Positions 1 to 64,000 of a stretch of 64,000 nucleotides of DNA are shown here, piece after piece. The DNA is from Paramacrobiotus metropolitanus (Eukaryota > Tardigrada > Eutardigrada > Parachela > Macrobiotidae). The DNA is taken from contig NW_026570269.1 in assembly GCF_019649055.1 (NCBI RefSeq), forward strand, positions 806,001-870,000, read 5' to 3'. A program made the position numbers and the translations under genes. Position 1 is the first letter of the stretch, and each line of letters begins with the position of its first letter. The notes beneath the pieces were generated by a model that was not told the DNA's origin, ran no database searches, and saw only the letters and a list, made by a program, of their open reading frames with translations.

Positions 1-1415
1 GAATAAAAAATCCGTTTGTGATAAGTACTTACGTTGAGTTAGCATTTCTCATGATTTATTTAATTTTAGATTTTATGGAAAATTCTGGGAAAGAGGCTGC
101 GCCGGATTTCGGGGACTGAAAAAATCGCTGGAAAGAGGATTGTTTTCGATGGTTTAATTTGGATATCCGTGTCTGTTTGCAACCTCCAGAATCTATAAAA
201 ATTTTCAGTAGATCTTGGCCGTGCTCTGTTTTTATTTCGGTAAATAATTTAAAGGATTTCCAAACTTGCTCTTCGTTTCAGAATTTTTGTTCGGTATTTT
301 TAGTTCTTAGGTAAACCTATTTTTTTTGTGTAGGGAGAATAAAAGTGTGCTTTGCGTACGGTGATGGTGGTACAGACTATCCATAAATTATAGTACTTCC
401 CTGAACTGCAGTACCAATGCATTAAAAAAGGTTTCTGTTGCGCAAATGCGCCGTATATAAGTCGCAATTAGTCCGCATATCATCCCGTAAAAACATACCG
501 GAAGTCCCTAAAACGCGCCTTTGCGACACTTCCGCTGCAGTTTTGAGATGACCAACTCACTACAAAAATTCCACACTGGGATTTGCGTAAATTTTATTGT
601 AAATAAGCCTAAAATTGATGGATTTTCAGCAATTACTTTCATACGGGAGCAATTATCGGCTGATTTGGCGTATTTCCGCCAAATTAGTTTCCGTATTCTT
701 TTGCACTTTGCAGACCCTGTTGGGTATTTAGGCTTTAGCTGTAACAGCTTTCTTATATTAGTAAAATTCTGTATAAGCATTCTTTCTTTTGCGCACTCGT
801 GGTTGATTGCGGAAAAATAGCATTATTAAGGATTACGCGCCTGCCTGTAGAAAATGAATTTGAAGCCAAAAAGATATGTTAAACATCTATTAATATTTTA
901 ATACCAATTACGACTTGGCGAGTATTTGTTAGGTGGATTCAAGTTATTTTCGGAGTCCACACGAAGTAGGAATTGTTAATTACTAAAACTAATGTACATC
1001 TGCCAGCAGTTGTAAATTAGTCTTTTAGTAGACTTTTAGCCTTTTACGTACTGCAGTCTTCTACGTTAATTTCACGATACTGTATTCGTGGTAGTGGGAA
1101 ACTGAATAAATAATGAATAAATTATAAATGGATAAATCTATATTTCTATCTATCAATATCCATATTCTTTTGCGCTCGTAAGTTAGAAGCTATAAACAAC
1201 TCAGATATTCAAGCCCAATAACGCTCAATTTATTGAAGCTCCCGTATAGTTTAGTAAAAGCCAGTCTAAACACATCAATGATCAAACCAATATAATATTA
1301 TGATGTCTCAATTCGCCTTCGAAAGGATTCAATAGTGCAATTCACACAACTACACAAAGTACCTCTACAGTTGCACAGTAATATTCAAAATCATCAAAGC
1401 CATCCGCTGGATACA
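1..1415. other. intergenic / 3' flank, no gene seen
   Basis: AT-rich sequence with only short unsupported open frames. A TTTATT at about 1229-1234 is a possible polyadenylation signal, read on the minus strand, for the ATP synthase subunit e gene whose stop lies near 1416. Nothing else could be supported. Confidence 0.5.
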
Positions 1416-1802
1416 TTAGTGCTTCTTCGTCTGAACGATTGTGACGGTACTGTCAGGGATCTTATACTGCTGATCAAAATCCGCAGGGATGGGCATGTTC
1501 AGTTGGGCTGCCAGCTGAAGCATTTCCTCGCGGTTTCTAATGGCTTTCTCACGAGCAGCAGCAGCTTCACGTGCAGGACGATGTTTGTCTTCATATTCCT
1601 TCAGACGCTGTTCTTTTTTCTCCAGTCGACGATTACGATAGAAACCATAACCTAATCCAGCAATCAGTGCAGTCCATCGCGCCACGCGGATCGCAGGGGA
1701 AATCGCAGCGGGAGGCAAAAGGGGTTTTGGTGGAGGTTTCGTCGGAGGTTTCTGGGTAATTATCGCGGTACGCCGCGCCAAGCTCATGCCTTCCTCCGAC
1801 AT
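1416..1802 (-). CDS. ATP5ME: mitochondrial ATP synthase subunit e
   Basis: This encodes a protein of about 128 residues. Its central stretch (ISPAIRVARWTALIAGLGYG followed by a basic, Glu/Lys-rich helix) matches the small membrane subunit e of F1Fo-ATP synthase. Subunit e is a single-pass inner-membrane protein that supports dimer formation and cristae shape. One hydrophobic segment (residues about 45-60) is followed by a charged coiled-coil-like helix, as in the family. The protein is longer than the roughly 70 residues usual in vertebrates: there is a Pro/Lys-rich N-terminal extension of about 35 residues and a C-terminal extension. I chose the ATG at 1802 because an AG acceptor-like site (gtatacag) lies just upstream, suggesting a 5' UTR intron; an in-frame ATG at 1817 is the alternative. 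Family assignment is by motif recognition only. Confidence 0.75.
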   Translation of the reverse strand: MSEEGMSLARRTAIITQKPPTKPPPKPLLPPAAISPAIRVARWTALIAGLGYGFYRNRRLEKKEQRLKEYEDKHRPAREAAAAREKAIRNREEMLQLAAQLNMPIPADFDQQYKIPDSTVTIVQTKKH

Positions 1803-4800
1803 CCTGTATACGAACACATGTAATCAGTAAGAACGATACACAGCTTAAATTTTCGGTTTACCTTGTAGGGCTCACAATCCCTTCGAAGAAATCAAAAAAT
1901 GTTAAGTTTTCAAATACTACTTACTACTATCGTAGTATCGTCCAGTTTTAAAAATGATTTTTATTTCAATTTCCGCTACAAATGTAAGTCGCCCAGTGGT
2001 GATCAGCTCGTCTCGAATCACATGCGAAGGCGAAGTGGCTCGTACGGTGACTCTGACGAGGATTGACGGAATCACACTTAGTCAGCGCGACTTCGACTGG
2101 CTACTCTTTTAGCGTGAGTCGGTCGCTTTTATTTTCGGACTTGCAAAAAAGGATTGATTTTCTTTTTCATGAGGCAGAATGCGGCGCATTTGGGTAAACA
2201 TAAGATGCCATGTTTTATGATGCATATGCAAAATATTGTTTGTTTACAAAATAGTCTTCTACATCGGTATATAAAAGCGATAATTCCGTGCAAATGCTGT
2301 GGTTGCTATCAAGTAGTATCAAGCCATTTTGAAACCAAGGAGCGAATCCGAGCGATCGCCTCCTATTGAGTTATTATTTCGTACTGGATTTTGGATCACC
2401 TGGAGTGCCACTCTGCCGTTTCCAGTGGATATTTCGTCGAATCCAGTTGGTCGTAAACGACGAAAGCTGATTAGGTAATTAGTACTAATTACCGACTTAC
2501 AGAACGTACATTACAAGGAATGGGAACGACTGCAAGCCGCTAATGCTGTAAAAATTAACGGAAACATGAATTACTTACTGTGTTGCTGCTTATTATTATC
2601 TTATACTTCTAGAAGTCGGTAAAAGATTAAACTGATTAAACATTCAATACAGACGGATCAGATAGATAAAGTCATAAAGGAAGATGATTCGAAAAATACG
2701 ACTGATGATTTTCAAACATTGCTAACACAGTAACACTGAAGAGTCCCTTGTTAGAAGTAGATGTTTGTTCTGCAAATCCAAATTTGCAAATGCAAATTTT
2801 TGTCCGGTGAAACTTGAGAAATTTATTGTTGAGGAGACAAGTTTGTGCCTCGTATTTATGCTTTTCTTTGTTAGGCAACAAACTGAACAAAAATCAGTGT
2901 TTGAAATTTTGGACGGTTCGGCTTTTGGGATGTAGATTATTTCTCGGAACAAGAAATAAATAGTAATGGTGGTTTAATTTCTTAACGTAGGTTTTTTACT
3001 TTCTCTACTCGTAGCTGCAGTTGTGTAAGCTTATAAAAAGCCTCTTTAAGGTTTAATTCATTGTCCTTTCTCTGATAAGTAATCGTAATTGTAAGTAGTA
3101 TGTAACTGTGTATTTATTGGCCAGTAGAATTAGAGATAGTTACGGGAAATGTGGTGTATAACAGTACAGTTCAAATATATTTACATTGGGATTTGTTGAT
3201 ACTTTTTTAACTCTTAATGATTAATTTGAACTCTTTTGTGGATACTTGTATATCGTCACTAGCATTGGTATACGTAATAAAATACGTAAGTATTTAGTTC
3301 CTATTTTCGCAGTTTGTGTGCACAATTTGAATTAGCCTAAAATGACAGCAGGCCTGCATTTGGGGCCGTAATGTTTGTTTATTCTTTATTATTAAGTACT
3401 TACAGTAGTATCCCGCATAACGCATTCAATAATCTGCTTAAATCTCGGTTTTGTTGATGATTACGAGTGCCGGTATTCGCATACATGCGTTTGTAATGAA
3501 AAGCGTCAACACTTCAATAATTAATCAAATAAAGGGATTTTTAATACCTCCCGTCAATAATGGCAAATGATTGCGTAAGTTACTAACAATAAGTCTGGGA
3601 TTATAGTTAGGTAATGCGGATTGCGTATTTTATTTTCTTACACGTACCGGTACTTTTGTGATAATTTGAGGAACTGTCGGAGTCCGATGAACTTACAATT
3701 AGTGATGGGAACTTGTTCAACAGCAATATCTGTCTAATAGCATTAATGCATGGAACATTTGTGTATATTACAATTGTATTTAGTTATAGCTACTGTATAT
3801 ATTTTGTCTGTATCTGTGTTATGGTATTGCTATTCGTCCAAAATGAAAGTGGTTTATTTGTAAAGTATGCAGTCGAGATCTGTATACGGTAGACCGTAGT
3901 ACAGTACGTCAACCCTTTTTATGAGCTGTTAACCAGTTGTATGGTAAAATGCAGGACTCATATGGCCGGATTTGGACTACAAGTAGTAATCTGCGACTGC
4001 TGTTGTACGATGTCAACTTACTCGGTGTTATTTTGTGTGACGGAAATGAATCAAATTGCCTTGACCCTGATGTAACGTTTTTTAATGTACGGATACCGCG
4101 CGGACGTAGGTTGTAGTCCAGCGGCAGCGCAGACAGCTACCCTAATGTTTTTAGACACTACTCTAGTGAATGGTTTACGGTGAAGTACGGTGCATGTGTA
4201 AAGTTACTTAAATGTAAGTAATAAGAAAATTTGTGCACTGTGTAAAGGCATTAGGCGGCTTAATTTCCGTTCCAAGGTGCACAGGCGTGGGTTTGCATCG
4301 TAATCATTCATGACATCAATTGATCAGCTCAAATTTTGAACAGTGCATGAAGCGAAGCCGCATTCCGAAATGACCATCGATTTAGTAGCAGTTAATTCGG
4401 CGTGCTGATTTATGAGTGCTGGTCCAGTCTGGTTGTGGTTTTCTATTGGATAAACCGAATTTGTATTTCATTTTTATCGTTTTATTTTCTAAAGGAAAAA
4501 TAACGGTGATCTCTGGAGGAATTACCTTGGCTCGGCGCAGTTATTATTGGAAATATTGTGCTGTATCGCTGATCAATAGTATATTGGTGCGATTGACGGA
4601 CTGAGAGCTCTAAACGCTGATCCTTCCTGTATGGTTATTGATGTTCCGGAGGCCTGGTACGTATTCGCAAAAATTGATTGCGGTAGCGGTGTAAACTACA
4701 GATAAAATTGCTTGCCAGTGAAGCAGTATAGACTATTTGGAAAATTGGGTTATCCCTTAATGCTTGCGTTTCATTTAATTTTCCCATGTGTTTTTGTAAA

Positions 4801-6739
4801 GTCAGATGGTACTTGATTAATTTTACTATGTCATGCACCTTATGGTTAATGACCATCTGGAGAACGCTTCGTGGATCTCGAGTATGTGAGATCAGTCGAT
4901 CGGTTGTGGGTGTGAATGTTTTATTGTAATGGACCACTGTTTAAAATTATCGGGAATTCCCTTAATTGGGTAGAAATGCATGTTTGCGTGCATTCAACCG
5001 GTTTAAATTTAAAACGAGTAATCGTTTTACGCCTGCTGGTTTAACTAGCCAGGTCTCTACAAAGTTTCATGAATGGTACGTTACAGTACTGCTTTTTGTG
5101 TCTGTCTGCAGACTCTGCACTCGTAATCGTACGGTGTATGTTTTGTTTTGTGGTTTCCTGATCGCTGTACAGTTACTGTAGTGGCTACTTATTGCAGCAG
5201 TTTGTAACTTTGTATATTACATACGGTATATTGTAGTGGTATATATCAGGAAGATTATGTTTTGAAAAATTTATTTTTACAGGGCTCCGCATAATTGATT
5301 TTTATCGCACGTACGGCTTGCAGCTTTAAAATTACAAATAATAATCTTGAAAGTGTACTCCAGTGTTGCATGAGTATTAATTTGAACTAACCAAACTACA
5401 GAATATTTAAATTTTTCATTAATCCTCATTTTACGCTTTCAGCAGAGGCGGATTGTACATACACGCGCAGTTGAAAATTTTTTTTAAAGTATCACATTAC
5501 TTAAGAGAGAGTGCTGGAGCCTGGAGCTTGTGGTGTTGATCCCGGTGTGTTTTGCTTAGGCTGGCAGTTTGTGCACGATCTGTCAATAGTGTGAGAGGCA
5601 CTGCAGATATATTGGGCCTTCCCTGCGGTGCCGTCCTCGTTGCGTATCCCCGATTTTTATCGCGAATACCGTTGCGTTTTATGGACGATCTCTTCACTTG
5701 TGATCTCTTCGGCAAAGCGCATCGCTAAATCCGGGATGAAACCAGATACAATTGGTGATATTTGTTAATCGGGAGGTGCTAGCAATAGGTTGATGCGGCT
5801 CTTAATCCGATGGATAATGATTACCGAGATCCTTAACAACTGATAATCGACGATCGGTTGGACGACGCCTGCCAAGTGACGAGCATTCCGCACGGTTTAG
5901 GCTATGCACGGTATGATGAGAAATATATTTCGCACTGTTTCTGTTCGTCGACCAGTTTAGCGGGTTATTTATTGTGTGTTGAGCTTGTTCACGCGTAGCG
6001 ATGGTTTTAAATTGATGAAGAGGAAAAAGTTGGCCTGATGCTATGAGAAGAACGCAGGAAATTGATATCTTTCATTCATTTTTTTGTGTGTGAAGTCAGT
6101 ACTGCAATGGATAATTTGCACAGAATACTAACATTGTCCTCGACTGATTTCGGCGGTATTTTTGAGTGCGTTTCCATACGTGCCGCTCGAGTGCGCGAAC
6201 ACTACAGTCTGTAGTAATTGTTTGCTGTGGACTACAACAAAAGTTTTAAAAATGGAAAACGCTTGGACTTTTCGAAGCTTTACAAATATTGGAAATGACA
6301 TTTTAAAATGTTAGTCGAAAAGAGCATTCTTGTAAAAAGTTAATACTTTTACCACCGCTTGATATTTTGGTGGTCCTTTAGTTTGGCCATGATTTTTGTA
6401 TTTACATAACTGTTGGATCTGCGAATAATTTTAAACGGTAAGACTATAGTATGTATAAATTATCTGCAATGTACGCCACCCGGGATTTTTGCTGCTAACT
6501 TCAGTAGTGCTGGTTAAGAACGAATGTGATTGGTGTTGCGTATGGTCAGATTGGGGAAAATGCTTATAGGGCACTTAAAGAACTTTCAAAATCAATAATT
6601 TTCACATTAATCAATAGCGGCTTCTTTGACAGCGCTTATTATTCCATATCAAATAACCAGCCGTTCCTGTTGCTTTTGCAGTTCTCGTTGTTGATCGGTT
6701 GTGTTTGGTTTCGACAGGTTTTAAAGCACGACCTTCGCC
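1803..6739. other. long intergenic region, no supported gene
   Basis: Nearly 5 kb without a coding region I can support. The open frames present are short, lack recognisable motifs and are not linked by convincing splice sites. The 3' part (about 5490-6739) is slightly richer in G+C and probably holds the promoter and 5' UTR exons of the galactosyltransferase; an AG acceptor-like site (tcgacag near 6719) just before its start codon fits a 5' UTR intron. Confidence 0.4.
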
Positions 6740-9458
6740 ATGACGTACTTGTATCTTCCAATGCAGGAACGGGGCAGTAGTCCCAACGGCACGTCCCATT
6801 TTGCGCACAGTTTTTGCCGGACACATTTGTACAAAGGCATTTTGGTCATATTATTGTTTCTGGTGTTGTTTGAATTCTCGTCCATGTTCCTGTCCCCAGA
6901 AAAATCCCCCTGGATGCCGGCATCAATTTCCCGCTACACGTTGTCCCAATGGAGTATCCGTAATACGATTGTGATTGATCCCCGGGTGCTTTCCTGTAAT
7001 AAGAGCGGATGTTATGATCAGTTTGGTAACGCCTATGATGTGGTTACGGAACCAGCAGCGGCCACTCACAAGGGTAACTTGACCAGTGGGAAGAACTGGA
7101 CGGATGCGTTGGTGCGCGCTGTATCCGGGTTGTCGCAGTGTCCGTCAACACCGCCGAAACTTGTTGGTCCGGTAAAAGTTTTGCTGGAAAAGCTGTCTGA
7201 AGACGGAATTCTAAAATACAATCCTGAGCTGGAGCCCGGTGGAAGATTTCGACCAAGAGATTGTATGTCGCGACATAAAGTTGCGGTTATTCTGCCATTT
7301 CGGGATCGTGGCGAACATTTACGTAAGACCAATGTGGTTATTGTGTTTTGATGAGAAACATCACGGCTGTATTGCAGGAAATTTATCGATCGTAGTTAAT
7401 GAATGGATTTATTGATCTGTGTATGTTGAATATGTTCGCAAATTTTTGCAGGGGTGTTTCTCAATAATATGCATCCCATTCTTCAGCGACAACAACTGGA
7501 TTATGGGATTTTTGTTGTGGAGCAATCAAGCACAGGCAAATTCAATCGAGGTAAGGGATGGTGTACACAGCGATCCTTTTTCTCGTGCTGCGTGACATTG
7601 ATGGAGTTGAGTGGATCTAAGTGCATATACAGCCGTTTGCTTATGAGATCCGTGTAAAACTGCTAGCGTCATATGGCTGCTTGTTCAACCGTACAAAATA
7701 ATCGATAGGTATAGTAGGCAAAAACCATAGCTCATGCCAGTTATTTTTGTGAGAAAAGATCCGTACGCATAAATTGTGGGGGGATTTATGAGTTTTTGTG
7801 GCAGCCTCCTATGTCCTCTGGGTTATGAAGATTGCGGAAGAGAAAATACAATTTAATTATCGAAGAGAGATGGCATTACAGCATCAGTTTGATGTGTACG
7901 TTTCGTAGCAGGTTTTGATCGAATTGCCCATTGCGTGTACGTTTCGTAGCAGGTTTTGATCGAATTGCCCATTGCGGCATTTTGTAACATTTCTGCGAGA
8001 CCGACCCTAGACGCCGAAATTGATGTGCGCGACTGACGCGAATTTGAATAATGTAATTTGACGTTATTAACTGGATCAGGTTTTATTTGTCCATTTTCAG
8101 TTGAACTGAAATAGCACAGGATGTTGCCTGTGCATCAACATTTTAAGATATGTCCTGTAAGCGTTTTCGTTATTCTAAATTCTTAAGTCACCCCAACTGT
8201 ATTTTTTTAATGGCTGTAGTAGGGAATATATAAACATGGGGCGCAGTGCGTAGACAGCGTAGTCATGATGTAGCATTTTTGCACAGAGTGTACGAAACTG
8301 GTTATAATATCATACGTCTTGCTTAAGCACAGTAATATAAGTACGAGCAGGGATTCTTTAGACTCATTCCTAACAATCGTAATTTCATTGCTGTTGCTTT
8401 CTCGCATCGCAGGTAATCGCATTTTATGTGTTTTTTTGTGCTACTTATGACGACGTAATTTTTTGAAGGTGATGTTGTTTTTAAACACATGTCAAGTGCT
8501 GTCTTGATTTATGCTTTTGGAATTTTTTGAGGCATGCCATTGATACAATTGTAGCACATTTGCATACTCAGCCGTTACAGTCTGGTTTGTCCTTGAATAC
8601 AGGTACGCTGATGAATGTGGGCTACCTCGAAGCGAAAAAATCCTATGAATACGACTGTTTTATTTTCCATGATGTCGATTTACTACCGGAAAATGATCGG
8701 AATCTCTACTCGTGCCCTAATCAACCGCGACACATGTCGGTGGCCATTGACAAATTTAATTATCACTTACCGTATAACACCATTCTCGGAGGTGTGTCAG
8801 CCTTCACGGACAAACAGTTCTCAACCATCAACGGATTCCCCAATGTGTATTGGGGATGGGGTACGAGATGCTCACCGTAAATATTTTTTATTAATATTGT
8901 AGTAAGTTTTACTTCCGGTTAATTTTTTCGCAATTTTGTATTGTACTCGTTTTCCAAAATATGCTGACATTCGTAAAACTTGCACATCATGGCTAACAGG
9001 CAGGGGTTTCGAGGTGAAACCCCTGCCCCCCCCCCTACTCATTGTAGGTGAAAACGAAAGTACAGTATCTGTTCACCTGAAAGTTATTTGAGGTGACTTG
9101 AGTACCGGCGTTTTTGACACGGTCAAGTGATACTTGTGAACGTTTCTTGCAGTACTTAATTGCCCTGTGCTACCATATTTCCGTTCACACAGGTGGCGAA
9201 GATGATGATCTATCTTTACGTGTGCGGAGTAGTGGTTTCAACATAAGCCGATATCCGGCTGAGTTGGCACGTTATAAAATGATCAAACATGGCTCTGATC
9301 CTTCCAATCCGGCCAATCCCATCCGTTTTGATCTGCTACGCGCCGCAGCCAAACGCTTCAGCACGGACGGATTGTCGAATCTCAAGTATAAAGTATTGGA
9401 CTCCAGACTAAAGCCTTTGTACACATGGTTACTTGTGGATATTAATGCTCCTTCGTAA
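6740..9458 (+). CDS. beta-1,4-galactosyltransferase, four exons
   Basis: Exons 6740-7322, 7452-7550, 8603-8860 and 9193-9458 join in frame to 401 residues. The product is a type II Golgi membrane protein: a short cytosolic N terminus, one signal-anchor (residues about 33-52, rich in Leu/Ile/Val/Phe), a stem, then the catalytic domain. Family hallmarks in order are VAVILPFRDRGEHLR, FNRGTLMNVGYLEA, the metal-binding DVD in FHDVDLLPENDRNLY, NGFPNVYWGWGGEDDD with the catalytic acidic cluster, and YKMIKH. Such enzymes transfer galactose (or GalNAc) from the UDP-sugar to terminal GlcNAc of glycans. All three introns interrupt codons after the first base (phase 1). The paralog within the B4GALT family cannot be fixed by eye. 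The second intron (7551-8602) carries a 41-bp tandem duplication. Confidence 0.93.
7894..7975. repeat. perfect 41-bp tandem duplication in an intron
   Basis: Copies at 7894-7934 and 7935-7975 are identical over all 41 bases and lie inside the second intron of the galactosyltransferase gene. Perfect identity suggests a recent duplication, or an assembly artefact. Confidence 0.9.
9001..9025. repeat. small perfect hairpin next to a poly-C run
   Basis: A 10-bp perfect inverted repeat (CAGGGGTTTC ... GAAACCCCTG, 5-base spacer) lies in the third galactosyltransferase intron and is directly followed by a run of C. No function can be assigned. Confidence 0.6.
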
Positions 9459-11228
9459 TGGCCGCTAGTACTTTGGCGCGCATCCACTGTCCGAGCTGCT
9501 ACCGGCAGCGCGTGATTATCGTTGCCTAGCGGCTTCCTAGGTACATAAAAATATCCTTTGGAAGTGAAACTCGCTGTCCAAAAACGGCGTATATAATGCT
9601 CAATTGTGAATCCGGGAATGTTTCCCTTTCCATGACGTACGTGGTGCGTGTATGTACATGATTATGGAAGGACTTGAATGCCGTGATCCAAGGAAACTCC
9701 ACTGGTGGATATTATGTTTTTCTTGAATTTCCATACCAAAGCGTTCTCATGTTTCGACTAAATATGAGATGGTCCTTTTTTTGCATCAGTATTTCATTAC
9801 ATGGTTCCTCTGATTCGGTTTTGTTTCCTAAAAGAATGTGACTAATGATAATACCTGGTTGATTATAGAGTACAGTAATTCGAAGTTTGGGATTTTTTTG
9901 CGGAGCTCAATCGCCATAATGTTCTAATTTATTATTACTTGGCATTTTATGCTGATCTGTAGTTCGGTCACCTGTTCTTGTAGTACGTACTGTACCTAAT
10001 GACGTTGCTATGTTTTTTTTGCGAATGATTTTGCCTCTTTAGTGATTTTATTTGTCGATAGACAAGGTTTTTGCAATTTGAAAGTGATAGATAGGCAAAG
10101 AAATTAAACAGATTTTGCTTGATAAGCTGACTGTTGGCGTTTGCTGTGTTTCTTTGTGTTCATACAGAGTAGACTACGACACAGTATACGAGTCTGTTAA
10201 CTTGCATGAACACACTGCAATTATTATTATCATATCATATTATTATTATCATATTATATAATTAAAGTTTTATTACATACCTCGTATGGTGAGATTTTAC
10301 TGCATATCGCAAACGGCATAGATTTTAAATTTTTCCGATAATGTGATCGTTTCGGTCGAAACAGCTGTATGAAAACATTCCAAAATGTTGTATGCAACGC
10401 TTCAAAATAATTGGACGCTGTCCGTTTCATAAAGCAATAATAAAACCAATGCAAATGCAGTTGCAAATAATTTTAATCGTAATGTACAGTAAGTAAGACC
10501 CACGGTTAGCACTCAACTTAGCAGTACATAAAACTAAACGTAGTAAGTACAATCTCTCTATTGTTTATACTGCGGGTTTGCATCCAGTATCCATAACAAG
10601 CGTTAATTAAGATTAGCGTTGACAAGCGTTAATTCAGATTAAAAATATTTTTTGCTTCTGTTTTATCACATGAACCGAATTTTTATTTATGTCCTGGGTT
10701 TGATTTCAGTAATACTCTGTATATTGGATTCTTCATGAAATATTAAATCTGTAAGTTACAACAAGCGGCCAGTAAGCCAGTTGATGTTAAATAATGGAAA
10801 ATTCAAAACAAAGAGCGTCAAATATGACACATTATGTTACACTATACCACATTATATGACACAAGACACATTATGTTTTTGGGGAAAATTTTTTGTGAAA
10901 ATTTCCTCAACAAAATTTTCCTGTTTTTTAGAATTAAAAATCAATATGAATGATATCCCTTATGTACTCGTAATAATTGATTCCATTCCCCCATAGGGGG
11001 AGCGCTTTCCTGAAAGTCGTACATTTGAACTCACAGTCACGACGCATCTCTATTTATCGTTAACAGTTAATACAGGATTCAGTATTATTTAAATTTTAAT
11101 TTAATTTGACCGTAGATCTTATTGTTCTGTATCTGTTCCATAAACGTTCCAACTTCAGTCGTTTCCACTGAATTGCGGTTTCTGGAGTAATCTAGATTTT
11201 TTGTGGTCTTGAATCGTGTTCAAACGCA
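9459..11228. other. intergenic, no gene seen
   Basis: AT-rich spacer between the galactosyltransferase and zinc-finger genes. It contains ATT/CAT-type simple sequence near 10218-10262 and an imperfect direct repeat of about 20 bp with a 25-bp period around 10597-10641. No open frame with recognisable motifs. Confidence 0.5.
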
Positions 11229-11865
11229 ATGGGTGGACCAACGCGAAGAAAGAAGTTTCACCGCGGCGATGCTAGGGAAACCAAGGCTAACAAGACTAAA
11301 CGGCGTGCACGAGACTTGGATCAGATCTACGAGGATCTCCAACCACAAACTGTGAAGCGATTAAAGACTGAGCAGCCTCTAGATCTGGATCTTCCTGGAG
11401 GTGGACAGCATTACTGCGTTGAGTGCGCGTAAGTTTAGACGTGAAACAGTAATTACCTGACGACGAACCCTCAGCGAACCACTCTTCGCTGCTTCAAAGT
11501 TTTCCTTTTATAGATAGAATTTCTTGTAGCTTTCTTGTTTTCTAGGCGCTATTTCGTGGATACCGGTGCTCTAGGGGTCCACCAGAAAAGCAAAGTTCAT
11601 AAGCAGAGGTATTTTGCAAAATTGGATCATTGCATTGCTTTTCATTTAATGAACATTTTCGTGCAGGGTCCGCGAGCTGAAAACTGTACCGTTTTCCCAG
11701 AAGGAGGCGGAAGCAGCTGCTGGCATGGGTTCCTATTTCGCCCCCCAGCCTAGGCCGGAAACGATAGCATCCCCAGCATTCTCCATGGATATTGCATCTC
11801 CGTCAAGTGAACTGAGCGAAAACACCAAGTTTGCCAAACAGATCGAAGATATAAAGCTGTTCTAG
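11229..11865 (+). CDS. ZNF593: ZNF593/Bud20-type C2H2 zinc-finger protein
   Basis: Exons 11229-11428, 11546-11608 and 11667-11865 join in frame to 153 residues. The N terminus is very basic (MGGPTRRKKFHRGDAR...), followed by one C2H2 finger of the type YCVECARYFVDTGALGVHQK with the second His pair residue in KVH. After it comes the family motif PFSQKEAEAAAGMGSY. Bud20/ZNF593 proteins bind pre-60S ribosomal particles and help export them from the nucleus; the basic N terminus and the finger motif place this protein there. The finger is split by a phase-2 intron between the two Cys and the two His. An ATTAAA about 65 bases after the stop is a possible polyadenylation signal. Function is taken from the family. 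Confidence 0.9.
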
Positions 11866-12961
11866 CGTCTGCCGCTTTGCTTGACTTCGTTTGAGTGGAA
11901 TTTAATTGTTTTATCCTTTCTGCAAGTTCAATTAAAAGAGAGCTATAAACTGTTGAATGTTGACCTGTGGATGAGATTTATTGCGGAATATTGGTATTAC
12001 TCTATTTCACAGATAACATCAGCAAGAGAACATTAAAGAACGGCTGCTGATTCTTCGCCAGATGTTCGCAGTTATTAGTAAATAATGTACTGGTTTAGTA
12101 TTTTGTTTGCAGGCATCAGCAGATGACGTGATCTCGAGCCGGAAAATTAGCGTTTAGGATGTAGATGTGAACTGTACCAGATATTGAAACACTACAGTAC
12201 GAGTACTGTACTGTTGAAATTAATGTGAATTTCTCTCGCAAATTGCTTTTTGATAGTTATCCTTTTTCTGCACAACTAGTACGAAATTTTAAAACACACA
12301 TACTGCAGTGCAATTATTGTTTTTTTTGTTCTACAAATATTAACACCGAAATTCACATTTTCACTGAAACAATATTTGTGTTTAGTTATTCATAGCTGAT
12401 CGAAATGTCGAAAAAAATTTTGATTTACTGATGTCGAAAAAATTTTGTCCAAATAAAGGTTTGAATCTCTTTAATTAGTGTGCAGTACTTTTACTGTATA
12501 CTGTTATGAGTGGATGAGTTGTGGTTGTACTGCAGATGGCGCATTTCGGCATTGCCGTAGTTATTGATCATTCCCACTCGTTTTCCGAATCAGAACAGGT
12601 GAGAGCATCCCGTGGACATGCGCGCCGGTAAGTGGTCTATTTTATCGATCACATTTTTCCACCTACTTAAAACGCGCAGAGTGAACCTGTGTTGGGAAAT
12701 CTGCCCCATCATGGTTGTTATTATTACTGCACAAAAGTTTGGGAGAATCTGATAAGTTTACAGTGTAATTACGTTTTCCAAAATGGGTTTGGATTTACAT
12801 TGATCCTTTGTGCATGACAAACTCCTACGACTAGTAGGCTCTAAGCCGATGTCAGATTAAATACCTTTTTTTTATAAACTGCGTTTTCCGTTTGTTTGTC
12901 TGAAGTCCGGTAACTCTGTACAGGCGGTAGCCGCTCAGAGTCACAATTCGTCGACGTGAAA
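11866..12961. other. spacer and probable 5' exon region of DYNC2H1
   Basis: No supported gene. A short open stretch from the ATG at 12536 ends at good donor-like sites (12599, 12628) but neither matches the phase of the downstream dynein exon, so it is not joined here. An acceptor-like site (tctgtacag, ending at about 12923) leaves a reading frame open into the dynein start codon, so the true first coding exon may lie upstream. Confidence 0.4.
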
Positions 12962-15900
12962 ATGGACGCCGAAGCCAAACACTGGACTGCTTTGGCCAAC
13001 GGTACATCGCGCGATGCCCGTGCGGCTCAGGTGTTTCTGAAATTCCTGGTGCCTTTGGAACGAACATGCCAGCTGATCGAACAGTCCAATCTGAAGGATA
13101 TTTCCGAACTGGCGGAAAGCGCGGCTGTACAATTGACGGATCTTTGGCAGGAATCGCAGATAGCGGCGTTTCCGGAGGATCGTATGCGCATCCTTTTCAG
13201 CTATTTCGGTAGGAAATTTGCCGAAAAACAAATAATTTTTCACATAGCAAAGTTTACTTTTTTTGTTAGAACAATCGATAGTGCAGGCCATTCAAAATGC
13301 CAGCGCAACTGTTAACGTGTGGTCCGGTAGTTTCTACGAGGTGGAAGAGTTTTTAACTGACTGCCGCGATGTCTGTGATAAGTGGTTGGACTTGTGTCGG
13401 AATTTGACGGAAGAAATGTGGGCCGAATTTTCCCGGCGGAGCTGGACATCGGGGCCGGTCACGTGTCAGTTGCTGGAAACGATGAAGGCTCGCGTCAGAG
13501 AGGTATTAAGGAATCCAAACTATTGAGCTTTAAGTACTAAGTTAAAGTCCAAAATGAGCAGAAATGTTTGTTTTACGGCCAAGTGCTTTGTCTGGATAGT
13601 CTGCTCACAATAGAGGAAAGTAAATGTTTAATGTAATTTTAAATTTCGAGACATATGCGTACGTGCTTTGAATGAGCCGATACACGAACTGGAAATAAAT
13701 GTTATCGCGGTGATTTTGCCTACAGTGTGTCAAATACGGTCACAGCGGTGTTTGAGTACTGTACTACCGTACTGATCATGAGATATATATCTATTATCAT
13801 TTAGATATGGGATATTCGTACGGTGGTGCGCGATGCCGAAGATCTTTTGGGTTCTTTTGGGAAACGGTCACCTCTGGAACCTCTTATTAGCAGCGGTGCG
13901 GCTTGCTTCGACCTTTCGACATCTGGAAACGCGGCGTGGGCCAATGCTACCTATCAGTTCGAAGCCCGAATTCGAAGCTACGACGAAGCGATTGTTGAGC
14001 ATCTGCGGAATGCCTTGAGAAAGGTCACATCCACTCCACTGCAGGCAAAATCATCTTCCTTCTTGAACAGACCCTTACAAAAGATGTTTACCGTTGCGGT
14101 GTTAACTTTTTAGATGTTCGTCGAATTTCAAAAATTTGCCAGCTTTTTGAAACGACCAAGGATTAGGAAGGATTTGTTGCCGGAAAGAGAAATCATGTTG
14201 TCGCAACTGGGTGATATTATATCTGATTATGAGCAAGAGTTTGCAAAAAGTGACGCGTCTACGTATATGAATCAGTCGAAAACGGTTTCAAGGATGATTT
14301 GGCTGCGCCAAGTAAACTTAAAGGTAACAGTCTTCAATCTGTATAGCGGCTTCTGTTTGCAAAATGGCCTATTAGGATTGAAGCCGAACTAGCCATGGCC
14401 TTAATGGATGTTATTATACTCAGATCGAAGAAACGGACACAGGACTGGTTAACGCGCTGTCTGATTTGCCCAAATTCGATAAAGTGTACGCACGATTGAC
14501 GGCACTCAAAGACAATGTTAAGGAGACTTTGCAGAGGGTTTTCGACGAATGGTGCGATGATCTGATGCGGATGTTGCAAGATCCCAGAGGCGATTTAAGG
14601 TAGCTTAGTAAAGGTCACACCGATTATGATTATAACCTTGTCAAACTAAAATTCAATACCAATGGATTATATTTGGTTAGTTTGGATACTTCCGGTCATC
14701 TCATGAAAATCGAGCAGCAAGACGGAAGGCTAACGGTGAACTTCAGCGATCGCCTGGTTATGTTGATCCGGGAAGTGCGCTGGTTGGAGAGCGTCGGGTA
14801 TCGAGTGCCAGCGGAGATTATGGAGCGATGCCAGTTGGCGAAGAAATTCCATGAATCAGGGATTGTGTTAATGCAAGTGGCGCATTTCTATAATACCATT
14901 GATCAGCAGATGATTCCTTGTCAAAAGCCCATGATGATTGAGTCGGCAGAACGCTTCGAACAAATTATTCGCCACGGAAAGGGTAATGCGTCTGGAGGTG
15001 GTGCGGAAATTCGATGGAGCGATACAAAACGGGTGGAAGCTTATGTTAACGATGTGCACGATGCAACTATGGAGTATGTAACCTTTTTAAAATTAATACT
15101 GATTTTTAGGTTAATAATTGACTAAGCTTTCGTTTTATTTTATTGCTCTCTTACGAACTGTAACTTTTGACTTATGTGTTAACAGTACAATATTTCCAGA
15201 TTTACCCAAGAAAATCGCCGTTTGCGTTCTCTGCACCAGAAGGTCATCTCTCTGATTGCGCAGATGAGTGGAACAAGCCTCTCGCAGAAGACAACTGAGT
15301 GGAAAAAATTACTGAACGAAATTCATAAAATTGTGACGTCAGTTGCGGTTGATGCCCAGGTAAAATTTGCTGTCGCCACTATGGAATTATCAGCCATAAT
15401 TTTGAAACTCGATACAACATTTTGCAGAGGTATCCGCCGGAAAATATGCTGTCATGGCGTGTCCACATCGATAACCAAATTGTTAAAGCCATTGAGATTC
15501 AGCTGCGACGTAGTCTTTTGGCTTTGGCTGAAAATCTCCCGGAACAGCAGGTTGACTTTGTCTATCGCAACCGGATGCTGCAAGTTAAGCCATCCATTCC
15601 CGAACTGCGGCAAACCTTCTCACAGCACATGCAGAAATTATTTGCTGTTCCGGCAACGTTGAAACCGCTCAGCGAGATAAGTGAGAAACGCGGATTATTC
15701 AAACAAGCGGCACAAAATTGTCATATAGAAGCGGCGATGGCTCAACGGAATTTTGATGATGTTTTAAAGAGGATCGGCGAAGAAATGGAAGAATATAGGG
15801 TATTGACACTTTTCCTTTGTTTTACTAAAAGTAAATTTGCAACGTTAGGCTATCTAAGTGTGCTATCGCAGTTCATCAATTCAATGCATTTACAATCTTT

Positions 15901-18900
15901 ATTTTTATGTACAGTGCAACTAACAGTAAGTATTGGGAAAATTGAAAGCGCATTAAAATTATTTTCTGTTTTAGCCCTATGTGATATTGGGTGCCGTTGA
16001 TATACCTGCACTAGTGAATTCACGTGTCAGTGTTGTCCAAGACTGGGATCAGGAATTCAAAGCGCTGAAGTATCGAGGTTTATTAGTGGACCAAATCCCT
16101 ACGTTAGTTTGCCCCATCTCCGCGGTACAACTGTTTTTGCTGTAATAATGACATCGAATTTGCGGCAGGCAAACGAAAGTGGATAGCATGACCATCAATT
16201 TAGGCGGTCTGCGGATGGCCATTGATGGCCTTCTGCAGAATACTTACGATGCGCTTGTGGACAGTCTTCGGAAATCCATTGCCGACGATATTCAAACGGC
16301 GGCGGATTTCGTGACAGAAGCAACGGCCTTGCTGGCTAGCCGGCCGGCAACGACGGAGGAATTAAATAAGCTGTCTACAGAGTACTATCGTCTGCTTAAA
16401 GTTTCGGAAGAAGTAAGTATATGGAAGTGTGCAGGGTTGCTGCTGTATTTGTCTTGCACAATTATACTTACAGTCAGTTAAAATATGATGTGTTGCTTCT
16501 AGATAAAGCCTCGCTTTTCCATTGTTGAAGAAAAGGGTGCGCTCTTGAAATCAGTTGGTGCAAGAAATATCGAGAAGTCCGAGAGTGTCCTTCGCTCGTG
16601 GAATGGGATAATGGAAATGCTGGAAGATCACAAATCTGTCATGAGAGACCAGGTAGGGAAACAGATTGCTTCTTCGGTAAATACTAACAAAATTATCGTT
16701 GACATTTTAAAGTTCGTCCTGTCAAATGCAAACAATAATATTAATTTGATATTCATGAAAAAATTACAAACAAGAAGGGTTTTAAGGTCATCTGTGCAGT
16801 AATATTGGGTTCCAAATTTGTACATATAGCTGAATGCAGCAATTCTGAATGCCCTGATCCTGTTTACAAAAATTAGACATATTTCTTTTACTCGTTGTTG
16901 TGCGTACGTCCAAATCATTTGGTGGAAAACAAATCGAGACGTTCTTAAAGGCCACTGTGTGGCACTATTGTAGCATTAATCTGCTGTCAGAGGGGGTTGT
17001 TGCGACCGTATGCGCTCCTGAACCATCCCGATTCGATATTTGTTCATATGCTTTATTGAAAAAATGATGCAAGAGTGCTTTTGTAACGCAGACGGCATCC
17101 TTGCGTTTGCTGATTGAAAAAGATGTTAAAAAATTCAATGACGATGTGGAGAAATTCGCCGCGCGTTGGCAACTGAATCGGCCCAGTGTTTCTCTTCTGG
17201 ATGATCTCAGCATTTTTCAAATGGGCCAAGTAGCGGAGAACATCCGGACTCGACGGGATGACCTGCAGGTTATGGCTAAACGATACGATGAAATCCTGTA
17301 GGTCATTTTATGGAATGAAGCAGAATGGAGTACATTGTATTCTGATGTTGCCATTCCTGTGGCATTGTAGAGCACAATGTAATCAGCTGGATATGGACAT
17401 TCTGCCCAACAACGCTATCCCGGAATTACTTAAGGAAATGGACGCAGCTGAAAAATCCTGGAAGGATATTCTGGAATTTGTCGAGCAGCTGGATGGATTT
17501 TTGAAGGAAGACTGGTTAATTTTCCGGAATAAATTGTACCTGTTTGAGGACTTTCTCAAAACATGGACGATAAAGTATGTTGCATGTACTCGGCGCCTGT
17601 GGTAAATGAGTATCAAATAGTAGTCGTAATTACGTTAAATTTATTCCACAGAATGCAACCGGTGGTTCCTACTTCGTTCACCTTACGGATCCAGGCGGAA
17701 ATGGACAGGTTCCGGGCTGCTTTACCCGTGCTTAAGACGTGTCGAGGAGATGCGTTTTCTGATGAGCACTGGGGAGAATTGTTTAGGATATTGTCACTGA
17801 ACAATACCAACCTGGATATGCTGACCTTTGGTGACTTCCTCCGGTCCACCGAGGCACTGGGAAATAACGCCCAGACCATACGGGATCTGGCTAGTCGTGC
17901 ACAAGCAGAGATATCCATCCGTGAAGCGTTGCGGGAACTGGAAATATGGGGCGCCACCGCCGGTTTTAGCCTGACCGCTTACAAGGATGCCGCAAATAAT
18001 TCCATTTCGATTGTTAAGGAGTGGACCATTCTGCTGTCCTCTGTAAGATGAAATCTTCGTTTGACGGTATCAGTAACTCATGTACCGATGTGATTAACCT
18101 GATTAAGGGCTTTAAAAATATCTGAAATTATTTTACAAGGCAACAGCATTGTAGATTGGTACAGTACTAAGGTAATGCGGTCAAGGTTATCGTGCAACGG
18201 AGAATAAAAAGTGTCGCGCTTTTAGGTTGGAGAAAAACAGCGGCTAATCCAGTCAACGAAAGATTCCCAGCACTACGGGAAATTTTCGGACCGCATTGCT
18301 GTATGGGAGCAGCGTCTCGGTGATCTCAGCTTTCTCCTGGAAACTTTACACCAAATCCAGCGAAAATGGATCTATCTGGAGCCGATTTGCTCTAGAAACA
18401 CTATCCCGTCTGAGGAAGGTCGCTTTAAGCGCGCCGACAGCGACTTCCGGTCAGTAATGAAAGACGTCGCCAAGGATTCACGTCTGTTGTCGTGGATGCG
18501 ACCTGGCCTCAAGGGATTACTGCCCGGTGTGCTGGACCAGCTGCAGCGCTGCCAGAAAGCGCTGAGTGATTTCCTCGAGACGAAACGTTTGGCATTCCCA
18601 AGATTTTATTTCATTGGTGACGAAGATCTACTAGAAATTCTCGGACAGAGTGGGAATCCGAAAGTTGTGCAAACGCATGTTAAGAAACTGTTTGCCGGTG
18701 TTCGGTCGGTGGCTTTCAATCCCGGTGATACGGAAATCATTGCCGTGACTTCGCCGGAAGGGGAAGTGATGAAACTGTCTGGCCCGGTTAAAATTACCGG
18801 ATTTGTAGAGGTACATATTGTGTGATCACTATCAGTATTGTTTTGCGCACTTATTTTGTTAATAGGATATTGTACTGTACTTATGGCATAATCATAGAAT

Positions 18901-21900
18901 TCTCCAAGAGAATATGTTGTTTAACTGCTTGTTTCGGGGGCAGGTATGGCTGGCGGCATTATCGGAAGAACTGAAGCGCACTCTGCAGATCTCATTAAAA
19001 AACTGCTTGCTGGAATCCGCCAAAAAAGATTTGATTTTTGCCTATCCCGCCCAAGTACGGCTTTAACATCAGCGGTTATAAACCTTAAGCTGGTACTTTC
19101 TGTCAATGATGGTGTTTTTTGTGCAGATTTTAAGACTGGTCGATAGAATCCGGTTCACGAAAGAAGTTGAGGCAACACTCCGGTCAGGAAAAAGCGATCT
19201 GACTCAACTGCGATCTGACCAACAGCAAAAGGTGACTGACTCGAGCAATTTGATAGAAGTATCGCTAAATTTTGCGTCCCTTGATCTGCGTTTGTGTTTG
19301 TTGCAGTTAAATGATTTGACAGGGATACAGTACAACAATGCCACGGAAGTCAAAACCGCTACTGTTCAGTCGTTGATTTTGGACACAATACACCGACTGG
19401 AAGTTCTGGAAACATTAGTAACCGCTAAAGTGAACAGTATCGAAAGCTGGTTGTGGCAGAAGCAACTTCGGTAATTTCGAAACATAAAATTCAAATACGA
19501 TCTGCTAACCCGGTGTTGTTTTACAGGTTTTACAGTGAGGCAAATTCCAACGTGGTCGTTCGCATGGTGGATGCTGAATTCGACTACAGCTTCGAGTACC
19601 AGGGATGCTTTCCCGGACTGGTACACACGCCGTTGACCGATAAATGTTTCCTAACATTAACTCAAGGTAATTATCTGTATATGAACAAAATAGTCTTACT
19701 TGTGTTAATGTTGTGTCACATGGTATTGTATTTAGCGATGTTGATGGGGCTGGGTGGAAATCCCTATGGGCCCGCCGGCACGGGAAAAACTGAATCGGTC
19801 AAAGAGCTTGGAGCACAGCTGGGTCGACAAGTGCTAGTATTTAACTGCGATGAGGTTTGTTTTTCATCTGTGAAAATTATTCACATAAAACTATTTTCGC
19901 AATCACTGTAGGGCATCGATCCTAAATCCATGGGACGCATCTTCATCGGATTGTTGAAATGCGGTGCATGGGGGTGTTTCGACGAATTCAACCGACTTGA
20001 TGAGCTAACTTTATCCGCTATCTCTACACAAATTTTAGCCATTCAAGCAGCATTGAAGGACTCATCCAAACAACTGGAACTTCTCGAACGCAAAGTGGAT
20101 ATCAACAAAAATGCCGGTATTTTCATTACTTTGAACCCGGCTTCAAAAGGATACGGCGGACGGGTTAGATTACCGGATAACTTGAAGCAGCTCTTCCGAC
20201 CGGTGGCCATGACCGTACCGGATGCGCAACTGATAGCCGAAGTTGTTTTACTGTCCGAAGGATTCCAGTCTGCCAGAATTCTGGGGAAAAAGCTGACAAC
20301 TTTATACAGCTGCTCCAAGTGGGTTTGACCAGATAGTGGCAAAAGATATCTGGTAAAACTTTTTGATTTAGGGAACTTTTATCGAAGCAACAACATTACG
20401 ACTGGGGTTTACGGGCCATCAAGTCCACGGTCCAGATGGGCGGACGAGCCATTGCGCGACATCGAATTCAGTCCAAAGAAGAGCGCGTCAGTGAGACAGA
20501 GGAAACGGCCATTTTGGTTCATGCGCTAAGATCGAACGTGGTATCCAAATTAACCGCTTTAGACCAGAAGCGTTTTGAGGAAATGGTGCGGGATATTTTC
20601 CCCGGTTCAGGTGGTAGCCAAGCGGGGAATGCGGAGCTGGAAGCGGCACTCACCGCTGCGTTCGCGGAGTTACGCCTGGTAGTCAATGATGCGCAGGTGA
20701 ATTGTTCTGGAAGCGCTGCTGAGATTTCCCAGTTTTGTAAGATTTGCCTGCAGGTTCAAAAGGCTTTGGAACTGTCGGCACAATTAGCGCAGCGGATGGG
20801 TGTGGTAGTTGTTGGGCCTGCAGGATCGGGCAAGACGACCATATGGAAACTGTTGACCACTGCCATGAAAACGCTACAGACACCGGTCACTTTCCACCTT
20901 TTAAATCCCACGTCCATACCAAAAGCACAGGCATGTAGACCTCTGAGGAAGTCGTGATCAATTACCGCTAAGTGCTCTCACTATTTCTTATAAATAGTTG
21001 TATCTTGCTGGCCATATACCTAGTTTCTTATTATAGCTGCTTGGTTCGGTGGATGAATCCACGCGCGAATGGACAGATGGCGTATTAACAAGTTGCGTGC
21101 GAGAAGTCCTTAAAGAAGCCACTGAACATCCAGCCTGGATTGTGTTTGATGGCGACATTGATCCTGACTGGATTGAGTCGCTGAATTCGGTTCTCGACGA
21201 CAATCGGTTGCTGACACTGGCTTCTGGGGAACGACTGCGGTTTCCGGCTAATGTCAACTTCCTCTTCGAAACTAACGATCTGTCAGCGGCTTCGCCAGCT
21301 ACCGTGTCGCGAATGGGAATGATTTTTCTTAGGTACCAGATTCAATCTACAATGACTCCGAACTGTCAGACCAATTGTTTGTTTACTTCAGCTCCGAGAA
21401 CGTGGTCATGAGAACCATTGTGGAAGCGTGGATTAAGAAACAGCCGGAAACTTCTCAAACTGTCTTAGAGGAATTTACCACTTCACTGCTGTTTCAGATA
21501 ATTGAAATGTTTAAAAATAAGGTGATCTTCTTCTTTTTTCGGAAAACTACCGCTTTAATTACCAGTTTAAAAATATACATTTTTAGGAAGACCAAGCCGC
21601 TACTTTGACAGAAGTCGCCTTGTGTACCAATATTTTGTCTCATCTCGTGGATATCACTGATCGCGCTGACCTGGTTGTCCGTACGGTGCAGAGCCTGGGT
21701 GGATTATTGAAAAATCAACAGCAGAGCGATTTCGTTGTTGCGGTACTGAGTTCGCTTTGCATACGGAAAATTTACCATTCGTACAGTGTAATTATATCTT
21801 AGATGCTGAAACTGGCTGGTTATGAGCCCGTAGACATGCATCGGCCCATTAATGTGTTCTACGACCCTGACCATGGCATGCTCAGATCGTTCCGAGTAAA

Positions 21901-24900
21901 GGTCAGTGACGTCAGGTATTACTTCACGGATGGAGTTTAGTTTGAGCTTGTTTGATTTAGTCAGTAGAAGTATTACATTTTTTGTAAAGTTTGCTCGGTG
22001 CTGCGTTTGTTTGATGGTTGTTGATTTGCTTGATATTTCGGGATTTTAAAATTCCATAGGATCTGAAAGCGCTGGAAGTCACTGAACCATATTTTCCCTG
22101 CATCACACAACAACTGGCCATCTCGCGCATTTTACCATGGATAGCGTCTGGGGAGAGTCTGCTGTTCTTTGGTCCCCCTTTATGTGGAAAAAGCCGTGTT
22201 TTACAGCAGATTTTTCAGCAGCTGCAGATTCGCAGTGTTATCGTTATCTACTGCAGCAGTTCCACCTCGGGCCAGGTCATTATTCAGAAGCTGAAGCAGA
22301 ACTGTTTGTCGATACCGGCTGCTAATGGGCGGATTATGCGCCCCAAAGGCTCCGACAGATTGGTGGTCTGTGTTAAGAATTTGCACGTTGTTAAAAGGGA
22401 TCGTTGGGGTCATTCGCAAGTCGAGGCGTTACTGCGCCAGGTACAGAGTAGAATAGTTTTCGGTTTACTCAAGCCATCTTCCTATTGCGCAGCCATATGC
22501 CCTTGAGTATATGCAATACACACACTTTCTGTTATAGATGATTTCTCAAGGAGGATTTTACGACTCTAATGCGGATTGGATTCAATTGGACGGTGTGCAG
22601 TTTATTGCAACAAGCCATAACGAGAGCAGCGGAATTATTTCCGATCGTCTGACTTCCGTCATGCGAGTGACGTATTTGGGGTGACTAAGTTTTTAGGATT
22701 TTTGAAAAACGTTGTGATATTTTTGATAAACTGGAAGGTTCAATCTGTAGCAATCCTGATATGGAAGATCTGCAAGCCATATCGACCGGTTATCTGCAGA
22801 TAGTTCTTACCAGCAACAGTAAAAGCCATCCTGTTTGGTCGCAGCTACGGAATATCGAAAAGTTGGCTACCACAGTGACATTAGTTTTCACCAAGGTCTG
22901 TCCTGATTGCGCCGTTTTTATACTCGTAATTTAAAAATGTTTTGCATTGCGATTTTGCACATTAGTTGTTTGAGCGTTTCGGCCAGAATGGTCCGTTGCA
23001 CTATTCCGTGACCTTGAAAGATTTGGTTCTATGGATCAGCAATCTCGTTCGTTACGATTGGGCCGATCAGAACGGAACGGCCTTACTGTCAGCAGCGGCC
23101 TTTGAAGCATCACGCGTGTTTCGGGATAAACTGATGACATCCAGTGACGGCGCCTTCTTTGATGCAGCACTACTAAGCTGTTTCAAACGCGACTGGCCGA
23201 CCGCAGGTATCGACCTCGACACGCTGTTCAGCAGCATGGGTGCGTCTGCGGGAGGCGTGGTAGACGGGGCTCCTCTGCCGAAGTTCGGACGTCCACTTGG
23301 AAAGACCAAGGAAGAGGAAGTGCGCTTGTCTATTGCAAACGCAGTGCGAAGAATAAGTATGGCCGAACGAAAGCTGTTGTGACACAAATTATGCTGATAT
23401 TGTTTTTTTTTCAGATCGGGAATCGGTTGATATGGAAGTTTATGTCCACTCTGACGTAGTCAAGGGCGTATTGCGGACTGACCATTGGTTGGGTGTGCCG
23501 GGCGGCTCCGTATTGTTAATGGGACCGAGCGGATGTGGGCGGCGGTCGATGGCTGTCATCGCCTGTAAATCCCAGCAGGCGCTGGTCTGTCGGCCGAAAA
23601 TCGTCAGGGATTATTCCCTGCGCAACTTTCGAGTGGATCTGAAGAAGGTATAAAGTACATGAGCAAGCCAGTCAGTTATATTTCTTTTTAAGAGCTGAGG
23701 TGGTAATTTCCATGGTTTCTGTGCTGTCATCAAAATAACTTTGTGCAAGTAAAATTAAATATCGAGAAAATGCAAAAAAAATTTAATTGAACAGTTCTAA
23801 TCGTTTATTGCCCACAGGAACTAGAAGTTGCTTACAAACGGAATGAGAACACGGTGTTCATTCTTGAAGACTATCAGCTGACCGACCCGCTATTTTTGGA
23901 AATACTCTGCACGATTCTACAAAGTGGAGAAATCGACTATCCAGGTTTGTACACGGATGAGGAATTGGAAAAGTTGTATGGAAGCGTTGCGGAAGAGCTG
24001 GCGCAAGAGGGATTTGATGGAACACCGGCAGCCTTTATAAACAATCGTGAGAATATTCCAGACATTCAAATTCTCTATAGCTCGATGTAAAAGTGTTCTA
24101 CGTCAACAGGGATTCGGAGGAACTTTCACTGTATCTTCACTCTGGAAACAAACACCCGCCGGGCACCGGTGCTGTTTGAGCGCATTCCAGTCTTGACGAC
24201 AATATTCCACATTGTTTGGATGGAGAGCCTGGCTACATCAGTTCTTGCAACGGTAGAATAGCATACCAAGTTGCAATTTAATGGAATTTGCCATACTTAA
24301 GATTTTACTTTCCAGATCCCGGAAACGATCATGGTTGCAGGAAGTCCCACTACAGACCGTCCGAATGTTGAGTCACCTCAATTAGCAGCTTTTTTGACTC
24401 TGATTCATCAAAACAGCCCAGAAAAACTGCGCTCGACCTCACGATTTATTCAGTTAATTCGGACATACCGTGCCGTTAGAGAAACGATGCTGGCCGACAA
24501 CCGGAAGGCTAGCGAACGGTTCCAGGCCGGCCTGGATCAATTGAATAAGGCACAGAACGCTGTGATGGGACTGAAACGGGAAGTCACGCAGCAGCATAAC
24601 GCCTTGGCAGATAAGCAAGAAGAAGCTCGCAGGTGGGTACGTCCAGTGGTGCCGAATGCCAGTAATGACGATAAGTAACAAAATCGGATGATATATAATT
24701 CTCGCACCACAAACGTGCAGTGCACAATTAGCATCAGGAAACCGTAATAGCAGGGCTTCAGGGTTCGGCCTCACACATTTTTGTGCTGTTGTACATGTGG
24801 CTAATTACACTTGGCCGTGTGCGGTATGTGACATAGTAACTGCAATTAAGTAGCAAGTGATGTAATCAGCTGAAAATTGTTTACAATTTTTTAGAGCTAT

Positions 24901-27900
24901 GGATGAGATTCGAGAAAGCATGGCAGGCGCGAACACACAGAAGGAGGAAGTGACGGTACTACGTGCGGACTTGGAAGCGGAAAAGGTCAAATTGCAACAG
25001 CGGGAGCAGCTGATCGCCAAAGAACTGCAAGATGTACTCCCCATGTTAGAAGCGGCTAAGCAGTCCGTAACAGCCATTAAAACAACCGATCTCAGTGAAA
25101 TTAAATCACTTCGAGCGCCACCGGCGGTTATCCATAATATCTTGGAAGGTGTGTTGAAGCTGTTTGGAAACAAGGATACATCATGGTCTGGAATGCGCGC
25201 GTAGGTCGCTTCAGGATCTTTATCACGAAATTTGTAGGGGTTTGGTGTTTCAACAGTACTTTGCTCCAGGTTTCTTAGCCCGACGATTAAAGAGGAAATC
25301 GTGCACTTTAACGCCGACAAGGTGTCCAAGGAGCACCTTAAGCTAACGCAGCAGCTGCTCGAGAAATATCGAACTTCCTTCGAAGAGGAAACAGCTAAAA
25401 GGGCCTCCGCGGCTGCAGCGCCATTGGCCGCTTGGGTGCGCGCTTGTTGTCGCTATGCCGAAGTTCATGAGAAGATTGCTCCGCTGGCCCAGGAAAAACG
25501 AAAATTAGAAAGGTCAGATTATGGACTTTGGAAACTTGCCAGATATACTGTATATAGGTTTTCAGATATTGCTTTAGAACTTTCATAAACCATCCGGTGA
25601 TCACGTTTAAGTGCCACAAGTTGTAGTCAAGTGTCTTGTTCGGTATCTGCTGTTATTGTATGTCGTTAACTGGAATAATTTCCGCTAAGCGAAAATCAAA
25701 GTTTTTTAGCGGTCAGCCGAACTAGTCTTTTTTAATGTAACAATTATTCTAGCTGGTAAAGCATAATTGCTTACTTGTAGTTATTAATGAATTAATTTTT
25801 GGCTCTAGAGTGGAAGCGTGCGACATACCTAGCATAAACCTCGAAAACTTATAATAATACCGTAGTTTCTTTAAATTTTATTATTGATGGATCCCGGTAC
25901 CCCTGTTGCAGTACAATCGAAATGCACGCAAAAAGGGTCACTAGCGCGGATAAGGATTTGGGCAACCTGAGCACCCGGATCGACATGCTGCAAGCCAGAT
26001 TTCAGCAACTGACGGAAGAGGCTGCGTTCATGAAGCTGGAACTGAACCGTTTGACAGAGCGCCTCAAAGTAGCGGAATTTCTCGTGGAGAAGCTGGAAAG
26101 CGAATACTCGCGGTGGTCAAGTCAGGTACATCACCGCTCTGCTGGATATTGTTTTTTTTTTCACTTTTTGCTTTTAAACATTTCAGTTGAAAAATTATGC
26201 CGAAGCCGCAAAAGCTGTTCAAAACAACGCCCTTATTGCCGCCGGTTTTATCGTTTACTTGGCATCCTGCAGCGAAGACGAGCGTTTGGCTTATGTAAAT
26301 TCCTGGAAAGACAACTTAAAGTACGATAATTTTTTAGATAAATAGATTTGGAAATTTGGCTCGGCTTATCAGTTGCATCTGAATTTATAATCGGAAATAC
26401 TATTATGCCGCTGATCCACAAGAAGGAAGAAAGGGTCTGTGAATTATATACTTTCCACACAGTCATGTTAACGGAAGTTGTGCTTTCGTTGATGTCTCAT
26501 ACAGTAGTTTAAACTGGAACAGGCAATGTCATCAGCATGCTGCTTTAATGGCCTTGGTTTTAACTTAAAGTGAAAAAGTTTTGAATGGCTTTAATTGTTT
26601 TGTTTAGAGTGGAGTCTTTTGACTTGGCTGATCATTTGACAACAGAGACAACGCGCCTAGAATGGCGTACGCAGGGTTTGGCGGCGGATACGCTATCTGT
26701 GGAGAACGCTGTTATCCTCCAGTGCGCTCTATCAACCTGTTTGATTGTCGATCCGACCGGAAATATTCTGGTCTGGCTCAAAGCATCACTGAAATCAAAG
26801 AAGTATTTTAACCTTCTTACTTGTTAGTATTGTTGCATCTTCAGATTATTTCATCAAACAGTTTTTCGAATAATTTAGCGCGGAGGTGGTGGACCAAGAG
26901 GATGCCAACTTTCAGTCGGCTGTGGAGATGGCCGTCCGTTTTGGTAAATCACTGATCGTTGAGGTGGCTGATGCTGTGGACGGGTTTCTGGTGGCACTGC
27001 TGCGCCGTGACCTTATAAAGCAGGGAAGTCGAATGCAGGTGGAAATGGGCGATAAATTAATTGATTATCATCCGCAATTCCGCTTGTATCTCATTTCCCG
27101 CAATCCTTCGATTGAATCACAACTGCATCCACAAGTAAGTAACTGTTTATGTTGCTTTTTTAGGATATCTTTAGTGCTCAGGATTGCTGTACTTTGAGGG
27201 TTGCTAAAATTAAAGCTTTACATTTCATTTTGATTTGCAGATTGCATCGTTAATCAACGTCGTCAGTTTTACGGCTACTCGCGCCGGCTTAGCCAATCAG
27301 CTGTTGAGTCTCGTGATCGAAAGCAAGCTGCCGCAAGTTGAACAGCGCCGTCGCGCTTTGGTCCAAGAGCAGGAGTCGCTTCGCGTCCAACTAACAGAAC
27401 TGGAAAACGCTCTGCTGTTAGAATTGTCCAACAGCCAAGGGAATATTCTTGAAAATACTGAATTGCGGGAATCTTTGGCAAAGACGAAATCCTCGTCGGA
27501 TACTGTTGAGAAAAATCTTAACGAATCCAAGAAAATTAAGGAGACGCTCGACCGCGATCAGGCGATCTTCTCCGTACTGGCTACAAAATGTTGCAGTATT
27601 TATTTCGCTCTGCAACACCTGCACCAACTGAACGACTTGTATCGGTTCAGTTTGCAGACCTTTATCGACATTTTCCGTAAAGCTGTGGAGAATTTGGCCA
27701 AAAACGAAGAAGTGAAGGATCAGCTGCAGAAATTCTGTGCGGTGGCATTTTACCAAGTCATTCATTACGTCTATCATCACGTCGCACGCGCGGTTTTTAA
27801 GAAAGACCGGCTGACCTTTCTTTTGCTTTTGATCAAATCTGTGCGACCGGAACTGATTAAGAACGAAGAGTGGGATTTTCTTCTGTCGCTTAAAACTAGA

Positions 27901-30900
27901 GCGTCTTTTGCTACGGATCAAGCGGTAAATGCGCCTTGGTTAGAGAAGGATAAACAGGGTATGTTAGCGGAAGTTGTAAGAAGGTTACCGGGGGTACGGG
28001 ACGCCTTGGATCTGCAAGACGCGACCGGTTGGAGCAAATTCATGGCACATTCGCACTGTGAGACAGCGCTTCCGGCTGGGGCAAAACTGACACCGTTCCA
28101 ACAGGTGTTGATCATCGCCGTCCTGCGACCCGATCGAATGATCAGTGTCCTGACAGGATTTGTGGGGAAAGGGCTGAAGCTTCCAGATCTGGCGGCGGAT
28201 ACGACATTGAAAACAGTTTTTGGGGAAAGCAAAGAAACTATACCGATTCTCATTCTGGTTTCCGCTGGTTCTGATCCGTCACAAGAAATTCTCGGCTTAG
28301 CACAAGAACGAAATGTTCAGTGCCAACAGGTAATAAAAACGCTAGATCGTTGTAAAAATTACTTGTTGCATCAATCATGTCGATTGAGTGAACGAATTTT
28401 GGTTCAGTAAGTGCATGTTCCCGCAAAAGTTACGACGTCCATTTTTTGAAATACAGATAGTGTTAGAACATTGGGTTTCCCATCCTCTAAATCTTTGGAA
28501 GTACTGAATGTTTTTTACGCAATTTGAACAGTTCGCAATGGGCCACAAAGAGGATGAAAACGCAGCCGATGCGATTAAAGAAGCAGCAAAAAAGGGATTT
28601 TGGTTATACCTGAAGAATCTGCATTTGTTGCCGACATTTTTCAACCGAATACTAAAGGAGGTTAAGGACGCTGGTCAGCCGTCTCCATCTTTCCGTTTAT
28701 GGATAACAACAGAAGCGATTAGCAATATCCCATCACTCTTGCTGGAAACATCGCTCAAGTGTGTTTACGAAGGTTAGTAAACTACGAAATTTATAAGTAC
28801 TCAAAATTCCCAGTTGGTCGTTAGTAAAACGGTGGACTCACAAGTCAGTGTGGAGTAATTTAGTAACTGGAGTTTGGCGCTTGACTGATGACATTACGTA
28901 CAAATACAATACCACTTAAACACTGCAAATGGGGTATTGTCAGGGCTGATGTCTTTCAAGTCTATTGGTAGTGTAGTTAAGTCTCATAAACGTTCACCGA
29001 ATTTTGTAGTTCATGTTGTGTATATATTTGCAGTTTTGTTGATACCGTATTTGACTTCTTTCTTTTAATTTCTAGCACCTCCCGGCGTTAAGCAAAACAT
29101 TCTGCGTTCTATCAAAGAATCGTCCGAATTGTTCAAACCTCTTTCCGGGTCTTCATCCGTTCGTCCGGGTTTGATTTTGTATTGGCTCAACGCCATTCTC
29201 CAGGAACGTCGCAACTACCTGCCGGTGGGGTGGACCAAGTTTTACGAATTCACCAGTAGTGATTTAAACGCTGCACTTCGGATAATTGGCAAATACGGAA
29301 AGGGTGCAAAAAGTGGTGGCTACTTGGAAGAGTACATTCGCGGCTTATTGGAGATTGTCATTTATGGCGGCCGTGTTGATTCGCCATGCGATTACAACAT
29401 GCTGTCCTCATTCGTTCGCAGCTATTTTTCGGGGGATTCCCTATCGAAAGATGATCTGGGAAGAGAACTGAGTGGAAAATTTCAGCCCAGTTTGAAATCT
29501 CTGGGCGATTTTGACGGCTACGTGCAGACCTCTCTGCCGGAAATAGATGAGCCGGAACTGTTAGGATTACCGGCAAATATCGACGCATCGCATCAGGCTA
29601 ACGAAGGCTTGGCGGTGGTGAAAGATTTGCAGCTACTGCAACATTTCAAAGAAGCAAAGCTCACTGAAATTGGGGACGATTCTGTAGAGGCTGTCAACAT
29701 GTTATTGAATGTCGTCCAGAAGACGAAAGAGGTAATACGCTGCACGAGAAAGCAAGGCAAATTAGTGACGGTTGTAAACCGCCAGTTTCATTTATTTGCT
29801 GCTAGAGGGTCTAAAGCTAAACAAAATTTTGCCGGCAATCGATTAATTCGTTTTGAACTCGACGTGAATTCATTTGAAGATCAATTATCATCTTGTTTCG
29901 TACCGTAATACACCAATATAAAGGTAACGGTTGCTTTGTGGTAGAAACTGGAAAGGTTTGTGTCCGACCATGGAGAAATGGAGCAAATCAGCGCAGTGGC
30001 ATGGTACTTTTATTACGAAGGCATTTTCGCCTTGAATTTGTCTGCCTACATGCAAGATCAGCTGATGACCATCGCTTCGCATGGGCGTAACCTGGACGCC
30101 CTGCCGAAAGAAGTTCAAGCCACCGCCAAGAGCATTTTGCACCACGAAGTACTGCATTTTATTATAACTGCCATGTTCTGCACCGTGTTATCCCTACCTT
30201 TATAATTATTTAGACTCCGGAATCTTGGCAAAATTTGTGGTGCGGCCCTGCAGAACCCGCAGCGTATAACCGCGCGGTGGAAAGGTTATCTCAAGGCGTT
30301 GCAGAAGGAATGGCAAAAGTTCGGCGAAACAATCTGTATGCCAGTCCGATTGATGTTCGCGAACTATTCAATCCTGAAAACCTTATTGCGTCACTGCGGC
30401 AACTTGCCAGCAGGTACTATATATTTTCAATCATTCCTTTCCTTGCATGCAGGTCGCTCTGTTTCTGCAAATGTTTCCCTCGTTTTCACGTCACAGTGCT
30501 TCATTTTTTAACGAGAAGCGAAAATTGGTATGAGTATGACTTATCCAGCTTTAACTCTACCATTTTGCAGAGAAACCGGTAGTCCCGCGGAAACATTAGT
30601 ATTTTATAACGAGTGGTCACTCCGTGCGCTAAAATCCGTTTCTACACAACCGCGGTTAGCGGCTTGCATTTGGAAGGTGCGCTGTTCGATGGGAAGATAT
30701 TGACTGAATGCCAATACAGCTCACCGGGAATCAATCTGGTGACACCTTGTCACGTGGCCTGGTTACCAGAAGTACGGATAACGGATAACTGAGCGAGGCA
30801 ATCAAAGCAGCTCTATCTATTGTTTTTTAGAAAATTGTGCCAAAGCCGGATAAAAGCGAAGTCCGGCTACCGGTGTTCAACACGCCTGCCCGCGATAAAT

Positions 30901-30986
30901 TAGCGTTTTACTTAATGGTTCCATGTGAAGGAAATCCGTCCAGATGGTTACGGGCCGGTGCTGCCTTTTTCCTTAATAATGTCTGA
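12962..30986 (+). CDS. DYNC2H1: cytoplasmic dynein 2 heavy chain (IFT retrograde motor)
   Basis: Very large multi-exon gene for the motor subunit of dynein-2, which drives retrograde intraflagellar transport in cilia. In order: tail (12962-about 19130), linker, AAA1 with Walker [10 protein letters not shown] (19768-19794), AAA2 GPAGSGKTT (20814-20840), AAA3 GPPLCGKS (22171-22194), AAA4 with a degenerate P-loop GPSGCGRRS (23521-23547), coiled-coil stalk (about 24430-26130) around the microtubule-binding tip, AAA5/6 and the C-terminal domain ending [12 protein letters not shown]. Length and motif order follow DYNC2H1 rather than DYNC1H1 or axonemal chains. Introns are numerous and mostly 57-100 bp; two use GC-AG. 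The start at 12962 lacks about 160 residues of the usual N-terminal tail. The frame breaks once at an A4 run near 30631-30634. The last intron is 30772-30830. Exon ends were checked by phase throughout, but the model is hand-built. Confidence 0.93.
14045..14113 (+). other. GC-AG intron in DYNC2H1
   Basis: The exon ends CTGCAG and the intron starts gcaaaa and ends ttttag. Splicing here joins TSTPLQ to MFVEFQKF with the same residue spacing as other DYNC2H1 proteins, whereas reading on meets a stop. An upstream GT alternative (after 14020) would drop conserved-length sequence. Confidence 0.7.
20697..20753 (+). other. 57-bp in-frame, stop-free intron in DYNC2H1
   Basis: Starts gtgaat, ends cctgcag, is exactly 19 codons long and contains no stop. 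Removal restores the usual spacing before [20 protein letters not shown]; retention would insert 19 residues just before the AAA2 P-loop. It could therefore be an optionally retained segment. Confidence 0.6.
20941..21036 (+). other. second GC-AG intron in DYNC2H1
   Basis: The exon ends AAAGCACAG and the intron begins gcatgt and ends ttatag. The join gives [18 protein letters not shown], matching the family spacing exactly. No GT donor in the right phase lies nearby. Confidence 0.7.
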
Positions 30987-31433
30987 TTTTGTAACCTATT
31001 GATATTTCTGCTGGCCTCGGGTGGTTCGAACTCCGAGGTGCAGTGTGATAAGATATCATTCTATGATTACTGATTTAAGTCCTAGTCCGCGACAGTATAT
31101 TGTAACTCTTGCCTGACGATTTTCTTGATCTCATATATTTTATTTATTTTTTAAAGTTCACGTAAACCTTGTGCAAACAATGGTGCAATAACTTGCTTAG
31201 AATACAATAAATTAATAGTGTAAAAGACTCTGAAATTGTAAACCGTAAAACTCTGCATTCTTAGCATCAACGCCACTCTGAGCAAATGTCTTTAAAAAGT
31301 TTAAGGGGAAAAGCATATGCACTCCTCCTCAAAAAGTCAGTAAATAAATAACCGGTGCACAAACAGCCCCGAAACAGTGGGGTTGCATGAAAATCATAAC
31401 GTCCACAATCCACTAAACTCTGCAAATCCAGTT
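30987..31433. other. convergent 3' ends of DYNC2H1 and SIRT5
   Basis: Spacer between two tail-to-tail genes. AATAAA at about 31206-31211 could serve the plus-strand dynein transcript. TTTATT near 31138-31145 is the corresponding signal for the minus-strand SIRT5 transcript. If both are used the 3' UTRs overlap. Confidence 0.45.
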
Positions 31434-33028
31434 TCAGTTTGTGATAATTTGATCGTGCTTCTGGATGTGCGGAGCCTGTTTATCGGTGATCGGTCTCAAA
31501 GCATTAGGAAGCGTCAATCCAGATGGCCCGATGAAAAGATAGTTGGACGTCATGGCGCCCTGTGTGAACTCCAGATTGAACTCCGCCACGGAAACGCCGC
31601 GTTCGGCCACATGAGGAGCAAACATGGCCGCCGGGTACACAACGGAAGAAGTGCCGACGACCAGGCACAGATCACAGGCATCCAGTTCGGAGTATACCGC
31701 ATCTAACACAGCTGTGTCGAGCGGTTCACCAAACCACACTACATGCGGTCGGAGCAAGCCTTCGCATTCGCCGCAGCGCGGCAAATCTTTCTCCGGGATT
31801 TTATCCACAGGCTGGTCCGGATCAGGGAGACTAAAGAAAAAATTTATAAAAAAGCCTTTATATGACCATTTCTGTTGGATACAAAACGGTCACAAATCAG
31901 ACAGCAATCAGAGGCAAGAAATGTCTAATCTTTAAACTAACAGCGGTCCAAAAAAAAGATGAAATACGCTACAAAATGTGATTACTCTAATACTCTTTGT
32001 TTCTTACGTAGGATTTACGAGGGCAGGTGTGATGGGGTACGGTAACATTTTCTTCCACGGTTCCACATTTTATACACTGTGTTTTGAAGAGGCTGCCATG
32101 GATTTCGATAACGTTCTTGGAGCCCGCTCTTTGATGCAGACCGTCAATATTCTGCGTTACAATGGTCAATTTACGTTTGTCGCTTTTGAGGATCTTTTCG
32201 GCCGCTGCTAGTGCAACATGTCCCTAAAATGCCAAACAAGAATTTTCTACTCGGATTTGGGTGCGCAAAATTTAATTCAAAATTTAATTTAATTGATAAT
32301 GTGGCTCTGTTGATCATAAAATTCCATGTCCGAATCAGTCCCTCGAGAAAATTGCTGCGAAACTTCTCGCGTCTCTAACAACGCTCACCAAAATGGACCC
32401 ATTCACTACTTTTGCATAGGTACGACACTCCGAAACTTATGAAAAGATTTCTGAGCTCTAATCCTATGCCGCCACGCAAATTTCACAGGAAACATACACG
32501 TAAAAGTGAAAACAACAACAAACTAAAAAAGTTAAAGCGAGTTAAACGAAAAAATTCCCAGTCATTTTAATTTCTGAAACTACGATACGATATCACCATT
32601 CACGGCACTTTACTTACGGGATTGGGCGCGGATTTGAGAACTGTCTCCCGTCTATAGGCATAAAACTGCCACACCAGCGAAGGGTTGTCAACGAAGGCCG
32701 GGTACGTGGCCAACTGCGTGACGTCGTATTTCCCCCAGAAACCACCCGCTCCCCGAAACGTCGAGATCCCGCTCTCCGCGCTGATACCCGCCCCCGTTAA
32801 CACCACAACTCTCTTGGCACGCGCCAGTTCCTGCTGGAAGGCCTGCAGTTGGGCGTTCTGGTTGCTAATGTTGAGATCATCGTGCAGGGAGCTCATAAAG
32901 AGCCCCGCCATTGTCTGCGGAATCTGGAAGGTCTCCGGCGCAATGCGGGCCGGCAGGATGGGCTGGCCGCCGCGTCTGGAGGCCCGAAAACCCGACAACA
33001 GCGTCCTGAAGGAGCGAGGCGCGATCAT
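31434..33028 (-). CDS. SIRT5: SIRT5-type NAD-dependent lysine deacylase, mitochondrial
   Basis: Exons (minus) 33028-32618, 32223-32008 and 31811-31434 join in phase 0 to about 334 residues. An Arg/Ser-rich N terminus of about 45 residues looks like a mitochondrial presequence. Sirtuin motifs follow: [20 protein letters not shown] (NAD binding), [17 protein letters not shown] with the catalytic His, zinc ligands CIKC and CGEC, and [17 protein letters not shown]. The class III signature Tyr-x-x-Arg that gives SIRT5 its preference for succinyl/malonyl/glutaryl-lysine is kept in FYAYRRE. The second Cys pair is C-x2-C rather than the wider spacing in human SIRT5. The start of exon 3 is inferred from phase (donor after SY, acceptor before PVDKIPEK). 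The gene is divergent from DXO and convergent with DYNC2H1. Confidence 0.93.
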
Positions 33029-33640
33029 GGGGATCGGAAGTGTTTGAACATCAATGGATACGGTTCAGGCGAGAGATAGGAGGAACTGGGAGCAGTATAA
33101 TATCCGATCAGTCTCACCGCGCTTTTATAGATCCCTTTTGCAGTTCATATGCAACTTTATAAGTCACATGCAGGAGAGCAATCAGACACATGCATTAACC
33201 AACATCTCAGAGTGCAATTACACTTCCACACAGGAAAACGGGATGGTACTGCCTGCGAATATCGCGGGCAGTGGAATAAAGTATGGATTCAATCCGGAAA
33301 TTCCGATCGCCAAATTTGGAGCGAACATGCAAAAGCAGCGAAACCGTAATTTAGTCGGTAAGCGCGGTCCGGGGGCGCTTGGATTAGTGACTGAAACCGG
33401 CACAGTAGCTATATTTTATTATAATATTTTTTGTGGCGGTTCTGTTTCCGTTGTTGTTTCTTTGTGTGCTCTCCCTTGTTTCATGAATCATGACAGTTCA
33501 CCATTCGTATTGTGTTGGCATTTCTGCTGCTGCTTTTGGCATTCAGTTTGATTGGTTTTGACTTTGTTATTTGTAGTTTATAAGAATTTAGGTCTTTCCG
33601 ATCTTTTCTTTCCTGTTTTTTTGTTTTGATTAATGACACA
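33029..33640. promoter_or_regulatory. shared divergent promoter region, SIRT5 / DXO
   Basis: About 610 bp separate the start codons of the head-to-head SIRT5 (-) and DXO (+) genes, so both promoters and 5' UTRs must lie here or overlap. No TATA box or other defined element could be assigned confidently. Confidence 0.5.
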
Positions 33641-35621
33641 ATGCAGCAAAAACCGGAATCAGCCGAAGATGTTGCTGGCGCGGCATCCGGGAAATTTGCA
33701 TGGACCCTCGACGTTTACATGAAACGGAAAGATCTGGAAAATGCACACTGCAGTATGGAGCCGCCAGCTGAAGTGGGTTCCTTTTCGCTGACAGCCAGTA
33801 AAGATGATCCCTATGAACACCGGCGGGAATTTCACAACGATCGCAGCTGTATGTCGCAGCTGTACCGACGCGGACCATACAGCGTTGTTCAGGGTCTATC
33901 GATGCCGTTAGATAAAGGCTATAACACTTTCATCCGCCGGAAGGACGCTCGCGATCTTTCTCAGCGAGAACATGTTACTCACATGCTCAACTGGATTTCC
34001 CATCACCCGCAAGAGTTTCTGGCGTTCAGGTCAGCACATAATTAACTACAATATGCATTAATTTTGGCTTGCATTTGTTAATACTTGTCGCAGGCCGGAA
34101 ATCGTTTGTTGGCGCGGGCATTTGGACAGTATCATGTCTTCGCCTTTTGAGGCTACTGAGCTTTCCCGTAAGCATGCGTTTCAAGCTTTTGTTACAAATT
34201 TTTGACACCCGCTGTGCAGCATTTACTTTGTTACGCATCTGCAGCGGGTTGGATTATCTGCGCCTGCAAAATGGATGGGGTGATTTATTTGACAAATTTC
34301 GATACGGTCAAGAAAACACAGCACAAGCAGCATCCCATCAAGAACCAGGAGCGCTTCGAATACTGGTAAGTTACTGTTTTTTGAATGCATTTTGTTCACT
34401 TTCGTTTGGAACTTATTGCACCAGTTGTGTCATCTGGAGGCCTACAAGAGACTGCATGGTAATCAGAAATTATCATTGTAATCTCTGTTTGTGTACCTCT
34501 TTATGTACTGTACGGCTTTCGCTGCATATATATATAATACAGTAGTACTGTAGTATCTGTTCATTCTGTTGTATTGTGTCATTCAGTTTGGAATGCTGCC
34601 GCATTTAGGGGTTATAAATTCGAGCAGTACATGACGCATAATCCAAAGGTCAGAGGCTCTTATGACGAGCCGGTTAACAACTTTAATGGCTTCATTGCGG
34701 TTCTGAAGCGGAAGATTGGCGGAACGCGGGTGCTTTTTGGCGCGGAAACGGACTGCATGGATCCGCTGCAGAAGGACACTCCTGCGCCTGGATGTTATGG
34801 GGAGCTGAAGACCACGCGGCTTCTGTACACTGATTACCATAAGTCGAAGTTTTAGTACGACGACGGAGGCAACTTGCTGCCAACAGTCATTTTAGTGAAT
34901 GACTTTTTTGCTCAATTCTAGCAATCACAAGATGTGCAAAGTGTGGGCGCAATGTTCCATTGCCGGCATTCCGACCGTTATCGTTGGCTATCGAGATGAT
35001 GCCGGCGTCTGCGTTTCGACGGAAGAGTTCCAAACTGGACGAATACCTACGATAGCGCAGGTTACTAGCGAAATCGTGTGCCCTTTTTGTTTTCTTCGAA
35101 TTAGGACGGCGTTAGAAACTCCAGTACTTAATCGGTATTATGATGACAAGTCATTTGTATTTACAAAACGAATACTTTCAGCAAGTGAAATGTGTAATAT
35201 GATGGCGTTATCGAAGAAATTTCGAACGAGCACATAGGTAATTTATAATAAAATAATTACGCCGTGTTGATGTAATAAGTCTGTACGCTGTGGGTTGCAG
35301 AAGTATGGTGCTCGCTGGTCCACTTTGGTGTGCAACAATTTTCTTGACACCTTTCTGAAACTGGTGAAAGAATACGTAAAAGAAGATTGCCAGAGGTAAG
35401 TCTGTATCATCATGTACCGTAGATACTGTAAGTGTACACAAAATGTCACAAATTGACTGCAGTAGTGTCTGATGGTTCGGAAATTACATCGTAGAGCTGT
35501 ATATAAATTCGAATGGGATCCTCTAGACAAGTGGAAAATCACTGTTGAAAAATGGCATCCGCAGTCGAAATGGACATTTCTTCCCGATTGGTACGTGGAA
35601 CAACGACCAAATGGTGGATAA
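33641..35621 (+). CDS. DXO: DXO/Rai1 decapping and 5'-3' exoribonuclease
   Basis: Exons 33641-34029, 34094-34167, 34245-34365, 34609-34848, 34922-35060, 35301-35395 and 35495-35621 join in frame to 394 residues, close to human DXO (396). DXO/Rai1 enzymes remove incomplete, NAD or otherwise abnormal 5' caps and degrade the RNA. Landmarks in order: CWRGHLDSIMSSPFE, GYKFEQYM, the metal-site motif AETDCMD with GCYGELKTTR (Glu-x-Asp and Glu-x-Lys), KVWAQCSIAGIPTVIVGYRD, and FLPDWYVEQ. Introns are 64-243 bp. The donor after exon 4 (gttttag) is weak and chosen by phase and alignment. Three AG choices in the 5' ends of exons 3, 4 and 7 were decided by phase. The gene starts about 610 bp from the divergent SIRT5. 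Confidence 0.92.
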
Positions 35622-36206
35622 ATTTGTTGGTGGACCACCAAATGGTGGGATGGTGAATAAGGGTTATGGATATGCACTTGCACTTGCCAGTAGTGAATTT
35701 GGTTTCGGAGTGAAACTACGTACGTGCCACCATCTTGTTCTTTTTTTGGTTCTGTTAAGTATATAGAAGGCTATATTTGTTATCGCGTATCTTGCTATTG
35801 TCATAATATCTCCGAGTGTTGGCCCATTTTTCGCGCCTTTTTGCCTGATCTGTTTACGCATTATCCAGTTGCTTTTTCAGACCCATTTTTTGTTCATTGC
35901 ATGAATAATACAATAGGCTATCAAATGAATCTCGGATGTGCTTGATTGATTGTATGGAATAGGAAAGTGGAAGCAATGAGTGCCGGTTAATTGTGAGCTA
36001 CTCGTACTAGCTAGCCAGAATGTATTTTATTTACTCTCCAGCTAACCGCAACGACATTATGCAGTACTACGGCGCACTGGAATATCAGATCATCAGAGCT
36101 ATTTGAACACAAATTAACCATATTGCCCTTGAAATTTAAAGCTATATTACCTACATGATGTGAGAAAGACAGTGCTATCTTATAAAAAACTGCAAGAATT
36201 TGTTTT
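35622..36206. other. 3' flank between DXO and the guanylate cyclase
   Basis: Convergent spacer. Just after the DXO stop the element ACCAAATGGTGG recurs (about 35606 and 35638), a short direct repeat spanning the stop codon. No gene supported. Confidence 0.4.
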
Positions 36207-39200
36207 TCAAGAATCACTGGACTGCTCCTCAGAAATGACTGTGCGTGCACTGTGGAAGAGTTTTGGCAGCGACAATTCCGATAATCGCCTTTTGGTATCA
36301 CTCAAAGATAAGAATTTCATATCACCGGCTTCGGTGGCAGCGTGAACGTTGTCCACAAAAACTTCTGACCCGCTTGAGCTCTCCCGCTCGTTGTGCAGCT
36401 GAACCGGCACTTCCGATCCCAGTTCGGATAACAACCAGTAGCATGGCTGAGGACCTTTACCCTAAAACACTTTGCTTAATTCAGAACTTGACATCAGTTC
36501 CAATATAAATCATCTAATGTTTAATTTTGCAATGGCATCAATATCTGTAAATACGCTAAGTTTAAATTAGTTACGGATAGATTAGCTTGCTATATGCTCA
36601 GGTCTAGGTTAAATTCAGTGTGAACAAAATAATCATCTTTACCTTAATATCTATCACTCCTCTGAACTGAAATCTAAATTTCCCCCAGTTTCGTAAGAGG
36701 TGCTCCCGCCCTTCCGCGCTGATCTGAATTTTCATTGCTGGAAAATGAAAATAGATTTCGCTATGTGCCGGCGAAAACAAAATAAATAGTTTTTGCAAAT
36801 CACCTTGCCCAAAAGAAGTCATACGGGAAGCGGTGTTTATTGTGTCACCAAATCTGAAAGAAGAATAGAAACAAAACCGGAATCAGTTAGACGTACGAAT
36901 GGGTATTTTCATTACAGTTGCAACCAGCAGACACTACTGCTTTAAAAATAAATTAGTAAGCAGATACTTCTGTATATATACTTCTACTTCTGAGTCTTGA
37001 CATGATTATAGACTTGTGGCATACAGATATGACTGGCTTCTGACATGAAATATACTTCTGTAGTAAAAACAAGAAATAAATGTTTATAAAAACACGTAAG
37101 TATCCACTGTCCCTTTTCGATGCATACATCATAAAAAAGGAATCCATTGATAATTTTTGGAGTAGCATCCACTTACAAACAATACCGAGGCATCCGTTGA
37201 CCAATCACACCGGCCACACACGATCCCGTATGTATACCAATTTTCATTAATAGCTGAATTGTGTTTCCAGCCGGCAATTTGTCCTTCCCATCCAGCATGC
37301 CGGTGCATGTGGGCGGGAATGTTTCCGCTTCCTTCATCAGTTCCAGCGCCAGACTGGCAATTTCTCGCGAATGTTGCTGGCCGTTGCGCACCGGTACACC
37401 GCTGGCAATCTGCACATTCAATGCATAACGCATGAGGTGGCATTAAACATACAAAGCATAGCACAAGCATAGCATAGCACAAGCACAAAGTAAACAAGAT
37501 GCTTCAATTAAACGTCTGCGACTGTGCTTCTGCCGACAGATCTAAGATCACCTCATTCTTAATTACACTTAATTCTAGTCATAGATTAAAAGAAAATTTG
37601 ATTGTGAGCTATTAATTTGGGGGTATATAAATTCAAAATTATTTTTATTCGACTCCATTCCATTTGTTACAATCACTGCCCCTGAAAGGTTTTACCTGTG
37701 CTCAGGCAGGCATTTATGTCAACGGCACTTTTACGACAAACCGATTTACCGCATTGTGACTGGCTTTCCTCAATATGGATGGAAAGGCAAATTGTTTGGA
37801 AAATTGCGTGCGATGTATAACTTGTACCGTTATTTCAATCCGTGTACAAAATATAGATTCGCTTACCATGTATGAATCCGAAATAGTTTCTACTTTGTAA
37901 ACATCGAAGCGCGGAAGTGTTGCGTCAAACATGGAATAAAGGTCATTCAGTATAGCCACAATCTGCAGTGGCGTGCTGGTGGCCACAATTAGTCCGAAAT
38001 TTTCCAGTGCGGTGAATCCCACGGTCGCGGAATTGAATCCCTCGGGATCTATCCTTATTCCCTTTTTTAAAGCGCTCACGACGTGTCTGAAACATTTTCA
38101 CATCGTTGTCTGTCGGCTTAAACGCCCACCGACAGTAATACGACAATTTAATCCATAATACCGACTCATTACGAATAATTATATTTCTATTTTAGAATAA
38201 CATAACATAACATAACATAACATAACATAACATAACATAACATAACATAACATAACATAACATAACATAACATAACATAACATAACATAACATAACATAA
38301 CATAACATAACATAACATAAAAATTGTATTCCAAATCAACCGGTAAAGGTGGGATATACTGGCAAATTAAGCAAACAATTAGAGGCCACTGGATCGCTAT
38401 TGTTCACATGTACGTAAACTAAGCCGGCGTTTTTTCAAATTAACTGTGTTCTGAGAATCTTTTTATTATGTACATATATATACCATAGAAATTAGCAAAA
38501 GTTGTGGTCGTACTTAGGAAGCATTTGTAAAAGCAGTTCCTCGGCACGCTTTTTCTCTTCCGTAGCGCCTTGAGTAGCCGACTGGATTCTAATTTCCAGA
38601 GCGTCCGCGTGGGCATTAAGACGTTTCAGTAATTCCTCCACCAGATTATACTCCCGCTCAAATCCCGGTATGGATTTTAATTGATAGGAGATTTGCTGAA
38701 TAGAGGGTCTGGCCGCGGGCTTCTCCTCCCAACAACGATCTATCAGTTCGGTAAATTTGGGAAGGACGTTGTACAGCGGGATTTTAGGTCGAAATGGAGT
38801 CCTTCCTTCGTGGCGTATCATTTCAATGATTTCTAAAAGTCAATAATGTAATATTAGATTATTCAAAAATTAACTGCGCTTTAAGTTATGTATGTGATAA
38901 ACACACTGTGTGTAGTAACCGGGCATTTAAAAGTCATGCTATACATGTACATATAAACTTTTAAAAGTGCGATTGTCAATACTGTGCATGTACTTGCAAG
39001 CATGCTATTACAATACATGCCAACAGACCTTTGTCAAAAGACTTAACTGCGAAGGGATGTTTTTTTTGGGTTGGTTCTATGTAAAACTTTTTGTTTTCGA
39101 TAGAACGAATTAAAAATTAACTCAGCTCACTACAATCTTCCAATTTATCTTTTTGTTTTTACTTTTTAGTTTACATGATGTTACTGATAGAGACAAAAAA

Positions 39201-42200
39201 TGATTTGTCAAAAGATCACGCGACTTTACGGCTACGGCTAGCGTTTCCGTTAACTTTGGAATAAAGGTAAAACTTATCACAAAGACATCACGCTCCATTG
39301 GAAAATGCCAAAATAATCGATGTGACGGTGCACCATTCATAAGCTAGTCACGGCATATTGTTTACGCGCCAGACTGCTGCGGTGCGTCGGTAGCGGATGC
39401 ACTTTTTGAGAAGCAAATATGTTGTTGGTATTACTCAGAAGATTTATGCAAATAAAATAATTTGATTTATCCTGCATTCAACACGTGCTCCGTCATACCT
39501 TCTGCGCTATAGTCGGCAATTTCGATTTCCGTTTGAAACGGTTCAATTTCACAAAGCAGTTCCGCCATTACGTGCCCATAAGAGTAAATGTCCGCTTCCC
39601 GGCTTCCTTGATAGATATTGACAGTGTTCCGCAATTGTTCAGGTGCAAACGTAATGAAAACATTATTAGCGGAACTGCGTTGATTGAAATCGGGCTGTGG
39701 ACGCGGCAGGATGTCCAAGCGGAAGTATGCTACTTGCAGAACCAGACGGTTATCAAGGAGACAATTTTCACGGGATAAGGCACCGTGGTATTCTATTGAT
39801 GATCCGTGCAAATATGAAAGAGCCTGTGAAATAAGTATTGCATTGTAAAGTCCATAGGAGCGGCGAAAACGCGCCAATAATTTGCAGCTTGTCTTTTTTA
39901 GAGTTATGACGATCACGCGGAAACATCTAGCCGACATAACTGGATAATGCGATAATGCACAATTATAGTTAATGTAATGTATTCTTGACAAAATTAATTT
40001 TCTGGTGACGCGGTTGTCTTATCGCACATCATTTCATCATCATCATCATCATCATTTTTATAATCACAAAATCGTAATTTATCATGTCAGGACATGGTTT
40101 AGAGTCTAAACGTAATTGGTTCCGGCTTTTATAAAAGGCTTGATTTTTGAGCATATCTGTACACCCTGTCCCATCCGCACTAGATTAGTATTGGTATCGG
40201 TTAAGAAATTCAGTATAATTTTCCTTACATTAGTTAGGTCAGAAATTATGGAATTCTTTATTATTGCATCAACTCTGATGGTCTGTTCGCGCATAATAGT
40301 AGCCACGCTTCCCCTGGATGCGATCTCACAAACCACACCCATCGCCGTATCCATAGGGCAAAAGCCGTAAAATTTTAGCAGATTGCTCGATGTGGCATTC
40401 TTCATCTGTTGGACACACGGAGTCAGCATTTTCTGCAAATACGGTAAGATAGAAGGTTGTATAATATGGAACATTCTGACCTTGAGTATCAACTTTTCAT
40501 CCTGCACAGTGGGATTGAATTTAGCCAACAGGGCACTTTGTGCAACCATAACCGGCGTCCACGATACGTGACTACTGATCTGGGAGATACATGGGAACTG
40601 TGCACGGATGTCATTGTCGACAGGGGTTGTCGATCGCGGCGTTTATCCTATCAGCACAACATACTCGTACCAACATGTGACTGTTATCTGACACATTCAT
40701 TCACACAAGATATGCTACATAATTCTTCATTTATTCTTCTACAGTAGATCTCATGTACCAGGCGATTTTTACCTCGCTTTTTTTAAAAATAGCCACATCA
40801 CGGTGGGCATGCCCATTCATGTGCCCTTCTGGATTGTCGAAAATCAAATCATGGTACGATATATACCAGTGAGAGTCTTTATGGGTATCAGTGGTTTTCC
40901 TGGTGCGTCTGTAAATTGAAAATCCTGTAAAGGTCATTCATCACAACAATATTTTGAGAAGCAGCGTTGAAGGTGATATTAAATAGCAATAGGATTTATA
41001 CAATCATAAGCCGAGACATACAATGCCCATCCTTGTGGTATCCAAAGGTTGCCGGTACTTACTTAGCCATTTACTTCGTACTTACCTAGCAAACCAGATT
41101 AATCCACTTCCGAGAACAATAGCCGCAATCGCAACGCCACAGTAAATGGCAGTTAATTCTTGCTTGGCTGAAATGAATTTTTCTTGCATTATATTGACTA
41201 TAGCGCGTAAACTTATTTACTAACATCGCAAAGATATCTATCAAAAGTCAACAAAGTAAAACATGAATATAGTAAAACAACAGCTTACAAACGTGACAGT
41301 TGTCGCTAATGTGGTCAAATCCACATTCCGGTCTGTTAGGTGGCGGTGAATTACGGTAAACCCAGGTAATATTGTGGACAAGAGATGGCATTAGTTGATT
41401 TCGAATGGTATCATAAGAGAAAACTTCCTAAAAGTATAATACCAACTAGAAAAATCGATCGACGTGAAACTAATAGTGCAGATACACATCAGTTATTAAA
41501 ATGACCAAGATCAATAATTATTTATGACCTTGAAATAAAAGACAGCGGATTGACTACAAAAATGCATATTAAACTCATCTTACATCAAAACCATATGTGA
41601 TGTGATTCATGGCAATCACAACATAGACGTAGAGTTCCCGATCGCCGTGGTCCAGTATAAAATCACCAGTTACTGACGATACTTTTTGCCGTTGCAGTGC
41701 ATGCTCCATAATTTCTCGCCCCTTTCCATCCCGGTCAGAAATTTGCTCCCAGTCGGTATCGGTTTCGTTTATAAACTGTATTATAAAGTACAATTACGAT
41801 CAATTTCGGTTTTTCGGCATTTACATAGTTTTTCAACGACGAATTAGAGTGTGTACGGAAGATAGATGGTACCGGTATATGTAGAGAAAATCAGAAAACA
41901 GCAACTTTATAAGAACCAAATGTATGGAAATCGGGATGTTGCTAACTTAATTGTTTATTGGGCAAAATAAACAACAGATAGGCATCATAAAATTAATTAC
42001 CTTTCCAGCTAATAAGACCGCTGTATGTTCCAAGGCAGTAAATGCACTGACCTAAATCGGATAAGCGCTCAACAGACTAAATATTAATCCTCAATATTTC
42101 ACGTTTAATTAGCTTCAATTTTACTTACCCGCTCGTTCGACCCATAAAAAAATCGATAGTTTTGATAGGCACGATATTTTGTTTCAAGCTCGAAATTGAT

Positions 42201-44894
42201 GAATTCTCCACCTTGCACCGTTTTCGGTGTTACAAAGTATAGTGACTTATAGGCTTCCTGAGCTTCCTGCAAATGAGTCAAGCGTTCATGTTTGCAGATT
42301 TTGTAATACTTTGTATGTAATAATAACTATTTCTAAAAAGCCTTCACCTTCCTTTTTTTTAGTTTTGATTGATAGCTCAAATTGGTAAAGATTCTTACGT
42401 CGTCATGACCATCATTCAATTGCCAACCCATATAACCATACATCGGGTGCTCCATGGGATAAGCTGTGATGTACACCTACACAAAAGGAGCGCTCACGAA
42501 AACGGCTTTCAGGAACTGCAAATGTCCAAATTCTGATTAAACTCAGGCTTTTACTGCGGCAAGGCTGCCCACAGCCAGCCACTTACAAAATTTCCGTTGG
42601 TCATCCCATTTTGATTAGCAGTAACCTAGGCATCACAATTCATAATAATTACACATCTATAATTCATGAAATAATTTATCGGTGAGGAGAGGTGGACAAG
42701 GGAGATTTTTTAAGACTCTAAATTTTTTAAGAGTTTTACAAATTTTTACAGGTTTTTTTATACATTTTTACAACTTTTTAAGAGTTTTACGAGTTTTTCT
42801 TTGAAGACTCTTAATTTTTTATCGGTGAAATTGATTGTGCAACAGTTAAATATTTTGCAGACGAAGAATTTTGTCCCGAAATTGCACTACTTTAATGAGC
42901 CGGTTGGTAGAAAAACAGAATAGATAATTTGCCGGTTAATGAACTATTATTTACTACATGCGTTGAAACCGTTCTATAAAATAATACTTGCCATTATATC
43001 TCGCGTTCGATTCCCATGAGCAAAGATAATTATAACTGGAAAAAATAAAACCACCCAGTGACCTAACGTCCATTTATTATAACTCCGTAATAAGCAATGC
43101 AATAACTTGTACGCACTCCTGCTTTTGGCTGCAGATTTCTTCAGATAATCCAGATAGTCCACAACCAGTGTGCGGCTGCTGTCGAAATGAAAATCTTCGA
43201 CGTTCATATCCGGTTCGACTGCTACTATCTTCCGCACTCCTTCACAGGTCAAAATAAAAAAATCTCCCAAACTGGGATTATCATCACAGATTAGAGTCAC
43301 AGCAGTCCAGTTGAACCGCCTAAGAAATTGCAGCATGACGACGCTGATAGTTCGTTGTTGATAAACCAGGAGCCGCAACATTGTAGGAAAACGTAATGGA
43401 TCACTCAAATAATCACTCGACCCTCCACTGTAATTAAATGGCATCATGTTTTTCCGGCATGATAATAATTGACGAGTTAATATTCTAGTTTCTACTACCA
43501 TTAATGAGATGTTAAAGAGAAATCATGTCATACTACTCTACAAGGTGCAATTTTAATTATATAGCACTGCGGCACGTTATAGTTAGGAATTAAAGTTGCC
43601 TTTAATATCGAACGATCGGTTCAAAACAAAGAGAGCATGTATCTAATTATTTCTTTGCATTATTTAAACTTGCTTTCATGGCACATGGCCAACGTGCCTT
43701 CCTGTGAAAGGGCAATTTGCGTAAGAAACGCTTGAATTCTTGTAATATTTGCTTTAGTAGTAAATTGCACTGCTCTAATACGGTCACGTTTCTTGCGCAA
43801 CGTCATAACTGATACGTAGTTTGTTAGTCATGATGTTTGTAGGAAGAAACCGTGCAACTTGACGTTTATTGGCAGGTGTGCGTTAGCGACGGAAGTGGTA
43901 CTGTACCATTATGATTACTCTCCTGTCTCTACCGGTTTGACTACCTACATTGCTTTGTAATCGGATATGAAGTTTAGAGGACTTTCGAACGGACCTGCTG
44001 AAATAAATTTTCTTTCCTCCAGGACTTAAGGGAATATGTGTAAATGGTTACCATGAACGGAACTGTCGCTGTATTTATTGTCAGAATTAATTTTCGGGTG
44101 ATACGGAATGTAAATTCTACCGCTCTGCTAGATGATCTTGAACGACCTTCAATGCATTCTGCAATTTCCTGTAACAGCTTACCTCGAAATTAAGGGAAGG
44201 TTCAATTCTGAAATAAACAATTTATAATGATGAAATCATTAATATCTTTTGTAAAATAATCAGACGTAAATTAAGGGAATTGCACAATTCTTATGGTCTT
44301 CAGTTTTTAGTGCTAAAGGCATTAGTAAATCTCCAAAGCTATTTGTTGGATTAATTTGTTTATGTGTTGTCGAGCGCGTCGCAGCTGCGCAGACATACCT
44401 CGGGCAAGATCTCCGATCCAGCGGAGAGCAGTACTGCATGCTAAAAGACATGATACCAGTGAATTGGAGAAACATTTGAAGGATTTCGCGCTAGACATTG
44501 ACGCAGACGCTATGCAAATCCCTGCCTGACACGTACCGGCACTTGACAATACGGTCACCCCCGCCGGCAACTTTTCAGCTTCCCGCTGGTGACTTTTATT
44601 GCGGATATATTGATACAAGTCATCCACCACAATATCCTCTAAATCATTGCATGTCCTTACGGATGGACTAATGAAATTGACCTTTTCAAAGTAAAATCTG
44701 GGGTATAAAACATTCAGTTGCTCAATGGCCATATCCGTAACTGGCCCGTAATAATCATAGCTGGAGGCAAGGGATGCATAAGGCATAAGGCAGACAAAGG
44801 TCACGTTAATCACAGAACCGCCGAGGGCGCCGCTGATAATCATACAGACCAAAACAAAGTTTCTAATAAATATTAAAAAATTTTCCGTTGTCAT
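36207..44894 (-). CDS. receptor-type guanylate cyclase, degenerate metal site
   Basis: Multi-exon single-pass receptor. Pieces on the minus strand: signal peptide and start of an ANF-receptor-type ligand domain (about 44386-44894), more ligand domain (about 43000-43500, 42400-42480, 42129-42270, 41580-41790, 41295-41427 with PPPNRPECGFD), transmembrane helix (about 41087-41165), juxtamembrane segment with HWYISYHDLIF (40740-40930), kinase-homology domain (40106-40600 and 39460-39830, with LSYLHGSSIEYHGALSRENC), kinase end plus dimerisation helix (38514-38833), and cyclase exons 37867-38086, 37177-37409, 36804-36853, 36643-36737 and 36207-36461. This is the membrane cGMP-synthase architecture. 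The cyclase domain keeps VYKVETISDSYM, MPRYCL and FGDTINTASRM, but the first metal-binding motif (normally FSDIVGFT) reads TVGFTALENFG, with Ala where Asp is expected. Activity is therefore doubtful. Several ligand-domain exon ends are approximate. Confidence 0.88.
38197..38320. repeat. pentanucleotide microsatellite (CATAA)24
   Basis: Twenty-four perfect CATAA units (38201-38320) preceded by AATAA, in the guanylate cyclase intron between the kinase-homology end and the first cyclase exon. The long perfect array suggests recent slippage and length variation among individuals. Confidence 0.97.
42704..42820. repeat. degenerate T-rich repeat in a guanylate cyclase intron
   Basis: The element TTTTTAAGAGTTTTAC occurs twice with related AAGACTCT and GAAGACTCTTAA variants, making an imperfect internally repeated T-rich stretch. 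It resembles slippage-derived sequence rather than a gene. Confidence 0.5.
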
Positions 44895-46594
44895 AATGTG
44901 CGATGATAGTAATGCCGATAATCAACATTCGCATACTGAAAAAAAGGTGATCGCAAATCGAGGATATGATTGGCATTACAGAGGATTAGCAATTAAAAGG
45001 AACCGGCTTCGGCATTAACCCACAAATAAATGGACAGTTGAATGGAAAAAAGAGTTGAAAAAGTCCCGTAAGCGATTACGGTTCCACATGCTTTCCGTGA
45101 CCGGTGTAGTGAGAAGTGTTTACTCCTCTCCAGGTATATGTAGGCTTCAGGAGGTAAGATTACGTGCAGGTGAAATGTAGACTTCTCCACTAGAAACCGA
45201 CAACCGAGCTACCTGTGCACTATACGTACTGCGCAATAAATTATTCGTCAATTAGCCGAACTCTGTTGCAGCATCGTTCCTAATCATTCTTAAGAGCTCT
45301 TGTTGGGAGATTTCGATTGCTGAGTGGTATTTGTGACAAGGAACACGCAACCTTGGCAAAGACGAAACAGGAGGCGCAAAACAATCCTTACTGTGATCCT
45401 ACGTACTTGTACAACTGAACGCCCAAACTAATACTATCGATTGATTGCATCGACGAGCATCCATAATATACTTCTATACAATTGTACGTGTTACCTTGAT
45501 GCCTTACCCGGACTGATCAAATCCTGTACATAGGCTCGTATAGCAGCATGGACGCAGTACAGCGCCACATTTTGCGGCATTGTAGGTTTTTAAGTGCTGA
45601 GAAAGCAAAAAAGGAAACCATTTTAAATTAAATAGAACAAAGTCCAGTATCCACAATTTCGAGAACCATACTCTGAGAAAAAATTTCAGCGCCGACAGAT
45701 AGGTGGCATTACGTTTAGGGCCAAGTTTGAAAGAGAAAATTCAGACCAAAATTAATGAACAGAAGTACTATGAGCTGAGTGACGTATTATGTTGGATAAC
45801 AACTGCTTTTGAAAACTGGCGATTGACCTTGCAGTTTGCATTCTGACCCTCACATATTTATTTGAATCTTGCTCTGATCGTTTAAATTAGGAAACCCTGA
45901 CGTTCTGAACTAGCTGGCTCCATGACAGACATCAAATTTTGCTTTATAATAGCATTATATTTTTGCAAATCAAGAGTTGCTGTAGCACACAGATGACATC
46001 ACGTTGATATCACCGCGTGAGACAACGGCTACTACTTGTGTGTGCCGAATCCCCGACGCCCCCCATAAATGGTCGTACTGTAGTATCAAGGAGATAACTA
46101 TCAGGCGACACCTACCCAACTTCGTTGGCTGTGTTTCATTAATTAAAAATTATTAGAGACCTAATAATCTACAAATCAGATTACTGCCATGCACTGAGAC
46201 TGGAGCTCACATACGCTACTTGCGCAAAATAGATTAGGGTAAACGTTCGATCATTGTATTGCTACTTTTCTGCATTATCTTATCTGAAATGATAAAAATT
46301 TGTGTGCGCGCAAGGTTACTGCGCCATTTCTGAAATCTTCAAACTGTAACATTCGTCAAAAATGACCTGTAAAATTGTGATTTAATTTTCCTCTTTTAAT
46401 TCAAAACGTTAACACATTACGCTGGTATATGTCTGCAGACCGCACTACATTATAAAGTACGGTTGGTGAGGTGCTTTTGTAGTCAGCTTGAGTCTATAAG
46501 TGCTTCATATTCTGACACACAAGGGCACGTGTACCACGGCACGTGCACGTTGCTGTGGAATAAGTTTATTTTGTTATGGTTAGTCAAATTCAAA
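44895..46594. other. divergent spacer, guanylate cyclase / Hsp70-RhoGEF
   Basis: About 1.7 kb between two head-to-head genes, so it should hold both promoters. No coding region, repeat family or clear heat-shock element could be supported by eye. Confidence 0.45.
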
Positions 46595-49500
46595 ATGGGA
46601 TCTGACGCGCCGTACTGCTTGGCCATCGATATTGGCAGTTCCAGCATCAAAGCGGCTGCGGTGTATGACGGCGGCAGTTTTCGAAACTTTGAAATCGGAT
46701 TCAACAACAATCCCACCGAGTTTCCGACGTATTTAGCAGTCACTCATTCTGGCGCTGTCCTCATTGGCGAAGAGGCGAAAGACCATTCCACAATTGAACC
46801 TCATGAAACTTTGACCAATATTAAATACCTGTTCAACCGTAAACTGGAAAGGATGACCCTTCCGTTTCCGGTTGACAGGTGTGGCGGTCAAGTCAGTGTA
46901 CGCGTGCAACATCACAACCAACGACTGAATGTGCCGGCGCACGCCATATACGGCGCCTTTCTGGCAGCGGCAAAAGAGCGCGTCGAAGCCATCCTGGATC
47001 AACAGTGCTTAACCGCGGTGGTGACTATTCCTTCCGATTTTTCAAACGAACAAAAAATAGCCGTGGAAGGTGCTTCACGGTTAGCGGGATTTACGCAGGT
47101 GGAAACCATGAACGAAGTCATTGCGGCCGCTAGTTATTTCTACCATATGCGCAACCTGCAGAACGAACAGTTTGTAATTGTCTGCAATTTCGGGGCATCC
47201 TCGTCGGAAATAGCTCTGGTTCAGATCTGTAATAACAACGATTTTGCTGTCCTGCGACGACAGACCTTGCTGGATATTACCGGCGACGCACTGGACGAAA
47301 AATTATTAATGCACTGCTTGCGATCCATGAACACTAGTGCCATACACTCAGATAGAAGCAGTGCAGAATCTTTAAAACAGAATTTGAGGTTACAATGCGA
47401 AGCAGCCAGAATTTCACTGAGCAACAAAAGGGAAGCATCCGTGGACGTTGGTAGTGTAATGGGCACGGAGAGCTCTTCCAACGTACCAGTGGATCGTGAA
47501 TTCTTCGAGAGCATGTCGGATTTGTGGACGGCCTTGAGAAACACTTTAAGAGACATATTGCAGCTGGCGGTGTCGAAAACGAAACGACCTATCCATATCA
47601 TCTTAACCGGTGGTGTCAGTCGGACGCCAAAGATTAGAAGTGTTATTGAGGAATGTTCTCAAGGCATGAACGTGCAGATAACAACTAACGTGAACCTGTG
47701 TAATAATGCGGTCGTGTACGGTGGCGCTCTGCGGGCAAAAGCGGCTTTCCCGGAAGAATTTTGTTATAGCGTAAATCGAGGACCGGAAGAACTCAATCTC
47801 CAAGATCGAATCTGGAGAACTCTCGAATCCGCACCTCTTGCACCGGAGTCCGGCTTCGGGGGTTTGGAACAGCTGAGTCCGACACCATCTCGTCGGTCTG
47901 GTGTTTCCAGTCGAAGCACATCGTCAAACAATACCAGTTCCAGTTCAATATCCAGGGCCTCCCAACAGCCTGATATTTTCCGGTTTATTGGAAACGAATT
48001 ACTGACTACAGAACGAAAATATGTCCAAGATTTATATTTCATAGTTTCCGTAAGTTTTCGAAGAAGTCACGCTGCAATAGGGTTTATTGTCAGTACCATA
48101 ATGAAAGCTAATAGTCATCTTTTAGGAATGCATGCCGTACTTTCAACAGAATGAGCTGCTTGCTCCCTCTGTTATTGGAAGGCGACACTTGATTTTTGCA
48201 AATTTGGAAGACATTTATCTTTTTCATCGCATATTCTTAACGGACATGGAATCCTGCGAACTTACTCCTTCCACCATTGGACATCTTTTTTGTCGATATG
48301 TAAGCCTTCGCCTAACGGATTATGTAAAGTTGGAATTTGTTTTACAACTTATACTAGTTTTAAGAATTCCAAGTATGGTATTCCTAGAGTTCTGTTTTAG
48401 CTTTCAAAAGTGCGTTCTAATTGCCATTTAACTGTATGCGTCTTATTTGTACTGCGGGCTCGGTAACGACATTCCGAAAATTTTAGCATTTTCCATACTA
48501 GTAGTACTAGTACTGCAGTCTGACAAAGTGATATTCCAGGAACAAGAATTTGAGAAGCATGCGCTATTCTGTCGAAAACAAGCAGAATCTACCCGGAAAG
48601 GATTGATTGCGGCGGCGAATCGGTTCTTCGAGGTACTTACACTGAAACGGAGGCAGACAGATTGTCCACATGTTGTATTTGTTATGACCTTTGGGAATGT
48701 ATCGTAAATACGAATTTGCAGTCGCGTAAACAGAAAGCGATGTGGGTACAGTACTCATAAGTCATAGTTGTGTTGTCAATTCAGGAACTGTATGGTTAAT
48801 TCAATCTAACCTGGTTAGCTAACCAAGTACGAAATCGGAATTATTTTTTAGTTTTTTTAAGTTGCATGTGAAATTTTCATACTTTTTACAGGACCAGAAA
48901 TTCGTTTTCTCACGAGAGGATGGCGGGTTAGGCACATGTTTAACAAAACCTTTTCAACGGTTGGTGAAGTATAAAGAGTTTCTCAAAAGGCTGATTACAA
49001 AATGTCTTGAAGCTGGGCTCAATGAGGATCTTCCTGTATTACAAGTACGTAGGCGATACTAAAAACCATTTCAGCCTGTGTATCCAAGACTGTACTGATA
49101 ATTGAAATGGTGAATAAAGAATAACAAACCATGTTATTGAATTTTGTATTGAGTAGGCGGCTTTGGAGAAAATGGAATTCTTTTTGCACCATGGAGACGA
49201 TCTCGCTCATCAAGATTTAATTGTGGATCATGCCGGTGTTGCCCTTAATCAGCAAGGAAGGCTCTTGCGCCAAAATGAAATGTTAGTAGTGGTCGGTCGC
49301 CGAAGCCGGCTTATGCAGCGGCCGCGGCGCCGAGTAGTGTTTCTTTTCGAAAACATGATCATCCTTACAAAATGGAAAGCCGGCAATGAGGACAGGTGTT
49401 TGAAATACAAAAGACATATCAGAGTAAGTCAAGCTGGCTTCCGCTGATAAAAGCCAAACAATGCTTGTGAACGTCTAACGCAGTTGGGGTACAGGCTGCA

Positions 49501-49819
49501 CAGCATAATTAGTTCGTTCGCTAAGTCTGGCTTTTAATTGGCAAAATAATTTTACATACCGTTTTTCACTTTTCAGACTGATGAGATCGGTTTAGTGGAG
49601 GATCCGAACGCATCGAACGCATCGGTCTTTCAAGTTTTCATTCGAACCACTCGAGATGAAAACATTTTCGAGTGCGAAGCGAAAGACGAAGAAACAAAAC
49701 GCTCATGGGTGAAGGATATTAGAAGGATCTTAGAAATACAAGCCACCCACCATGCGCCACAGAGACTCCAAAGAAGGCCAGTTCCCAAGTTAATAGGTTG
49801 GCTCCCCAAATTTTCATAA
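46595..49819 (+). CDS. Hsp70-ATPase / DH-PH (RhoGEF) fusion protein
   Basis: Exons 46595-48049, 48126-48299, 48519-48632, 48892-49044, 49157-49423 and 49577-49819 join in phase 0 at every junction to about 801 residues. Residues 1-385 form an Hsp70/actin-type ATPase domain: phosphate-1 loop AIDIGSSSIKAA, VVTIPSDFSNEQK, adenosine motif LTGGVSRTPKIR. The phosphate-2 loop is degenerate (NFGASSSEIA instead of DLGGGT). There is no substrate-binding domain; a Ser-rich linker (386-460) leads in the same uninterrupted exon into a Dbl-homology domain (GNELLTTERKYVQDL, IFANLEDIYLFHRIFL, CLTKPFQRLVKYKEFLKRLI), then a PH domain with RRRVVFLFENMIILTKWK. DH-PH modules exchange GDP for GTP on Rho GTPases. 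Start chosen as the ATG directly before the ATPase domain. The end may extend through exons near 50039-50409. Confidence 0.85.
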
Positions 49820-50038
49820 TTTACGAACTTTTCAAGCATCGGAGCGCGTCATACTGTATACTACTGCTTAGGAATTCAAATTACTTGCATTCTGAAAGTA
49901 CGGCTTCCAGTGACCTTTAAGACAGATCTGTCAGAACAAACTAACAGTAAAGTATATAACTGCGCTGTAATTTAAAGGTTGCTGGATTACCCATATTCTG
50001 AATAGGCTAAACGTAACACAATGTTTTCTTCGTAGACC

Positions 50039-50409
50039 GCGCCAATACAATTCATGTGACGAATTTTCCACGTGAGGATTATAACAATGGGAGTGATGAC
50101 CACCTGACCCTATACTATACCAACCGGCACGCCATGGGCCTAATAATCGTGGTTCACTTACTCTACCAGGTAAAAATTTTTGTAAAATTGTGTAGATGTC
50201 GCTGCTGAGACTTTGGTATTAATTCGTGTTTTCCTGATTTTCAGATGATGTGCGTACTGAACTGCAACAACGATTGCAACACCAAGGTCAAGATCGTAAC
50301 GCACGAAATCGCTATTTCGAAGTTTAGCAGCACATATCTTTTGCGCACAGTAGGTGTCCTCTGTACGCGCCTATACAATGACTTCTGTTTTTTGTACTCG
50401 TTGATCTAG
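50039..50409 (+). CDS. candidate 3' exons of the Hsp70-RhoGEF gene
   Basis: Two open blocks (about 50039-50169 and 50245-50409) are flanked by acceptor-like (cttcgtag, tttcag) and donor-like (gtaaaa) sites. If the previous exon is spliced after PVPKLI at a weak donor (gttggc), the frame continues through DRANTIHVTNFPRED and NRHAMGLIIVVHLLYQ to a Cys-containing end and a TAG at 50407. No family is recognised. They could equally be non-coding, with the fusion gene ending at 49819. Confidence 0.3.
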
Positions 50410-50746
50410 GACTGCATTGTATAACTACCGTAATTTGATATTGAAACTAGCAGCGTTGATGTGATATTAATTTTTGCTTTTAATGAACCGAAGTTTCGAT
50501 GTTTTGTCACAGTAAGTGAGGTAAAACATTTGCTATGTCTTATAGTTAATCAGAGTTGTTCTGTGAACAATTGTATTCTGTGCTATCTGAAATTTTTGAT
50601 AGCAAAACAAAAATAAAAAGCGACTGAGAAAAAAACGATTAAGGATTGGAAAAAGGATTGCAACCATGCTTTGCACTGCGAAATTCTGTCATCTTGTATG
50701 CTCCATAATGCCTCCATTTAAACTGAATTCTATTTATTTAGGAAAT

Positions 50747-51288
50747 AGCTATTCTCACCACCCTGGCACCTCCTTTTGGCTGTTCTCATGACCTTTCACC
50801 ACCTTTTGGCTGTTCGCACCCCTTTTTAAAAATGTTTTTACACCACCTTTTGACTAATGCCACCGCGTTTGCACAACTCTTTTGGCTATCCTCAGATTTT
50901 TATTACATTTTTTACACAGTGAGTTTTTTACACATAAAACACTTCGTGACAGATTATCAGAGCTTGCCATTAGCGGGGCATTTTCTTTACGGTTGGGGCC
51001 ACCGCCGACCGGAAACTTTTATGTAAATCTGCTAGTGCTTATCAATACCGGCAAATATTAGCGGGTTTACTTATACCGGTTTCCAAAGGTCGTGAACGTA
51101 TAATATGTTATACAAAATTAATATATAATTTTACTCTCACTTCTAAAAAAGAAAGATTTCCGTAGCAACTTAAGGTAAGTATCTTAAAGCATAATAATAA
51201 ATATATAAGGAGGCGGGAACAGTCGAAAGGAGGTGGGAAAAGTTTGTAAGAATAGCCAAAAGGTGGTGCGAAGTGGTGGGAATAGCCA
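50747..51288. mobile_element. MITE-like imperfect inverted repeat
   Basis: The left arm (about 50747-50830) and right arm (about 51207-51288) are imperfect reverse complements of about 80 bp. They share CACCACCTTTTGGCTRTTC-like blocks; the left side carries further partial copies to about 50890. Nothing coding lies between the arms. The arrangement suggests a non-autonomous DNA transposon or other foldback element. Target-site duplications could not be defined with confidence. Confidence 0.5.
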
Positions 51289-51892
51289 CACCCATTTATT
51301 TAAGTCGCGACGTATGCCGTGAATGGGACAGTTGTAACCACTTGAAAAATAAATACAGAGATATACGTGTGTGCCTGTATATATAGAATGTTCTTGTAGT
51401 TTGGTTTTTCAAGGAAACGTAAAATATTGGATGATTGTTGAAGTTAATACTGACAACATTATTAAAGGCATGATTTGATATTAATAATGCTACCGTACGT
51501 TGACTCAACTAGCCGCCATTAATTGCGCCAGTTTCTCCACTCAGCGCAATTCAGAATTATTATTAACTGGAAAATTTTAACCGCTTTAAACCTTTTGCGG
51601 GAATGTTGTATTCTGAAACTAATCAAAGAAAAGGCTAAAAGGCAAAGTTCCGGTATTTTCGCTAAATTCTGTAAGATAAGTAGATGAGCTGTCGGCGAAA
51701 GCCTTGATAGGTTATCAATTGTTTCACAGTTAACACGTAGATACTGCGTCGTGTGCGACGCATTAAATGTTCGAAGAAGCTTGTACATAAAATTCAAGGC
51801 TCAGTTTTTATCCAACGAACCTAAGTTACGTGATATTTTTATGTATTTCTGCATCGGGTTGTGCTGAAAGTAGTTGTGTAAATTTAGTAAGG

Positions 51893-53640
51893 ATGGCCGA
51901 GGAGTTCGCTGTTGGTATTGATCTTGGCACTTCCAACAGCTGCGTCGTTGTGTATCGCTTTGATCGTCTGGAAACGATTGCCGAGCCCAGTAGTGGACTA
52001 CAAATTATCCCTAGCTGCATTGGATTTGACCAGACAAGTGGATGTTTTACCGAACTATTATACGGATTTGGGCAAAAACGCATCAAACTATTGAGCCGAA
52101 AAATTGTATATACAATGTAAAACGCATAATCGGCAAACAGTTCACCGATAGCGATGTGAGGATAGAACAAGGTCTGATGTCGTATGATATCGTCAACGAA
52201 GATGGTTATCCTCGCATTCGTGTTCAAGAACACGGACAACCCGTAGATTATTCCCCAGAGGAAATCAGCTCAATTTTGCTGACGTACTTGAAACGCACTA
52301 CCGAAGAGTTTTTGGGAAGCAAAGTCAAAAGCGCTGTCATCACTGTACCAGCTAACTTCAATGATGCTCAACGGAAAGCAACTAAATTAGCGGCCGAAAT
52401 GGCTGGTCTACAGGTGTTGCAGATCTTGAATGAGCCGACGGCAGCCGCTATGGCATACGGAGCGGATTTACAAGGTAAACAAAATTTATTAGTCTTCGAT
52501 TTCGGTGGCGGAACTCTGGATGTGTCCATATTGGAAGTTGAGAATGCAAACCGTTTCCGAGTTCGAGCCACAGCCGGCAATATGCGGCTAGGCGGAGAGG
52601 ACATCGATCAGCGGATAGTGCAGCACATGCTGAAAGTTATCAAGAGCCAGTACGGAATCGATGCAAGTCGAGATGAAAAACTGAAAATCAGGCTGAAACA
52701 CGAGTGCGAGGCCGTTAAGAGGCAGCTCAGCTCCGTAGCTTCCAAAAGAATTGCAATTGCAAATTTATTTGGCACCAAAAGTTTTATTGCTAATTTTACT
52801 CGCCAAGAGCTGGAAGATATCTGCAGTGACTTATTTGAAAAAACGCTTGAACCCGTTCGGGAAGCTCTCAAAATGGCAAAAATGACACAAAAAGACATAG
52901 CTCATGTGATTTTAATCGGCGGTAGCAGCTATATTCCAAAGGTCCGAGAACTGTTGACAGCTTACTTTCCCGACGTGCCGCTACGAAAGAGCATCGACCC
53001 CAGTCAAGCAGTGGCAAAAGGTGCCGCGTTGTTGGCCAGCTCGATAAGTCTAGGTGGAACCAACCTGGATTTGAAACTAGAAGATGTGACCCCGTTAACG
53101 CTCGGGGTCAATGTTTTCGGCGGTTTTATGAGCGCACTGATACCTAAAGGGACCCGATTGCCGGCCGAAAACGAACAGAATTACACAACTTTTAAAAATG
53201 ATCAAGAATACATTGATATTGACGTCTATGAAGGAGAAGATTCTCGGGCCAAGTCAAACCATTATCTAGGGAATTTCAAGTTTTCCGGTATACGACCCGC
53301 ACCGAAAGGGGAACCGTGTATCACAATTCATTTCAAGGTAGATACCAGTGGGATATTGATGGTCACCGCTTCGGAGGGCGCGAACAAGATGTCGATGACC
53401 TTTAGGGAACACACTCAAGGAGGAGCAGGTTCTAATCCACCCGACGATCGCAACACTCAGCAAGCTAAAAAAAGACTGCAAGACGCGCTGGATAGAGCCA
53501 AGCGGGATGTTGCACGTGATGAGCAGCGGTTGATCCGCGTAGAATGTTTAGTCATGTGGTTCGAAGCGACGAAAAATATCGGCTTCCCTCTGATGCACTA
53601 CGAGAGATGGGGACGCATTTTACAGGCTATTCTTTCATGA
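51893..53640 (+). CDS. Hsp70-family chaperone without lid, one frame break
   Basis: Single-exon gene, about 582 residues if one break is allowed. It is the most canonical Hsp70 of the cluster: phosphate-1 GIDLGTSNSCVVVY, NEPTAAAMAYGAD, phosphate-2 VFDFGGGTLDVSIL, adenosine motif LIGGSSYIPKVREL, and a substrate-binding beta domain (TPLTLGVNVFGG, ITIHFKVDTSGILMVTAS). The C-terminal helical lid is reduced to a short charged segment and there is no EEVD tail. Hsp70s bind and refold client proteins using ATP. The frame shifts by -1 near the A5 run at 52074-52078: upstream reads TELLYGFGQK, downstream THQTIEPKNCIYNVKRIIG, both matching the family. No in-phase intron explains it. AATAAA at 53810-53815 is a likely polyadenylation signal. 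Confidence 0.8.
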
Positions 53641-54127
53641 CCTAGCTAGTAATTATTTTGCAATCAAAATGTTAATATTGAACCCCTATTCGTAGTTTTT
53701 TCCGCCGCAAAGTTAAAATTTCGCTCATTTTGCACCTTTTTTTGTAATACTTACTGAAATAAGTGCCGTAGTTCATAGAAATACCAAAGTACAGTTGATT
53801 TCAAAGATTAATAAATAGTTCGATATTGTAACGTGTAATAAAAATCAAAGTGTTCTTCGGCGCGAGCAGTGTGTTCATATTTTGTCGCGATCGCAAATAA
53901 TAGAGTTAAACGCTTCATCAGTCGAAAGGTATAATATTTGCGTGGGTATGATATGATAATATGCTATCTCATTGATAAAGGGCACAAAAAGCATGTACGA
54001 CAAGTGACAAGTGCTTGTGCTGTCTCGCGCGCAACCGCTTCCCCAAAACTGTGCACGGCGTATTTCCAGTCAATTACCCGCCGAGTAACCTATTAAGGTA
54101 CCCCCTCAAGAACTGTTTAATTTGAAA

Positions 54128-55863
54128 ATGTCAGGTGAAAATAGTGATAATGCTTCTTTTTCTGGCGAAAGGCGATCAAGTCACGTTAAACTTTCGAAAA
54201 CAGCTGCCATCGGCATTGACTTGGGCAGTTTGAATGTTACAGTCGCCATTATCGATCAAGCCGGAGGACCCACCATTATCGACACCAGACAAGGTGGCAC
54301 GAAGCTTCCTGCTTTCGTAGCTCATCTGAACACAGAAGTTTTTATTGGGGAAGATGCGCAAGCCAGCGTGCTGACAGAACCCGACCATGTGCTTTTTTGC
54401 ATGAAACGCTTCCTGGGAATCAGTTCCAGTGAGTCTAATGAGCTAATCCAACGTTATCGGTTTCCATTTGCAATTACAGCCGAAGAAAATTATGTTTGTT
54501 TTTTCGGAGCACACAAGATAGATGCCCGCAAAGCTTTGCGCATTTTATTGAAAGAAACGGCCGCTACCATACGAGAAAAACTTCAAGTCGAGGGACCGAT
54601 CCTATTTCCGGTTTGGATCACCATTCCAGATGCATTGCACACTGAAAACGAGCCAGCGAACACGGATGTTTGGAGCCTGGCAGAAAATACTCGGATACTA
54701 TTTTCTCGACTCATTCCCGAAACACGAGCAGCGTGTCGGGGAAGTCTGTCGCATATTAAAGGGGACACAGTGCTTGTTATCCATATTGGAGCAGCATTTT
54801 CCGGGGCGGCGTTGTACAAGATAGTTGGCAAAGACGTGCAAAAGATGCCTCTGAAAACTCTAGAGCAAATCGTTTGCGGAAACGATTTTGATAGGAGAAT
54901 TGTACGAGAATTCGCTACCATTATGGGAAAGGAAGTAGAGACCATGGATAAGCAGACGTATGAAATTCTTCGCAAACACGCCCAGGAAGCCAAAGTGAAA
55001 CTGAGTGCAAACAAAACCGCTTCTGTTTACATTAACGACCTGGCTGATCAACAACCTGCTCACCGGTTTACTTTCACACGAAGCACGTTTGAATTAATCT
55101 GCAGTGACCTCTTCGATCACTTTAGAGAAGGCCTACGACTGATTCACAACAATTTGCAAGACTTTTCCGACATAGCTCTGGTTGGCAGCAGTGCGCGGAT
55201 CCCAAAATTCAAGATATCGTTGTAGATATATTGGGAAAACGACCTAACGCTGCTGTTCTGGGCTACGCGGATATCGTTGCCGCCGAAGGAGCTGCCCTTT
55301 ACGCCCACGAGTATGATTTGGAACAACCTTACCCTTCATATCGGCCTGTAGACGCTCGAACGGATACGGAACCGGTTCAAAAATTAGAACAAAATAAGAG
55401 CCTGGAAGACAAAGGAAAGATTCAAGAAAGCGACAATCCTGTCGCCAGAAACGAATCCATTTCTGCTGAAGAAACTGAATATGACGATACAGAAAGTAAA
55501 AACCAAAATGATTGCTCTTACGAAAACCGTATTTCTTCACCAGCTGCTGACCAAATCATCCAGAAAATCACTATGGATATGCATCATGATTTGGGCGATT
55601 CTACGACAGGAACAACAGTAGACCTAAACACATACGGAAACGCCACGGGAGCCGAAACGATTTGCCTGAGCGATTCCGAAAAGAAAATTCACGACTCAGA
55701 TGGTCCATCATGTGTAACTGCTAAAGAAGTTGCTGTCACACAAGGCGTTCACTCCGAAAACACTCTAGAAGCGAATGTACCAGAATTGTGTGAAGAAGAT
55801 CAGGACGATGCCGCTGACACCAATGCGACTTTCTCGAGTGCAATCGAAATAACTGCGCTATAA
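54128..55863 (+). CDS. Hsp70-like ATPase with acidic tail, -1 frame break
   Basis: Single-exon gene. Residues 20-390 resemble the Hsp70 ATPase domain (phosphate-1 AIGIDLGSLNVTVAI, adenosine motif ALVGSSARIPK). The phosphate-2 loop reads IHIGAAFSGAAL rather than DLGGGT, so ATP hydrolysis is doubtful. The zero frame stops at 55225. The -1 frame, entered at the heptamer CCCAAAA (55201-55207), continues the family pattern IQDIVVDILGKRPNAAVLGYADIVAAEGAALYA and then an Asp/Glu/Ser/Thr-rich tail of about 180 residues to 55863, 578 residues in all. No substrate-binding domain is seen. The break may be a lost base in the C3A4 run, a real mutation, or programmed -1 frameshifting. A shorter 365-residue product would result without a shift. 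Confidence 0.75.
55201..55207 (+). promoter_or_regulatory. possible -1 ribosomal frameshift site CCCAAAA
   Basis: The zero frame reads ATC CCA AAA TTC, so the heptamer C CCA AAA fits the X XXY YYZ rule for simultaneous -1 slippage. Slippage gives exactly the frame that continues the conserved Hsp70 pattern. A downstream stimulatory structure was not established. An assembly error of one base gives the same picture. Confidence 0.3.
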
Positions 55864-56970
55864 TACTCGTATATCTGGTCTATTGGAGCATTTAAAATTA
55901 ATAATTTGAAGAAATTTGCAACCTGCATAAACCTTACGCGTAAGCGAGTTCTAGTTACGAGATACCGGTATATCGCCTCCTGGCTGTACAGGCATGCGAG
56001 CTGCAAATTTTGCAATGTTGCAGTATGTACTTAGTTCTATTCGCTTACACTATTAGCGTCGGTTAAAGAGAAAGTGTAACAAGAATTGCGAAAAAGATGA
56101 TAAATCTAATAGAAACATCAGAAGTTTAATTATCACGCAGTGTAACAGCGACCGAATTTTTGTTAGATCTGGTAGCCGGCCATTGCGTATGATTACACAC
56201 AAATCATTTAGTGTACTGTATATCTATATGTTTAATAATAATCGAGTTCAGCCGTTTAACAATGCCAGAAATTCCCAGAATGTTAGAAAGAGCAAACTAC
56301 TCTTCGTTTTGTAAAACCCTTTACATGACAAATGCACAGGTAACGGTGATTATCCATGATCCCGCTCTTCCGTTTTCGTGCTGCAGTTATCGGGCCAAAG
56401 GTTAAGTGCGTCTCTGCATGAATAACTGCAGCAGTATAACTCCCTTGAAATTGCGAATGCTTGGCGTTTGTGTTTGTAATCTCACCGTTTGTTTACGATT
56501 CATTGAGCAAACTGCAAAGCCCAGTGCCGTATTTTACTGGAGAGTCATTTCATTTTCCAAATATTTGCAGTCAGTATGGGGCTTTTGCAAATCTTCAACC
56601 GTAAACTCATAAGGTGAATGCTTATGCCTGCCACAATAGCAGGTGTTATCAGTTAGATAAGGAAACATTGCTGGATAGTGAGCCATGTACGGTATATGAA
56701 CATAACTCCACTACAACCTGAACGCGAAACACATTCAGCCAGTCAAAAATTCACATATTGCTTAGTGCCCTAGCACACGTTTCGATATAATATTTTCGAA
56801 AAAAAGTTTTTCTTATTTCCGAAAAATTGTTTGTTGTCACTACTGAATGTTTGATGAAAAGTTGGAAAATCGTCAAATTAAAGGTAAAATAATTAAATCA
56901 TTCTTAGTGAGAATTCGGTTATATGTGCTACTTTAAATGAATGGTTCTCTGTTTTCTTGTGTACAGTAAA
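55864..56970. other. spacer between two Hsp70-like genes
   Basis: About 1.1 kb, AT-rich, no supported coding region. The end holds an acceptor-like site (cttgtgtacag, near 56966) just before the next start codon, suggesting a 5' UTR intron of the downstream gene. Confidence 0.45.
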
Positions 56971-59106
56971 ATGAGTACAAGGAAGAGTCCAGCCATCGGT
57001 ATACACCTAGGAACCAAATGTATCCGTTGCGCAGTATACATAAAAGGGCAGTACATCATTCTTCATAATCCGTGGGGAAGTGATAGCGTTCCTTTTTATT
57101 ACGCTTTGAATAATGATGAGCAGAATGATTATTTACTGGGCGAAGATGCGCAGAATTTCTCTTTTATTGCACCGGATTGTTGTGTTTTTGATCTGGGCAA
57201 ATTTGTCAACGAATTATCCGCAGAGAAGTTTGTCCAGCAACAAAGAAAGTATATGTTGCCATTTGACGTTGATCGTGACAAAAACGGGGACATTGGCGTT
57301 AAATTGAACCGACCAAATCACGACTTTCCAGAGTTTTGGCCCATGCACCGAATTTTAAAGAGGATTTTCGCCATGGTCAAAGATTTCGCTCGATACAACA
57401 CGGATGTCATTACACAGGAAATAACCGATGTAGTTTTTTCCGTTCCACCAAATTGGTCATATCTACAAGACGAGTTTATAAAACATGTCGCGCAGCTAGC
57501 CGGATTAAACGCTTCCACAGTCAGCAGAAATCTGGCATGTTTTATTGGCTGGAGTACAGAACGCAGAGTGGTTCATGGAAATTACTTAACACTGAATATT
57601 GGCGCAGCGCAGACGCAGATTTCAGTTTTTCGAATCGCTCATCAACGAATCCACAAATTATATGAAAGCGTACCGATAGAAATCGGTGGGGAGGATTTTG
57701 ATTGCCAGATGGTGCGCCATTGCTGTTTTCGCTTTGCCCAGGAATATGGAATCGATCTACTCCGAGGTCACCAGAATCTGTCAGCCATTGAAAGACTACG
57801 CTTCCACTGCGAAAAAGCCAAACGAGAACTGACCGCGGCGAAAACAACAGTTATCCACATCCCCAACATTGTTAACAGCATAGACTTCGCGTGGAAAGTG
57901 ACAAGGGAAGATTTGGAGAGTATCTGCAGCGAAGAAATCGCCAAAGTCGCCAGTTATGTTGACAACGAAGTAAACAAGATTGACCTGCGCGACATTTACG
58001 AGGTGGTGCCGTTTGGAGGAACAACACGGATGCCTTGTATTCAGCAACAGATACGGGAAATTTTTCGTTCTTCCGTAATTAATCAAGCCGTTCGGTCGTA
58101 CGCGGACGCAGCTTCATTGTACGGGGCGGCCAATGTTGCCGCTGCACCGGAGTTTTATGCGTACTTAAACGATCGCGACAATGAGAAGCTGTTTCATAGG
58201 CGGACAACGTACGTCAGTGATGTGTACGAACCGGAAGTGGTCACTGACCAGAAGTCCAAAATTCCAATCGTCGTCACTCGCGTTCAGAACGAGTTGATCA
58301 GGGAAGTCGAACCGGGTAATCGACTGCGGCCCAACTGGGCAGCGACGGTGCAAGTCGATAATGGAATCGGAGATTTCAACGATAAAACAATAAAATCAGT
58401 GTCCGATGATAAACCACTTCCGCCTATTAGAACCGTTGACGTGGAAAATGTCCCGCCGGCGCCGGTAGTGAATGAGCGACCACGATCGCTTCACAATGAG
58501 GAAGCTCAAAAAGTGACCCAACCGCCCGCTGCCGAACGTCAGTCCTCCTCGGTCGAAAATAAATTGCCACCAAGAGAGCAACTGACAGAAAGGTTTTCTG
58601 CGGAAGCCGACATCGCATACATCGAGGGCGACACGGAAGACAACTTCCGGGCGATGGTAAAAGTCTTCGAACGGAATCGTGAAGCTTACAAAAAAGAGCG
58701 ATATCTCGCTTTCTTGGATTTAAAAAGTCGGCATGAGTTTTTTGCGACAAGGATCGAAGCGGGACTAATCGAAGGCATACTTGTTAAAAGGACGTTTAAC
58801 GTTTTTCACGATAAGCACGCTCTCTCCCGAGTGCAGTTCAACACCGGGTACGAAGCGAAGGAATTTAATTTCTGGACACAACATTACAAAGATATCGAAC
58901 ATACGGAAGATGAACCAATGGAGGCTGACCAGCGCAATGGATATCCTGATGGTAGAAACAAGCAGCGTCGAGCGGCAAATGACAATGACCTGGGTGGCAG
59001 GTCAGAAAATGGCAATGGCAAACCGAGGACGGTGAAGAAGACAAAACCAAAGAGTTTTCTCGATACAATCCTAGCATGTGGAAGAGGAAACGGGGACGAC
59101 GATTAA
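56971..59106 (+). CDS. divergent Hsp70-like protein with novel C-terminal half
   Basis: Single-exon gene of about 711 residues from the ATG at 56971, chosen because an AG acceptor-like site lies just before it; an in-frame ATG at 56941 is the alternative. Residues 1-390 follow the Hsp70 ATPase pattern (AIGIHLGTKCIRCAVY, LNIGAAQTQISVF, EIGGEDFDCQMV, VPFGGTTRMPCIQQQI, ASLYGAANVAA), with both phosphate loops degenerate. There is no recognisable substrate-binding domain. A Pro-rich linker (about 480-545) leads to a folded-looking segment (about 550-660) containing ATRIEAGLIEGILVKRTFNV, then a basic Gly/Asn-rich end. Part of that segment faintly recalls the DIS3-type cold-shock region, a weak guess. 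AATAAA at about 59190 is a likely polyadenylation signal. Confidence 0.82.
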   Translation: MSTRKSPAIGIHLGTKCIRCAVYIKGQYIILHNPWGSDSVPFYYALNNDEQNDYLLGEDAQNFSFIAPDCCVFDLGKFVNELSAEKFVQQQRKYMLPFDVDRDKNGDIGVKLNRPNHDFPEFWPMHRILKRIFAMVKDFARYNTDVITQEITDVVFSVPPNWSYLQDEFIKHVAQLAGLNASTVSRNLACFIGWSTERRVVHGNYLTLNIGAAQTQISVFRIAHQRIHKLYESVPIEIGGEDFDCQMVRHCCFRFAQEYGIDLLRGHQNLSAIERLRFHCEKAKRELTAAKTTVIHIPNIVNSIDFAWKVTREDLESICSEEIAKVASYVDNEVNKIDLRDIYEVVPFGGTTRMPCIQQQIREIFRSSVINQAVRSYADAASLYGAANVAAAPEFYAYLNDRDNEKLFHRRTTYVSDVYEPEVVTDQKSKIPIVVTRVQNELIREVEPGNRLRPNWAATVQVDNGIGDFNDKTIKSVSDDKPLPPIRTVDVENVPPAPVVNERPRSLHNEEAQKVTQPPAAERQSSSVENKLPPREQLTERFSAEADIAYIEGDTEDNFRAMVKVFERNREAYKKERYLAFLDLKSRHEFFATRIEAGLIEGILVKRTFNVFHDKHALSRVQFNTGYEAKEFNFWTQHYKDIEHTEDEPMEADQRNGYPDGRNKQRRAANDNDLGGRSENGNGKPRTVKKTKPKSFLDTILACGRGNGDDD

Positions 59107-60456
59107 ACGAACCCGAAACAAGCAATCTTTAACATACTTCTCTTTATATACAACAGTTGATTGGTATCCGTTCAGAATTTGTTAAGGAAAATAAAGTATC
59201 GTATGCTGAACAAAGCATGAATTTCAGTGTCGGGATTTTTCTACATTTCATACTTTAGATAAACAGAATACTTATTAATACAAACTTATTATTATAGTTT
59301 GACCATTGGTGTAGCTTGTAAGCGTTCCAGATATTGTTTTTGTCTGACAATCAATGTGTTTGTAGGCCATTTTGTAGCGTATTCTGTACATAACTTGCAA
59401 AACTGTTTTAACAAAGTTTTTATTAAATTAGCAGATTATTTGAAGTGGAGTATCATGTGCATGACTTTCTGCACACTAGTACTGCCCCCGTACGATATCA
59501 TTATGTTTATTAATTAAAAATCTGGAAACTCAGCTCCCCTGTACACAGTTTTAGCTAAAATTGTACATCGATCTGACTTATATAGATGTATATAAATAGG
59601 GAGAGTATTTTATTCAACTGCCTTAGGGAGTGTACTAAGTGAAGTGTCATTTTTAAATGTTGTTTTGTTGCTCACAAAATACGGAAATACAAAACCTTTC
59701 AGTTCTCTCATCAGTTTCTCGAAACTCCCCCCAAGAGAAGTAAGTACTCCGCACCCGTATGTAAACATCAGGCTTCCTTGTTCTGCAGGTTCGACTTAAT
59801 CTTTCTTGAGCAAAATCGACGGCGATTATTACCTTTGCAGCCGTACATACTTCTATTCCATGCATTTTTACCTACTGAATTACGAACTTCTACTAACCAT
59901 GGTAAGAGGAAATTCTGTGAGTACTATGTAGTATTGTGTAGTTCTGTGAACTTAAATAAGCTGTAACAGAAGAGCTACTATAGGCTTGTTTGCGAACCTA
60001 ATACCATGTGTATGTGTTTTTATCAGTATGATATCAAACGTAGCTTCGAGTACCTTCGTACTCGCAGATTGTTGCCAAATCAAGATAATTATAATTATAA
60101 GTTAACTGTCGACATCCCATCTTAATCTGTCCATTCTGTGTTCTGTGCTCGTACGTACAGTACGTATGTATTCAGTTTATGAAATCTTCGTACCGGCCGT
60201 TTTCTTACCGTGATAATTTCAGTTAATGCTAAGAGTGCTTTGGCAAATCGTTTATCTAATAATATTACGGGAATTGCAAATCTGCTGCTCGTAATTATTA
60301 ACAGCGGCACAGAATTGCTTCATATTATATATTTACGGAAGTGTAGAAGATAGTGTACAGTAGAAGTAGTATATAGATATAGTGATGTGACTCGTCTCGT
60401 ACCGTACAATTTTATTAACCGAAAACATTGTTGCAATTTATCCCGACATTAATATT
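59107..60456. other. intergenic, no gene seen
   Basis: About 1.35 kb of AT-rich sequence between the last Hsp70-like gene and the dioxygenase gene. It contains the probable 3' end signal of the former near 59190 and presumably the promoter of the latter. No supported coding or RNA gene. Confidence 0.45.
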
Positions 60457-61379
60457 ATGGAATCATTCAAAGTGACAGCCGAAGATATCCTCACGTTTGA
60501 GCAAGACGGCGCAGTTTGTTTGCGAAATGTTTTCAGTCCCGAGTGGGTGCGCAAAGTGGAAAGCGGTATTGCTAAGAACCTGAAGCATCCCAGTGGTTAT
60601 TCCGAATTTCTAAAGGATTCCTCCACCAGTCCTATTGTAATTTACAACGAAGGAATATATTTTAACGATTACTTCAACTGGAAAAACATTCCCGAATTTC
60701 AAGATTATGTATATCATTCCCCGGCTGCCGACGTGGTACAACAGCTGTTGAAAACCGCAACAGTAACATTCTATCACGAACATGTTTTAATAAAGGAGCA
60801 AGGTGCAGCAAAAGAAACACCGTGGCACCATGATCAGAGCTATTATCCCTTCGACGGCGAGCAGGTAAGTGCTGTACTGTATTTGTAACATAATCATAAT
60901 TTTATACGCGTAGTAACACTTTGTACAGATACACATTATTACTAAAGGCGTGCTCAATCTGGATGCCGGTTGATCCAGTCGCCTTACCGACCACATTGCA
61001 ATTTATTCGCGGATCGCATAAATGGGGATGGTTTTATCCACGAAAGTTTGCTACAACCTTAAATTACTCTCTAACGTCAACAGTCCTGGACCATGAATAT
61101 CGGGATGTGCCAGACATAGCCAACATCCCAGAAAGCGAGATCCTACAGTGGACACTGCAGCCTGGAGACTGCATCGTTTTCCACATGAAGACCCTGCACG
61201 GGGCAAAAGGCAATATGACTGCGAATAATCGCCGTATATTGTCCACTCGCTGGTTTGGAGATGATGTGCGGATGGCGCAACGGCCGTGGGTGCCATCGCC
61301 ACCCGTAACCGGCAAGCTTAAAGTGGGCGATCCACCTAACACTGATCCAGATCTATTCCCGGTTGTCAAGCCTATCTAA
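60457..61379 (+). CDS. phytanoyl-CoA dioxygenase (PhyH) family protein
   Basis: Exons 60457-60864 and 60948-61379 join in phase 0 to 279 residues. This is a compact PhyH-type Fe(II)/2-oxoglutarate dioxygenase. The iron ligands His-x-Asp lie in TPWHHDQSYYPF, the distal His in KTLHGAKGNMT, and the 2-oxoglutarate-binding Arg in NRRILSTRWFGDD. A double-stranded beta-helix core is implied by TTLQFIRGSHKWGW and LQPGDCIVFHMKTLHG. No mitochondrial or peroxisomal targeting sequence is evident at the N terminus, and the C terminus (VVKPI) is not a peroxisomal signal. The substrate is unknown: family members hydroxylate phytanoyl-CoA and many small molecules. The acceptor actaaag is chosen by phase. The gene converges on the degenerate oxygenase-like gene. 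Confidence 0.88.
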
Positions 61380-61921
61380 AAACCCAGGAGTTCGGGAGAC
61401 TAATTAACGAATTTAGCTTGTTGCTCTTACTATATTATATTTGTTCCATTTGCACCAAATCTTGTTATGTATAGGCACGAAAGCAATCATGTGCCGTACC
61501 AGACGCTGTCAAACTCTAATGGTAAATTTCTTTTGCTCGCAGCGCAGTACGTTTCAAACAAAATAATGATAAATTATTAACCAATCGAAATTGTCGGATT
61601 GCATTTTTTAACAATGGCAATTGCAGAGCTACATGGAGACACGGATTGTACATGAAACCTAAAGTAATTAGCGGATGGAAACTCCAGCTGTTAATTGTGC
61701 GCTTTGAAATCGTAGATGCATACGTAGCAAGTTATGTACAAAAATAATAGTCTGGTATAATTACCAAACGATAACAATAGTAATAATATGCAATGAGGTA
61801 ATAGGTAAGGTAATAATGCCGCCACCGTAATCGTATGGACACCGTGCTGCACTCATTTTCAAACAATGCGTAAAAATACAAAAATTCCAGCGACAAGCTC
61901 CAGCACTCGATCCCGTTACTG
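61380..61921. other. convergent 3' spacer, no gene seen
   Basis: Spacer between the tail-to-tail PhyH-family gene (+) and the oxygenase-like gene (-). AT-rich, no open frame with recognised motifs. Confidence 0.45.
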
Positions 61922-63533
61922 TCACACTCGCTTACCTGCCGGCCCAGTACGTGCGACCAGGCAAACGGAGCTATATAAGTGCCCCAGTGCCGGTTCGTTA
62001 CCGTGCGCCGCATATGCCATCTTCACGGGGGAGTAATTCGTTAATTCGGCGATCCAGTGCACAACTTGGAGACTTCTTTTCCGCCCATTGTTTTTCTCTT
62101 TCATCAAACATTTCCAGAACGCCCGGTTCCGCATCCTCTAGCTTATCCCCATCATCTTTGTCGTATCCGATAAAAATAGCATCATTGTTTTTCCATAGGA
62201 GATCGTCCACGATCTGTACCGCTCCCTCAGGGTTAATGTTTATGAAACCACTGGTAAGAAGCGTTCCTCGGCACCCATCCACGTCAAAGCGCGTTCGCAC
62301 CTTAGGTCGGATAGGTAGCGTTAATTCCGTGCAGACGCGTTTGACGATGGCGTCGCTGCCTTTAAGAGTTTCTATCAGTGCATTGAGATCGATTTGGGCG
62401 TTGATCGGGTACTGGTACTGCAGTCCGAAGCCAATGAGGACACCCTCCGGTACGAACGTCGGGTCACTCAACAGGTTCTGCAAGCCTTGCTTGAAGACGC
62501 GCTTGGCCTCAGTGAAAAGGGCTGAGCTGGAGTGAGAATTTTGGGATGTCGTCATCACGCAGGAAGAGATCGTAAGTCAGTGCGACACGGTGACCGGAGT
62601 GCACGCGCGTAACCTCCTGCCGGACGTCGCTACAGACCGCAACGTAAGCGAAGCGCGGCTCCGCTGGCTTGGACAAGTCGGAAAGATCTTTGCTTACGTC
62701 GAAGGTCCATGCTTGGCTGCCGCGACTAAGGATCATCTGGCCACCGACATGCGGCGTCGGAAAGATGAGACCAACGATCCAAAAGGCTTTCCCTTTGCGG
62801 CCGTTGGCGCAAAATTCGGTTTCGAGGCGTTACTTTTACCTGTTCAGTGAAGAGGAATGTTAGATTTGTTGAGTGTAAGATAAAAGATTCATATTGTATC
62901 AACTATAGTTGCCAGCCGTCGGAAGGACCAGTGACTATTTAGGAGCAGAGGCTTTTTAGCATAATAAAATTAACAAACCTCCCAGTTTACTAAGCCGACA
63001 CAATAGCGAAGCTAGCGACATGCAGTGAACTGTCAGCCCCGTCAATTCTGACGCAATGGACTTTTTGGTCTGGGTGGGATCCAGTAAATCATCGCGAATA
63101 CTTTGCAGCAGACCACTTAGCTCCACGTTGAATTTGCTCGCCACACGCTCGCTCTCCAGGTAACCTACGCTGTGCTCAGAAGTATCCACACCGTGTTTAT
63201 GAAGGCGGATGCAGACCTGTGCCAGTGCATTCAATTGACAGATGTCCGCCGTTTGGAAAAATATATGTCTATCAAATCATCAGCAACAGCAAGCGTCAGC
63301 AACAGGTGCAACTTCAACGAACAGCGTGCGTACCCTATTTCGCCATCACCGCCGCCATAGAACAGCCCGCACTCGTTGGCCTTGACATCCATCGTACCGA
63401 AACTCACGCGCGGTCGACCCACGATGCAGGCTTTTAGACTCTCGATGGTTTCTTCTGCGGACGGCGATAGCGCCCTTGTCCCTTGACTTGGGCGTACATA
63501 AGTTCTGCAGTTTCGAAAGTGGGCAATGGGCAT
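61922..63533 (-). pseudogene. 2OG-Fe(II) oxygenase-like gene, degenerate
   Basis: Minus-strand exons 63533-63334, 63268-62979 and 62792-61922. Recognisable parts are CGLFYGGGDGEIG, LNALAQVCIRLHKHG, LIFPTPHVGGQM, a VHSGHRVALTYDLF stretch, DPTFVPEGVLIGFGL and AAHGNEPALGHLYSSVCLV, the order of a large 2-oxoglutarate/Fe(II) oxygenase family that I associate mainly with fungal proteins. The iron ligands appear lost: the His-x-Asp position reads Cys-Arg-Leu at the exon 2/3 join, and the distal His reads Gln in DVRQEVTRV. The 2OG-binding Arg remains. Exon 3 changes frame twice, near 62539-62542 and 62077-62080 (T4 runs). Two very short introns (37 bases each) could also reconcile both frames. A pseudogene, a non-catalytic paralog or sequencing errors are all possible. 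Confidence 0.55.
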
Positions 63534-64000
63534 CGTTAGCCGATCACGATGGGTTAATTCAATGTTTCCTTAGTGTGCTACACGAGTAATCTAAAGGTGC
63601 AAAATCTGCAACAATCTGTTACATGAAAGTTAAAAATACTGAACCTTGCAGGCACGTCGAAACGGATGGAACGGTAGCCGCTTGAACGTGACAAGCACGG
63701 GCGCGGAAACATTGCAGCAGTTCGCCACAAAGGAACACAATACTTTCCAGTCATCTTTCCCTCAACAGCCTAAACAAACCTAAATCATACTTCGTTATTA
63801 CGAAAACGAAGCAACAAGTTTGATGGAATGAGCTTGGTCTACATTAATGGTGCAGTGATTCAAGTTTTCTCAGATAGGTACATTATGGTACATGCAAATG
63901 ACACAACATGTCAGCCACAGAGATGCCAAACCCATAATGTATTGACTACATATATAATATAGTATACTCGTATTGTCTGTATATTGTATATATCTATACT
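63534..64000. other. 5' flank of the oxygenase-like gene
   Basis: No supported feature. The last 100 bases are TA-rich simple sequence. Confidence 0.4.

Follow-up and report, generated by a model that had tools for sequence, protein, structure and literature searches.

The window analysed here, a stretch of 64,000 nucleotides corresponding to positions 806001 to 870000 of contig C49, carries on its forward strand a gene predicted to encode an Hsp70-type nucleotide-binding domain (NBD) joined to the Dbl-homology (DH) and PH domains of a RhoGEF. It is one of four Hsp70-like genes that stand in tandem on one strand, and matches to other protein families were noted elsewhere in the window (Table 1). 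Genome-wide searches covered 169.8 Mb in 533 contigs. A CAHS protein used as query gave 18 matches (best E = 1.7e-51, identity up to 66%), which suggests a eutardigrade, as CAHS proteins are known from eutardigrades; a lipocalin family search aimed at tardigrade SAHS proteins gave two matches. The frame overlap near 52030–52117 in the Hsp70-like gene at 51893–53637 may reflect a pseudogene or a sequence error.

Table 1. Features of the window, numbered from its first nucleotide
Feature	Position	Strand	Evidence or remark
ATP synthase E chain	1419-1823	-	
Galactosyltransferase	9102-9455	+	
Dynein heavy chain gene pieces	27214-29905 and others	+	AAA_9, AAA_lid_11 (Pfam)
SIR2	31437-31889	-	
Exon 1	46595..48049	+	Hsp70-type NBD (about residues 8-384), Ser-rich linker and first DH helix; open frame and splice donor, Pfam, model and Foldseek
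Pfam HSP70 match, residues 42-383	46718..47743	+	Pfam, alignment; substrate-binding domain absent
DH helix 1, FRFIGNELLTTERKYVQDLYFIVS	47978..48049	+	Frame continuous with NBD; intron 1 at its end
Exon 2, DH	48126..48299	+	174 bp; length and boundaries identical to matching exon of C4 gene
Exon 3, DH	48540..48632	+	Gene model; intron comparison with C4
Exon 4, DH	48892..49044	+	Contains LTKPFQRLVKY motif
Exon 5, DH end and PH start	49157..49423	+	HGDDL versus Asn-Asp in relatives
Exon 6, remaining PH and C terminus, TAA	49577..49819	+	Gene model; Pfam
Hsp70-like gene with substrate-binding domain	51893..53637	+	Frames 51893-52117 and 52030-53637 overlap (frame break)
Divergent Hsp70-like gene	54089..55860	+	NBD frame 54089-55222; overlapping frame 55126-55860 without Pfam match
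Divergent Hsp70-like gene	56941..59103	+	NBD and about 320 aa without further Pfam domain above cut-off
PhyH	60391-60885	+	

Gene model and domains of the predicted fusion protein

Splicing of the six exons of the gene at 46595–49819 gave a protein of 794 amino acids ending at a TAA stop, with all five introns bounded by GT-AG and lying in phase 0, in agreement with the six-exon, entirely phase 0 model that had been proposed in a sequence-only reading of this DNA. That reading had also placed the Hsp70 NBD, a Ser-rich linker and the first DH helix within a single exon, and this was borne out by a 584-codon open frame that contains exon 1 and passes from the NBD through the linker into DH helix 1 without interruption. 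Methionines in the translated exon 1 occur only at residues 1, 87, 172, 185, 239, 245, 289, 307, and 358; neither the linker nor DH helix 1 contains one, and a separate DH-PH gene could therefore not start within exon 1. The 1601 bp of DNA running from NBD to DH was found as a single copy in the genome-wide search.

In a codon log-odds comparison, the annotated frame scored best of six in seven of eight pieces (NBD, DH helix 1, and exons 2–6), with a margin of only 0.01 for exon 2. The low-complexity linker was ambiguous, with the annotated frame at −0.119 and the best frame at −0.097, and its frame is thus unsupported by codon bias. The test as a whole is weak because intron 2 also reached 0.026 in one frame and because the training set consisted mostly of Hsp70-like frames from the same genome. 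Taken on the sequence, the fused Hsp70-NBD/DH-PH protein is very probably real.

A domain search of the translated model, suggested as a check in the sequence-only reading, returned Pfam matches to HSP70 (residues 42–383, E = 4.3e-41), RhoGEF (residues 467–636, E = 1.3e-23), and SOS1_NGEF_PH (residues 655–765, E = 2.9e-21) in the 794-residue protein, which therefore contains the DH and then PH order of a Dbl-family RhoGEF. The HSP70 match stops at position 374 of the 599 positions of the profile; no Hsp70 substrate-binding domain was found in the protein by Pfam, and no match to the Hsp70 interdomain linker was seen after the NBD. NCBIfam gave only sub-cut-off matches to DnaK, HscA, MreB, and similar families. 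Sequence searches of the PDB matched exon 1 to the NBD of HSPA6 (E = 1.2e-29) and the DH-PH part to the N-terminal DH-PH of Trio (E = 3.8e-32) and to Dbs (E = 9.7e-26). An AlphaFold model of exon 1, built from an alignment of 24 sequences, had a mean pLDDT of 80, and a Foldseek search of the PDB with this model found Hsp70 NBDs as the best matches (7nqr, E = 4.9e-30, TM by target length 0.83). The actin-like NBD fold of Hsp70 is thus present in the exon 1 product according to Pfam, AlphaFold, and Foldseek. Residues 416–470 of the model had pLDDT values below 50, and the Ser-rich linker looks flexible in this prediction.

Hsp70 proteins use D10, K71, E175, D199, and a GGGT loop for ATP hydrolysis, whereas the DH domain contacts its GTPase through a Glu in CR1, a Lys in CR3, and an Asn in the last helix. 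Alignment of the window NBD shows that D10, G12, K71, E175, and the GG of the adenosine motif are kept and that D199N, GGGT to GASS, and D206E changes have occurred, so the full set of ATPase residues is not intact and the degenerate phosphate-2 loop noted previously is confirmed. Loss of D199 and of the GGGT loop makes ATP hydrolysis by this NBD doubtful. In the aligned DH domain, the CR1 Glu, the CR3 Lys, and the KPFQR/KY motif are kept, and the catalytic Asn is Asp.

Probable parent genes and further Hsp70 joins in the genome

The closest DH-PH to that of the window was found in a gene near 2874 kb of contig C4, which may be puratrophin/PLEKHG4-like; Pfam analysis of four open frames upstream of this gene returned nothing that names its subfamily. 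Five intron positions, all in phase 0, are common to the C4 gene and the window DH-PH, as is one exon of an identical 174 bp. A tree of DH domains was constructed from 14 rows, comprising the window, a second fusion on contig C86 (below), 10 other DHs from the same genome, and two PDB sequences, with the rows from this genome drawn from 32 genome matches and the joined exons of the C4 gene. The window DH groups with Trio and with DHs from C4 and C28 (support 97/94), and this grouping together with the introns shared with C4 places the window DH-PH in the Trio/Dbs type. On the basis of these comparisons, the C4 gene is likely the source of the window DH-PH.

The window NBD belongs to a large Hsp70-like expansion: at least 88 HSP70 matches, grouped into 44 clusters, were found in the genome by a search in which 69 of 130 candidates were scored. 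A tree of NBDs was built from 27 rows, of which 26 were from the same genome, and in this tree the NBD of the frame starting at 52030 is sister to a group made up of the C86 fusion and the kinase fusions on C132, C150, and C392. The window NBD probably derives from the array of tandem Hsp70-like genes around it. Divergent Hsp70-like genes were also noted at positions 1010–3322 of a locus on C72 and 424–1842 of locus L038, with a long C-terminal extension or following frame in which no Pfam domain scored above cut-off. At positions 3113–6626 of a locus on C63, an Hsp70-like frame is directly followed by a frame with a ubiquitin domain at its end (3.9e-15); the two may form an Hsp70-ubiquitin-like fusion with an intron in between.

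The second Hsp70-DH join lies on contig C86 (207000–216000, minus strand, locus 3067–4914), where matches to HSP70 (2.5e-94) and RhoGEF (2.8e-17) occupy a single intronless frame of 616 codons. Homology to Hsp70 reaches a Val-Thr that aligns with the DVT in its relative's interdomain linker, after which the DH begins, so the DH occupies the place of the substrate-binding domain. The frame ends in AATG/GTAAGT, a possible splice donor, and Pfam found no PH domain behind the DH in three downstream frame translations (671, 474, and 431 aa). AlphaFold gave a confident NBD and a DH of low confidence. Both active sites are altered, with D10H, K71S, and GGGT to GAQT in an NBD that keeps D199 and, in a DH that keeps the Glu, KI in place of the QR of CR3. 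The best PDB matches of the C86 DH were ARHGEF1 (E = 3.5e-19) and ARHGEF11 (1.4e-12), and in the DH tree it groups with ARHGEF1 and with genes on C66 and C10 (support 92/95). Its NBD groups with the window gene at 51893 and the C132, C150, and C392 kinase fusions (100/98).

A shared DH origin for the two fusions was rejected in the 14-row DH tree (p-AU 0.00015), as was a shared NBD origin in the 27-row NBD tree (p-AU 0.0024). Both results call for some caution, the former because the tree held 10 other DHs from this genome and two PDB sequences, the latter because the long branch of the window NBD joins a second long branch. A common origin of both Hsp70-DH fusions is rejected by these AU tests, and the fusion therefore seems to have arisen twice from different parents.

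Six further loci were found in which a kinase lies N-terminal to an Hsp70 NBD (one each on C85, C392, and C150 and three on C132), some with broken frames. Single frames join the two domains on C85 (680 aa; Pkinase 2.8e-24, then HSP70 2.5e-89) and on C150 (450 aa; Pkinase 1e-24, then HSP70 3.4e-31). On C392, a 475-aa frame contains the kinase tail and the NBD, with the remainder of the kinase in other frames. Of the C132 loci, that at 291–294 kb has one frame with the kinase tail (Pkinase 0.0056, sub-cut-off) and the start of the NBD, that at 270–272 kb has kinase pieces extending up to the NBD frame, and that at 235–239 kb has kinase and NBD separated by one in-frame stop; some of the kinase-Hsp70 loci may be decayed copies. 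The kinase family is very large, with at least 146 matches in the genome (124 of 811 candidates scored), and the closest PDB sequences to the fusion kinases are MAP3K2 and MAP3K5. In the NBD tree, that of C85 clusters with four Hsp70s from C72 (100/100), whereas the NBDs of the other kinase fusions fall with the C86 group; despite these separate NBD groups, the kinases of C85 and the other fusions are alike (31–34% identity in two pieces). At positions 777–4425 of a locus on C96, an Hsp70-like gene is followed by same-strand kinase frames that may start at their own Met, and the two are regarded as neighbours.

The joins on C85, C392, C150, and C132 show that Hsp70 NBDs have come to lie beside signalling domains repeatedly in this genome. 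Placement differs by partner: an NBD lacking the substrate-binding half precedes the DH, whereas in the kinase joins the NBD comes second. Further fusions may exist, as the flanks of 23 of the 44 HSP70 clusters were inspected, two of these with a flank of only about 1 kb. The full GGGT loop is present in 10 of the 26 NBD rows from this genome; the 16 that have lost it comprise all seven RhoGEF- or kinase-fusion rows and nine rows with no known fusion of this kind, so its loss accompanies the fusions and is not special to them.

Proposed function and alternative explanations

An N-terminal autoinhibitory region often keeps Dbl-family RhoGEFs inactive. We propose that the window gene encodes a Trio/Dbs-type RhoGEF fronted by an Hsp70 NBD that would act as a nucleotide- or co-chaperone-responsive regulatory or docking module, a statement to which, as a whole and from sequence, a probability of roughly 0.45 is assigned. 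The DH-PH part would load a GTPase of the Rho family. Placed where DH-PH proteins carry N-terminal regulatory regions, the Hsp70 part would bind nucleotide, partners of Hsp70 (J-proteins, or the exchange factors BAG or Hsp110), or both. Such binding would release or localise the DH-PH, and the NBD would hydrolyse ATP poorly or not at all, as proposed from the lost phosphate-2 loop. The chaperone-like nucleotide switch suggested in the sequence-only reading stays an interpretation: the loss of D199 and GGGT makes hydrolysis doubtful, while D10, K71, and E175 are retained. A stress link, also suggested there, gained no support from the promoter: the best heat-shock element in the 600 bp upstream of the fusion gene matched 8 of 9 positions and was equalled in 30 of 200 shuffles, in contrast to the canonical Hsp70 gene on C2, for which the same test gave 9 of 9 positions with 2 of 200 shuffles as good.

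An artefact of gene modelling or assembly, in which adjacent Hsp70-like and DH-PH genes were merged into one, is very improbable. The linker is ambiguous by the codon test and a hidden upstream exon might splice into it, but no stop occurs from the NBD to DH helix 1, no Met is available for a separate DH start, the splice donor within the DH matches the place of that in the C4 gene, the junction is single-copy, and a second fusion in one frame exists on another contig. A real protein could still carry a passive NBD, if duplicated DH-PH exons came to use the promoter and start of an Hsp70-like gene and the NBD served as a leader or stabilising tag with no regulatory role. We consider this unlikely: the position of the NBD inside a same-strand cluster of Hsp70-like genes, its eroded ATP site and long branch, and the Ser-rich, apparently flexible linker all fit such a capture, but the NBD frame has stayed intact over about 390 codons, D10, K71, E175, and the adenosine GG have been kept despite deep divergence, and a second fusion was built from other parents.

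Exchange activity may be low or lacking altogether, given the Asp at the position of the catalytic Asn in the window and a CR3 without QR in C86. Both halves might thus be pseudo-enzymes, forming a scaffold that ties up Rho GTPases or co-chaperones of Hsp70 without exchange or ATPase activity, a quite unlikely arrangement that would agree with the Asn to Asp change in the window DH, with D199N and GASS in its NBD, and with D10H, K71S, and the changed CR3 of C86. Against it, the CR1 Glu and the KPFQR/KY motif are kept in the window DH, and Asp for Asn is a mild change at a position where some DH families use other residues. A regulated RhoGEF is favoured over these alternatives, of which passive capture and the scaffold are serious rivals, by the position of the NBD, by the C86 DH lying behind an interdomain-linker region, and by the repeated fusion.

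Judged from sequence, the join of Hsp70 NBD and RhoGEF appears to be genuine and an unusual means of coupling a chaperone module to signalling. A broader notion, which we regard as somewhat unlikely, is that the Hsp70 NBD came to serve in this animal lineage as a regulatory plug-in for signalling enzymes at large (RhoGEFs and kinases), added more than once, through which ATP level, unfolded-protein load, or co-chaperone availability would feed directly into Rho or kinase signalling. An Hsp70 ATPase fold at the regulatory position of a RhoGEF, apparently acquired twice from different parents within one genome, would directly connect the chaperone system with the control of Rho and actin at the protein level in animals known for drying and reviving. 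It also raises the testable question of whether an Hsp70 NBD that lacks a substrate-binding domain can have a regulatory role.

Comparison with known systems

No Hsp70-RhoGEF or Hsp70-kinase fusion protein was found described in the titles and abstract openings of the open-licence papers that the literature searches returned. The claim made from sequence alone that this architecture is undescribed is in keeping with that search, whereas the C86 gene means that it is not a one-off. What appears new is a Dbl RhoGEF with an Hsp70 NBD in the regulatory position, of which these searches gave no description. Expansion of HSP70 in tardigrades has been published, with 69 putative genes in Hypsibius exemplaris (PMC6652013) and a large expansion also in PMC5531438; RhoGEF or kinase fusions go unmentioned in the available portions of both reports. 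A 'rhogef domain containing protein' is within the ten most expressed of Richtersius, with no Hsp70 part mentioned in the available text (PMC6652013). According to the accessible part of another study, RhoGEF-related gene groups have repeatedly been lost in land-living animals, a trend opposite to the fusion in the window (PMC12804077).

The nearest published idea found is that of bacterial GTPase-centred conflict systems, in which, as far as the available text describes them, HSP70s without a peptide-binding part are used outside ordinary folding; these are separate genes neighbouring GTPases, and no RhoGEF fusion is mentioned in that text (PMC7159879).

Among individual proteins, the NBDs of HSPA6, Hsc70, and BiP have their fold and part of the active site in common with the window NBD, which differs in its lack of a substrate-binding domain, its lost phosphate-2 loop, and the DH-PH that follows. 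The C86 DH resembles those of the RGS-RhoGEFs ARHGEF1/11/12, from which the C86 gene differs by the Hsp70 NBD in front, a changed CR3, and no PH found downstream. Trio and Dbs have Sec14/spectrin-type N-terminal regions. The window protein has the DH-PH tandem in common with the Trio/Dbs/Kalirin group, and is set apart by an Asp at the catalytic Asn and by an N-terminal Hsp70 NBD in contrast to the Sec14/spectrin-type regions of Trio and Dbs.
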